Position numbers and translations under genes: made by a program. Below the pieces are notes generated by a model. That model was not told the DNA's origin, ran no database searches, and worked only from the letters and a program-made list of their open reading frames with translations. 64,000 nt of DNA. Source: Trachythela sp. YZ-2020. Taxonomy: Eukaryota > Cnidaria > Anthozoa > Malacalcyonacea > Clavulariidae. The stretch lies in NCBI GenBank assembly GCA_016169945.1, contig JADLSH010000218.1, positions 310,001-374,000 on the forward strand, given 5' to 3'. Shown here piece after piece: positions 1-64,000 of the stretch. Every line of letters starts with the position of its first letter. The first letter of the stretch is position 1.

Positions 1-2047
1 AAACGTGGTCTCGAGCGTGGCTGGAGGGAATAAAGTATTCGCCTATTGTCATCGAAAAAACAACAAACATTAGCATGGTTAATACTTGGCTGTGAAGCAC
101 TTAAAGTCACTACTTCAAGTCGTACATTACATGCTAGGCTAAAAGCCTATAATGACTCTCTGAAGAAGAAAAGTATGAACAATTTAACGAACAGTGTTGA
201 CAACGTAGTATGTTTTAAGGTGAGTTTTTGGTTCTACGGCGTCTTCGCACACCGCGTCGTCAATCGTAAACTCGCTACTACTTATCTCAAAGAGGACGCC
301 TTGGTTTCGCTCATTAATCTTTAAACAATTGATCGATCGTTGTCACTAAAACTACGTTAAAGAAGGTCCTTGGTCGAATATATATCAACCTGGAAGGCTT
401 ACAAACGACCATGGTCGATATAGAAGTTGTCCTTGGTAATCGTCCCATAACATATGTCAGTTCCGAAACCGTCGATTTCGAATTTTTAACTCCATCTCGC
501 CTGCTCTACGGAGGACGCGTTAGAAAACTCCCTCACGAAAGAGTTAAAAAAGATAAATTCCACGTTTCCAACTTTATTGACAACTTGTAAGTTAGAGAAA
601 CAGCGAGAACACAATTGGTAATAGTACAGTCTTTCTAGTTGCAATGAAAACACGAATACCTTACTTTACTCCGTTAATTTCACAAAGCATCAGAGTCCAA
701 CGATCAGAAAAATAAACGTCGTGGTATTGATTTATGAAGAGCGTCTCAAAGGCACCTGGAGACTTGCTGAAATTAAGAATCTTCTTAGTGGAAATGATGG
801 ATTGTTTAAGTCTGCTTACAAAATTGTAAGCAATAATATGTATGAAATTAACATTATGATTAAGCCTTGTTCTGCTGTTAATGCGCGTGTCACCTCATAA
901 TCTTTTGCAAAGACATCGGAAAAAAAAGAATGGCCGAGAAGGGCGGGGTTAAAATACTTACTTTTTTCGTTATCTCATGTAAATATGATACTAGCCTCCA
1001 TGTACACCTCAAATTTTGCGTTCAACAACAGTGATTTTGGGAAATGTTTTTGTGAATTCGCTTCAGAAAATGCCAGAAATGCAGTCACTGCAGTCAGAGC
1101 TTTAAAAATATATAAATCTTTTGGAGGAGGACCCCCCAGACCCCCCTATTTTTTCTTTAAATCATAAACGTGATTATGGAAACGTCCAACTCCCGATCTT
1201 TCGCAAACGCCTCTTAGTATATGTAAATTAAAACGTGCCGTTCGATGAAAATCTGCCCCCCCCCTCTTGCCCTCTTGTCATTTCGGCGTCCCTAAAAGTA
1301 ATTTAATAGGTCTCTAGGCTAACTTCCAAAGACTTTTAGATATAAAGAGTACGCTTTCGATAAATTCAGCCCGACGGATCTGAAAAAGCTTCCCACGGCA
1401 CTATATTCACATGCGTTCTTAATAGAGAATGTACTTCATAATTTTTTCCAGAGAAAGGAAAGGCTTATTAGCGAGTGGTCTTTTTTTGAGAGGAAGATTT
1501 TACTGTATTTTCAGTAAACTTAACAATGTGGGCGGTGCTGATTCTACTTTATAAACACTTACGAACCTATTACGCTGTCGCTGACTAACTATTTCATTGC
1601 TGGAGAACCTGAAAGTATGATGTTCGGCATAGAAGAGCAGTTAGAGCATCACACCACGAGAATGACCATTCAATTTTTGTCTCAAACAATGAATCGCGCA
1701 ATGATCCACGGGAATGCCTTATCAGAACAATAAGACGGAAACTCGACGAGGCCGAAGCAAAGTAACAATTCTGAGTATTAAGTTTTCAGACGTTCTTTGA
1801 ATTATTACTAGAAAACGTCTTTGCTAGCATGAAGTTCAGACGGCCACTCGTTGAGATGACAAAGGAGTGGTCGTCTGAAATTCAGCTACGTCTTTGCAGA
1901 CTGGCAGTCGAAAGCTCGTAGCTTAAATCTGTGCTTAAATAGACATTAATTGCAAGAGAATGTCTGAAAACTTAATATGAATAATCTTGGTTTCGCATCA
2001 TACATCTTTAATTCTGAGTATAACCTCCTAATCCCAGACGTTTGTGG
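1..2047. other. Intergenic, no recognised gene
   Basis: I recognise nothing here. A short open frame from about position 46 runs into a good donor-like site, AAG|GTGAGT, with GT at 220-221, so an exon fragment is conceivable, but it matches no family I know. C- and G-rich tracts near 1125-1150 and 1257-1265 resemble debris of hAT-type repeats seen elsewhere in the window. Confidence 0.4.
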
Positions 2048-2055
2048 CTTCATCG

Positions 2056-2341
2056 CAGTTGCGGCGGAATAGGGGAGGGGCTATAGTCCCACCCCAGAAA
2101 TAGAAGTGGGGGAGGGGGCTAAGCCCTTCCTCAAATATAGATCATAGTAGGACAAAGTATTACGAAAAAGTTAGATTTTTCGCTGCCTGAAATACGAAAC
2201 GAGCAAAATTACTTGGTTTCTGCATACCAAATATTTCCCAGAACGCGGGAAATGCCATTTCAGAGACAACAGATTCCAAAATTTTCTGGGGGACACCCCC
2301 TCCCCCCCCCCCCCAACCAAACCCATCTTCCGCCGCCACTG
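2056..2341. mobile_element. hAT-type MITE
   Basis: The ends are inverted: CAGTTGCGGCGGAA at the left matches the complement of the right end, which finishes in TTCCGCCGCCACTG. The 8-bp sequence CTTCATCG directly precedes the element (2048-2055) and directly follows it (2342-2349), a perfect target duplication. An 8-bp duplication with CAG...CTG ends is the hAT pattern. At 286 bp with a long C-tract (about 2297-2314) and no coding capacity it is non-autonomous. Short antisense frames over the G/C tract are not genes. Confidence 0.8.
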
Positions 2342-2385
2342 CTTCATCGGGTGAGACCACTCCACTGGACTACTCGACTAGCTGT

Positions 2386-2487
2386 TGCAGGAACTAAAAT
2401 ATTTTGCCCGCAACAAAACTTTTCGCCCGCTAAGGTGATGCCTGCGGATAAGGGTATGTCACAGGCGATTACATCACTGGTGTTTTG
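2386..2487. repeat. Dispersed repeat, copy 1
   Basis: This stretch shares blocks with 21776-21868: 'ttgcccgcaac', 'cctgcgga', and 'ttacatcactg' followed by 'gttttgaga'. The two copies are in the same orientation and diverged. No termini or coding capacity were recognised. Confidence 0.5.
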
Positions 2488-3054
2488 AGATAGTGAAAGC
2501 TGACTGCGCCTTTCCAGGCTGAAACATCATTAAAACAGATTTTCCATAAAAAATATTGCGCATACATAAATGTATATGAATTGTAATTCTTAGAATAGTA
2601 GTTGGGAAACGTGATGATTCATTACTGGGCCAGAGAGTCAATATAAAGTCGTTGAATTTGGCAGTTTATGATTATAGTTTTTATTGCGACATTGCGTATA
2701 TTTGGTGATTTGGAATGCTCAAATATTTTCATCGAAAGGTAAGAAATGAATACATTTGATGTTAACAATACTGGAATTTTGTGGAATATTTTAGCAATAG
2801 ACCACTGATCTGAAGATATGAGAACAGTGGAAAATCTGGAAATGACATTTTTAACAATGCCCTCTTTGATTCGGAACTTGCTTTGATCTTGAACAACATA
2901 CCCTAACGTACAAATACAATTATATCATACCATATCATGATTTCCATACCTTAGAATAATTACAAATCCAATATATAAACAAAATAGATTTCAATCGACA
3001 TCGGATTCCAAAATCTAAACGTTATTCATCTGACACAATTGTTTTCCTTGTTCT

Positions 3055-3227
3055 TTAACTCATTAGCTGGCATTTACTCTGTCTAATGCCAGACGATTTT
3101 ACTCGTCAGTGGTAGATTACTGCCAGTTAATGGGTTAACAAAACTATCTGCCAGTGTCTCTTGTTCTCTCGCCAGATGATTTTACTTGTCAGTGGTAGAG
3201 TACTGCCAGTTAATGGGTTAAACATGC
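3055..3227. repeat. TTAA-flanked mini-palindrome pair
   Basis: Two diverged units share 'cattagctggca' at one end and 'tgccagttaatgggttaa' at the other, with an internal 'gattttactcgtcagtggtag' block. Units of the same family cluster at 5069-5460. TTAA borders with CCC...GGG ends suggest a piggyBac-type MITE, but no autonomous partner is visible here. Confidence 0.55.
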
Positions 3228-3235
3228 TTAATAAA

Positions 3236-3500
3236 TTATAGTAAAGGTGTTTGTAGATGGAATATTCGAACAACAATTTATATACATTTTTTAGACTGAG
3301 CCAGGACCAGTTGCGATAAATGTAATTTTAGGCCCTCTGACAGGAATCTAATCTGCAGTCCTGCGATTTCGATGCAGCGCTCTAACCAACTGGGCATTTA
3401 GTGGTTAAAATTGGAGTTTTTGCAACTGCTTCTGGCTAGGTCTAAAAAATGTATATAAATTTTTGTTTGAATATTTCATTTACAAACGCTTTCTACTATC
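3236..3500. repeat. tRNA-derived SINE-like repeat, inverted pair
   Basis: The left part is the complement of a tRNA-like head ('ggccctctgacaggaat' and the complement of a B-box, near 3333-3390). The right part is the forward tail of the same family ('tttgcaactgcttctggc', then 'taggtctaaaaaatgtata'). Close relatives lie at 4330-4890. The head is degenerate and is not a working tRNA. Confidence 0.55.
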
Positions 3501-3529
3501 AGTCCTATCGAACGAGATGTTGAGAAAAA

Positions 3530-4310
3530 AATCTTGATATTTACCCTTACCATATACTGGCATCACTCCCATCATATATACACAAATTTGTGGTTAATGC
3601 TCAGCAACTGGACTATTTACACCAGGCCTATAAATTTGTTCTAAAAAGTCTGTAAGATGCAAAATGTTTCCGAACAGATCCACAAAAATGTTATCATGTT
3701 TGTCCACTTTTGAAATCATGGTTAGCAAACAATGCTTCTGCAACATTGTGGTAATTGGCTGATAAGCAATAATACTGTAAATCCTTCATAATTAGGCCCA
3801 GGGAGTCAGACATGTTTGAGTAGTGACTTATTGGACAGAGAAGCTTTTAATACTTGCAGAGGGTGGCTTTTTTATTTAACCTAGTAAATGGTTTTATACT
3901 ATCAATGGTAAACAGAGGGTTTAAATTGCCCTACACAATTGGTTTATTTTCTCCCACATGCATCGCTGAAGTCCTTGCTGGGTGAGAGTGGTAATCTCGG
4001 ATGGGATATTACTAATAATAATAATAAAATTTCTATAGCGCATATACATTGCTGTTCTATGCGCTACTATAGTAGCCATGCAGTGTTATTGAGTGTTAGA
4101 GATGAACTGATCAAGAAAATTGCTGATCAGTTAATTGGCATCTGCCAATTATTATTCTCCTGCTAGTCACCAGTCCCATATAGATGACTGTGTGCAAGGT
4201 TTAATACATTTATTCATAATTTTTCACCTCAAACAACAGAAACAAGTTGGGCAAAATTACGGATTGAAAATCAACTGTATAAAGCATGGAATTCATCCAA
4301 GTTTTAGTTA
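3530..4310. other. Intergenic, no recognised gene
   Basis: Apart from a piece of the SINE-associated sequence at 3540-3625 ('catatactggcatcactcccat') and a short AAT run near 4012-4026, I see nothing that can be named. Confidence 0.4.
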
Positions 4311-4329
4311 CTAAATATTAAATATGTAT

Positions 4330-4590
4330 AGTAGAAGGTGTTAGTAGATGGAATACTCGAACGGAAATTGTTATACCTTTTTTAGACCTAGCCAGGAGCA
4401 GTTGCACAAAATGCAACTTAGGCCCTCTCACAGGAATCGAACCTGCGGCCCTGCGATTCCGGTGCAGCACTCTAACCAGCTGAGCATTAACCGCAGATTC
4501 GGTATATAAGATGGGAGTGATGCCAGTATGTGGTGTATGGGTAAATATCAAGATTTTTCTTGGCATCTCGTTCGATAGGATTATTAGTAG
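4330..4590 (-). repeat. tRNA-derived SINE-like repeat
   Basis: On the minus strand this reads as a tRNA-like head with an A-box resembling TAGCTCAG.TGG and a B-box GGTTCGATTCC (complement near 4433-4443), followed by a tail with 'gcaactgctcctggc'. It is bounded on both sides by 'agtagaaggtgttagtagat', at 4330-4349 and again at 4586-4605 where the next copy begins. Antisense frames here are not genes. Confidence 0.65.
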
Positions 4591-4890
4591 AAGGTGTTAG
4601 TAGATGGAATACTCAAACGGAAATTTATATACATTTGCCGAGAAAAATCTAGATATTTACCCATACACCATATACTGGCATCACTCCCATCTTATATACC
4701 GAACTTGCAGTTAATGCTCAGCAACTGGACTCTGTAGCTCAGATGGTTAGAGCGCTGCACCGGAATCACAGGGCCGCAGGTTCAATTCCTGCCAGAGGGC
4801 CTAAGTTGCATTTTTGCAACTGCTCCTGGCTAGGTCTAAAAAATGTATATAAATTTCCGTTCTAGTAATCCATCTACTAACACCTTCTAC
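4591..4890 (+). repeat. tRNA-derived SINE-like repeat
   Basis: At 4731-4801 the sequence has RNA polymerase III promoter boxes: TAGCTCAGATGG (A-box) and GGTTCAATTCC (B-box). The D-stem GCTC/GAGC and T-stem GCAGG/CCTGC can pair, but the anticodon stem is poor and T33 is missing, so it is a tRNA-derived repeat rather than a tRNA gene. The tail has 'gcaactgctcctggctagg', and the copy ends in the complement of the bounding motif 'gtagatggaatac'. Confidence 0.7.
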
Positions 4891-4899
4891 TATTAATCC

Positions 4900-5048
4900 T
4901 ATCGAACGAGATGCCGAGAAAATGTTGATATTTACCCATACACCATATATACTGGCATCACTCCCATCTTATATACCGAACTTGCGGTTAATGCTCAGCA
5001 ACTGGACTCTGTAGCTCAGTTGGTTATAAATTTCCGTTTGAGTATACA
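4900..5048 (+). repeat. Truncated SINE-like copy
   Basis: The leader 'catcactcccatcttatata' and the head through 'ctgtagctcagttggtta' (about 5005-5026) match the neighbouring copy. The sequence then jumps directly to the tail 'taaatttccgtttgagtata', so the B-box and most of the head are deleted. Confidence 0.6.
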
Positions 5049-5068
5049 ATTAAATCTGTATGTTTATG

Positions 5069-5460
5069 TTAACCCATTAGGCCATTAACTGCATGGCAGT
5101 ACCCTACCAATGACGAGTAAAATCGTTTAGCGTTAGACAGAGTAAAATACTAAAGTACTGTAGGGCACATGGGTTAACCCATTAGCTCGCGATGTGCCCA
5201 GATGCGCCCTACTTTAGTATTTTACTTTGTCTAACACCAGACTATTTTACTTGATTGTCAGTGGTAGGGTACTACGAGTAAATGGGTTAACAAAACTATC
5301 TGCCAGTGTCTCTTGTTAACCCATTAGCTGGCAATGCGCCAGATGCACCCTACTTTAGTAGAAGAGACACTGGAGATTAGTTTTGTTAACTCGTTATCTG
5401 GCAGAACCCTACCACTGACGAGTAAAATCGTCTGGTGTTAAACAGAGTAATACTGCTAAG
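5069..5460. repeat. Cluster of TTAA-flanked mini-palindromes
   Basis: At least three units lie side by side. Unit 1 (5073-5173) starts CCCATTA and ends GGG, with TTAA at 5069-5072 and 5174-5177. Unit 2 (5178-5286) reuses that TTAA and ends at TTAA 5287-5290. A further unit begins after TTAA at 5316-5319. Each is about 100 bp and nearly self-complementary. TTAA target sites with CCC/GGG ends are typical of piggyBac, so these are probably piggyBac-type MITEs inserted into one another's TTAA. Confidence 0.65.
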
Positions 5461-5479
5461 GCCCATTAATGACATCATT

Positions 5480-6635
5480 TTAGAATTTCGAAACAGCATA
5501 AACAGTGCTATGTTTGAAATTACTCTTGTGTAACCAGGGATCCTACACTGTTCTGTATGTCCTGGTGAAGCATAATCATGGTAATGGCATTCACTGGAAG
5601 TGAACATTTACATGTATGTGCTGATTACAGTATAATTACTATACTGGGGATATATTTTCTCATCTCGTCATCAGCGTCATAAGAGAACCACATTTTCCCC
5701 GGGGGCTCTGCAACTAGTCTTCATGGGCTAGCCAGCATTTAGCACATGCTCGACATGTGTTAAGAAACACAACTACAAATGGGTTTCAGTCACTATAGTG
5801 ATATAGTTAGGGGTGTACCAGATACTGCTTTGCTGGATATAGGGCAGTACCAGATGGTAGTCTACCGGATAACTATCAGATACCGGATACTAATGGTGGT
5901 ACTTGAACAATACTTCCCTAATCTTTCCCCATAAAATATCCCACTGTTTATTCAGTATGTGCTTTATCCCTACAATATTCTTATAAATTTCTGCGCCATA
6001 GCGTTACGTTGAACAACATACCAAGGCTGGAGATTATGTCCGCCAGCATGACAATATGCTGCCAGGAAATCCATTTGATCTCACAGGAAAAGCAAGAAAT
6101 CACGAATGAAGTTTGACAGATATATAAATTATATAACGTTGTTAGCATTCAACAATGGGTGACTTGGGTTACGACCATGCGTAATTATACTGGTTTTGCT
6201 GAAAGCACACACTGTTGGAAGTTGAAATTTGGCAGGAAATGTTTAGGGTCTGGATGCCCACTGCCAGGAAGAAAAATATTTCATCAAGGTTTCAATACAC
6301 AGCAGAGAGCAGTTTACATCACGAAAAACCTTTTCTGTCATTTTTTTTTAATTTGTCATGCACCCAAAAATTGTTCGTGTTTCACAATTTCTTTACGACA
6401 AGAAGAAAAACATTTTTTTATTTTATGATGCTATTTATACAGTGAGTTATGAAAATGAGTGAATTCTTTATCATTGACAGCAATATCTATTATAATTGCA
6501 CTAAAACCCTTTGTTTGGTGACAATCATTTGCTTTTTTTCTTAATTTGAACTACAGTACCAGTGCAAATTGACCACCTTAACTGTGTCACATTATTATAC
6601 AGTATAGCGCTTGTTGAAATCTTGTCTTCATCTAT
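5480..6635. other. Intergenic, no recognised gene
   Basis: Short open frames near 6159-6445 show no recognisable domain and overlap in two frames over a poly-T/A segment. The stretch 5574-5640 resembles 9953-10015 and so belongs to a dispersed repeat family. Confidence 0.4.
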
Positions 6636-6639
6636 ATGC

Positions 6640-6845
6640 CCCCTGGCAGGAATTGAACTGGCGGCCCTGCTGTGTTCTGCCAACTGAGCTACAGAGTCCA
6701 GTTGTCAAGATCTAATATACTAGGGTGTATATATACACTAGTATGAACCTTCTGGTTAGCTCTTGACAACTGCGCTCTGTAGCTCAGTTGGCAGAGCACT
6801 GCAATGGAATTGCAGGACCGCAGGTTGAATTCTTGCATGACAGCG
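6640..6845. repeat. Inverted pair of tRNA-like SINE heads
   Basis: A minus-strand tRNA-like head (6647-6700, complement of 'ctctgtagctcagttggc') faces a plus-strand head (6773-6840) with A-box TAGCTCAGTTGG and B-box-like GGTTGAATTCT. Between them is a palindrome centred on 'gtgtatatatacac' (about 6724-6737). The arms could fold into a long hairpin. Neither head is an intact tRNA. Confidence 0.6.
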
Positions 6846-7160
6846 TATAGTGAACTCTTCACAGCTGTTCCCTCCACTCCTTTAAATGAGAATGGGAGGT
6901 TTGGCAGTTGAGCTCAGTGGAATTACGTGGCGTCGGGAAGGGCGAGTTAAAGACTGATGCCCAACTGCTGAAAGGTGAAGAAGTGGAGGAACAGGCAATA
7001 AAGCAGGCGGAAATACGATTGCCAACGGGGTGCACTCATTCTCGGTCGCACAGTGAATGATCTATGTTAATCGGATTCTCACTTAAATACGTTGGGATAC
7101 CGCTGAGAATAGTTAACTCTTCACAGCGGTTCCCCCACTCCTTTAAGTGAGAATGGGAGG
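6846..7160. repeat. Hairpin-forming dispersed repeats
   Basis: The block 7071-7157 is a hairpin: 'attctcacttaaat' at its start pairs with 'ttaagtgagaat' at its end, with 'accgctgag' and 'cagcggt' inside. A half copy lies at 6848-6895 and another at 8634-8665. No coding content. Confidence 0.5.
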
Positions 7161-7664
7161 TTCGTGAGATGGGACAGGCCTTAGGACTGGCCAATATTCC
7201 TACCTATAACACCCATACTTAATACCCATTCGCCAAAACGATCACCCACTCTCAATACCCATTCTTACATTCCTACATTCACACTCACCCATACACAATA
7301 TTTCTATCATAGTCGGAGAAGGTAATCTTTGCACTCCCGCCGTTTAGGTTTAGTTTGGTAAAACATATGAGCAGGGAGGGTAGAGAGCTGAGAGGCTTTT
7401 GAAGAGGCATTAGCCGTTGGATTTAGCGGCCTTCAATTGTAGACGGTGTATAAATTTTTGTATTCTCGTTGAATTGCATCAATGTCGCGGCGATGATTAG
7501 TCGAACCACAAATTTCAAACTAGTACAAATCATACTCGTTAAAATATGCTCAGCAGTCAGAACTCTTGGTCTTGGATATGTTCTTGTCGTTGGCTAAAAC
7601 GTCTTTAGCCTTTGCATTTTTGAGCGAGAAACGAAGCTTTTCTCGTTCGACGGTCGCACAGTGA
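7161..7664. other. Intergenic, no recognised gene
   Basis: AC-rich unstructured sequence ('cacccatac'-like motifs at 7200-7300) is followed by unassigned sequence. The motif 'ggtcgcacagtgaat' at 7650-7664 also occurs at 7048-7062; the LINE fragment begins directly after it. Confidence 0.4.
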
Positions 7665-8632
7665 ATCAATCAATCAAATCTTTATTTAAACACGATGGTT
7701 TCATCAGGCCTTACACTAAGTTTTAATCTACATTAATATAACATGCAGTAAAAAAATATACCTAATTATGTTGGGAATCTATTTTACATTATGAACAAAT
7801 TGAGGGTTGCTTCGCGTGTGCCTAAGAGATATAAACAAAATCTCGACGTTTGTCCTACGAATGTCCGTGGCCGACGCTGAATTAAAGTCTACGATATTTT
7901 ACATTATACCTGTTTTCCAGGAATGCCGTGTCTATCGAATAATTATGATCTTTCAACATTTGTCGAAATTCATTCAGAGATTCCCGCTTGTCTTATACTG
8001 CTGGGTAAGCTGTTCCATAAAGCCACACCACTATAGCTAAAGCTATTTTTTAAGATAATTGGTGCGGGGTAGAGGAACAGCAAGTTTGTTCACAGAGTCT
8101 CGAAGCAAGTAAGAAGTTACATCGTTGCGATATGAAAATTTAGAACATAGATATTCGGGAGCGAGGTTGTTTAAAGATTTAAAATGGCACCGATACCTGA
8201 AGCAATTCGTTTTGTCAATATATCGATATGATTACTCCAAGTAAGATTTTCGTCAATTAAGACACCAAGTGACTTTGTTGTGGAAACTCGATCTAATGGT
8301 ATTCCATTTATTTCAAAAGTAGGATTTTCAGGAAAAGTACTTAAACGTTGCCTCGACCCAATTAACATGTATTCAGTTTTAGTCATATATTAACCATTTA
8401 TTAACGTTTTCCAAATCTTCATTAAGATGGAACTGAATGGTACTCATATCGTTACCAGCGTATGTAAGATGAGTCTCATCTGCATACATTCTGGGATGCG
8501 AATTAGACAAACAATTTGGTAAATCATTAATAAATACCAGAAACAGGAGCGGACCTAAATCGTTCCTTGAGGAATTCTGCACTTAAGAGTACATTTCATA
8601 GAAAGTTAACCATTAACAAAACATTTCTGCAT
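7665..8632 (-). mobile_element. 5'-truncated non-LTR retrotransposon (LINE) fragment
   Basis: On the minus strand, 8582-8379 encodes a reverse-transcriptase piece: the GPLLF...INDLP block, then a YADET box where YADD would be expected, so a catalytic Asp is lost. Frame 8386-8171 continues with the C-terminal RT region (KTEYMLIGSRQRL, KSLGVLIDENLTW). The 3' end is near 7665, where an ATTGATT-type tail and 'aaataaagatt' are read on the minus strand. The insertion interrupts a dispersed repeat: 'cagtgaat' is on one side and 'cggattctcacttaaatacg' on the other, and these are close together in the repeat copy at 7055-7085. Frames are shifted relative to each other, so it is dead. A CR1/L2/Jockey-type clade is likely but unproven. 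Confidence 0.75.
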
Positions 8633-8720
8633 GCGGATTCTCACTTAAATACGTGGGGATACCGTTGAGAATAGTTGCATTCTTCGCAACTGCTCCTGGT
8701 TCGATCTAAAATAATGTACC
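8633..8720 (+). repeat. Remnants of hairpin repeat and SINE tail
   Basis: 'cggattctcacttaaatacg' continues the repeat interrupted by the LINE. It is followed by 'gcattcttcgcaactgctcc', the SINE-family tail. The copy ends near 8715. Confidence 0.45.
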
Positions 8721-9555
8721 TTGAACTAAGGATCAATCCCCTGAATTATCACGTTAGTCGGTTATTATCGGATGAAGGACTTGCATTGATTAAAGGATTT
8801 TGTAGTCTGTTGAGCAGCAATGCATATACTGTATACAGTAGCTCGTTTTGTAGCTTGTTCGAATTATAAATATATTGTCCAGAGTATTAACGTATAGAGA
8901 CGAGTTCTGATACTTTCATAGCTTACGTAAGCGCAACCCATTCGCAGCCAGTTTCTCAATATCCTCTTGTCTGAAAGTTTGTTAGTTATGGTATTCTTAA
9001 TGAATCAGATAATTATGGATTAGGTTCCTTTGTGTAATGTGTGTATTTAGGAAATGCTGATTTGAACAATATACAATTATTGGACGAGGTTGAGCAAAAT
9101 ATCGTGATTTTTCAGTGGCGAGCAGATAAATTATTTGGCGATGCCGAAGGCAGAGGCAAATAATTCATATGCGAGATATTAATAGATATTTTATATATTA
9201 ATTATAAGGGAAAGCTCAACAAGTAAAAACTTCATATAGTTATAAAGCTTATGTTTTTCTTCCCTTTTTTTTGACGTTAAATTTTTCTTGTTCTGCTGTA
9301 AAGCGTTTTCCATCGCAACCATGTCATTTCCTGTGAATGATAATATATACTGTGCATGTTGAAATTTATTATGTCTAGTATGTATTTCAGTTGCTTTGAA
9401 CAATATTTACTGTATACTATATGCAATATTTACTGTATGCAATCCTATAATTTAAAAGAAAACAAAATTAATGATAACACAAAACTGGGTTTGTCACTGC
9501 ACATGCAAAATATTATCATAGATGTTTACAGTACTTGCATGTACATGCATGGTTA
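8721..9555. other. Intergenic, no recognised gene
   Basis: AT-rich sequence with short frames only; none shows a recognisable domain or splice context. Confidence 0.4.
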
Positions 9556-9559
9556 TCCG

Positions 9560-10370
9560 TTCATTCCTTCTATATCTACGGAGCTGAAGATATCTTGTGA
9601 AACTCAAACTGAGTGACCTGATTTTTCCACAGGTTTGAAACAACAGAAGAACTACAGAAGCTGAATTTGGAGACTCAATAACAAGGATACAGGTATACGT
9701 TGATAAAATATGGAGTAATGGAAATTGGAAAGTCGATATTTTTCCATTTTTAATTTCAATGTTTCTACTAATAGACATACGTGATACCATTATTTTGATT
9801 TTTCATTAAATAATTTGTAATTAAATAATAGGTCAAGCTGTTATAAAAAAACAACAAAACAAAACATATTTTTTGAAAAAAGTCAATGGAAAATATGAAC
9901 AGATTGGGGTTCATATATGATGTAATTTATGATGTATAAAGCAGAATCATGGTATAATGGCATTAACTGTAGCTCAACATTTGTGTACTGATTATAATTA
10001 TACTCATTTATATAGTTACGGAGCTGAATCTATCTAGTGACCTGAATTTTACACAAGTTCGAAACAACACATGTAGAAACGAACTACTGGATACAGGGAT
10101 ACAGCATACATTGATTGCAAACATGCAAGGATGGAGGTACATTGATAAATGTACAGAATAATAGAACTCCAAATATTCTCATTTTTAATGTGAATGTTTC
10201 GGCTAATATACGTGATGACTATATATTAGTGGAAACGTTGAATTAAATATGAAATTATTCAGGATTTTCATTATTTTGAATTTTCTTGAAATATACTTAG
10301 TGGTTGACGTAACATGCAATACCAGAATTAGGTCAAGCTGTTATAGAAAACAACAAAAGAAAGCTCGTTT
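9560..10370. repeat. Two diverged tandem copies of a dispersed repeat
   Basis: Copy 1 (about 9560-9862) and copy 2 (about 10000-10370) share, in order, 'cggagctgaa', 'gaaacaac', 'aaggatacagg' or 'cagggatacag', 'acgtgat' and 'ggtcaagctgttata'. A third member flanks the hAT at 34,638-36,533. A related fragment is at 5574-5640. The copies are strongly diverged and non-coding. Confidence 0.5.
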
Positions 10371-11620
10371 GTTTAAAAAAAGTCTAATTACTTATTAAAA
10401 ACTGCATGCTAGGTTAAATAGGTTACACTTTTTGCTGCGGTAGCGAGCGAGCCGGAAGCGAGCGAACGACGCAGCAGATCTAATTTATGTATATTGGGGA
10501 TTTTTATCTCAAACCTTTGTAACGCATTGCATTGTAGTCGTTCGCTGTAGGTGCTGCGCATTACACCAATTTAACTGAGTAATATGACACTTCCACGTAA
10601 GCGAATTTGCATATTTTAGGACAATCAAATATATACACGTGCGTGAAATATGTAATAAGGCCAAAAGCTCATAAAAGTAAGGAAGAATCCTATAATTTTT
10701 TCGTATAGGAAGTAATTTACGTTATTGTCAGTGTCATTAAGCGAATGAATGGTCGTATTGGCAGGAAAATATAAGCATACCTATTATTGATTTATTGTCA
10801 GAACAGAGAGCGTTCTGCGCGTTGAATCGACAAATATTCGAATGGCAAAGAGATTAAGAGATTGTGCTTTACATGTAGGTGACTCACAATAGCAGCAAAG
10901 TTAGAAAAGAATGATGGAACAACACTATCGTTTTATAGCTTTCCACTTCCAAATGCAAAAGCAAATCAAGGAAAGGAAAGAAATTATTTGGATTAGGCAA
11001 TGCTTACTTGGCAGTGTAATATTACTCATTGCAGTAAACATGGATTCCATGAGGGAATTCCACGTGGAAGAACAATACGTCAAAAATATTGATATTTTGA
11101 AATAGATGTTACAAAAATTTCAATTGATGTTTTCATGTATTGTGACAAACCTGGTACATATAGCTTGTAAACAATTTTTCACTGCTGCTTACTAATGTCT
11201 GATCGTTGCAAACTATGCTAGAGTATGCACCTAAACACAGCGCAAGCCAGCCCGCAACCTGATATCTTCTGGCATACACACTGGGTCAACGCCAATAATT
11301 TACAATCTACTGAATATAATTTGTGTTGCATACACGTCATAATTCAAGAAGCTATAGAATAATAAAAGCCCCCGCAGCATTCCCTACGTTGCAGGTACCC
11401 TCGTATATATTTAAATTTATATACAAAAAGACGAATTTGTTTGTTGTACCAATTTGAGAGTAACATTGATTAAATCGTAAAGTACTACATCACAAACTAA
11501 AGACACGCTATTACAACATGGGAATATAATGAAAAGAAAAATATACGTATACCGTTTATTTTTTATAGATAGCTTGTCCTGAAAGAAATCAAATGACGTA
11601 AATTTTGCAAAACAATTGCG
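10371..11620. other. Upstream region of the NLR-like gene
   Basis: No gene recognised. A GC-rich near-palindrome at about 10432-10477 ('gctgcgg' and 'cgcagc' around repeated 'gcgagcga') stands out from the AT-rich background. An in-frame TGA at 11594-11596 lies 27 nt before the chosen ATG, so if translation starts in this exon it starts at 11621. I could not identify a convincing TATA box or initiator. Confidence 0.4.
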
Positions 11621-12389
11621 ATGAAACCATTTTCTAAAGAACAACTGAATTTCTTCAAGTTTTCTACACTTGTTCTTGATGAGTTTCCCAAGGTGTTACG
11701 TCAGATTTTTATCACCATGTGGGACAGCAAGGTTGTGAAAAAACCAGGATTCATTGCCTGGGATGACAGTACCAAGGTACGGAACATGCTCCTTACATCT
11801 GAAGGTGGTAAAACTGATATACCAACTACGAAATCAATTAAAGAGTGGGACTGCACAGCTTTGTTTAAAGCAACAATCTATGCCAAAACATTTGGTGTTC
11901 CAAGCAGCAAGGGTTCGACTTTGAATGATTTATATTTGAAGAAAGTTAAACCAGCTCCAAGTTCGTTTCACTCATCAGTTCAAAGTTCAATAGGAAATCA
12001 AGATGAGACCACCGCCTTGGCAATTGATCAACTACGATTGTTGAGAAACACACTTTGCCATTCACCCAAACCTGAAATGATTAAAACTGATTTTGATAAT
12101 TATGTACAGTTAGTAACCAACGCTTTAACAGCAGTTAACATTAATACCGCTTTTGTCAATGTTATTGGTCAGATGACCGAGGACGATTTTCCAACAGAGA
12201 AAGTTCAAAAGTTACATGTTTGTCATATGAAAGAGTTACAGGCCATCAGTATGTTTCATGAGAATATCGAGCAGAAATTATCTTCTATTGAAGAACGAAC
12301 AGAAAAAATAGAGAATGTCGAGCAGAAATTATCTTCTATTCATACGATGATGAAAAATATTAGTTTGGGAGAAAGGGGTAATATACCAG
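11621..12389 (+). CDS. NLR-like gene, exon 1: DZIP3-type HEPN domain
   Basis: This exon encodes residues 1-256 plus the first base of codon 257. Residues 1-185 match the HEPN domain found in DZIP3-like proteins and in many cnidarian NLRs: an amphipathic start (FSKEQLNFFKFS...DEFPKVLRQIF) and the HEPN signature R-x4-H at RNTLCH (residues 142-147), which in active HEPN RNases is the catalytic motif. Residues 205-245 look like a short coiled coil with two VEQKLSS/IEQKLSS repeats. The ATG at 11621 is the first Met after an in-frame TGA and has a purine at -3. The frame stays open to TAG at 12422-12424, but a CAG|GTAACG donor at 12390 fits splicing to the NB-ARC exon. The HEPN call is strong; RNase activity is inference. 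Alternatively it is a stand-alone 267-aa HEPN protein ending at 12424. Confidence 0.82.
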
Positions 12390-12832
12390 GTAACGTGAAT
12401 ATTTCTTTACCCTGCAACGTATAGTGTCGCGCAATAGCTCATTTTGCTCTTTTTCCGTGGTAGTGATTCTCAAACACAAGAGTCCCTCATAAGGAATTGA
12501 TATTTAGGCTCCTATCTGAAAATTAAATTTGGTATCCAGTTGAAAGTCTCAGAAAAGTTTAGTGCTTTTATCCGACGTTTCGTTATGGAACCTGACTATT
12601 GGTTAAACGTTTTTGCCATCCATTAATGCAGTGCGAGCGCTGTTTTACTCTGTAAGCGGGAGAATTGAGAAGAGTAAAAACCGACAATATTTTTGTATGT
12701 CGAAAGTAATTAGCTAGATAGACATAAGTATAGAGTTTGCAAAGTAATAAAAACTTACTACTGTAAACACTGTAATATAAGTCAGTGTTTAAATAAAAGT
12801 AAATTTAATAAATAACGTATCATTATACCTAG
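12390..12832 (+). other. Inferred phase-1 intron of the NLR-like gene
   Basis: The donor is CAG|GTAACG (GT at 12390-12391) and the acceptor is ATACCTAG|ACAC (AG at 12831-12832), giving a 443-bp intron. Exon 1 contributes one base and exon 2 two bases to codon 257 (GAC, Asp). The spliced frame runs straight into LPKPYIP...PLFTGRED, the usual lead-in to an NB-ARC domain. The pyrimidine tract is modest. Transcript evidence is lacking. Confidence 0.72.
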
Positions 12833-15800
12833 ACACATTACCCAAGCCATATATTCCAAGCTCTGTTCCCTTGTTTACTGGAAGAGAAGACGAAGTTGAA
12901 GAAATTACAAACCTTATCACTGACCAATCAACACGACTGTTAAACATCTGGGGATCGCCTGGATTTGGTAAAACATCCACAGCTATTGAAGTAGCACACC
13001 ACCTCACTGACCTCAGGTACCCTGTCTATTTTTTTAAATTGCAGGGTATTACCACAGTAGATGAATTTTTATCTAAAATTTTAAGTATTTTTAAGAATAA
13101 CTTAGTAGATCTTAGTCTAACACCTATAGACAAATTAGTGAGTATTTTTAGAGAAGTTACTTCTCCAGTGTTTCTTATATTTGATAACCTTGACGATCTT
13201 CTATCTAGTGAAACCAGTTCCGCTAAATTAACACGTATATTTGAGGAACTGTTAGATAGTAATGTAAACATCAATATACTTGTTACAACTAGAGAGCTTT
13301 TAGAAAATATGCGCGATCAAATAAAAGGGTTTCAAGACATCCGAATTCGACCTCTTCGTCCAGTTTCGTCTGTTGAGTTTGTTCGTCAACTTCTCCCTTC
13401 ATTTTCTGAAAGTGTTCTTTCTAAGTTGGCTGAAATTTCGTCCCATGTTCCTCTAGCAATGAAGCTCATTGCTTCGTTGGTTGAAAACAACACGGAAGAT
13501 ATGGCGAATAAAATTATTGAGGAATTAAAGCTTTCAGGAAATATTTTAGGGCAGATAGACAGTCCATACGAGAAAAATATGAACATGGTATTTGAGACTC
13601 TTTTTGAGCGGCTGACACTAAGTGGGAAACATGCGCTGATTTCATTAACCGTGCTTTCGTCCGCTGCAATAAGTAAAGATGCTGCGATTGATGTTGCTTC
13701 TGGAGAAATGGGGTTTGCGAAAGCTGTAGGAAGTCTTAAAACACTCGTGAATAAGTCATTAATTGATGAGTATCCCATTGGAGAATTCTCTATTCACCCT
13801 CTCATTTATTCTTTTGTTGATAAAGCAAAACAAAGTGATTTTGAAGATGTTATCAAATCCTCTAGAAATCGCTTTTCTACGTATTACTTGCTTCGTTTTG
13901 AAAGATTAAATGACGATTTCCTTGCTGGAAAGTCGATAGAGAGTCCTCAACTGCAACACACAATGCAGCATGTATCGATTGCGATAGATCAATCTATTAC
14001 AAATGGTTTGGAAAATTTGCCAGATCTTTTTCGCATCTTATCTAAATCTGAAATATTTCTTTTTCTTACTCGTCTTTACAGCGGTGAATCAGTAGATATT
14101 CCCACATTATATGATTTAGCCATAGAAATGTGCAGAGCCCAGCAATACAACAATTACGCTTGTAAGTTGTATGTCAGCAAATATTTTCATAGTATTGCTT
14201 CTTCCTTCTTTGTTTCGTATATTTATTCAGACATACCTGAGCATATACGCAAAGACGTCATGTTGTTATCGGATGGTATTGCAGCAAAACTAGGTTGCTA
14301 TGAAGGAATTTCACTTATTGCGAAAGGAAATATAGAGTCAGGTATTGAATGTATTGAAGAACATCTTGATGGGCTACAAAGATGCGCCGATCAACAACTT
14401 GTAAAATGCTTATGCCTGCAGCTTCTTGCGATTCTTTACACTGATTTGCAAGAATACAGCAAATCGAGCAACTTCAGTAGTAAGGCTATCGAGGTTTGTG
14501 AAGGAATTGGTAATTACAATCTCTTTTTAATTGGTGAATGTGAAAAAACTTCGTCTGTGACGCAAAAGGAATACAAAGGCGAGCAATTAATACTGTTTGT
14601 CTATCTGTTACATGCCTGGTCACAAAAATCTTTAAGTGATGAGACAAAACTGTATTTCGTAAATTTTGTGAATAAATTACAGCAACAGTTAGAGAATAAC
14701 CAATTTTGTTCAGTTTATCTATTTCAAATACTCGTGTACGGTGATTTTGTTTTATGTTATCTTGGTTCTAGTGTAGGCCGAGACGTTCTTTTAGATGAAA
14801 AGATTAAGTTTCTTAACAAATCACTGAAGTCTGATGACTGTTGTTCTTTGACAGAAAGAACGAAGATGTCTGCGACTAAGTCATATTTGCCTGACCGATT
14901 GTTCAATTGCTATAGTATGAAAATTATTAGGGACGAGCATGGAAAAGGGAAAAATTTGAATGTTGACACATGTCGTGACGCCCTTGATCTTTCACTTGAA
15001 CGATATGGGAAAGAGCATATAAACACCGCGTTCTGTTATCTTAAAATGGGTTTGGCTGAGCATTTTACTGAGAATTACAGTTCTGCTCTTAATGCGTTTG
15101 ATCATGCTCTTGAAATTTTGATAGCCATTCAGGATGGGAGCAGCAACAGAGATAAGGGACTTGCTGAGGTTTATATTGGGAAAGGAGAAACGTATATGTG
15201 CATAGGTGATTTTGAATCCACTGTTGAATCTTTCGAAGAAGCACTTGATATTGAAAGGACTTTGTTCAATGAAGATAATGAACAAATTGCTCAAAATGTA
15301 TTTATGCTCGGGATGTCGCAAAGGGATGTTGGTGATTTGTCTTTAGCTCTTGGAACACTTAAACGCGCTCTGCAAATATGGATAAAACTGTGTGCTGATA
15401 ACCCCAGCTCTTTGAGGTATAGGTATATAGTTCTATGTTATTTTGTTATTGGAAAAGTGCACTACGATCTTGGCAACAACACTGAAAGTATAAAATGCCT
15501 TAAAACTGCACTTGAAGTGACAACAGATGACGATCAAGACCGTTCACTTGCACAACGTTGTATTTTTATGGAAGTTATAAATTTCAATGTAGATGAAAAC
15601 TTGTACACGGAATTGTTGGACAGTATTTTACCTTATAATTGTTTCTTGCCTATGCTGTATTTGAGATTAGGTTCAAAACAACTTGAGTCAGGAAAGTATG
15701 AAGCTGGTCTAGCGTCGCTTCGAGAAGCTCTTGATATTGAATCAGAGGTAACGCTGGGGGAACATATTTCTATTCGAGAGGAGACAGTTGCCTCGTACAT

Positions 15801-16341
15801 TGCAATGAAGAACGCCTTAGTTAAAATTGGAAAGTCTAAACTGGCGAGAAGGGCAATTGACAGAGCTACGAAGATAGCAGAATCACTTCCTGAAGGTAAA
15901 CAACATCTTTCGGTATTTTGTTGTTATAGCTTGAAGGGTCGCATTCAGAATCAAATGCGGGATTATGTTGCAGCAATTGAATCACTCGAACATGCACTTC
16001 TGCAACTTCCAAAAAATTCTAACGCAGCCTATAACAAGTCCGAAGTATTGGAGAGTCGTATAGCGCTTGCTATAGCTTATTTTCATGAAAGGTCCTATAA
16101 AGATGCGCTTACATCAATATATGACGCATTGTCTATCATTAAAGATGCTTTTCCTGAGGGAAGCGAAACTGAAGCTGAATTGTATCTCATGGTGGCCACA
16201 ATCGCACAAAAGATGGAAAACAGAAGTTTAGAAGTGAGTAATTTGCGCTTAGCGTACAAGATGTATTCAAAAATTCTAGGAGAAACCCATTCCAAGACAC
16301 AACAATGTTACATTTTATATGCTAGAGCTCTTATAAATTGA
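12833..16341 (+). CDS. NLR-like gene, exon 2: NB-ARC ATPase and TPR repeats
   Basis: This exon encodes residues 257-1425 of the spliced product and ends at TGA 16339-16341. NB-ARC features in order: FTGRED start (about 271), Walker A GSPGFGKTS (297-305), Walker B FLIFDNLDDL (about 370-379), sensor LVTTREL (about 407-413), a GLPL-like SHVPLAMKL (460-468) and an MHD-like HPL at about 578-580. From about residue 770 to the end there are roughly ten TPR-like helical pairs, with recurring A-x3-A/LE/F motifs such as AFDHALEI, SFEEALDI and TLKRALQI. No signal peptide or membrane segment is seen, so a cytosolic STAND/NLR sensor is expected: nucleotide-dependent oligomerisation, TPRs for sensing or autoinhibition, and HEPN as effector. 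The uninterrupted 1169 codons contrast with the broken frames elsewhere in the window. Ligand and role in immunity are inference. Confidence 0.9.
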
Positions 16342-19300
16342 CTGTTCAGATCTCTTTTTCTGAACACGAACAAAGTATATATACAAATTATCAGAGTTAA
16401 GACTATAAGCACCTAGTGCTTATTCAGACACAACAATATGGTTGATTTAAATTCTGCAGTGGCGTGGTTTCACTTAAAAGTTTGCACTTATATCCTGGGT
16501 TTTTACCCAGAAAATTTCTGGCCAGTGATAATCATCAAAACGTGCTCATAAAACTCTGCAAACCAACATAGTTTGACCGCAAGTAAAACTGCATTATAGG
16601 TTTCAATTTCGACAATGCTGCTTATTCAAGACAATTTTTGTTCACATGCCGAGGAACATGGGATTAGAAAGTTTTGCCATTGTGATTAAAATAATTGATA
16701 TTCCTCTTTTGAAAATAGTCGTCGTGACGTTTGATACTGTTTCCAGCTTACGTTTCAGGAACTTTGTAAGAGCATGTTTATTTCAGAGTCTGATGGGATG
16801 TTTTCGGCATTTGGAGATTTTTTTCATCAATGACTATTTGAAAATTAAACTTTGAATCGAAATTCGAATTAACTTTTTTCTATCAAAGACTAGCCTGCAA
16901 GGCAGGCTCTCGCGGGTCAGGGTTAGGAAGACGAGACTGGATGTTTGCTGGGATATTTGCTCTGTTTCAACGTTGATTAGGATTCCGCAAAATGTCAGCA
17001 AAACAGTTTGTCTGAAAATTGATGCTTTTATACTCGTGTTTCACTTCATAATCCAGTCAGAAAATTTAAAAAAAAGCAGCCAACTGCCTTGTGGTTCAAC
17101 TATTGCAATTAAAGTTAGTAGATTAATTGATATTATCTGTGTTAGGCGGGATTGAACATTTATGTTGGAAAAAATGACCTTCTTGAGGCAGGAATTGCCA
17201 GTAATATGCTAACAAAAGGAAGTATGTAATTTTAACTTTATAGACGAAGTTATACTATTTGAGAACATGCTCATCCCAGCTAACATAAATAGAACGTTTA
17301 TATGATCATTTCTCACCCTCCTCACCCGAGATTTTAGTGAATGCAATGCCATATACAAGCTCTAGAGCTTGCTAAGAGTTGTAGCTTGTTGCCATTTTGC
17401 TGATACTTCAATATTATGTGAGAGATGTCTATATATAACGGTATTCAAACTGTGGCATTTTGATAACCTGAAATTGAAATCTGGATATAATTTCCAGTAA
17501 CTGATTCTCGTGTTGCATGTAAAATCATATTTCATTCTCATATAATCAAATAACTAAGGATAATTCTATCAAATATATGAAATGGAACTGGGTGCACACA
17601 AAAATCAAGAATATGTCGGTATAAGGATATTTCCAAGGCAGAATAATATTTTTAGTATTTGTGTAGTTAGAAAGCATTATAGTAAATCACTTTAATCAAA
17701 TTCCACCACTGCATTGTTTTTCTAATCAACTACTATACGCCTATTTTCAGGGACGCTGGGACGATAAAAGTGCACAAGGGAATGTTTTCACATAGCGATT
17801 TGTCGGACCCATTTCAAGTTTTGCTGAATGTTAAGAACAAAGAAATTGTCAATTGGTGATGTCACCAGATAACGTTTACACCACGCATTTTTCAATTATC
17901 GCGAAAGTAAATGTATAAAATGGTCCGACAAATACTAGTGTGAAAACGAAGCTATAATCTCATTCTTATGAACTAAGGAAAGTTATTTTTTCTTTGTCGG
18001 AATTTTCATTTGTAAAATCTAATCTAAGTTTTTCGTCCTTGTTCATAACTTCATACACTGTGAGGTAGTACTGCATGATTGAGAATGAAAATCAGGAAAT
18101 ACCAGAAAAAATAACTATGATGTTTAAAATTTTGAAAACGTAATTTATAGAACACTTTTTCATTGTGTTTTTTTTCCTTCTCAATTTATGTTGTTACACA
18201 ACGGGACTGATAGTTCAAATAGCAATGGTAACGAATTGTGAAATGTGGCACCTTGCCTCGTTCCAGCGTCTCTACCAATTTATGGAATGATCAAATAAAA
18301 TAGTTTCGTTTACCCTTTATCGATCTTCTAATAAGAGATGACTCTAAGCTCATTCGCACTTACGACTTATCTAAGGAATTGAGAAGACTTTTTGTTTCTT
18401 TTTCTGTATCTTACTATTCTCACGTAATGTTCATTGTAAGAGCCGTTATAAGTGCAAACGAGTTTGGTAGCCAGCAAATTTTGTCGCATGCATCTTACTT
18501 TGTCAATATATTATTAAACTTATGTATACTACACCTTTTTCAATTTTTTATTCTGCGTTACACATTGCCATTTGTTGGGGAGATTTAGCTATGATGATGA
18601 ATTTTTTCAAATATTATATGTCGACAGATGTCGTTAGCGCGTCCTTTTTTAAACTATTTTCAATATATTAAAGTGGATCTTAAATCAGCCGGACAAATCG
18701 CAATGTGTAAACGCACACACTTCCAATAGGGCTTAGCTTTAAATAAATTTTGCCTAACAATGCAAAATTTTATCCAATTTCTATCAATTTTCCAAAAAGA
18801 TATTTTCTTGTTAGTTAGTCGTCTCAATTTCAGAACAAACTATAGGAAAAACTTACTTTGAATACCAAGCTTTTTGCTCATAATAGCACGCACGAGACAT
18901 CTTAGAAATTTTGTTTTCTCAGTTGTGAAGTCACAATAGTCACATGCATGTTAAAAACATACGTTCACTCATTTTAAAATCAAGAAATAACGAATGAAAA
19001 GATTGTAAAAGGTCTATTTAGTATATCAAATTCTTTCAAACGGGACAAAATACTTGTATTTGTCCTTCTTATCTACTGTGGTTGATTTAAGTAATGTTGC
19101 CACGTACACGAGTTTTTGTGAAAACTCCATAATTTCAAGTGAAATAACGTTGTAAATATATAATGCGATAACTTAATATCTTCATTACTTACACAATATA
19201 ATGTTAATGTATGAATGTAAAAGCTGAGACAAAATGTAAAATGGTGATGCTACATAACAAACAAGAAGACGCACATCGGATAAATGACAAATTCACATAT

Positions 19301-19483
19301 GCATTAAAACTCGTCAAAAGAGAGAAACAGTTGGAGAATTCTTATAAAGTTATTAGCAAAATTCACAAATGAAAAATGTGCAGCTGTATTCTATTGCTTG
19401 CTTTAATTAAATATAACTATATTTCAATGTGTACGATATTAAAGTGTTTTGATTTTTTCTATCTGCATCAATTTAACCTTGTT
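16342..19483. other. Intergenic region downstream of the NLR-like gene
   Basis: No gene recognised in about 3.1 kb of AT-rich sequence. No clear AATAAA lies close behind the stop. A small palindrome 'agcctgcaaggcaggct' at about 16894-16910 resembles the termini of the MULE-like MITE at 19,523-19,870 and may be a solitary remnant of that family. Short frames (for example 18379-18588) have no domain signal. Confidence 0.4.
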
Positions 19484-19491
19484 CTTGGCCT

Positions 19492-20022
19492 CAGGGGCCG
19501 CAGAACCAGGGAGGGGGGCCGTTAGCCTGCTCGCAGACGTTGTTAAAAACAAACGTCTGCTGAACCGAGCGCCAGTACGAGTTCTGCTATTTTTCCCTCA
19601 ACCAATCAGAATTTACCTTCCAAATTCTGGAAAGTGACGTTTTGCGGTATATTCAGCATAATTAGCATAATTTTAAATTGAATATAGAGTTCAACGAAGC
19701 TGTGAGCAAATTGTTAAAATTAATTAAGAATCACGCTTTTATATCAGAGATTCTGATTGGACGATCAAAATAGACGTTGTGAAATAGCAGAACTCGTTCT
19801 GGCGTTCGGTTCGGCAGACGTTTGTTTTTCGTCGCTTGGCGTGAGAAAAACGACGTCTGCAAGCAGGCTAGGGGGCCGTCGGTCTCGCCTACAATGCTTG
19901 CTCCTTGCATTCTGCATTCAGGATATTTCTCACCCGTCCAAAAAAGAATAAGTATGACCCTGCCTATGCCACTGATAGGTGCCCCGTTTTCGGCGGTGCC
20001 CGAAGATCCTTTGCGGCCTTTA
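19492..20022. mobile_element. hAT-like non-autonomous element
   Basis: The 8-bp sequence CTTGGCCT occurs directly before (19484-19491) and directly after (20023-20030) the element. The left end CAGGGGCCGCAG is partly matched by the complement of the right end, which reads TTGCGGCCTTTA (about 9 of 12). The duplication is perfect but the right terminus is degenerate. It carries a second element at 19,523-19,870. Confidence 0.55.
19523..19870. mobile_element. MULE-like MITE with 9-bp target duplication
   Basis: The ends are TAGCCTGCTCGCAGACGTTG at the left and the complement of TAGCCTGCTTGCAGACGTCG at the right (18 of 20 match). Homology between the arms continues inward with blocks such as 'acaaacgtctgc', 'gaaccga' and 'gagttctgctattt' for about 100 bp, with a small indel. 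The 9-bp GGGGGCCGT is present at 19514-19522 and again at 19871-19879. Long inverted repeats with a 9-bp duplication are typical of Mutator-like elements. It is 348 bp, has no coding capacity, and sits inside a hAT-like element. Confidence 0.8.
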
Positions 20023-20149
20023 CTTGGCCTAAATTAATATTAGCTCCTCAAATTTTGGTATTAAAATGTGTGATATTTTCTATTTATCGTGCTAACAGAG
20101 GAACATACACACAAATAAACCCAGGTGAACTTCTCCCAACACAGGTTTG

Positions 20150-20545
20150 TACCAAAGTACATCAGTATCGCCACTAAGGCCGAACGAAGTTGAGTTTTTC
20201 ATGGACTGGTCTGTAGAGCAATTGTGAATCTTTGATCTGTTCGTGGACCAAGATGATTTGTTCACGGACCGATCCATAGCAAACTAGATCATACCCCACT
20301 ATAAGTGCCGAGCCAAGTTGAATTGTCAACTCATGATCAGTCCATGTTCACAGCATACTTTATCGCCACTATGAATATCAACTGACAAACGAAGTTTTCT
20401 TCTAACGAACTGGTGAGAGTGCATCATCTCAACTAATGCTAAACGAAGCTGACTTGTTCACAGATCAGTCCATAGCTAGAGTACATCATCGTCACTCACT
20501 AAGTTGACTTGCATGAGAACTAAACAGTCCCTAGTTAATTATTGC
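20150..20545. repeat. Degenerate minisatellite, block 1
   Basis: Diverged units of about 75-80 bp repeat the motifs 'catcgccactaag', 'ccgaacgaagttga', 'tgttcacrgatcrgtccat' and 'agcaaa'. A second block of the same family is at 21235-21605. Periodicity is blurred by indels. Not coding. Confidence 0.55.
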
Positions 20546-20757
20546 CATGCACTATGAGTGAAAAACCACCAGGGACATAACTTGACTTTACGCATTGGAT
20601 GGGGGGGGGGGGGGGTTGTGGAGTCATTTTGTCAGACAAAAAGGGTGGTCAGCAACCAATGCCACACCCACAAAAAATAACAAAATATACAATAGTATAT
20701 TAAATTAACACAAACATGCAATTCAATAGCCGCAATGAACATTCTAGATAAGTAATA
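20546..20757. other. Short intergenic stretch with a G-tract
   Basis: Contains an uninterrupted run of 15 G at 20601-20615. Otherwise nothing recognised. Confidence 0.4.
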
Positions 20758-20885
20758 CAGCCTTTCGATAATTACGTCACAAATCTCTCCTTCGCCCGGG
20801 AGCCTCGTTCTCGTGAATTGTGAGCGAATTGTAAGGGAGGCTCCCAGGCCAAGGAAGTATTCGTGACGTAATTATTGAAAGGGTG
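20758..20885. mobile_element. TA-flanked foldback MITE
   Basis: The left end CAGCCTTTCGATAATTACGT and the complement of the right end (CACCCTTTCAATAATTACGT) form terminal inverted repeats, and most of the 128 bp is self-complementary around 'gggagcctcg' and 'gggaggctccc'. TA dinucleotides flank both sides (20756-20757 and 20886-20887), as expected for Tc1/mariner-type insertions. Confidence 0.65.
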
Positions 20886-20887
20886 TA

Positions 20888-21234
20888 TTCTTGGAACATT
20901 ACATTGACGATAACAGTATTAACATAATTAGTACTCATTTTTACTGAGTCCGCACTGAGTGAGCACAGTCGATACAGAGTTTACTGATACAGATACACTT
21001 CATCGTTCAAACTGAATCTTGAGTTTTTTATCCTTTTTGTCAGCCCAAATATTTAGAACCGTTTGATATCAATGTTATCCGTTAATTAAATCCAGGTTGG
21101 TTCGTCCGAGATTGACACACCTTGAGAGGCTGGCAGCTTCCCGATTTCACCTCGCTTGTAGTCGCTTCGTTCGATGAGGTCGGAAAATTGTCAGCCTCCC
21201 TCCCGTCAATCCTGGACGAACCTCCTGGAAGTAT
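20888..21234. other. Intergenic, no recognised gene
   Basis: Nothing recognised. Two short blocks around 21096-21110 and 21216-21230 ('ggttcgtccgag', 'ggacgaacctcc') are mutually inverted and may be remnants of another palindromic repeat. Confidence 0.35.
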
Positions 21235-21605
21235 GTTTGACATTGTTTGTTATAGGACAAGTCCGTAGCAAAGGTGCATCGTCGCCACTAAGACTAAGTG
21301 CAAAATTAAACGAATTGATTTGCTTACAGTACACGTCTGGTCCGGTACTAAACGTACATCCTGTTGTACATCATTCTCACTAATTGCCGAACAAACTTGA
21401 CATATTTACTCATTCGTCTGTAGGAAAAGTGCATCCTCGCCATTAAATGACAAACAAAGTCGAGTGCAACATCGCCACTATAAGTTCCGAACGAAATGCA
21501 CTCTTTCACAAAATGCATATGGTCCATCACAAAAGTGCATCATCGTCGCAAGTGGCGAATGAAGTTGAGCTGTTCAGGATCGGTTTATAGTTATAGGTGT
21601 TTAAG
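21235..21605. repeat. Degenerate minisatellite, block 2
   Basis: Same family as 20150-20545: repeated 'gtgcatc.tcgccactaa', 'ccgaac.aa.ttga' and 'gtccrtagcaaa' motifs with irregular spacing. Short frames across it are by-products of the repeats. Confidence 0.55.
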
Positions 21606-21939
21606 ACAAGTACAAATTGTATGTTCCTTATAGGTTGCATGGCTCTAAAATATAATTGATTTACTTCGATCTAGTGGAAAACATTATGTTCGTTTTGTCT
21701 ACAACGTATATATACAGTAATACAATGTATATGACGTCATGTAAACTACCACAGATGACGTAATATATACGGTATTCTTTTTGCCCGCAACGAAATATTT
21801 GCCTGCCCACGAAGCCTGGCCTGCGGAGTGTATGCAGGAGTTACATCACTGTTGTTTTGAGACGGGTATATATTTCGATATTTGTCATACAGTACAAGAT
21901 TTCTAAAAATATTGTGCAGAAAACGTGATTATTGATATA
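21606..21939. other. Intergenic with dispersed repeat copy 2
   Basis: 21776-21868 is the second copy of the repeat at 2386-2487. The remainder is AT-rich and unassigned. Confidence 0.4.
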
Positions 21940-22360
21940 CAGTCGAACCTGTAGTAAGCGCTGTCACCCTCGGGGATTTCGCAAGTGACCGCTTAATACA
22001 GGTTGACCGCTTAATACAGGTCTTGTAGAAAATCACCACACGGCTTAAATATAACATTTAATATAACTAAATTTGAACTAAACAGTAATACATTTCAATA
22101 CACATACCAATACGTCCACACGAACTGAAAATACTGTTGACACTTTCAGTGATTACGGAAGTTCGAGTAATGAGATGAACAAAACTTAAAGACTTTGACA
22201 TGTTGCCGAATAAAAATTTAATTATATATTGTATTATGTTTGCTGTAGTTACTTCCCACTGACCGTTTAATACAGTTTCAAAACAATGAAAAATTAAGTT
22301 TGGGACCGTGGAAAAGGTGACCGCGTCCGCTTAATAGAGGTGACCGTTCAATAAAGGTCA
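21940..22360. mobile_element. pogo/Tigger-like left terminus and subterminal region
   Basis: After TA at 21938-21939 the sequence starts CAGTCGAACCTGTAGTAAGC, followed by several copies of 'gaccgcttaatacaggt'. Related motifs recur at 22310-22355. The matching inverted end, ...CAGGTTCGACTG then TA, is at 33,539-33,555. CAG-starting ends with TA target sites are typical of pogo/Tigger elements. No transposase is visible, so this is a terminus only. Confidence 0.6.
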
Positions 22361-22532
22361 TCCCCGAGCCGGCGCGAAGCGCCGTGCGAGGGTACTAATT
22401 CCGCTCGGATATTTACACTCGGGTATGTGACAACATAGCGGAATGCAAAGTTGTCCGCCATTATGCAATGGACGGTTTTCTACGTTATGCGCATGCGCGA
22501 GTTCAGGCCGAGAGAAAACTGTTTTGTACTCG
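22361..22532. other. GC-richer unassigned stretch
   Basis: Begins with 'gccggcgcgaagcgcc' and differs in composition from its surroundings. It lies between the pogo-like subterminal region and the left foldback arm. No gene seen. Confidence 0.35.
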
Positions 22533-23019
22533 TAGTCTAGGACCTGTATATGAGTTTGTATGCATTTCATTTAGGACAGATAATCTCAACTGTTTTAGGG
22601 CAAGTTGACCATGACGGTCAACATGGTAACGCTGCCCGAACCCCAATCCGGGGCGAAACGTCCGAAACAGACCACACCCAAAAACGACGCTTTCACCATG
22701 GTGCTATCTACCAAACCATAAAAGCTTTGGCTATTCTGAGGTGCTTAAATGGTTCAGAGATAGTGCTTTTATGGGGGGTCATTGGTAAGTGTGAAATGCC
22801 TAGCACTGATATTTCACAAGAAAATGACCATACAATACTCATGGTCAAACGTCAATTTGTGGCTTACAACTTCAGATAAACAGCAGTGGACCTACATTAC
22901 CTTTTTTCCTAAATCTTTTTGATAGAAACATAATTGGTACTTATTTAAGTATATTACCACTGTTTTGGTTTAAATAGTAAATATTTTGTGACCGAAATAA
23001 TAATTTGAAATGTACCTAC

Positions 23020-23121
23020 CTCCTGCAAATGGACGTATTTGGCCAAATTCGCCACTTTACTCCGCTGTTTATCACCGATACTCGTTGAAATCCTTCCAAA
23101 TATGTAAGTCAGTTCAGACAT
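23020..23121 (-). other. Possible small first exon in the left foldback arm
   Basis: An ATG on the minus strand (23121-23119) opens a 34-codon frame starting MSELTYIFGRIST and ends at GAG|GTAGGT, a good donor in phase 0. The identical arrangement is in the opposite arm at 28505-28606. No downstream exon or domain is recognised, so this is a candidate only. Confidence 0.35.
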
Positions 23122-23544
23122 AATGGTATCAAGCACATTTTAAACAAGTTTTAACTAGGTTTCAAGTATATCCTAGCTGTTTAACCATCGACAAGGTAAA
23201 ACCTCAACTTTGTCCAAATTCGGCGCCATTGTGTCATCCCGTGTCGGTTGTCAACAATTCGGCCTCGTTATTCTTCGATCCAAGCCATTTCGATTGCACT
23301 AGTAACAAATTTAACCCTTTATTATGGGTATGAAGATAAAAATATGAATAAAAGATACGAAATGCAGCATTTTACCTCCCTGTAAAATGTTGCTTACGAG
23401 TCTTTCAAAACATTCCGTACAAATCTCACGTGGGCAAAGTGACAGGCCGTGACAGGGGGGTGAATGTTTTTCACGAAGATAGAAGAAGGCTGCGTGTGAC
23501 AACAGGGAACCCAAGCTGACTTAATTAACTTTAGTTGAATATAG

Positions 23545-23862
23545 TATTCTATTTCGCAATGCTCTCACTTGCACTCCCTTTGTTTAAGTATGGGAGCATT
23601 GATCGAGCGCTCTAATACGCGTAGAGGTGACCGGCATCTGGCGAGCCGGGATCACCACGAATTTTCAGTTATCGGGCTGGGCGGGTGGGTCGCCGCCGGT
23701 ATCTCCCTGGGCGCTCGATCGAATGTGATGTGGGAAATGCAGTGAGATTCTCCTTATTTATAGCTACCCGGTCCCCGTAGGTCATTATACGCATCATCTG
23801 AGGCCATTATGCATAACAATCTATGTTATTTTACTCTCGTGCTTTGTTTTGAGCATTGCGAA
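23545..23862. mobile_element. Short deleted copy of the TAG-flanked element
   Basis: The left end TATTCTATTTCGCAATGCTC and the right end GAGCATTGCGAA are inverted over 'ttcgcaatgctc'. TAG flanks both sides (23542-23544 and 23863-23865). It shares about 60 bp of left end and about 170 bp of right end with the longer element directly after it (23866-27673). The middle contains 'aggtgaccggcatctggcga' of unknown origin. Confidence 0.6.
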
Positions 23863-25844
23863 TAGTATTCTATTTCGCAATGCTCTCACTTGCACTCCCT
23901 TTGTTTAAGTATGGGAGCATTGATCTCGACGCTCCAGGCTATAGTCCTGAATACCCCCCTCCAATACCAGACTATTATACTAACCCATAAAATATAGTCC
24001 CCAACCCTATTCTCCAAAACTTACACCCCATTCTCAATTCCACACCTCAAGCCCCGACCTTGGCCCCACACCTTATCCCCCAAAGCTAGCACCCCAAAGG
24101 CCAATAGTATACTGTGCGTAGAAATGGGAGTAAAGATTTATTTAATGAAAAGAACTATCACAAAGTAAATTATATTAAGAACTAACACTGCGTGAAAAGT
24201 CATACTAATGCCAACTACATCACGCATCGTGAGAACGCTTACGCGAGAGTGCGGCGGGGAAGGCAGATACAAATCCACGTCATTAGCATAGCTACAGGAC
24301 GGACATCGCACCGATGAAACAAAGAGCTTAGCCACGGTGGGAACGTGCTGTAAACAGAAAGGACACACGCAACATTATTGACCTACTTTAAAATCCCGTT
24401 CCAAAACAGACACCTTACGAAAACTTTAGTGAAAATGCCCATAATTCACCCTGAAGTCCCCAGTGAGGAACCCAGCCGTGTTTTGAGGGAACCTGCAAGG
24501 CAGTCTGACCCCCCTTCTGCGCTAATCGTAACGATGTAGAGGCATACTTTGTGACTAACGGCCACAAGTATTTCTTGGGGTAGGTAATCAAGGTAACCAA
24601 GGTACAATCTCATCACTTCCTGCGAAACAACCGTCGGCCCCCCGCCGGTGTCCATGGGGCCGCTCACTGAGTTGACCCAGCGTATACGTGGTGGCGGAAG
24701 TTGCGTCGATGCTAATACTTCCCCTCACCAAAAGAAGAGTTGTATTCCCAGTCCCACACTAAATTGGATGATGCCTAAAAGGAAGCCAGGAACAGAGATT
24801 GAACAAGGAAGATTCGTGCAAAGTAACTGAACAAGGGGAGATATGGGCCCCATGGACCAGCGGAGGGCAACAGCTGTGACCCAGCATAACTAGGAGAGCT
24901 GATTGAGGTACTCTGTTTTCGCAGCCGCCACTCACCACGGTCCACAAGTAAGAGAACAAAGAGAAGGAGGGATTCAGAGCTGAAAGATTAAAGGAACCCA
25001 AAGAGCAAGAATACAAGAACTAGAGATACTCACAGTACCATATATTAGAACCGACCAAGAACATAATGTAGACAGGAAGTCATGGAAGAACTTTATCGTT
25101 TTTATCATGGAAGTACTTTATCAAGATAATCACAATAGAAGCACAACGGGGGATAGACAACACGTAATGCAATTGTAGGATGAGTAATTTATATCGAAAT
25201 TACACTAAGTATTATATCGATAGTTGAGGCCAATTGATACGGACATAAGTACTGCAGGTGCAGAAAGGCACATTGTTATGTTGGTTAAAACCACAGTTTA
25301 ATAGTGTATTAAACACATAAATCAAATCCAATACCACCCTAGATAGAGATAGTTCAATGCGTCAACTTTCGCCTTCAGGTCTGCATATTTTCGTTTTAAC
25401 GTCTGTAAACAAGACCAAAGCAATTCAAAATTTGGAAGAATATATCATTATTAGCCGGATCACAATATCAAATAATGAATGAATTAACACCTCATCCAGT
25501 ACGCATAAACAAATATACCGAAATTTGAATAAAACTGAGCCTCATATAATTAAGAGGATCACGTCAGAGCTCACAGAGTCTAATAACTCCTATCAGTAAT
25601 TATTACGCTTCTGAGATTGAAAAAACGTTATTATGCTGCTGGGATTTGAAAATACGTTTAAATTGTTATTAGAATAACCACCCATTAAATGCCATTTAGG
25701 AATTTTCGACATCCCCAAGCATGAATTGTGTTTACGCACCCTTGGGATCACTTTAGTGCTAAATTATGCAATTTCCATAAATATCTGATTGCTGCTTTTC
25801 CCTGACACACTCTGCAGTTCAGAGCTCACATAGCATAATAAAGT

Positions 25845-27150
25845 AATAAACCCTCATCGGTGGTCATTAGACGGTCTTTCGCCGAGTAACAATAACTTCA
25901 CTACGAGTAACAATAACCAACATTCAGTGCACAATCAATATTCAAGTATCCCACAGAGCTCATATACTTCCGCGATCATTAGCCGGTCTCTCGCCGACAA
26001 AATCACTTCACTACGAGTAACAATATCCAAAATCCAGGGTACAATCAATATTCAAGTATACTTCAAAGCTCACATAACATAATAAACACTCGTCAGCGAT
26101 CATTAGACGGTCTCTCGCCGAAAAAAAAAATCACTTCACTACGAGTAAAATAGCCAACAATCAGTGCCCAATCAATATCCAGGTATACTTCAGAGCTCAC
26201 ATAAGATAATAAACCCTCGTCAGCGATCATTAGCCGGTCTCTCGCCGACAAAATCATTTCACTACGAGTAATAATATCCAACATTCAGTGCACATTCAAT
26301 ATTCAAGTTTTCCGCAGAGCTCACATAACATAATAAACGCTCGTCAGCGATCATTAGCCGGTCTCTCGCCGACAAAATCACTTCACTACGAGTAACAATA
26401 TCCAACATTCAGTGCACAATCAATATTCAAGTTTTCCGCAGAGCTCACATAACATAATAAACGCTCGTCAGCGATCATTAGCCGGTCTCTCGCCGACAAA
26501 ATCACTTCACTACGAGTAACAATATCCAACATTCAGTGCACAATCAATATTCAAGTTTTCCGCAGAGCTCACATAACATAATAAACGCTCGTCAGCGATC
26601 ATTAGCCGGTCTCTCGCCGACAAAATCACTTCACTAGTAATCACTACGAGCAACAATATCCAACATTCAGGGCACAATCAATATTCAAGTATACTTCAGA
26701 GCTCACATAACATAATAAACACTCGTCAGTGATCATTAGATGGTCTCTCGCCGAAAAAATCACTTCACTACGAGTAAATATCCATCAATCAGTGCCCAAT
26801 CAATATCCAGGTATACTTCAGAGCTCACATAAGATAATAAACCCTCGTCAGCGATCATTAGCCGGTCTCTCGCCGACAAAATCATTTCACTACGAGCAAC
26901 AATATCCAACATTCAGTGCACAATCAATATTCAAGTTTTCTGCAGAGCTCACATAACATAATAAACGCTCGTCAGCGATCATTAGCCGGTCTCTCGCCGA
27001 CAAAATCACTTCACTACGAGCAACAATATCCAACATTCAGGGCACAATCAATATTCAAGTATACTTCAGAGCTCACATAACATAATAAACACTCGTCAGC
27101 GATCATTAGACGGTATCTCGCCGAAAAAATCACTTCACTACGAGTAAAAA
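25845..27150. repeat. 124-bp tandem satellite, about 11 units
   Basis: The landmark 'gatcattagccggtctctcg' (with variants) starts at about 25862, 25974, 26098, 26225, 26349, 26473, 26597, 26731, 26853, 26977 and 27101. Spacing is mostly 124 bp. Units end in 'gagctcacataacataataa'. Two sub-types (ggtctctcgccgac / gacggtctctcgccgaa) are interspersed, and three consecutive units at 26349-26700 are nearly identical, which points to recent local amplification. Short frames crossing it are not genes. Confidence 0.85.
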
Positions 27151-27314
27151 CCAGAACAAGACCAATTAAGCGACAAAATATATAGTATTCAAGAGGACAT
27201 CAAAGAATCAGGATATAACTAGCCGGTCAGCTACATGTTCAGACCGCACCCACACATTGAAAGGCATGCCTCATATTCGGGTCTCAATTTAATTGATTAA
27301 ATAAATGATTATAC

Positions 27315-27446
27315 CTCTAAATTCTCCATCTCTTCGCCGTCATTCTGAACCATTGGGTTTGGAACATTGCCAGGTTCTGATTCAGCTGGTTGTTCTTGCT
27401 CAACCACAGCCACTGGTGCGATCGGCATTTGCGGTTGTTCGGCCAT
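27315..27446 (-). CDS. Candidate first exon of element gene
   Basis: ATG (27446-27444) opens 44 codons, starting MAEQPQMPIAPVAVVEQEQP, rich in Gln, Glu and Pro and acidic at the end (DGEEMENLE). It ends in phase 0 at GAG|GTATAA. The frame is open upstream to 27608 as well. No domain is recognised. It belongs to the TAG-flanked element; the satellite array would lie in its first intron. Confidence 0.4.
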
Positions 27447-27676
27447 TTCTGTACTCTGCGTGTGTTGTACATGTAGCTTGAAAATTCGTGGTGGAAAATA
27501 TAAGCGCCGGTATCTCCCTGGGCGCTCGATCGAATGTGATGTGGGAAATGCAGTGAGATTCTCCTTATTTATAGCTACCCGGTCCCCGTAGGTCATTATA
27601 CGCATCATCTGAGGCCATTATGCATAACAATCTATGTTATTTTACTCTCGTGCTTTGTTTTGAGCATTGCGAATAG

Positions 27677-28100
27677 ACTAAAAACTGAACTATTAGTGAA
27701 AGCTAACTCTAAAATGCCCTAAACTATACTGTTATTTACTGAATACTACTTTTTTAAACTAATAACATATTTTTTCTACATTTCTGTCCTCAGTTTTGTA
27801 AAAGTATAAACAGGAAAAAGTTCAACACTACTAACCAATAATATAAATGTTTGATAATATATACCTGTAGTTATTTTCATTAATATAATATTAGTAACAT
27901 TCTAAAAATAACAAGTCAGAGTTGCAGTTTATACTTGACGTTAAAATATGAACTTTATATAATATATTTGGACAAAAAATGTAGAAAAAATGTTATTAGT
28001 TTAAAAAAGTAGTATTCAGTAAATAACAGTATAGTTTAGGATGTATTTTAGAGTTAGCTTGCACTAATAGTTCAGTTTTTAGTCTATATTCAACTAAAGT
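27677..28100. repeat. Inner palindrome of the foldback element
   Basis: 27677-27780 ('actaaaaactgaactatta', 'ctgttatttactgaatacta') is inverted at 27985-28083. The centre is AT-rich. This is the inner end of the two foldback arms, separated from the rest of the left arm by the TAG-flanked insertions. Confidence 0.65.
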
Positions 28101-28504
28101 TAATTAAGTCAGCTTGGGTTCCTGTTGTCACACGCAGCCTTCTTCTATCTTCGTGAAAAACTACCCCCCCCTGTCACGGCCTGTCACTTTGACCACGCGA
28201 GATTTGTACGGAATGTTTTGAAAGACTCGTAAGCAACATTTTACAGGGAGGTAAAATGCTGCATTTCGTATCTTTTATTCATATTTTTATCTTCATACCC
28301 ATAATAAAGGGTTAAATTTGTTACTAGTGTAATCGAAATGGCTTGAATGGAAGAATAACGAGGCCGAATTGTTGACAACCGACACGGGATGACACAATGG
28401 CGCCGAATTTGGACAAAGTTGAGGTTTTACCTTGTCGATGGTTAAACAGCTAGGATCTACTTGAAACCTAGTTAAAACTTGTTTAAAATGTGCTTGATAC
28501 CATT

Positions 28505-28606
28505 ATGTCTGAACTGACTTACATATTTGGAAGGATTTCAACGAGTATCGGTGATAAACAGCGGAGTAAAGTGGCGAATTTGGCCAAATACGTCCATTTG
28601 CAGGAG
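28505..28606 (+). other. Possible small first exon in the right foldback arm
   Basis: Mirror copy of the candidate exon at 23121-23020: the same 34-codon frame starting MSELTYIFGRIST, then GAG|GTAGGT with GT at 28607-28608. Conservation of frame and donor in both arms supports function at some time, but homology between arms alone could explain it. Confidence 0.35.
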
Positions 28607-29097
28607 GTAGGTACATTTCAAATTATTATTTCGGTCACAAAATATTTACTATTTTACACCAAAACAGTGGTAATATACTTAAATAAGTACCAATTATGTT
28701 TCTATCAAAAAGATTTAGGGAAAAAGGTAATGTAGGTCCAATGCTGTTTATCTGAAGTTGTAAGCCACAAATTGACGTTTGACCATGAGTATTGTATGGT
28801 CATTTTCTTGTGAAATATCAGTGCTAGGCATTTCACACTTACCAATGAGCCCCCCTAAAAGTACTATCTCTGAACCATATAAGCACCTCAGAATAGCCAA
28901 AGCTTTTATGGTTTGGTAGATAGCACCATGACGAAAGCGTCGTTTTTGGGTGTGGTCCGTTTCGGATGTTTCGCCCCGGATTGGGGTTCGGGCAGCATTA
29001 CCATGTTGACCGCCATGGTCAACTTGCCCTAAAACAGTTGTGATTATCTGTCCTAAATGAAATGCATACAAACTCATATACAGGTCCTGGACTATCG

Positions 29098-29490
29098 GGA
29101 GTCGGGACATAAAGAGACAAACAAAGTCTCTAAAACGAGATAAATGAAAATTATTTAGAGGAACATGGGGAAAAAACAGTCAAAAGACCGAAGAAAGACA
29201 AGATTTTCGAGTTTTAAAGCGTTTTAAACGCGTAAGTGTCTATTTTGTATACTTGCTTTTGCCGTATGCCAATGCAGTATATTATAGTTTGTGGATTTGA
29301 AAATGCGTAGGTCATCCTGTGTGGTCAATACAACATTGATTAATCTTAAAAGGTGTTTTAGTATTAATTCAAATACATTATAGAATAAGAAACAACATGT
29401 TAAATCTCAACTAGTGATCCAAGGATAGTGCAAAGTTTTAAAAGACAAATGCTATGTTACATGGTTTATAGTGCGTACGTAATTGTTGTA
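29098..29490. other. Unassigned stretch
   Basis: AT-rich sequence between the foldback element and the next MITE. Nothing recognised. Confidence 0.35.
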
Positions 29491-29667
29491 CATGATTAAG
29501 TTTAGGTTTATATCTTTGAATAGCGAGGGATTCTTGGAAAAGCAAAAGGGACAAATGGTTAGATTTATCTACGATAAAACATGTTCAGCCATTATACATC
29601 TGGTTTGATTAGACTCTGCGTCATGAATCCCTCGCTATTCAAAGATATAAACCTGAACTTAATCATG
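29491..29667. mobile_element. Foldback MITE with 43-bp inverted ends
   Basis: 29491-29533 (starting CATGATTAAGTTTAGGTTTA) and 29625-29667 are almost perfect inverted repeats, one mismatch seen near the outer end, around a loop of about 90 bp. Clear target duplications were not found, so the true ends may differ by a few bases. Confidence 0.65.
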
Positions 29668-29996
29668 GAATTAATATATTGCATAAAGCTCGCTGGCAAG
29701 TCAAGCGATTGGCGGTAACACGGTGGCTACCTCGTTGCCTTCTGCTTGGATTAAATAAAGCTCGCTGGCAACTGAAGCGATTGACGATAACACGTTGGCT
29801 ATCTCCTCGTCTTTCTCGTTTTAATAAAGTCCTCTGACGAGTCAAGAGATTTTCGCTGTTCTCGCAAGTCATTTTCATCGTATAAAACGCGACACAAACG
29901 CGCGCTTCTGTACTAATGATCTGTTTACGCTCTACTGATCTGATGCAATTTTCTCTCTGCGTGGCATCATGGTGGCATTCATGCACGAGCCAATCA
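29668..29996. other. Unassigned stretch with a short internal duplication
   Basis: 'aaagctcgctggcaa' followed by 'agcgattg.cg.taacac' occurs twice (about 29687 and 29756). A 107-codon minus-strand frame (29986-29663) includes the duplicated piece and ends inside the neighbouring MITE, so I do not call it a gene. Confidence 0.35.
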
Positions 29997-30818
29997 TTGA
30001 ATAGCGTTGTCTCGACGTGACGTCACGAATTCCGACCCCCCGCCAAGACTCAGACAAACATTGGCAACTCTTAATATAAATTGTATTATGATTGAGAGCT
30101 TGCTGTGAGTTATTTTGATAATTTGATAGTTTGTTTAAAGTTTATTTGTGCGGAATCATACACACGTTGTACTTTTTGCTTTAGTCGAAGTGCCAGTGTC
30201 GATATTTTTGCTTTGGTAGTTGTAATATAGGCTATTTCATCGCTTTAGTATGGACTATTCTGTCGCTGCTATAAATAGGTCTACTATCCTATATAGTCTA
30301 TATTAATATATTGTTGCTTTCGTGTTTATACTAAGTTTGGACGCTTAAAAAACATTTTTTGGCGATTTAGTGCCCATTATTTTGCTCTTTTGGTGTTTTA
30401 TATTCGCTTTTATAGTGCCCATTATTTTTAAAATTTACTATTTTGTCGCTGTATTAGTATCCACTATTTATAGTCTGTTTTGTTTACCTTTTAATAATAA
30501 AATTTTAGTTTTAATACTATAAAAGAAGCTAGGTCTAGGATTGTCTACTATTCTATCGACTATAGTCTATATTTAAAATACGGATTTATTTCAAATGAAA
30601 AATTAATTGTCACTTATACGTAAAATAATTTCAAATATAAACTCTTTTCACTGAGGAATCTTCCGTTGATAAGTAAAACTATTTTGCTTTGACAATAAAA
30701 AAATATGTTGAAAAAATATTTCACAAGCCGGTTAACTTATTGATTTAATAGTCTATTTTTAAATATCAGTTCCGTAAAAGAGAGAACCGCCCGTAATAGC
30801 ACTGTGTCTGGTTTAAAA

Positions 30819-30977
30819 ATGAATTCTACAACTAGTGCTTCTCCGATAAATTTAACAACTCTCACTGAAAACGACGGCGTTCCCGGCTCATATTTTGAGC
30901 ATGATCCATCAGATTATACTGTCGATCAACTCAAGCGGTGGTTAAAATGTAGAGGCTGGAAGCAAAGTGGTAAACGC
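30819..30977 (+). pseudogene. SAP-domain protein, 5' fragment
   Basis: ATG 30819 opens a frame of about 53 codons before the deletion junction. DYTVDQLKRWLKCRGWKQSG (residues about 30-49) matches the helix-turn-helix of SAP DNA-binding domains, which normally continue with a LVxRV segment that is missing here. Beyond about 30978 the frame reads into the antisense of the THAP gene and stops at 31152-31154. The fragment is probably the N-terminus of a transposon-encoded nuclease or accessory protein. Confidence 0.6.
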
Positions 30978-30987
30978 CGAAGGCCCT

Positions 30988-31260
30988 TTACCACTTTGGC
31001 CCTTTATCCGTGGGCCCTTTCTCGCCTGGCCAATGAACTGCACAAATATATGTGTTCCTATTTATCATTGATACATCAAAGTTTTTCCGCGAACATGCTG
31101 AAACCCAGCGACGAGACTTTTCAATTCCTTGCGACGGTTTTGGAAAAGGTATAAATACCTTTTGCCCAGCTCTCATTTCCTGAAGCGATTTCGGCAATTT
31201 TTCTGGATATCTCGAATCACTTGCACACGTTCCCCAGCAACAGTGCTTAGTACTAACCAT
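30988..31260 (-). pseudogene. THAP-domain transposase, 5' fragment
   Basis: The minus-strand frame from ATG at 31260 encodes an N-terminal THAP zinc-binding domain: C-C-WGTC start (residues 7-12), FIPFPKP, RRWVSACSR, then TYICAVHWPGE, giving the C2CH ligands and the conserved Trp and Pro. It continues to a KGPTDKGPKW tail at the junction, where the rest of the protein, including the expected DDE catalytic domain, is deleted. THAP domains at this position are typical of P, Kolobok and IS4EU transposases. Confidence 0.75.
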
Positions 31261-31439
31261 GTTCTAACTTTGGTGTAAATTTGAATGAGTTTTAGTGCAG
31301 ATAAAATAAAAAATATGCCACTGATAGTTCGCTGCTAGTATAATTCTATATTAAATAGTAGTTTGTTTGTCTGAGTCTCGTGGGGGGTCTTAGCTGAGGG
31401 AATCTATTTTTAGCTACGTGAGACAACGCTATTCAGCAG

Positions 31440-33479
31440 CGTGTTGTTCACGTGCGGGCACGTCACCTTAGGCAACCTTGCTCTGAACCTTTAATCATTT
31501 CCATATTTAGATTTTAGAGAGCCAATCACTGTAACAGTTGTTTGACCGGTTGCGGTATATAAATATAAACAACCGCTCAAATTTGCCCCGTCCTTTTAAA
31601 AGTTAAAACTGCCAATGCCTTATACTGCGATAGACGTCTATGATCATTGAAACTTTGCTTTGAAAATTATTTGTAATCTTGAGAGAGAACAAAGTTATCG
31701 AGGCAATGAATGTTGTGGATGAATAGTTGCAGACTTGCAGTAAATATTACGTTGTCGTTGTGTACTTGTGTTGAAAGAAAAACATTCGTTAATCGTTATG
31801 TTTATGACTTATACTCAGTATTAAGTTATAGAAGGACAAAGAGTAAAGAGTAGTTACATGTATGATATATTTAGTTTTGTAAATATTACAGGGTTCATAT
31901 TATTATTAAATGTTCTGTTGAAAATTTTGTTTACAGTAATATGACTCTACTGTATACGTCTGTATCTATAATTCCGGACTGTCACTTCAAATTTTGCACA
32001 TGGGCGGCTATTATATATTAGCCCAAGTTAAGTAAGTCCAAGTCGGAAATCTGAATTGTTTGGTGAAATAGTATAAAAATTAAGGGTGTATAGTCGGCCA
32101 CTGCCTTCAACTAGAACACCCACACAATTGTTGTTTACGTTCACACTTCAAACGTAATTATTTATATCACAGAAAATCAGAATTATACATCCCAATCCAA
32201 TTATATCCCATCAATTTAAGGTATACTGTAAAGTTTAAATTAACACGACTATTGGGACTGCAGGCTTTGCAGCACGTTTATACACGTATGATCCCGTTTT
32301 ATACCATAGAGGTTATAATATAAATCGGATACTATAGTCTGCACTGTTTTGATCCATCGACTTGCACAAGTTTATTGACATTGGCATTGTCCCTATAGTT
32401 CATAAGGCTATAGTTGTATTTGCAATAATATAGCCTTTAAACTGCTACCACATTTACCTTCCTTATCATTTATATAATCTGCAAACTCGCATATTTTGTC
32501 ATAATCATATTCTCGAAAGCAAATGTCAAATAATAATGCTCGGGAAGCGAAAATAAGTGAATTTCTACAATCCTTCCCGTTGATTATCCAGTACTGAAGG
32601 CACGTTGGTAAGTCAGTTATAATGACTGATTTCTCTCCGGTTCATCGACATATAGTTATACTATATATTGATAATTTGATATAATTATGTCTTGTCGCTA
32701 GACTCGCTACACCGCACGTGTACGAATCTCGCAGTCACCTCGCGGCCACGCACTTGATAGCGCACGCGCATTTGTGATTGCACAAAAAATCGCGTGTTCC
32801 GGGGAAAGTTCGCCAATTTAATGTCAATTCAACGTCTTCAGCAAATGTTTCAAGTTCAATATAAAGACTCTAATTCAGCATAGTTTGTGTAAAGTCGCCA
32901 TAAGATCAAAATAATATTTAAAGAAAAATGTGAAGTCCTGTCTTGAAGGACTAAATCACTAAATGTTAATGAATTTAAAAAGAAACATAAATTGTATGCA
33001 CCCCCCGGAAAGTTTACACTATGATTGAATGAATGACTGACTCGTTTGAATTTTCGCCACTCACCACAATATTGCAAAGTTTCGAAGAAACTTTGCACTA
33101 AAAACAAGTACGAAAAGAAGTATAAAAATACTGTTAAAAACAGTTGAAGTTTTATGAAAATTTCGAAATGTTTTCTGAGACTTCTAAGGTTGAATTTTAC
33201 AGTAAATCAAAGCTAAAAGAGTACGTAATAACATACCTACTTTATATAGTTGGGCAATTGACAATTTTATAGTTAAAATTAACAAATCTTATCAATATTT
33301 TACCATTTTGTACAAAATAAAAGAAATATACAGTGTTGCGTGTTACCATGGTTACAGCGATCGACTCAGTACTTCATGTTACAATAACTTTTGGGGGAGT
33401 AAATTGTGTGGTTCGAATGGGCGAGGGGATTCTGCATGCATGTATTTCTAGTTTAAATAGTATTTATATTATGAAATTT
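31440..33479. other. Intergenic, no recognised gene
   Basis: Two kb of AT-rich sequence without recognisable coding or repeats, except a GC- and CpG-richer island at about 32,700-32,800. Short frames (for example 33107-32856) show no domain. Confidence 0.35.
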
Positions 33480-33553
33480 TCGGAAGTTTGCCACATGACC
33501 GCTTAACAAAGGGTGACCGCTTAATACGGTGCCGCTTAATACAGGTTCGACTG
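33480..33553. mobile_element. pogo/Tigger-like right terminus
   Basis: Contains 'tgaccgcttaa' repeats and ends ...CAGGTTCGACTG followed by TA (33554-33555). It is the inverted partner of the terminus at 21,940. Either the two are ends of one element inflated to 11.6 kb by nested insertions, or they belong to two separate truncated copies. Confidence 0.6.
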
Positions 33554-33555
33554 TA

Positions 33556-34589
33556 TTTATATGGACATACGGTGAAGCTAAAAGACATGTAAAGGAATTA
33601 TCGTACTACATTAAATACGTGTATGTTTTAAAGCCAGACTGCTGGATATGAAATCATGTAGCTATATTTGTATAATTTTTTGTGATGTTCGAATTTCATG
33701 AAAAGATAGGAAATTGATAAATTAAATGTTTACAGCAATGAATTTAGTAGAATATTTTAGTGGGATAGATAATTAAGGCAAAATCATGCCTCAAAATACA
33801 AGATATTTAAATACAGAGACATACGAATTACGAAATAGAAATTTTCCTACACACCAGGGTGCATCTTGATGCATTCCATCAGGGCAGTAAAACACTGCAT
33901 TCTATGTAAAACATTCTATGTAAAATCTACGCAGGAGATACGCCAATATTTACATCGGAGTTTTCTATTTTGATGGACTATAATCCATGTAGAAATAGCT
34001 AATCTTGAGTGTCTTAAATACTGTTAACATCATATTCTTGAAGTTGACAATGAACTCAGGCCCAAACTAATACTGAACTGTAGACTGTAGTTACACTAAT
34101 TAGTATCTCTAACCTGTGTTGCCAGTGAAGGTAGTGTCTATTCGAAATACTGCGGGTCTTTTGGATCAATCTACCTGAAAAATACAACATAACCCCATAT
34201 GGAATGTACAATTTATCTGCGCCAGACAACACTTTTAACTTTAGGAATTGTGCGCCGTTTTCTGCGCCAAAAAGATACAACTATACATAACAAAATATAA
34301 CAAATAAGCTTCTGTGTGCCGATTTGTGCACCAACAAACATCATTGTGCGCCGGACATGTCCGGCGCAGAGACTTTAATTTTCATTCCGTACTGGAACAT
34401 AACGAACTTCAACATTTTGAGCAAAGGCCCTTCGTCTGGATATTAGTAGCGTGGGTCAGGGGAAAAGCATGTGCTTTAATATCCTTCAACATTTAGTTCT
34501 AGATCTATTTCCAGCCGACGGTGAGGTGTATTAGACAGGTTGTGCTTACTAGAATAGTTACAGTACCTGAGTGTATATTGGTCATACTG
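33556..34589. other. Intergenic, no recognised gene
   Basis: No gene. Motifs 'gcgccgg' and 'ccggcgcaga' at 34351-34370 are part of an unassigned short repeat. Confidence 0.35.
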
Positions 34590-34814
34590 TATATCTGCTC
34601 ATCTCTTCTAGCTACGAAGCTGAAGATATTGCATGAGCAGGGGCGGCGCTAGAGGGTGTGTGTGTGGGGGGGGGGGGGGGTGGAACACCCCCCACTCGTC
34701 AGTGTCTCGGCAAATTGTTTTCCCAGTCGACAAAATGTGAATTGGATAGGAACGAACGAGAAACCAAAATAAAATATTTGAATTCTAACCATAGTTACCG
34801 ATTACCAAACATCA

Positions 34815-35907
34815 CAACCTCGATCCCAGGGCCTTTCGAGGGGGGGGGAGGGGGAAAGGCCCTAGCGTCGACCGGTGAATTCTGTCTTATGATTGGCTTG
34901 TGAATTTTGAAAATTTATGCAACTTTTAGATTAATTTATTCAAATTTGAATTTTATTTAATATGCATATTCATGATGGCGGACAAAGGGGTCACACCGAC
35001 TAAAATTACAACTAGAAACCCAGTTTGTAGACTCTGTGGTGGTTGTCAAGACACGCGTCATATGGTACGCATATTTAGCAAAGCTGGTACATAAAAAAAT
35101 CTTTGTGTGAAGATAAATAAACTGTGCGGTGTAGAAGTTTCTGAAGACGATGGCAACTCGAAAGTGCTATGTAGGCACTGCGTCGCGTTCATGCCTAAGA
35201 TGGAAGTTTCATTGTTAAAGCTCAATCTTTGCAGGAAAAACCTCCCGATGAATTCTCTGTTAAAAGATGCATGTTGCAGTCGCCAACACAACAGCCTTCG
35301 AAGCTTACTCATCAAATAAATCAGTCACAATTAAGTTCGGCAAAACAATATATTGTATACAACAACAACAACCGAGGCTGACGTGACCGTCGAAACTGAA
35401 GCATCCTCAAACACACAAAGTCAAAGTGGAAATTGGCAAGCTGTCAATATTTTGCCTAAACAATCTTCAGAAGCTGAGTGTTCGTTTAATAATACGTTGG
35501 AAGCGGCTCAATCTCTTTTAACCGAAAGGCAACAACAACTCATAACACGAGCGTCTAACACTAGATATGCTACTGAACTGGCAGGTATTCTTGCATCTGA
35601 TCTGTAAAGATATAATGAAATCTTGCGAGAAATCATGCAGGCGTTCACAAGGATCGGTTTTATTTGGAAAAGATTATGAGAGCTTACAACTTACAAGACT
35701 TCGACTTCAAGAATATCTGGAACGAATTAAAAACAATATTATGCAAAATTTAAGTATAATTATGAAAATTAGGTAATTTATGCAAAATTTAAGTATACTT
35801 AAAATTTTAAAACACCCACTATATCTGGGTGTTTTATGTCACGTGACCGGCCGACGCTAGGGCCTTTCCCCCTCCGCCCCTCGAAAGGCCTTGGGATCGA
35901 GGTTGCG
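34815..35907. mobile_element. Nested element with 7-bp target duplication
   Basis: Inverted ends: CAACCTCGATCCCAGGGCCT on the left and the complement of the right end (CGCAACCTCGATCCCAAGGC), continuing through 'tttcgagggg' and 'gaaaggccctagcgtcg' for about 60 bp. AACATCA is at 34808-34814 and 35908-35914. A 7-8 bp duplication would suit P- or hAT-type elements. It contains a decayed plus-strand gene (34972-35776). Confidence 0.75.
34972..35776 (+). pseudogene. Decayed gene with ZAD-like N-terminal zinc domain
   Basis: ATG 34972 opens a frame with CRLCGG at residues 19-24 and, after an in-frame TAA at 35092-35094, continues in the same frame with LCGVEV and CRHC. The C-x2-C pairs about 45 residues apart followed by an alpha-helical stretch resemble a zinc-finger-associated (ZAD) domain. 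Later pieces at 35353-35607 (Ser/Thr/Gln-rich, then a helical ERQQQLI segment) and 35567-35776 lie in other frames. A spliced gene or decayed remains are both possible. It is likely the cargo or transposase remnant of the nested element. Confidence 0.45.
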
Positions 35908-36660
35908 AACATCATGGACGAAACATCTATGCGCTTTTGGTATGTAGAAGAATGTCAGAATGTGAAGTAAATCCCGATATTGAACAGATCATAGGCAAAT
36001 GTTTTAATGAAGAATGAATAAGATCATGAAAATTTATCGTAAAAGACATATTTACATCCGCCATTTTGTTTGCATTTAAAAATGCCATCCGCCTCATTCT
36101 GAAATTAGGATTAAAAAGGCTACGAACACGATACGATTAGAAATTTGACGGATGGAATTTAATAAAAACGATACCGTGGCAATAGTTCTTTTAATTTCAA
36201 CGTCACGTGATCATAATCAACCAATTAAATGGCGAGAATCTACTAAGATGTTACATAATAAATACTAAATAGTACTGATTGATATTTGATTGATAGAACG
36301 TTTCAACTACGAAAACTCGTTAGCATTATTACAAGGATATAAATAATTCATTGTGAACTGCATACACAGTTGTTGTGTTTAATGGAACAATCACAAAGCG
36401 AGCCGAATAAGTCTCGCAAACGCAAGAGAGTTAAATTAGAATGCCTAATATGTCAGAGTCGGCAAAACTACAAAATGACTCGGCAAAATTTCATTTACAG
36501 CCCCCCAATAAAACAGGGCTAGCGCCGCCCCTGTGCATGAGTGAAACTGAATGACATGATTTAAAACAGGCTTGGAACAACGCAGAAGAAATAACTGTAG
36601 CTGAATTGGGATATATTCAAAAACAAGGATACAGGTACAGTTGATGCGAATATTTTCCTT

Positions 36661-36815
36661 TTTCTAATTAATTTATTGTATGTGAAATAAACCAGCCTGA
36701 TGATAATTATTCTAAATTTTGGGCATGTCGCTCAGTAAAAACTAAATGTTGTAGGGTTTTTGTAGAATGATACATATTTAAAGCTAAAGTTATGATTAAA
36801 TTTTACCAGTAGCAG
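36661..36815. other. Unassigned spacer
   Basis: AT-rich, nothing recognised. The motif 'cagttgcgaaaaatgcaac' at 36809-36827 is the complement of the SINE-family tail and abuts the LINE fragment. Confidence 0.35.
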
Positions 36816-36825
36816 TTGCGAAAAA

Positions 36826-37885
36826 TGCAACATTAATGATATCACTAAAATCGAACATACCCTCACCAATGATCTTGAGAGTATTCGCGAGTGGCTTATT
36901 GTAAACAAATTGACACTAAATATGTCCAAAACTGAATTTATGGTGATAGGATCAAGACAAAGACTTTACACCTTTGACAATGCACCAGTACTTACAATCG
37001 AAGGGGATCCTATCAAACAAGTAAATTCAACTAAGTCTCTGGGTCTTCATATCGATGAGCACCTTTCATGGTCTGTGCACGTTGATGCCATCTCTAAAAT
37101 AATTCCCTCAGGCATTGGTGCGTTGAAACGTATCAGGCCTTTTGTTCCTCGTACAACACTGCATACTATTTTTCACTCGTTAATACAACCGCATTTTGAC
37201 TACTGTAGTGTTGTGTGGGGGAATTGCAATAAAACTCTTGCTGCAAAAATACAAAAATTACAAAATCGTGCATCTAGGGTCTTAACTTTTTCTGGTTATG
37301 ATGCTAATGCTGATAGTCTTTTTGTGGACCTTGGATGGGAAAACCTTGAAACACAGCGCCAAATTCATAAGGCGGTACTATGGTTTATAAGTCGATAAAT
37401 GGTTTGGCTCCTGAATATCTTCGTTCAAAATTTGTTGAACGCGGCTGTGTTTCAAGCTATTCTCTTAGGGACACTGTGGGCAAACTTGCTGTTCCTTTTC
37501 CTCGCACCAACTACCTAAGAAATTCATTCAGTTACAGTGGTGCAGTAACATGGAACAGTCTTCCTGTAGAATTGAGACAAGCTAATTCTCTTAATACTTT
37601 TCGGTCTGGTTGTAGAAAAATTTTCTCTTCTCAGCAATAATTACTGTATCTAACCAATGCACGGCACTCATGTAAAGCAGGTTTTAATTTTATTTTTTTA
37701 TTATATTTGTATATTTGTGTATTTGTTATTTATATATTGTGGAATTGTATTATTTATATATTGTAAAATTTGTAATTTCCTGATGAGTCCACCGTGGCTA
37801 AATAAAGTTACCATACCATACCATACCATACCATACCATACCATACCATACCATACCATACCATACCATACCATACCATACCATA
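36826..37885 (+). mobile_element. 5'-truncated LINE with (CCATA)n tail
   Basis: The C-terminal part of a reverse-transcriptase protein is readable from about 36832: SMSKTEF-type region MSKTEFMVIGSRQRL, then KSLGLHIDEHLSW, IFHSLIQPHFDYCSVVWGN, and NRASRVLT, ending at 37398. A second frame 37380-37640 continues KSINGLAPEYLRSKF and TWNSLPVELR to the C-terminus, so one frameshift near 37375-37395 separates them. The catalytic YADD region is absent because of 5' truncation. The 3' end is 'ctaaataaagtta' then fifteen CCATA units (37811-37885). The same LINE family is on the minus strand at 7665-8632. Confidence 0.85.
37811..37885 (+). repeat. (CCATA)15 microsatellite, LINE 3' tail
   Basis: Fifteen perfect 5-bp units directly following the LINE 3' end. 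Non-LTR elements of several clades end in short tandem repeats copied at insertion. The 'HTIPYHTIPY' translation over it has no meaning. Confidence 0.9.
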
Positions 37886-38329
37886 AAAAGATATCATAAA
37901 ATTTAAGTACTTCCAAACCCTTTTAACTCTAAAAACTTTTTATAAGTTTAGAAAAGATATCCAAGCTTACTTGTATCTACTGGTAGTTTTTTGCATTATT
38001 TTGTGATATTTTTCTTGTTTTTATATTTATGTGTCTAGGTGTATTATTATCAGAAAGTTGCCGGCCTTAGGTTTAAATAGGACAGTGATACGTTAATGAC
38101 GTAACCATGCGACTGGACAATTTGCATATATAATGAGATACACACGTAAATCGCTGGATAGCAAAGACAAAAGCATTTTAAACATATTTTGTGAACTTTT
38201 AAATATATTTTGCAACTTTAAGTATTTGCTGGGCCGCCTATGCTCCCACTCTCTCTTTACCCACATGCCGGTTCCCCCAATTCTCGGTTCCCTCAGTTCA
38301 CAATTCACCGATGCCCCAGTGAGCTATTT
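37886..38329. other. Unassigned stretch
   Basis: AT-rich, no gene recognised. A short frame in both strands near 38093-38360 has no domain. Confidence 0.35.
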
Positions 38330-38434
38330 AACAATTAGTCGCCGAAGGCGAGGTGATTAAAAGCCTATAGTCACTGAGCCGAAGGCGAAGTGACTATAGG
38401 CTTGTAATCACCGGGCCTGAGGCGACTAATTGTT
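38330..38434. repeat. Long hairpin-forming palindrome
   Basis: Arms of about 45 bp, 'aacaattagtcgcc...' and '...ggcgactaattgtt', enclose 'gcctatagtcac' and 'gtgactataggc' with a short loop 'tgagccgaaggcgaa'. The motif 'cgaaggcga' recurs three times. Probably a miniature foldback element. TSDs were not resolved. Confidence 0.6.
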
Positions 38435-38639
38435 TTAGTAGAAATTTCAAAGAGAAAACCAAACACAGAAAGTTATGAGGTCAGTTGAAAAGGCTATAGG
38501 ACAAAATTCAGCGTTTTTAGTAGTAGGGGAAGAGGGGTTCTGGCGCGGGCGGAGCGCGCTGCTCCGCCCATGACGTCCCATTTCTTAAGTCATTTAATTT
38601 ATTCAGGCTCATGTTAATTTATTTAAGCTTACTACAGTG

Positions 38640-39290
38640 CTAATGGATTTTCTTAACATTTTTCAACCGCTGCCGTTTGTTTATCTACAGTTTTAAGTTT
38701 ATTTCTGGCTAGTTTGCCGCCGTTTATCTACAGTTTTTAGTTCATTAATAGGGTTCTTATTAAACTTTAAAGTGTTAGTGTTACATGACGTACATGTATT
38801 GTAGCTCTAAAGAATGGCTGCTCTTCGCATTTTCTGGCGGCTTTAATATTTATATTCAGACCACGATCCCCCGCCCGGTTCATCAATTGCAACTCTAAAG
38901 AATGTCAATGAACTAGCGCTCGATATATATTCACTTAAGTTTCGTGTAATGCTTGCGGGACGTAGGTAATGACACAATACGCATGCGCATTAACACAATT
39001 TGTAAAATGTAGAGGGTTATGTTTAGTTTACTTTGAGACCATTTATTGAAGCTCACTACAGTGCTAATGGCTTTTCTTGACATTTTTTAAACCGCTGCCG
39101 TTTGTTTATCTACGGTTTTTAGTTTATTTCTGGCTAATTCGCTGCCGTTTGTTTTATCTAAAGTTTTTTATATTCCCGGCTACTTCGTTGCCGTTTGTTT
39201 ATCTACAGATTTTAGTTTATTTCTGGCTACTTCATTACCGTTTGTTTATGTACAGTTTTTAGTTTATTTCAGGCTACTATAGCGAACTAT
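38640..39290. repeat. Minisatellite blocks, about 50-bp unit
   Basis: The unit 'ctgccgtttgtttatctaca' followed by 'gtttttagtttatttctggct' occurs about twice at 38668-38745 and about four times at 39093-39285. Both blocks are preceded by 'ctacagtgctaatgg', so the larger segment was duplicated. Frames across it are by-products. Confidence 0.65.
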
Positions 39291-39653
39291 AGCGCGTTTG
39301 ATACTGTTTATTTACATTACGAAATAAGCCACACTTAAGATGTTTACTATGTTTTACTTATAACAACTGATAATTAGTGTCTATCTATTTAAATATAACA
39401 ATAATAAGAATAAATCTTTCGCTTAGTATTTTATATTTAACATAATGAATTGTAGTCGACCTATGAAAATGCAAATTGTATGGTAAATATACTTTCTTGT
39501 GACAAGACACACAGCATGGAACAGGCAAGAACGAACACGCTCAATGAACATCCATCTCAGTTGTTAGTGCGCATGCGTGCTAGGTATTTTATTAAATACT
39601 TCTCCCACAATAAACCAGGGAAGGTTTTGTGTATATATTTGGTGGTTTATTTG
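39291..39653. other. Unassigned stretch
   Basis: Nothing recognised before the target duplication at 39654. Confidence 0.35.
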
Positions 39654-39705
39654 GAAAATTACGGCGGCCCAGACGCGACAGCACAAAAACAATTTTCTAT
39701 TTTCC

Positions 39706-39905
39706 GATTTTTTGATTTTTTGATTTTTCGATTTTTCGATTTTTCGATTTTTTGATTTTTTGATTTTTTGATTTTTTGATTTTTTGATTTTTTGATTTTT
39801 TGATTTTTTGATTTTTTGATTTTTTGATTTTTTGATTTTTTGATTTTTTGATTTTTTGATTTTTAGGTTTTTTGACTTTTTCATTTTTAGATTTTTTGAT
39901 TTTTT
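39706..39905. repeat. (GATTTTTT)n subterminal simple repeat
   Basis: An 8-bp unit repeats with few variants just inside the left end of the 3.6-kb element. The KKSKNQKIKK-type minus-strand translation is only this repeat. Confidence 0.9.
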
Positions 39906-40267
39906 GATTGTCTTTTCCCTTGCTGAACTAGCATCGGGAAGTAGCACGACACTGTGAATGGATTTAGCAGGCAATTTGCGAGGCAAATGCCGTAAACACG
40001 GTATATTTGTGTTGAATATAAAAGGAGCAATCCAGGCTCACATATTAAATTGTCTGTGTTGTTGCCCTGCTTTCGAGCACGTAAGTTATATTCATTTGAG
40101 TTTATATTTTTAAAATATCTAAAATGCATAGGAATCTCTTCTTTTAAAAAATGTGCAGATAAATACGACTAAAACAATCATAAAACGATAATATATTGTG
40201 TTTCCTTACATCGATCGGCCTCTAACGCCATTTTGTAACTCCTCGTGCAACTAACTGTGTATGCTTC

Positions 40268-40735
40268 TATTTTCAAACTTTTATTTTCAAACTTTTATTT
40301 TCAAACTTTTATTTTCAAACTTTTATTTTCAAACTTTTATTTTCAAACTTTTATTTTCAAACTTTTATTTTCAAACTTTTATTTTCAAACTTTTATTTTC
40401 AAACTTTTATTTTCAAACTTTTATTTTCAAACTTTTATTTTCAAACTTTTATTTTCAAACTTTTATTTTCAAACTTTTATTTTCAAACTTTTATTTTCAA
40501 ACTTTTATTTTCAAACTTTTATTTTCAAACTTTTATTTTTAAACTTTTATTTTCAAACTTTTATTTTCAAACTTTTATTTTCAAACTTTTATTTTCAAAC
40601 TTTTATTTTCAAACTTTTATTTTTAAACTTTTATTTTTAAACTTTTATTTTTAAACTTTTTTTTTTAAACTTTTATTTTTAAACTTTTTTTTTTAAACTT
40701 TTTTCTTAAACTTTTATTTTTAAACTTACTTACAC
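40268..40735. repeat. 14-bp minisatellite (TTTTATTTTCAAAC)n
   Basis: About 33 head-to-tail units, nearly perfect to about 40,540 and then with TTTTTAAAC variants towards the right. The open frames of up to 131 codons (repeating NFYFQTFIFKLLF) are translation of the repeat and not a protein. Confidence 0.92.
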
Positions 40736-40737
40736 CA

Positions 40738-41477
40738 GAGGCATCCCAAGCTCACATTGTTGTTATATTAATTTTTTTTTATTATTGCTGTTTGTATGTT
40801 ATGGTATATTATGTGTATGTGTATGTGTTATGTCTGTTATGCTATGTGCCAGAAATGGTATGATGGAATTAAATATATATTTATTATTGATGATTAGGGT
40901 ACTTTATATTAGTAAATTATAGTAGACTTAATAGTCGAATATATATTGTCAAAAAATTGCTAAAATATTGTGTCAAAAGAAGAAATAAAGTTACTTTATA
41001 CTTCTACTACAAGTTGCAATCGACTTTTTGATGTTGACTTGGTGTGATTTTAAATCCACTTAGTCTTAGAGGGGAAAGTCACTCATGGTATTATATGTAA
41101 TAATAAGGAGAAGGCAGGTCAATACAGCTCCAACGAACTCGCATCGGCTTCACAAATCCTTCTCGCGTCGCATAATAATGCATCGAATCGCCAAAAAAAA
41201 CAACAGATCCATAAAGCCCATTACATTTCACATCACATTCATCGTCTTCAGCAAACACAAGAGATTTTTTGTCGGCGAAAATCCATAATTTGTTCGATTT
41301 TCTGACAATCTCAGGCAGCGTGGCTGTCGATACCCGGGGATATTCAGTTGAGAGCTCGCGAGTTCGAATTACACTCTCTATTGTTATTGGTTGATTCGAA
41401 CGCGTCACGCGACAACAACTACATTACATTGTTGTCGCGTGAACCATTTCTGCCACATAACATAACAGACATAACAC

Positions 41478-41508
<31 letters not shown>

Positions 41509-41605
41509 TAATATACCATAACATACAAACAGCAATAATAAAATATTATTAATGAAAAAAAAATAATATAGCAACAATGTGAGCTTGGGATGCCTGTGCT
41601 TACAC
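40738..41605. repeat. Inverted module with (TGTATG)n arms
   Basis: 40738-40857 ('aggcatcccaagctcacatt', 'gctgtttgtatgttatggta', then TGTATG-type repeats) is inverted at 41449-41600, where the microsatellite is longer. Between the arms lies a 105-codon minus-strand frame. Together this resembles a small foldback element. Confidence 0.6.
41091..41408 (-). CDS. Hypothetical ORF inside inverted module
   Basis: A 105-codon frame from a Met codon at 41408, with mixed composition (VRKSNKLWIFADKKSLVFAE, then KCNGLYGSVVFFGD) more protein-like than the other short frames nearby. No family recognised. It lies between the arms of the inverted module, so it could be a fragment of an element gene or chance. 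Confidence 0.25.
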   Translation of the reverse strand: MTRSNQPITIESVIRTRELSTEYPRVSTATLPEIVRKSNKLWIFADKKSLVFAEDDECDVKCNGLYGSVVFFGDSMHYYATREGFVKPMRVRWSCIDLPSPYYYI

Positions 41606-42021
41606 CACCTTTTTCAAACTTTGTCCACCAGGAAGCAACGTGCCCAACTCATCATCAGTCACTAAAGCACCCTGCTAAAGCATCCCATTTTTATCATTGC
41701 ACGATTTAATATGTTTTCGTAGCGAATTTAAGGAACTGACATGTAATAATTACAGTAAATTTTAAAATGTATAAACTGTAAACCCCCCCTGACTTTCATG
41801 AGGGTTGAATACAACGTCAACGCCATGCCATGTGCATGGAAAAGAATGTTTCGAGGAAGTGGTTTTTACGTTTCAATTTCTGTAGTAGTGTACATCCCAT
41901 GAACATCAAACGAAATATCAAATATAAACAAACGCGGAAAACATTTTCCTGGGTCGTTTCGTATGGTCTTACACCATACTAAGTCACTTGTCGCGTGGCG
42001 TGCACAAATTAATCTCCTACA

Positions 42022-42766
42022 CAGGGACGTAGCGCAGCATCTGGAGTTTGGGGGGGTGTCAAATAATTTTACCTGAAAATTGAACTTCTATGTTAAAATT
42101 AACCTGAAGTATAGTGATTATAATAGACCTTTTCCTGATTGATTATTAGGGGCGTAGGAAGCTTCTTAAACTTAGGGGGGCCGTCCTCACGAGGCGCCAC
42201 CATGGTTGGCGCCGAGCGGAAAAGTTTTGAAAATTTGGAGCTCTAGATCGTCGGAAATGGTATTTTCGATCAGAGTCTTCTACCTCTTTCGTTAAGCCCT
42301 TTCATTAATTCTTTCATTATGATTTGTGAGTACTGCAATTTTTAAAAATTCAATTATTCTTGGGGTTCGAACGCTATTCCGGCGGGGCCGCGGCCTCCCG
42401 CTTCCTACGCCCTGTTGATTATCATTGTAATACAGAGTTGTTTAACGATAGGAGGGCCTCCCCAGACGATTTTTATATTTTTGAGGCTCCAGGACTACAT
42501 TTCCAGCGTTTTCTGAAGCGATTTTGCAAACGAATTGCGTCCAAATTGACTGTATTTTGCACAAAATTTTAGTTATATGGAGGTTTTTAAAGAGATCAGG
42601 TTCTTTCAAGTCATTTAACATTTAATTTTAGTTATCACTTTACAAAATATAACGACTTTATCCCCCAATTAAATTTACCTTTCAAAAGTTTACCTCGAAT
42701 TTTACCTGATTCTTTTCACCTTTACGGTTAGTGTTACACCAGCACACCCCGCTCGCTACGTCCCTG
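42022..42766. mobile_element. hAT-type non-autonomous element
   Basis: The ends CAGGGACGTAGCG and CGCTACGTCCCTG (the right end has one extra base pattern, 'gctcgctacgtccctg') are inverted. CTCCTACA precedes (42014-42021) and CTCCTACT follows (42767-42774), 7 of 8 matching. A smaller hAT-type MITE is nested at 42,147-42,414. Confidence 0.75.
42147..42414. mobile_element. Nested hAT-type MITE
   Basis: The left end TAGGGGCGTAGGAAGC and the complement of the right end, CAGGGCGTAGGAAGCGGGAG, are inverted. TTGATTAT is at 42139-42146 and 42415-42422, a perfect 8-bp duplication. It is 268 bp and non-coding. Confidence 0.8.
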
Positions 42767-42784
42767 CTCCTACTAGTGTAGATA

Positions 42785-42945
42785 TAGGCAGCTTTACCAA
42801 ACACAACGCGACGTCAAAGAGGACGTGAAAATGGCGTAAAAATGGCGTGGGCACATCCATAGATGGGCATATCACGCCATTTTTACGCCATTTTTACGTC
42901 CTCTTTGACGTCGCGTTGTGTTTGCTAAAGCTGTCTATTATAATA
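42785..42945. mobile_element. Near-perfect palindromic MITE
   Basis: Arms of about 65 bp, starting GGCAGCTTTACCAAACACAA at left and ending ...TTTGCTAAAGCTGTC at right, contain 'gacgtcaaagaggacgt' and doubled 'aaaatggcgt'. TA borders on both sides suggest a Tc1/mariner-type origin. Confidence 0.7.
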
Positions 42946-43061
42946 TTAGTAGCTGCATTTTTTTCCGATTTAAGCTTTGCTTAGAGGTTACCGGGTATTG
43001 ATACAATTTGTCAGTATTAAAATTCCCTTGCTTATTCAAGTACTATAGTAGAGTATAATTA

Positions 43062-43219
43062 ATATAATCAAAAATCAAAAATCAAAAATCAAAAATCAAA
43101 AATCAAAAATCAAAAATCAAAAATCAAAAATCAAAAAATCAAAAAATCAAAAAATCAAAAAATCAAAAAATCAAAAAATCAAAAAATCAAAAAATCAAAA
43201 AATCAAAAAATCAAAAAAT
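43062..43219. repeat. (AAAAATC)n / (AAAAAATC)n subterminal simple repeat
   Basis: Inverted counterpart of 39706-39905, at the right end of the 3.6-kb element: first 7-bp, then 8-bp units. The switch in unit length marks at least two expansion events. Confidence 0.9.
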
Positions 43220-43264
43220 AGAAAATTGTTTTTGTGCTGTCGCGTCTGGGCCGCCGTAGAAAAT

Positions 43265-43596
43265 GCCATTCATATCGCAAACTGCAAAGACGGATAGTTC
43301 ATCGCAAAAGTTCCTAAAGAGTTATTGTATCGAGGTAAGATCTTTAATAATAGTTTAATCTTTTTGTGTGGGGAAATCAAATCGCTTCTTGGTCTACCAA
43401 GTAGTTGCTGTGCCCTTGTTGGCTGCACCCATGAAGAAAGAATCTGAGGTGCCCCTTGGGAAAGTCTAGCAACGAACGGGTTTAGTTGTTGACCACAGCG
43501 ACTTGTCATAACAAGCCTGACGGCAGTTTGCTTACGTAGAATTATATCGAAGTCGTTATTTACAACAGTAAACTAACAGTTTAGTCTATTTGCAGA
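43265..43596 (+). promoter_or_regulatory. Putative 5' leader intron of polymerase copy 1
   Basis: A donor GAG|GTAAGA (GT at 43335-43336) and an acceptor 'gtctatttgcag' ending at 43595, one base before the ATG at 43597, define a possible 261-bp intron in the 5' leader. Only the first array copy has this upstream sequence. No TATA box was identified. Confidence 0.45.
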
Positions 43597-46500
43597 ATGG
43601 ATTACACTTGCAAGACTTGTTCAAAAAAGTTCACCCAACTGAGAAATTTAACTCGTCATGAACGGTCCATTCATGGAGAAAAAAGGTTTTGCTGTGATCA
43701 GTGCAGCGAGTCTTTTACACGGAGAGATGATTTGAAGCGACATCAGAAGCGACACCAAGGAACGATCACACACACCTGCGACAGCTGTATGAAAGAGTTG
43801 TACCGTCGTGATAAATTAGTGGAACATCAAGTTCAATGTCAGGACAACCCTTTGAAAAGAGGACGTGACGAAGATGATAGCAGTCCAGCCTCAAAGAGAG
43901 TACGAGTTGAGAATCAAACTGGAGAAGGCGAACCAGGTAATCAAGTTGAAGAAAACGACAACCCCTGCAGTTCAACAACAGCTTTTGAAGATTCCTTGAA
44001 GAAGATCGAGCTGAAACCACGAAAAGATCAAAAGCAAGATATGTCTCACTTCTTACGTGGCAAGACAAAACCCATATTGAATCACCTTTCGAATGAGTTA
44101 GTAAAGAAAAGAGGCATTAAATGGTTTATCAGCGTTAAAGTACGGTTCATCAAACCTAAACCTGATGGTGAAGATGTGGCTACCGAAACCCATTTCCGCA
44201 GTCTCTGTATGACAACAGTAAACCAGCACGAACTCGATAATCAACTAGACGAAGCCAAGCAGAAAATCACCCAGTCGCTAGTATTATTTCAAAAAGAAGG
44301 AAGCGGTTGGGTCTTAGACGAAATCCTTCATCTTGACCTGAATATAGCTCAATATACTCCAGTAAAAGGATCCAGTTATATCCCTCTTCCCAACAAGCTA
44401 AAGACCAAGAAAGCCATCATTAACGTAAATAATTCTGATAACAAGTGTTTCATGTGGTCGGTCCTTGCCGGTATCCATCCTGTCCCTCGTGATGCTGAAA
44501 GACTCCACCACTATCAGCAGTTTAAAGAGGAACTAGATTTTACTGGTATAGAATTTCCAGTTACTGTTGACAAGATTGGAAAATTCGAACGTCAGAACAA
44601 TATCTCAATCAATGTATTTGGCTTCGAAGATGTACTCTTTCCCATCTACATTACAAAAGAACACTTTGCCACCCACGTGAATCTATTGCTATACTCTCAG
44701 GGAACAACCAGACATTACTGTCTCATTAAAGATCTGAATAAATTCCTCTACAGTCAAAACCGTCGCAAGTGTCGTATGTATTACTGTCGCTACTGTCTGC
44801 ATGGATTTATCCGAGAAGACCTGCTCCAAGACCACGAACCCCACTGCTCACAACACGGTCCACAACGTATTGAACTCCCAAATGAGGACAATGCATTTAT
44901 TTTTCAAAGATTACCACAAGCAGCTGAAAGTGCCTTTGCGATTTATGCCGACTTCGAAAGTCTTACAACCAAGATCGATTCAGCGACTCCAAACCCAAAG
45001 AAATCTTCAACGGAGAAATACCAACATCATCAACCTTGTGGATTTTCATATATTGTGATATCTGAAGTTGACAAGTATTCTAAACCACCTGTTGTTTATC
45101 GTGGAGAAGATGCAGTCGACAAGTTCCTGGAGTGTTTAGAAGAAGAGCAAGAGTATATTCAAGAGAAACTTGATTTTGTCGAGCCTATGCGCATCGAAAG
45201 AGAAGAAGAGCAGGCGTTTCAAGACGCTGTAGACTGTCATATTTGTGGATATGAGTTGGGAGCTGATCGTGTTCGTGACCATTGTCATCTCACCGGAAAG
45301 TTTCGTGGTGCTGCCCACAACGACTGCAACTTGAACTATAGTTTTACCGGCCGAATTCCCGTCATTCTTCACAATCCACGCGGTTATGATTCCCATCTGA
45401 TTATGCAAGGCCTTGGTAAACTCAAAGATAAGAAGATCAACTGTATCCCGAATAACACCGAGAAGTACATCTCTTTCTCCATCGATAATTTGGATTTTAT
45501 CGACTCTCTACAATTTATGAATGCATCGCTGGAAAAGTTAGTATCGAATCTAGCCAACGACGGTGTTCATAAGTTCCCAACTCTAAAGAAATACATTGAC
45601 AGCGACAAAGTTCCCCTTCTTCTAAGAAAAGGAGTTTATCCTTATGACCTCTTCCAACGGGTGAATTCGACTGGCTAACCGACCAAGAGATTGCAGAACT
45701 TGACATCACAAACGTTGCAGATGATAACGAAGAAGGCTACATATTAGAAGTGGACCTTCACTATCCCTCCGAATTACACGATCTTCACAATGATTACCCT
45801 CTAGCACCTGAGAAAATGAAGATTTCTCCAGAGATGTTGTCACCATATTGTCAAGAACTGTCGGAATGTTTGAATCTTCGTCGTGGTGCTGTGCCTAAAT
45901 TGGTTCCGAATCTTCAAGACAAGACCAACTACGTGGTCCATTACCGCAACTTAAAGCAATACCTGGCACTTGGTATGAAATTGACAAAGATCCACCGCGT
46001 TTTAGTATTCCAGCAAAGTCCATGGCTAAAGACCTATATCGACTTTAATACCGAGAAACGAAAGCACGCAGCAAACGACTTCGAGAAAGATTTCTACAAG
46101 TTGATGAACAACTCGGTATTCGGTAAAACCATGGAGAATTTGAGGAAACGTGTCAACGTCAAGCTCGTCAACAACAAGGCTAAACTATCCAAATTAACAG
46201 CATCCCCATCCTTTGACTTCTTCCGCATATTTTCCGAGGATTTAGCAGCTGTGAATTTGAAGAAGACGAAGCTCTATCTAAACCGTCCCATTTACGTTGG
46301 ATTCGCCATTCTAGATCTTTCCAAAGTACTCATGTACCAGTTTCATTATGAGTATATGAAACACAAGTATGACACTAACGCCAAGGTGTTGTTCACAGAC
46401 ACGGACAGCCTCTGTTATGAGATCAAGACTAGCGACGTTTATCAAGACATGCTGCAGGACATATAACTTTTTGACACTTCCGAGTATGCACAAGACCATC

Positions 46501-46886
46501 CATTGCACAGCCTAACGAACAAGAAAGTCCTTGGAAAGATGAAAGACGAAACGCATGGTATCCCCATCCAAGAGTTCGTTGGTTTGAGACCAAAGATGTA
46601 CTCTATTCTCTATACCGAAAACGACAAGCAGGTGGAGAAGAAAACGGCCAAAGGAATAAAGAAGTCGGTGACGAAACGAAAGCTTCGACATGCAAATTAC
46701 AAGGAATGTTTGTTTGAGAAGAGACAGACAATGGCTAGCATGAATCAAATTCGAAGTGAAGGCCATGAAATCTACTCGATCAAATTGAATAAAATAGGTC
46801 TTAGTCCTTATGACGACAAACGCTATATTTTAAACGATGGAATGAACACGCTCGCTCATGGACATTATGAAACCAGAAGAACATAA
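43597..46886 (+). pseudogene. Polinton-like family-B DNA polymerase, array copy 1 (short type, with zinc fingers)
   Basis: The first frame (43597-45678, 693 codons) starts with two C2H2 fingers (residues 4-27 and 32-53) and a third C-x2-C module (61-81), then a basic NLS-like segment (KRGRDEDD...SKRVRV). A middle region with DNKCFMWS and RHYCLIKDL follows, then CRYCLHGF...H..HC. Next come Exo I (YADFES), an endonuclease VII-type HNH insert (CHICGYEL...DHCHLTGKFRGAAH..CN) and Exo II (HNPRGYDSHLI). At about 45650 a 498-bp deletion removes Exo III and motif A. The frame from 45750 carries motif B (KLMNNSVFGK) and motif C (FTDTDS) but has a TAA at 46464-46466; it continues in frame to 46886. AATAAA is at 46920-46925. 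Known role of the family: protein-primed element replication. This copy cannot make an active polymerase. Confidence 0.85.
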
Positions 46887-47178
46887 ACCAAGCGAAATGA
46901 AAACTATCGTATTGTTTATAATAAACCTTTTATTATTGATGATTACAAAGCACTTGATATTAAAGACAGTTAAAAATTAAATTTTAAAGTTATACATGTT
47001 TAAATATTGTTAAAAATACAGTTGAAATAAATTTGTTTAAAATGTTTTCTAAGTCCATTTATTTTCGATCTTCAGTTTGTGGTAATGATCCAGATTTACC
47101 CCTGTCTACTCTTCCAACAGCACGATTTACTTTTTGCATTTTTTTTGCGTTAAGAGCCAAGCTTCCTTTGCGTTCTGT

Positions 47179-47508
47179 TCATTTATATCTTATTACAAGA
47201 AGTTCTTTTTCGATTCTTTTACACCAGGACGTCTTTGCTTCTTTCCTATCACGAACAATCATCACTTTGGATCGTTTGAACACCATAGAAGGCTTGTTTC
47301 TTTGCTTACGTAAGCATTCCGGCATTTTGTGCAATGTGGTTTTATTTTGACGTTTAACATTTCTAAGGCTTCTTCTTTGATCTGAAATAGCTCTTTTTCG
47401 ATCCGATGGTCCGTTTGTTCTAACTGATTTAGCGCGTACTGAACCAAAAATGTTTCTTTTTGACGATCTCTTACGAGAAAGCGAATTGTGTTTACTCTTT
47501 CCAGGCAT
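47179..47508 (-). CDS. Small highly basic protein, unit 1
   Basis: A 109-codon frame with a genuine ATG (47508-47506), convergent with the polymerase gene. It is very rich in Lys and Arg (SRKRSSKRN, DRKRAISDQRRS, RKQRNKPS). A pyrimidine run ending in GTGTCTTCAG stands just before the ATG on the minus strand and looks like a splice acceptor, so this may be a downstream exon. Nucleic-acid binding or a nuclear/virion-core role would suit the charge, but I recognise no family. An overlapping 88-codon frame starts upstream on a non-ATG codon. It is intact in all four units although the polymerase is broken. Confidence 0.45.
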   Translation of the reverse strand: MPGKSKHNSLSRKRSSKRNIFGSVRAKSVRTNGPSDRKRAISDQRRSLRNVKRQNKTTLHKMPECLRKQRNKPSMVFKRSKVMIVRDRKEAKTSWCKRIEKELLVIRYK

Positions 47509-47514
47509 GTCTTA

Positions 47515-47870
47515 AACTGAAGACACAAAAAAAAAGCAGTGCGCTTAAAGCGAAAAGAAATATTTTCGAAATTACTCTAACGTAGTTCAGCTCAGGTTGT
47601 TTTGACTGTAATATTTGGCGTTGGTGTTTGTGTGCGCATGGTATTTTTCACTGTAAAAGAAGGTAATTTTCCTTAAACTGCGCGAATATTTTGAAAGTTA
47701 TGCAATAAGTGTGAGAAGACAACAATGAATACCTGCGTAATTTCTTTAACTAAAACAAACCGTCTGAATATTTAGTAGCTACCACCGCTTGACTACATGC
47801 ATAAACACATAGGTTAACGTTTGAAACAATTTATTTCTTTAAGTATAACAATTTTACACAAATAAACAGT
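47515..47870. promoter_or_regulatory. Divergent intergenic spacer, unit 1
   Basis: A non-coding segment between the minus-strand basic ORF and the plus-strand TATA box. It contains 'gcgcttaaagcg', a short palindrome, at about 47541-47552. It repeats in every unit. It presumably held promoters for two divergent genes in the parental element. Confidence 0.4.
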
Positions 47871-47877
47871 TATAAAA
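47871..47877 (+). promoter_or_regulatory. TATA box, polymerase copy 2
   Basis: TATAAAA, 34 nt upstream of the ATG at 47905, in an otherwise non-coding stretch created at the repeat junction. Confidence 0.5.
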
Positions 47878-47904
47878 GCAGGCTTTTGTGGGCAAAATAT
47901 ACGA

Positions 47905-50900
47905 ATGTGCGCAAGTATATATGCCAAAAAAATGCAAACAAGCAGAGTAAATTACAAATATCAGCACGCGTCGCTTAGTCGAATGCACATATTTTTTGAC
48001 GACAACCCCTGCAGTTCAACAACAGCTTTTGAAGATTCCTTGAAGAAGATCGAGCTGAAACCACGAAAAGATCAAAAGCAAGATATGTCTCACTTCTTAC
48101 GTGGCAAGACAAAACCCATATTGAATCACCTTTCGAATGAGTTAGTAAAGAAAAGAGGCATTAAATGGTTTATCAGCGTTAAAGTACGGTTCATCAAACC
48201 TAAACCTGATGGTGAAGATGTGGCTACCGAAACCCATTTCCGCAGTCTCTGTATGACAACAGTAAACCAGCACGAACTCGATAATCAACTAGACGAAGCC
48301 AAGCAGAAAATCACCCAGTCGCTAGTATTATTTCAAAAAGAAGGAAGCGGTTGGGTCTTAGACGAAATCCTTCATCTTGACCTGAGTATAGCTCAATATA
48401 CTCCAGTAAAAGGATCCAGTTATATCCCTCTTCCCAACAAGCTAAAGACCAAGAAAGCCATCATTAACGTAAATAATTCTGATAACAAGTGTTTCATGTG
48501 GTCGGTCCTTGCCGGTATCCATCCTGTCCTCGTGATGCTGAAAGACTCCACCACTATCAGCAGTTTAAAGAGGAACTAGATTTTACTGGTATAGAATTTC
48601 CAGTTACTGTTGACAAGATTGGAAAATTCGAACGTCAGAACAATATCTCAATCAATGTATTTGGCTTCGAAGATGTACTCTTTCCCATCTACATTACAAA
48701 AGAACACTTTGCCACCCACGTGAATCTATTGCTATACTCTCAGGGAACAACCAGACATTACTGTCTCATTAAAGATCTGAATAAATTCCTCTACAGTCAA
48801 AACCGTCGCAAGTGTCGTATGTATTACTGTCGCTACTGTCTGCATGGATTTATCCGAGAAGACCTGCTCCAAGACCACGAACCCCACTGCTCACAACACG
48901 GTCCACAACGTATTGAACTCCCAAATGAGGACAATGCATTTCTATTTTTCAAAGATTACCACAAGCAGCTGAAAGTGCCCTTTGCGATTTATGCCGACTT
49001 CGAAAGTCTTACAACCAAGATCGATTCAGCGACTCCAAACCCAAAGAAATCTTCAACGGAGAAATACCAACATCATCAACCTTGTGGATTTTCATATATT
49101 GTGATATCTGAAGTTGACAAGTATTCTAAACCACCTGTTGTTTATCGTGGAGAAGATGCAGTCGACAAGTTCCTGGAGTGTTTAGAAGAAGAGCAAGAGT
49201 ATATTCAAGAGAAACTTGATTTTGTCGAGCCTATGCGCATCGAAAGAGAAGAAGAGCAGGCGTTTCAATACGCTGTAGACTGTCATATTTGTGGATATAA
49301 GTTGGGAGCTGATCGTGTTCGTGACCATTGTCATCTCACCGGAAAGTTTCGTGGTGCTGCCCACAACGACTGCAACTTGAACTATAGTTTTACCGGCCGA
49401 ATTCCCGTCATTCTTCACAATCCACGCGGTTATGATTCCCATCTGATTATGCAAGGCCTTGGTAAACTCAAAGATAAGAAGATCAACTGTATCCCGAATA
49501 ACACCGAGAAGTACATCTCTTTCTCCATCGATAATTTGGATTTTATCGACTCTCTACAATTTATGAATGCATCGCTGGAAAAGTTAGTATCGAATCTAGC
49601 CAACGACGGTGTTCATAAGTTCCCAACTCTAAAGAAATACATTGACAGCGACAAAGTTCCCCTTCTTCTAAGAAAAGGAGTTTATCCTTATGACCATATG
49701 GATTGTACAGACCGATTTGAAGAACCAACCCTACCACCAAAAGAGTCCTTCTACAACATACTGAACGATGAACAAATTTCAGATGAGGATTACGCCCACG
49801 CAACGAGTGTGTTTCATGGCTTCGCGTGTCAGAACATGGGTGATTACCATGACTTATACTTAAAGTCAGATGTTCTACTTCTCGCGGATGTGTTTGAAAA
49901 TTTCCGAAGCGTGTGTCTGAAAGCGTACAACTTGGATCCTTGTCACTTCTATACTAGTCCTGGTTTGGCTTGGCAAGCGTGTTTGAAAATGACTGACGCG
50001 AACTGGAACTTCTGACTGATCCAGATATGTACTTGTTTATTGAAGAAGGCCTCCGTGGTGGAATTTCGATGATAAGTAATCGATTTAGCAAGGCGAACAA
50101 CCCCTATGTTCCTAATTACGATCCCACGCAAGAGACCTCGTATGTGATGTATTTCGATGCTAACAACCTCTACGGCTGGGCTATGTCGCAACCTCTTCCA
50201 ACGGGTGAATTCGACTGGCTAACCGACCAAGAGATTGCAGAACTTGACATCACAAACGTTGCAGATGATAACGAAGAAGGCTACATATTAGAAGTGGACC
50301 TTCACTATCCTCCGAATTACACGATCTTCACAATGATTACCCTCTAGCACCTGAGAAAATGAAGATTTCTCCAGAGATGTTGTCACCATATTGTCAAGAA
50401 CTGTCGGAATGTTTGAATCTTCGTCGTGGTGCTGTGCCTAAATTGGTTCCGAATCTTCAAGACAAGACCAACTACGTGGTCCATTACCGCAACTTAAAGC
50501 AATACCTGGCACTTGGTATGAAATTGACAAAGATCCACCGCGTTTTAGTATTCCAGCAAAGTCCATGGCTAAAGACCTATATCGACTTTAATACCGAGAA
50601 ACGAAAGCACGCAGCAAACGACTTCGAGAAAGATTTCTACAAGTTGATGAACAACTCGGTATTCGGTAAAACCATGGAGAATTTGAGGAAACGTGTCAAC
50701 GTCAAGCTCGTCAACAACAAGGCTAAACTATCCAAATTAACAGCATCCCCATCCTTTGACTTCTTCCGCATATTTTCCGAGGATTTAGCAGCTGTGAATT
50801 TGAAGAAGACGAAGCTCTATCTAAACCGTCCCATTTACGTTGGATTCGCCATTCTAGATCTTTCCAAAGTACTCATGTACCAGTTTCATTATGAGTATAT

Positions 50901-51429
50901 GAAACACAAGTATGACACTAACGCCAAGTTGTTGTTCACAGACACGGACAGCCTCTGTTATGAGATCAAGACTAGCGACGTTTATCAAGACATGCTGCAG
51001 GACATAGAACTTTTTGACACTTCCGAGTATGCACAAGACCATCCATTGCACAGCCTAACGAACAAGAAAGTCCTTGGAAAGATGAAAGACGAAACGCATG
51101 GTATCCCCATCCAAGAGTTCGTTGGTTTGAGACCAAAGATGTACTCTATTCTCTATACCGAAAACGACAAGCAGGTGGAGAAGAAAACGGCCAAAGGAAT
51201 AAAGAAGTCAGTGACGAAACGAAAGCTTCGACATGCAAATTACAAGGAATGTTTGTTTGAGAAGAGACAGACAATGGCTAGCATGAATCAAATTCGAAGT
51301 GAAGGCCATGAAATCTACTCGATCAAATTGAATAAAGTAGGTCTTAGTCCTTATGACGACAAACGCTATATTTTAAACGATGGAATGAACACGCTCGCTC
51401 ATGGACATTATGAAACCAGAAGAACATAA
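47905..51429 (+). pseudogene. Polinton-like DNA polymerase, array copy 2 (long type)
   Basis: The zinc fingers are replaced by about 32 junction-encoded residues starting MCASIYAKK, which run in frame into the shared DNPCSST region. All core motifs are present: Exo I at about 48990-49010, HNH insert 49281-49382, Exo II about 49414-49446, Exo III (YLKSDVLLLAD) about 49856-49890, motif A (FDANNLYGWAM) about 50150-50182, motif B about 50640-50672, motif C about 50935-50957. Breaks: a one-base loss near 48527 (CCCT to CCT), a frame change near 50000 shared by all long copies, and a one-base loss near 50310. No stop interrupts the last frame (50359-51429). AATAAA at 51463-51468. This is the most informative copy of the family, but not intact. 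Confidence 0.85.
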
Positions 51430-51716
51430 ACCAAGCGAAATGAAAACTATCGTATTGTTTATAATAAACCTTTTATTATTGATGATTACAAAGCACTTGA
51501 TATTAAAGACAGTTAAAAATTTTAAAGTTATACATGTTTAAATATTGTTAAAAATACAGTTGAAATAAATTTGTTTAAAATGTTTTCTAAGTCCATTTAT
51601 TTTCGATCTTCAGTTTGTGGTAATGATCCAGATTTACCCCTGTCTACTCTTCCAACAGCACGATTTACTTTTTGCATTTTTTTTGCGTTAAGAGCCAAGC
51701 TTCCTTTGCGTTCTGT

Positions 51717-52046
51717 TCATTTATATCTTATTACAAGAAGTTCTTTTTCGATTCTTTTACACCAGGACGTCTTTTCTTCTTTCCTATCACGAACAATCAT
51801 CACTTTGGATCGTTTGAACACCATAGAAGGCTTGTTTCTTTGCTTACGTAAGCATTCCGGCATTTTGTGCAATGTGGTTTTATTTTGACGTTTAACATTT
51901 CTAAGGCTTCTTCTTTGATCTGAAATAGCTCTTTTTCGATCCGATGGTCCGTTTGTTCTAACTGATTTAGCGCGTACTGAACCAAAAATGTTTCTTTTTG
52001 ACGATCTCTTACGAGAAAGCGAATTGTGTTTACTCTTTCCAGGCAT
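51717..52046 (-). CDS. Small highly basic protein, unit 2
   Basis: Second copy of the 109-codon basic ORF. It differs from unit 1 by Ala to Glu (KEEKTSW for KEAKTSW). The frame and the acceptor-like tract before the ATG are preserved. Confidence 0.45.
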   Translation of the reverse strand: MPGKSKHNSLSRKRSSKRNIFGSVRAKSVRTNGPSDRKRAISDQRRSLRNVKRQNKTTLHKMPECLRKQRNKPSMVFKRSKVMIVRDRKEEKTSWCKRIEKELLVIRYK

Positions 52047-52410
52047 GTCTTAAACTGAAGACACAAAAAAAAAGCAGTGCGCTTAAAGCGAAAAGAAATA
52101 TTTTCGAAATTACTCTAACGTAGTTCAGCTCAGGTTGTTTTGACTGTAATATTTGGCGTTGGTGTTTGTGTGCGCATGGTATTTTTCACTGTAAAAGAAG
52201 GTAATTTTCCTTAAACTGCGCGAATATTTTGAAAGTTATGCAATAAGTGTGAGAAGACAACAATGAATACCTGCGTAATTTCCCTTTAACTAAAACAAAC
52301 CGTCTGAATATTTAGTAGCTACCACCGCTTGACTACATGCATAAACACATAGGTTAACGTTTGAAACAATTTATTTCTTTAAGTATAACAATTTTACACA
52401 AATAAACAGT

Positions 52411-52417
52411 TATAAAA
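52411..52417 (+). promoter_or_regulatory. TATA box, polymerase copy 3
   Basis: TATAAAA, 34 nt before the ATG at 52445; the spacing is the same as in the other junctions. Confidence 0.5.
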
Positions 52418-52444
52418 GCAGGCTTTTGTGGGCAAAATATACGA

Positions 52445-55400
52445 ATGTGCGCAAGTATATATGCCAAAAAAATGCAAACAAGCAGAGTAAATTACAAATA
52501 TCAGCACGCGTCGCTTAGTCGAATGCACATATTTTTTGACGACAACCCCTGCAGTTCAACAACAGCTTTTGAAGATTCCTTGAAGAAGATCGAGCTGAAA
52601 CCACGAAAAGATCAAAAGCAAGATATGTCTCACTTCTTACGTGGCAAGACAAAACCCATATTGAATCACCTTTCGAATGAGTTAGTAAAGAAAAGAGGCA
52701 TTAAATGGTTTATCAGCGTTAAAGTACGGTTCATCAAACCTAAACCTGATGGTGAAGATGTGGCTACCGAAACCCATTTCCGCAGTCTCTGTATGACAAC
52801 AGTAAACCAGCACGAACTCGATAATCAACTAGACGAAGCCAAGCAGAAAATCACCCAGTCGCTAGTATTATTTCAAAAAGAAGGAAGCGGTTGGGTCTTA
52901 GACGAAATCCTTCATCTTGACCTGAATATAGCTCAATATACTCCAGTAAAAGGATCCAGTTATATCCCTCTTCCCAACAAGCTAAAGACCAAGAAAGCCA
53001 TCATTAACGTAAATAATTCTGATAACAAGTGTTTCATGTGGTCGGTCCTTGCCGGTATCCATCCTGTCCTCGTGATGCTGAAAGACTCCACCACTATCAG
53101 CAGTTTAAAGAGGAACTAGATTTTACTGGTATAGAATTTCCAGTTACTGTTGACAAGATTGGAAAATTCGAACGTCAGAACAATATCTCAATCAATGTAT
53201 TTGGCTTCGAAGATGTACTCTTTCCCATCTACATTACAAAGAACACTTTGCCACCCACGTGAATCTATTGCTATACTCTCAGGGAACAACCAGACATTAC
53301 TGTCTCATTAAAGATCTGAATAAATTCCTCTACAGTCAAAACCGTCGCAAGTGTCGTATGTATTACTGTCGCTACTGTCTGCATGGATTTATCCGAGAAG
53401 ACCTGCTCCAAGACCACGAACCCCACTGCTCACAACACGGTCCACAACGTATTGAACTCCCAAATGAGGACAATGCATTTCTATTTTCAAAGATTACCAC
53501 AAGCAGCTGAAAGTGCCCTTTGCGATTTATGCCGACTGAAAGTCTTACAACCAAGATCGATTCAGCGACTCCAAACCCAAAGAAATCTTCAACGGAGAAA
53601 TACCAACATCATCAACCTTGTGGATTTTCATATATTGTGATATCTGAAGTTGACAAGTATTCTAAACCACCTGTTGTTTATCGTGGAGAAGATGCAGTCG
53701 ACAAGTTCCTGGAGTGTTTAGAAGAAGAGCAAGAGTATATTCAAGAGAAACTTGATTTTGTCGAGCCTATGCGCATCGAAAGAGAAGAAGAGCAGGCGTT
53801 TCAAGACGCTGTAGACTGTCATATTTGTGGATATGAGTTGGGAGCTGATCGTGTTCGTGACCATTGTCATCTCACCGGAAAGTTTCGTGGTGCTGCCCAC
53901 AACGACTGCAACTTGAACTATAGTTTTACCGGCCGAATTCCCGTCATTCTTCACAATCCACGCGGTTATGATTCCCATCTGATTATGCAAGGCCTTGGTA
54001 AACTCAAAGATAAGAAGATCAACTGTATCCCGAATAACACCGAGAAGTACATCTCTTTCTCCATCGATAATTTGGATTTTATCGACTCTCTACAATTTAT
54101 GAATGCATCGCTGGAAAAGTTAGTATCGAATCTAGCCAACGACGGTGTTCATAAGTTCCCAACTCTAAAGAAATACATTGACAGCGACAAAGTTCCCCTT
54201 CTTCTAAGAAAAGGAGTTTATCCTTATGACCTCTTCCAACGGGTGAATTCGACTGGCTAACCGACCAAGAGATTGCAGAACTTGACATCACAAACGTTGC
54301 AGATGATAACGAAGAAGGCTACATATTAGAAGTGGACCTTCACTATCCCTCCGAATTACACGATCTTCACAATGATTACCCTCTAGCACCTGAGAAAATG
54401 AAGATTTCTCCAGAGATGTTGTCACCATATTGTCAAGAACTGTCGGAATGTTTGAATCTTCGTCGTGGTGCTGTGCCTAAATTGGTTCCGAATCTTCAAG
54501 ACAAGACCAACTACGTGGTCCATTACCGCAACTTAAAGCAATACCTGGCACTTGGTATGAAATTGACAAAGATCCACCGCGTTTTAGTATTCCAGCAAAG
54601 TCCATGGCTAAAGACCTATATCGACTTTAATACCGAGAAACGAAAGCACGCAGCAAACGACTTCGAGAAAGATTTCTACAAGTTGATGAACAACTCGGTA
54701 TTCGGTAAAACCATGGAGAATTTGAGGAAACGTGTCAACGTCAAGCTCGTCAACAACAAGGCTAAACTATCCAAATTAACAGCATCCCCATCCTTTGACT
54801 TCTTCCGCATATTTTCCGAGGATTTAGCAGCTGTGAATTTGAAGAAGACAAGCTCTATCTAAACCGTCCCATTTACGTTGGATTCGCCATTCTAGATCTT
54901 TCCAAAGTACTCATGTACCAGTTTCATTATGAGTATATGAAACACAAGTATGACACTAACGCCAAGTTGTTGTTCACAGACACGGACAGCCTCTGTTATG
55001 AGATCAAGACTAGCGACGTTTATCAAGACATGCTGCAGGACATATAACTTTTTGACACTTCCGAGTATGCACAAGACCATCCATTGCACAGCCTAACGAA
55101 CAAGAAAGTCCTTGGAAAGATGAAAGACGAAACGCATGGTATCCCCATCCAAGAGTTCGTTGGTTTGAGACCAAAGATGTACTCTATTCTCTATACCGAA
55201 AACGACAAGCAGGTGGAGAAGAAAACGGCCAAAGGAATAAAGAAGTCGGTGACGAAACGAAAGCTTCGACATGCAAATTACAAGGAATGTTTGTTTGAGA
55301 AGAGACAGACAATGGCTAGCATGAATCAAATTCGAAGTGAAGGCCATGAAATCTACTCGATCAAATTGAATAAAATAGGTCTTAGTCCTTATGACGACAA

Positions 55401-55467
55401 ACGCTATATTTTAAACGATGGAATGAACACGCTCGCTCATGGACATTATGAAACCAGAAGAACATAA
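52445..55467 (+). pseudogene. Polinton-like DNA polymerase, array copy 3 (short type)
   Basis: The most damaged copy. Breaks in order: one-base loss near 53067 (as in copy 2), one-base loss near 53241 (AAAAG to AAAG), one-base loss near 53484 in a T-run, a two-base loss at about 53538 in the Exo I codons, the 498-bp deletion at about 54235 removing Exo III and motif A, a one-base loss near 54849, and the TAA at 55044-55046 shared with copy 1. The HNH insert, Exo II and motifs B and C remain readable in separate frames. It has the junction-encoded N-terminus. Confidence 0.85.
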
Positions 55468-55759
55468 ACCAAGCGAAATGAAAACTATCGTATTGTTTAT
55501 AATAAACCTTTTATTATTGATGATTACAAAGCACTTGATATTAAAGACAGTTAAAAATTAAATTTTAAAGTTATACATGTTTAAATATTGTTAAAAATAC
55601 AGTTGAAATAAATTTGTTTAAAATGTTTTCTAAGTCCATTTATTTTCGATCTTCAGTTTGTGGTAATGATCCAGATTTACCCCTGTCTACTCTTCCAACA
55701 GCACGATTTACTTGTTGCATTTTTTTTGCGTTAAGAGCCAAGCTTCCTTTGCGTTCTGT

Positions 55760-56089
55760 TCATTTATATCTTATTACAAGAAGTTCTTTTTCGATTCTTT
55801 TACACCAGGACGTCTTTGCTTCTTTCCTATCACGAACAATCATCACTTTGGATCGTTTGAACACCATAGAAGGCTTGTTTCTTTGCTTACGTAAGCATTC
55901 CGGCATTTTGTGCAATGTGGTTTTATTTTGACGTTTAACATTTCTAAGGCTTCTTCTTTGATCTGAAATAGCTCTTTTTCGATCCGATGGTCCGTTTTTT
56001 CTAACTGATTTAGCGCGTACTGAACCAAAAATGTTTCTTTTTGACGATCTCTTACGAGAAAGCGAATTGTGTTTACTCTTTCCAGGCAT
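55760..56089 (-). CDS. Small highly basic protein, unit 3
   Basis: Third copy of the 109-codon basic ORF, with Thr to Lys in VRKNGPS compared with VRTNGPS and the unit-1 form KEAKTSW. Intact. Confidence 0.45.
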   Translation of the reverse strand: MPGKSKHNSLSRKRSSKRNIFGSVRAKSVRKNGPSDRKRAISDQRRSLRNVKRQNKTTLHKMPECLRKQRNKPSMVFKRSKVMIVRDRKEAKTSWCKRIEKELLVIRYK

Positions 56090-56453
56090 GTCTTAAACTG
56101 AAGACACAAAAAAAAAGCAGTGCGCTTAAAGCGAAAAGAAATATTTTCGAAATTACTCTAACGTAGTTCAGCTCAGGTTGTTTTGACTGTAATATTTGGC
56201 GTTGGTGTTTGTGTGCGCATGGTATTTTTCACTGTAAAAGAAGGTAATTTTCCTTAAACTGCGCGAATATTTTGAAAGTTATGCAATAAGTGTGAGAAGA
56301 CAACAATGAATACCTGCGTAATTTCCCTTTAACTAAAACAAACCGTCTGAATATTTAGTAGCTACCACCGCTTGACTACATGCATAAACACATAGGTTAA
56401 CGTTTGAAACAATTTATTTCTTTAAGTATAACAATTTTACACAAATAAACAGT

Positions 56454-56460
56454 TATAAAA
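56454..56460 (+). promoter_or_regulatory. TATA box, polymerase copy 4
   Basis: TATAAAA, 34 nt before the ATG at 56488. Confidence 0.5.
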
Positions 56461-56487
56461 GCAGGCTTTTGTGGGCAAAATATACGA

Positions 56488-59400
56488 ATGTGCGCAAGTA
56501 TATATGCCAAAAAAATGCAAACAAGCAGAGTAAATTACAAATATCAGCACGCGTCGCTTAGTCGAATGCACATATTTTTTGACGACAACCCCTGCAGTTC
56601 AACAACAGCTTTTGAAGATTCCTTGAAGAAGATCGAGCTGAAACCACGAAAAGATCAAAAGCAAGATATGTCTCACTTCTTACGTGGCAAGACAAAACCC
56701 ATATTGAATCACCTTTCGAATGAGTTAGTAAAGAAAAGAGGCATTAAATGGTTTATCAGCGTTAAAGTACGGTTCATCAAACCTAAACCTGATGGTGAAG
56801 ATGTGGCTACCGAAACCCATTTCCGCAGTCTCTGTATGACAACAGTAAACCAGCACGAACTCGATAATCAACTAGACGAAGCCAAGCAGAAAATCACCCA
56901 GTCGCTAGTATTATTTCAAAAAGAAGGAAGCGGTTGGGTCTTAGACGAAATCCTTCATCTTGACCTGAGTATAGCTCAATATACTCCAGTAAAAGGATCC
57001 AGTTATATCCCTCTTCCCAACAAGCTAAAGACCAAGAAAGCCATCATTAACGTAAATAATTCTGATAACAAGTGTTTCATGTGGTCGGTCCTTGCCGGTA
57101 TCCATCCTGTCCCTCGTGATGCTGAAAGACTCCACCACTATCAGCAGTTTAAAGAGGAACTAGATTTTACTGGTATAGAATTTCCAGTTACTGTTGACAA
57201 GATTGGAAAATTCGAACGTCAGAACAATATCTCAATCAATGTATTTGGCTTCGAAGATGTACTCTTTCCCATCTACATTACAAAAGAACACTTTGCCACC
57301 CACGTGAATCTATTGCTATACTCAGGGAACAACCAGACATTACTGTCTCATTAAAGATCTGAATAAATTCCTCTACAGTCAAAACCGTCGCAAGTGTCGT
57401 ATGTATTACTGTCGCTACTGTCTGCATGGATTTATCCGAGAAGACCTGCTCCAAGACCACGAACCCCACTGCTCACAACACGGTCCACAACGTATTGAAC
57501 TCCCAAATGAGGACAATGCATTTCTATTTTCAAAGATTACCACAAGCAGCTGAAAGTGCCCTTTGCGATTTATGCCGACTTCGAAAGTCTTACAACCAAG
57601 ATCGATTCAGCGACTCCAAACCCAAAGAAATCTTCAACGGAGAAATACCAACATCATCAACCTTGTGGATTTTCATATATTGTGATATCTGAAGTTGACA
57701 AGTATTCTAAACCACCTGTTGTTTATCGTGGAGAAGATGCAGTCGACAAGTTCCTGGAGTGTTTAGAAGAAGAGCAAGAGTATATTCAAGAGAAACTTGA
57801 TTTTGTCGAGCCTATGCGCATCGAAAGAGAAGAAGAGCAGGCGTTTCAATACGCTGTAGACTGTCATATTTGTGGATATAAGTTGGGAGCTGATCGTGTT
57901 CGTGACCATTGTCATCTCACCGGAAAGTTTCGTGGTGCTGCCACAACGACTGCAACTTGAACTATAGTTTTACCGGCCGAATTCCCGTCATTCTTCACAA
58001 TCCACGCGGTTATGATTCCCATCTGATTATGCAAGGCCTTGGTAAACTCAAAGATAAGAAGATCAACTGTATCCCGAATAACACCGAGAAGTACATCTCT
58101 TTCTCCATCGATAATTTGGATTTTATCGACTCTCTACAATTTATGAATGCATCGCTGGAAAAGTTAGTATCGAATCTAGCCAACGACGGTGTTCATAAGT
58201 TCCCAACTCTAAAGAAATACATTGACAGCGACAAAGTTCCCCTTCTTCTAAGAAAAGGAGTTTATCCTTATGACCATATGGATTGTACAGACCGATTTGA
58301 AGAACCAACCCTACCACCAAAAGAGTCCTTCTACAACATACTGAACGATGAACAAATTTCAGATGAGGATTACGCCCACGCAACGAGTGTGTTTCATGGC
58401 TTCGCGTGTCAGAACATGGGTGATTACCATGACTTATACTTAAAGTCAGATGTTCTACTTCTCGCGGATGTGTTTGAAAATTTCCGAAGCGTGTGTCTGA
58501 AAGCGTACAACTTGGATCCTTGTCACTTCTATACTAGTCCTGGTTTGGCTTGGCAAGCGTGTTTGAAAATGACTGACGCGAACTGGAACTTCTGACTGAT
58601 CCAGATATGTACTTGTTTATTGAAGAAGGCCTCCGTGGTGGAATTTCGATGATAAGTAATCGATTTAGCAAGGCGAACAACCCCTATGTTCCTAATTACG
58701 ATCCCACGCAAGAGACCTCGTATGTGATGTATTTCGATGCTAACAACCTCTACGGCTGGGCTATGTCGCAACCTCTTCCAACGGGTGAATTCGACTGGCT
58801 AACCGACCAAGAGATTGCAGAACTTGACATCACAAACGTTGCAGATGATAACGAAGAAGGCTACATATTAGAAGTGGACCTTCACTATCCCTCCGAATTA
58901 CACGATCTTCACAATGATTACCCTCTAGCACCTGAGAAAATGAAGATTTCTCCAGAGATGTTGTCACCATATTGTCAAGAACTGTCGGAATGTTTGAATC
59001 TTCGTCGTGGTGCTGTGCCTAAATTGGTTCCGAATCTTCAAGACAAGACCAACTACGTGGTCCATTACCGCAACTTAAAGCAATACCTGGCACTTGGTAT
59101 GAAATTGACAAAGATCCACCGCGTTTTAGTATTCCAGCAAAGTCCATGGCTAAAGACCTATATCGACTTTAATACCGAGAAACGAAAGCACGCAGCAAAC
59201 GACTTCGAGAAAGATTTCTACAAGTTGATGAACAACTCGGTATTCGGTAAAACCATGGAGAATTTGAGGAAACGTGTCAACGTCAAGCTCGTCAACAACA
59301 AGGCTAAACTATCCAAATTAACAGCATCCCCATCCTTTGACTTCTTCCGCATATTTTCCGAGGATTTAGCAGCTGTGAATTTGAAGAAGACGAAGCTCTA

Positions 59401-60010
59401 TCTAAACCGTCCCATTTACGTTGGATTCGCCATTCTAGATCTTTCCAAAGTACTCATGTACCAGTTTCATTATGAGTATATGAAACACAAGTATGACACT
59501 AACGCCAAGTTGTTGTTCACAGACACGGACAGCCTCTGTTATGAGATCAAGACTAGCGACGTTTATCAAGACATGCTGCAGGACATAGAACTTTTTGACA
59601 CTTCCGAGTATGCACAAGACCATCCATTGCACAGCCTAACGAACAAGAAAGTCCTTGGAAAGATGAAAGACGAAACGCATGGTATCCCCATCCAAGAGTT
59701 CGTTGGTTTGAGACCAAAGATGTACTCTATTCTCTATACCGAAAACGACAAGCAGGTGGAGAAGAAAACGGCCAAAGGAATAAAGAAGTCAGTGACGAAA
59801 CGAAAGCTTCGACATGCAAATTACAAGGAATGTTTGTTTGAGAAGAGACAGACAATGGCTAGCATGAATCAAATTCGAAGTGAAGGCCATGAAATCTACT
59901 CGATCAAATTGAATAAAGTAGGTCTTAGTCCTTATGACGACAAACGCTATATTTTAAACGATGGAATGAACACGCTCGCTCATGGACATTATGAAACCAG
60001 AAGAACATAA
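56488..60010 (+). pseudogene. Polinton-like DNA polymerase, array copy 4 (long type)
   Basis: Junction-encoded start, then the first frame runs 288 codons to 57354. Breaks: a two-base loss near 57322 (CTCTCAGG to CTCAGG), a one-base loss near 57530 in a T-run, a one-base loss near 57941 (GCCCAC to GCCAC) inside the HNH insert, and the shared frame change near 58580. From 58607 the frame is open for 467 codons to 60010 and includes motif A, motif B and motif C uninterrupted, the longest intact catalytic polymerase segment in the array. Confidence 0.85.
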
Positions 60011-60297
60011 ACCAAGCGAAATGAAAACTATCGTATTGTTTATAATAAACCTTTTATTATTGATGATTACAAAGCACTTGATATTAAAGACAGTTAAAAA
60101 TTTTAAAGTTATACATGTTTAAATATTGTTAAAAATACAGTTGAAATAAATTTGTTTAAAATGTTTTCTAAGTCCATTTATTTTCGATCTTCAGTTTGTG
60201 GTAATGATCCAGATTTACCCCTGTCTACTCTTCCAACAGCACGATTTACTTTTTGCATTTTTTTTGCGTTAAGAGCCAAGCTTCCTTTGCGTTCTGT

Positions 60298-60627
60298 TCA
60301 TTTATATCTTATTACAAGAAGTTCTTTTTCGATTCTTTTACACCAGGACGTCTTTTCTTCTTTCCTATCACGAACAATCATCACTTTGGATCGTTTGAAC
60401 ACCATAGAAGGCTTGTTTCTTTGCTTACGTAAGCATTCCGGCATTTTGTGCAATGTGGTTTTATTTTGACGTTTAACATTTCTAAGGCTTCTTCTTTGAT
60501 CTGAAATAGCTCTTTTTCGATCCGATGGTCCGTTTGTTCTAACTGATTTAGCGCGTACTGAACCAAAAATGTTTCTTTTTGACGATCTCTTACGAGAAAG
60601 CGAATTGTGTTTACTCTTTCCAGGCAT
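60298..60627 (-). CDS. Small highly basic protein, unit 4
   Basis: Fourth copy of the 109-codon basic ORF, identical in the checked positions to unit 2 (KEEKTSW, VRTNGPS). Intact. Confidence 0.45.
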   Translation of the reverse strand: MPGKSKHNSLSRKRSSKRNIFGSVRAKSVRTNGPSDRKRAISDQRRSLRNVKRQNKTTLHKMPECLRKQRNKPSMVFKRSKVMIVRDRKEEKTSWCKRIEKELLVIRYK

Positions 60628-60991
60628 GTCTTAAACTGAAGACACAAAAAAAAAGCAGTGCGCTTAAAGCGAAAAGAAATATTTTCGAAATTACTCTAAC
60701 GTAGTTCAGCTCAGGTTGTTTTGACTGTAATATTTGGCGTTGGTGTTTGTGTGCGCATGGTATTTTTCACTGTAAAAGAAGGTAATTTTCCTTAAACTGC
60801 GCGAATATTTTGAAAGTTATGCAATAAGTGTGAGAAGACAACAATGAATACCTGCGTAATTTCCCTTTAACTAAAACAAACCGTCTGAATATTTAGTAGC
60901 TACCACCGCTTGACTACATGCATAAACACATAGGTTAACGTTTGAAACAATTTATTTCTTTAAGTATAACAATTTTACACAAATAAACAGT

Positions 60992-60998
60992 TATAAAA
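60992..60998 (+). promoter_or_regulatory. TATA box, polymerase copy 5
   Basis: TATAAAA, 34 nt before the ATG at 61026. Confidence 0.5.
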
Positions 60999-61025
60999 GC
61001 AGGCTTTTGTGGGCAAAATATACGA

Positions 61026-64000
61026 ATGTGCGCAAGTATATATGCCAAAAAAATGCAAACAAGCAGAGTAAATTACAAATATCAGCACGCGTCGCTTAGT
61101 CGAATGCACATATTTTTTGACGACAACCCCTGCAGTTCAACAACAGCTTTTGAAGATTCCTTGAAGAAGATCGAGCTGAAACCACGAAAAGATCAAAAGC
61201 AAGATATGTCTCACTTCTTACGTGGCAAGACAAAACCCATATTGAATCACCTTTCGAATGAGTTAGTAAAGAAAAGAGGCATTAAATGGTTTATCAGCGT
61301 TAAAGTACGGTTCATCAAACCTAAACCTGATGGTGAAGATGTGGCTACCGAAACCCATTTCCGCAGTCTCTGTATGACAACAGTAAACCAGCACGAACTC
61401 GATAATCAACTAGACGAAGCCAAGCAGAAAATCACCCAGTCGCTAGTATTATTTCAAAAAGAAGGAAGCGGTTGGGTCTTAGACGAAATCCTTCATCTTG
61501 ACCTGAATATAGCTCAATATACTCCAGTAAAAGGATCCAGTTATATCCCTCTTCCCAACAAGCTAAAGACCAAGAAAGCCATCATTAACGTAAATAATTC
61601 TGATAACAAGTGTTTCATGTGGTCGGTCCTTGCCGGTATCCATCCTGTCCCTCGTGATGCTGAAAGACTCCACCACTATCAGCAGTTTAAAGAGGAACTA
61701 GATTTTACTGGTATAGAATTTCCAGTTACTGTTGACAAGATTGGAAAATTCGAACGTCAGAACAATATCTCAATCAATGTATTTGGCTTCGAAGATGTAC
61801 TCTTTCCCATCTACATTACAAAAGAACACTTTGCCACCCACGTGAATCTATTGCTATACTCAGGGAACAACCAGACATTACTGTCTCATTAAAGATCTGA
61901 ATAAATTCCTCTACAGTCAAAACCGTCGCAAGTGTCGTATGTATTACTGTCGCTACTGTCTGCATGGATTTATCCGAGAAGACCTGCTCCAAGACCACGA
62001 ACCCCACTGCTCACAACACGGTCCACAACGTATTGAACTCCCAAATGAGGACAATGCATTTCTATTTTTCAAAGATTACCACAAGCAGCTGAAAGTGCCC
62101 TTTGCGATTTATGCCGACTTCGAAAGTCTTACAACCAAGATCGATTCAGCGACTCCAAACCCAAAGAAATCTTCAACGGAGAAATACCAACATCATCAAC
62201 CTTGTGGATTTTCATATATTGTGATATCTGAAGTTGACAAGTATTCTAAACCACCTGTTGTTTATCGTGGAGAAGATGCAGTCGACAAGTTCCTGGAGTG
62301 TTTAGAAGAAGAGCAAGAGTATATTCAAGAGAAACTTGATTTTGTCGAGCCTATGCGCATCGAAAGAGAAGAAGAGCAGGCGTTTCAATACGCTGTAGAC
62401 TGTCATATTTGTGGATATAAGTTGGGAGCTGATCGTGTTCGTGACCATTGTCATCTCACCGGAAAGTTTCGTGGTGCTGCCACAACGACTGCAACTTGAA
62501 CTATAGTTTTACCGGCCGAATTCCCGTCATTCTTCACAATCCACGCGGTTATGATTCCCATCTGATTATGCAAGGCCTTGGTAAACTCAAAGATAAGAAG
62601 ATCAACTGTATCCCGAATAACACCGAGAAGTACATCTCTTTCTCCATCGATAATTTGGATTTTATCGACTCTCTACAATTTATGAATGCATCGCTGGAAA
62701 AGTTAGTATCGAATCTAGCCAACGACGGTGTTCATAAGTTCCCAACTCTAAAGAAATACATTGACAGCGACAAAGTTCCCCTTCTTCTAAGAAAAGGAGT
62801 TTATCCTTATGACCATATGGATTGTACAGACCGATTTGAAGAACCAACCCTACCACCAAAAGAGTCCTTCTACAACATACTGAACGATGAACAAATTTCA
62901 GATGAGGATTACGCCCACGCAACGAGTGTGTTTCATGGCTTCGCGTGTCAGAACATGGGTGATTACCATGACTTATACTTAAAGTCAGATGTTCTACTTC
63001 TCGCGGATGTGTTTGAAAATTTCCGAAGCGTGTGTCTGAAAGCGTACAACTTGGATCCTTGTCACTTCTATACTAGTCCTGGTTTGGCTTGGCAAGCGTG
63101 TTTGAAAATGACTGACGCGAACTGGAACTTCTGACTGATCCAGATATGTACTTGTTTATTGAAGAAGGCCTCCGTGGTGGAATTTCGATGATAAGTAATC
63201 GATTTAGCAAGGCGAACAACCCCTATGTTCCTAATTACGATCCCACGCAAGAGACCTCGTATGTGATGTATTTCGATGCTAACAACCTCTACGGCTGGGC
63301 TATGTCGCAACCTCTTCCAACGGGTGAATTCGACTGGCTAACCGACCAAGAGATTGCAGAACTTGACATCACAAACGTTGCAGATGATAACGAAGAAGGC
63401 TACATATTAGAAGTGGACCTTCACTATCCCTCCGAATTACACGATCTTCACAATGATTACCCTCTAGCACCTGAGAAAATGAAGATTTCTCCAGAGATGT
63501 TGTCACCATATTGTCAAGAACTGTCGGAATGTTTGAATCTTCGTCGTGGTGCTGTGCCTAAATTGGTTCCGAATCTTCAAGACAAGACCAACTACGTGGT
63601 CCATTACCGCAACTTAAAGCAATACCTGGCACTTGGTATGAAATTGACAAAGATCCACCGCGTTTTAGTATTCCAGCAAAGTCCATGGCTAAAGACCTAT
63701 ATCGACTTTAATACCGAGAAACGAAAGCACGCAGCAAACGACTTCGAGAAAGATTTCTACAAGTTGATGAACAACTCGGTATTCGGTAAAACCATGGAGA
63801 ATTTGAGGAAACGTGTCAACGTCAAGCTCGTCAACAACAAGGCTAAACTATCCAAATTAACAGCATCCCCATCCTTTGACTTCTTCCGCATATTTTCCGA
63901 GGATTTAGCAGCTGTGAATTTGAAGAAGACGAAGCTCTATCTAAACCGTCCCATTTACGTTGGATTCGCCATTCTAGATCTTTCCAAAGTACTCATGTAC
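61026..64000 (+). pseudogene. Polinton-like DNA polymerase, array copy 5 (long type), cut by window end
   Basis: Junction-encoded start. Breaks: a two-base loss near 61860 and a one-base loss near 62480 (both also in copy 4), and the shared frame change near 63120. The T-run that is short in copies 3 and 4 is full length here. The last frame opens at 63146 and is still open at 64000, past motif B (about 63765); motif C and the 3' end lie beyond the window. Confidence 0.85.

What the first reader, a model, noticed from the sequence alone, without database searches (positions are those of the whole stretch)
43956..64000. Tandem array of Polinton-type polymerase units with alternating long and short forms
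Polintons normally occur as single dispersed copies. Here at least four complete units and a fifth partial one lie head to tail, in the order short, long, short, long, long, with unit lengths 4044, 4540, 4043 and 4538 bp. None contains the integrase, ATPase, protease or capsid genes a full element would have. Possible explanations are amplification of a fragment by unequal exchange or rolling-circle replication, or mis-assembly of a repeat.
Basis: partly seen in the sequence, partly recalled or inferred. Interest (0 to 1): 0.85.

Follow-up and report, generated by a model that had tools for sequence, protein, structure and literature searches.

The report
Giant palindromic polymerase transposon with arrays
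The repeated units form one arm of a single 53-kilobase mirror-image mobile element in what is probably a soft-coral genome, one of a family of Polinton-like elements in which each half carries a DNA polymerase gene and no integrase or capsid gene was found.

Summary
The array is real in the assembly: S, L, S, L, L units of 4044, 4540, 4043 and 4538 bp (the fifth cut off). It is not a free-standing tandem of Polinton fragments but part of the left arm of one 53.1-kb element (from window 38519; C174:348519-401619) with (AGT)2 ends and a 6-bp target duplication. The right arm carries the same kinds of unit inverted. Elsewhere in the genome the same polymerase gene sits in 10-14 kb near-palindromes: 22 loci show inverted pairs, ten have no listed partner. 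Six of eight elements examined for ends have perfect 6-bp duplications. Polymerase change among nine elements is constrained (crude omega ~0.07). Proteins of a canonical Polinton of the same genome (rve+chromo integrase, ATPase piece, capsid-like ORFs) found no match in 233 kb of these loci; its polymerase did. Best reading: a palindromic, integrase-less Polinton derivative mobilised in trans (inferred); its array was seeded by one duplication and one deletion at 2-3 bp microhomology, then spread by unequal recombination. No complete polymerase gene was read in C174, so the array looks passive. Misassembled copy number is not excluded. New variant of a known kind.

The parts
38513..38518 (.). 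left copy of 6-bp target-site duplication GTTTTT (right copy just beyond C174:401619)
38519..39659 (+). outer terminal inverted repeat, begins AGTAGTAGGGGAAG; mirrored at C174:401619-400483, 99.0% identical
39660..43258 (.). nested ~3.6-kb transposon (TIR TACGGCGGCCCAGACGCGAC, TSD GAAAAT) inside the left arm; absent in the right arm
43259..43954 (+). 5' part of the arm, present once per arm, with the polymerase gene start (ATG 43597, C2H2 zinc fingers); mirrored at C174:400488-399793, 100%
43955..47998 (+). unit 1, short form (lacks ~496 bp with polymerase motif A region)
47999..52538 (+). unit 2, long form
52539..56581 (+). unit 3, short form
56582..61119 (+). unit 4, long form
61120..64000 (+). 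unit 5, long form, cut by window end
43597..45678 (+). N-terminal polymerase ORF of unit 1 (zinc fingers, endonuclease VII-like stretch, start of polymerase/exonuclease region); runs out after the deletion
58607..60010 (+). open C-terminal half of the polymerase in unit 4 (DANNLYG, KLMNNSVFGKT, TDTDS; motif names recalled)
47179..47508 (-). small basic antisense ORF (MPGKSKHNS...), repeated in units 2-4; weak coding signal
47990..48005 (+). unit junction: inner arm ...TTTTTTG-AC joined to polymerase ...AC-GACAACCCC (2 shared bases, AC)
45641..45656 (+). short-form deletion junction, 3 shared bases (ACC)

Best explanation
SHOWN: the window holds the left arm of a single 53,101-bp mirrored insertion with Polinton-type ends and a 6-bp target duplication. 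It belongs to a family whose usual form is a 10-14 kb near-palindrome with a polymerase gene (zinc fingers, endonuclease VII-like stretch, protein-primed-type family B polymerase) in each arm; no integrase, capsid-like or ATPase gene was found. INFERRED: the linear element copies itself with its own polymerase from two identical ends and is inserted by the integrase of canonical Polintons of the same genome. Each half carries one end, so a palindrome gives two origins from one half; it could arise by snap-back of a displaced strand at the centre. In this copy one tandem duplication (2-bp microhomology, from the inner arm back into the polymerase gene) and one deletion (3-bp microhomology) seeded long and short units. 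Unequal homologous exchange of units and of S-L pairs, with exchange between the two arms, then made S-L-S-L-L-S-(degenerate) on the left and S-L-XL on the right.
For: Inverted arms and ends; family-wide inverted pairs; homologous centres. TSDs, read from printed flanks: C82 GAGGTC, C274 TATGTT, C384 AAGCAA, C118 ATTGTT, C259 GCTATC, C174 GTTTTT. Codon-position substitutions 1112/533/4821 over 36 pairs of 9 elements, omega ~0.07. Canonical Polinton C340:412980-428650 with rve+chromo integrase, 378-bp TIR, TSD TTGAAT, and 23 of its first 26 bases the same as in C82. No match of its integrase, capsid-like and ATPase proteins in 22 pieces, 233,101 bp, while its two polymerase pieces each match 21 of 22. 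Microhomology at both seeds. First part of the unit: 0-5 substitutions among u1-u6 and the three right-arm units, against 104-108 to C274. Arms of one element are sisters in a tree for C82, C384, C259, C61 and C310.
Against: No reads were seen, so unit number and order rest on the assembly. In the second part of the unit, u6 (10-18 substitutions) and the extra-long right unit (8-11, 18 to u6) stand apart, u7 is 46-52 substitutions off in the first part, and C174:379677-385370 is diverged and indel-rich, perhaps poorly assembled. 16 of 17 polymerase copies have frame-breaking indels against the reference frame and 4 of 17 a stop, so present activity is not shown. Ten loci found with polymerase probes had no inverted partner in the capped lists, eight more showed only a single outer repeat; C376 and C203 could not be fetched. 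In C274, C259 and C384 no self-inverted centre was printed, in C82, C118 and C174 only a short one. One ATPase hit (C267:6694247) lies ~18 kb from a polymerase pair whose outer end was not located. In C118 and C274 the arms do not separate by element.
Confidence: 0.72

Rival explanations
1. The tandem array is an assembly artefact: a normal ~13-kb palindromic element was expanded by mis-joining nearly identical reads.
For: Units are >99% identical; indels exceed substitutions (u1 vs u3: 0 substitutions, 6 indels in the first part), as in noisy long-read assemblies; no other locus in the scored lists shows such an array.
Against: Units differ by a 496-bp block and by substitutions that define S and L classes in both arms; the unit junction is absent at the inner arm ends printed for seven other elements (two of 14 requested positions printed blank); the right arm has a different order and an extra-long unit.
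Confidence: 0.2
2. The units were amplified before insertion, by rolling-circle or concatemeric replication of an extrachromosomal form, and inserted as one molecule of about 50 kb.
For: One TSD pair encloses the whole; both outermost units are short forms with 0 and 1 substitutions between arms in the two parts.
Against: Rolling circle should give one kind of monomer, not alternating classes with unequal arms; a review passage gives ~45 kb as a hypothesised cap for protein-primed replicons (PMC6431247), and this element is ~49.5 kb without the nested transposon.
Confidence: 0.2
3. The palindromes are independent decay products (foldback-type TIR extension) of autonomous single-polymerase Polintons, not a lineage that replicates as palindromes.
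For: Galileo and Tetris show TIR extension and tandem repeats in TIRs (passages of PMC3573991, PMC4079207); selection could have acted on an unseen master; ten loci lack a listed inverted partner.
Against: Centres are homologous across elements whose polymerase differs by up to ~9%, which independent decay would not give; the one canonical Polinton read has a polymerase only 33% (N part) and 50% (C part) identical.
Confidence: 0.25
4. Array copy number is selected, for example for polymerase dosage.
For: Long units keep the three polymerase motifs.
Against: Both outermost units, the ones with the gene start, lack the motif A block, and long units lack the zinc-finger start, so no unit read has a whole gene.
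Confidence: 0.05

Closest known systems
Polinton/Maverick elements (vertebrate Mavericks of PMC8097293, passages read)
   Same: 6-bp TSD, (AGT)2//(ACT)2 ends, protein-primed PolB, similar size of the simple form (12.7-24.6 kb there, 12.9-14.1 kb here in five elements with located ends)
   Different: TIRs there 46-1,447 bp and eight conserved genes; here arms of about 5.8-6.8 kb in those five elements, each with a polymerase, and no integrase, ATPase or capsid-like gene found
Canonical Polinton C340:412980-428650 of the same genome
   Same: 23 of the first 26 terminal bases as in C82, 6-bp TSD, related polymerase (33% N part, 50% C part)
   Different: 378-bp TIR, one polymerase, rve+chromo integrase, ATPase, capsid-like ORFs (labels recalled)
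Foldback elements Galileo and Tetris (passages read)
   Same: very long TIRs with internal tandem repeats that vary by recombination
   Different: Galileo is filed by its transposase in the P superfamily, Tetris has no conserved ORFs and 8-10 bp TSDs; neither passage mentions a polymerase in the arms
Snapback defective genomes of adeno-associated virus (start of abstract of PMC8235507 seen)
   Same: mirror-image genome
   Different: parvovirus, not protein-primed (recalled); defective particles, not a genomic lineage

Membership tests
[quoted passage not shown]
   phi29 polymerase fills the first six rows of the PDB fold search; 50% identity to a canonical Polinton polymerase. Against: Pfam PF03175 did not match the window pieces. 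Protein priming itself was not tested
Polinton/Maverick | 6-bp target-site duplication | tested here: met
   6 of 8 elements examined incl. C174; in C61 and C83 the true ends were not located
Polinton/Maverick | AGT-type termini in inverted repeats | tested here: met
   AGTAGTAGGGG in C174, C82, C384, C259; AGTAGGG in C274, C118
Polinton/Maverick | retroviral-type integrase within the element | tested here: not met
   0 hits of the C340 integrase in 22 pieces / 233,101 bp, control found itself; a very distant integrase could be missed
Polinton/Maverick | packaging ATPase and capsid genes | tested here: not met
   for C340 proteins (the 76-aa ATPase piece had no positive control, the 108-aa piece had); none of 150 scored Pox_A32 hits (of 696 candidates) lies in a mapped element, one unresolved at C267 (compared by eye)
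Polinton/Maverick | capsid protease | not tested
   no protease query was run
Adintovirus | OTU-like N-terminal domain of PolB and hexon gene | not tested
   OTU label only from a paper passage and recall; Pfam gave no OTU hit
Foldback elements | long internally repetitive TIRs | tested here: met
   works like a foldback, but ends and TSD are Polinton-type

The most novel reading that the evidence does not exclude
A long-lived lineage of palindromic, polymerase-only Polinton derivatives replicates as mirror-image linear DNA: each half brings one protein-primed origin and one polymerase gene, the arms are kept identical by snap-back or panhandle copying, and insertion is borrowed from canonical Polintons. 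It is a selfish replicon that parasitises Polintons, with internal arrays as a by-product.
Probability: 0.4. Interest if true: 0.85.

Novelty: new variant of a known kind. Interest (0 to 1): 0.7.

Why it matters
If right, a protein-primed transposon family has shed everything but its polymerase and two small ORFs, turned itself into a palindrome and spread under strong constraint on that polymerase. It would show how capsid-less, integrase-less replicons arise from Polintons, give a natural system for asking how animal genomes tolerate and copy 10-50 kb palindromes, and supply an arm-to-arm clock for dating insertions. It also warns that repeat annotation may call such loci 'Polinton fragments'.

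Tried and rejected
Rejected: free-standing tandem of whole Polintons (one TSD around the whole, arms mirrored). Rejected: symmetric truncation of C174 at 43259, my first reading; one search showed that a nested transposon separates the outer repeat. Rejected: C192 as an unmirrored autonomous element; it is mirrored too. Led nowhere: viral-contig scan, no relative; PDB sequence search with the polymerase piece, no hit; Pfam DJR-like capsid domain in the genome, no hit, but the control rang nowhere. In the tree the row 'C192L' was the right arm again; I drop it. In one search the 76-aa ATPase piece had no positive control. In one search one arm of C61 gave no match for the basic ORF.

No print record found, within limits: the listings (20 of 81 papers listed; 10 of 10; 2 of 2; 17 of 17; 15 of 15; 10 of 67; 8 of 57; 9 of 9) hold no title on palindromic Polintons or on a polymerase inside Polinton TIRs; only passages of some papers were read, and the library lacks most subscription journals. 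Kapitonov and Jurka 2006 and the adintovirus paper were not read (searches failed).
Full report
WHAT IS THERE. The repeats are real in the given sequence: five copies start at 43955, 47999, 52539, 56582 and 61120, matches over 1 kb are 99.4-99.7% identical, and long and short forms differ by a ~496-bp block. The window is C174:310001-374000 of a 578-Mb, 396-contig genome. The best protein match of the polymerase piece is Dendronephthya gigantea LOC114544475, 91%, so the host is probably an octocoral (inference).

THE WHOLE ELEMENT. A 501-bp probe gave 10 C174 hits among 40 scored: 7 on the plus strand (354000-379720), then 3 on the minus strand. Piecewise comparison shows a left arm of outer repeat, 5' gene part, units S, L, S, L, L, S and a degenerate seventh, and an inverted right arm of outer repeat, 5' part, S, L and an extra-long unit with two diverged copies of the block. 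The left outer repeat is at window 38519-39659, separated from the rest by a nested 3.6-kb transposon that is absent in the right arm. Both ends read AGTAGTAGGGGAAG and are flanked by GTTTTT. The insertion is 53,101 bp, C174:348519-401619.

THE FAMILY. Seven other loci were compared arm against arm: C82, C274, C384, C83, C118, C61, C259. Substitutions between arms are 0.04-0.98% in these seven, and 1.4% in a 1.2-kb stretch of C192. In the five with located ends, 86-96% of the 12.9-14.1 kb lies in the mirrored arms (my arithmetic); C83 has a deletion in its right arm. The centres are homologous between elements. They are self-inverted in C20 (1406 bp, 89%), C83 (1041 bp, 96%) and C61 (84%); only a short core is in C82, C118 and C174, and none was printed for C274, C259 and C384. 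Of eight elements examined for ends (the seven plus C174), six have perfect 6-bp duplications; C61 and C83 did not show their true ends. C20, C192 and C310 are mirrored too.

COUNTS. Over, 22 loci show inverted pairs: C174, C82 (two), C83, C274 (two), C384, C118, C294, C230, C310, C195, C61, C259, C192, C20, C117, C237, C89, C333, C267 and C22. Ten loci found with polymerase or 5' probes have no listed partner: C376, C203, C298, C33, C15, C155, C161, C126 and two in C267. Eight more (C315, C389, C151, C105, C273, C109, C62, C230:3493317) show a single outer repeat. The searches scored 40 of 79, 484, 64 and 164 candidates, so these numbers are not totals. Contigs of eight of the ten unpaired hits were seen to run well beyond the hit (C298 and C33 not checked; C267 holds two).

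GENES. The polymerase has C2H2 zinc fingers and an endonuclease VII-like stretch just below the Pfam cut-off; PHROG endonuclease VII and DNA polymerase profiles match at 1e-4 or better. The model of the C-terminal half (pLDDT 76, pTM 0.70) has phi29 polymerase in the first six of 412 PDB rows. Among nine elements, substitutions at codon positions 1/2/3 are 1112/533/4821, with 4224 synonymous and 919 non-synonymous single-change codons; crude omega ~0.07 (the 36 pairs are not independent, kappa 2 assumed). A small antisense basic ORF (omega ~0.58 in frame, 0.90 and 1.38 in the other frames) and a central zinc-finger ORF (~0.52) have weak support. 16 of 17 polymerase copies carry frame-breaking indels and 4 of 17 a stop. 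Within C174, indels outnumber substitutions, e.g. u1 vs u3 0 substitutions and 6 indels in the first part, which I read as assembly error in large part; real decay is not excluded.

THE LIKELY HELPER. The packaging ATPase family Pox_A32 rings widely: 150 scored of 696 candidates, all over the cut-off. Compared by eye, none lies in a mapped palindromic element; one (C267:6694247) is ~18 kb from a polymerase pair with an unlocated end. One such locus, C340:412980-428650, is a canonical Polinton: 378-bp TIR (95%), TSD TTGAAT, integrase with rve and chromo domains, one polymerase near its right end, in more than one reading frame, and 23 of its first 26 bases as in C82. Its integrase, ATPase (108-aa piece) and capsid-like proteins have no match in 22 pieces (233,101 bp, flanks included) of the palindromic loci or in the window, while its two polymerase pieces each match 21 of 22. 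The labels MCP-like and penton-like are by position and recall; Pfam gave no match over its cut-off. That the integrase acts in trans is inference.

HOW THE ARRAY AROSE. The unit junction joins the inner end of the arm to codon ~120 of the polymerase with 2 shared bases; the short form is a deletion with 3 shared bases. Each looks like a single event, since unit boundaries agree. The stretch 43955-54231 matches 52539-62814 at 99.7%, as expected from unequal exchange of S-L pairs. In the first part of the unit u1-u6 and the three right-arm units differ by 0-5 substitutions, against 104-108 to C274; in the second part u1-u4 and two right-arm units differ by 0-6, the extra-long unit by 8-11 from these, u6 by 10-15. 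So arms and most units were shared recently. Arms of C82, C384, C259, C61 and C310 are sisters in a tree; C118 and C274 mix. Both outermost units, the only ones in C174 with the gene start, are short forms; no whole polymerase gene was read in C174, so I take the array as a passive product.

COMPARISON. Vertebrate Mavericks have (AGT)2 ends, 6-bp TSDs and TIRs of 46-1,447 bp (PMC8097293, passages). Galileo and Tetris are foldback-type elements with long internally repeated TIRs (PMC3573991, PMC4079207, passages). [quoted passage not shown] not tested here. The element works like a foldback built on a Polinton. Strict Polinton membership fails on the integrase, tested and not found, so I call it a non-autonomous Polinton derivative.

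LIMITS. No reads, no expression data and no other species' loci could be examined. C174:379.7-385.4 kb is diverged and may be badly assembled.

Noticed in passing
window 39660-43258: Nested ~3.6-kb transposon with TIRs TACGGCGGCCCAGACGCGAC, 6-bp TSD GAAAAT, subterminal (GATTTTTT)n arrays in inverted orientation and a 33-copy 14-bp minisatellite; superfamily not identified.
   Followed up: partly
window 12871-16341 (+): Open frame of 1156 aa with NACHT/NB-ARC-like NTPase and TPR repeats, nephrocystin-3-like.
   Followed up: no
window 25844-27147: Tandem array of ~124-bp units (about 9.4 copies, higher period 380) with strong C over G skew.
   Followed up: no
C150:3615913-3618821, C30:1842087-1845656, C241:1179622-1182929: Short (2.9-3.6 kb) pairs of the same outer TIR, perhaps deletion derivatives without the polymerase.
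   Followed up: no
C174:386197-391218: Extra-long unit with two copies of the 496-bp block at 83% and 89%, more diverged than the rest of the unit.
   Followed up: partly
C267:6649411-6694681: Outer TIR and 5' part ~20 kb away from an inverted polymerase pair, with an ATPase hit ~18 kb further; may involve a nested canonical Polinton.
   Followed up: no
C310:1459500-1487128: Outer TIRs 27.6 kb apart around a mirrored element with the usual centre; what fills the extra length was not read.
   Followed up: no
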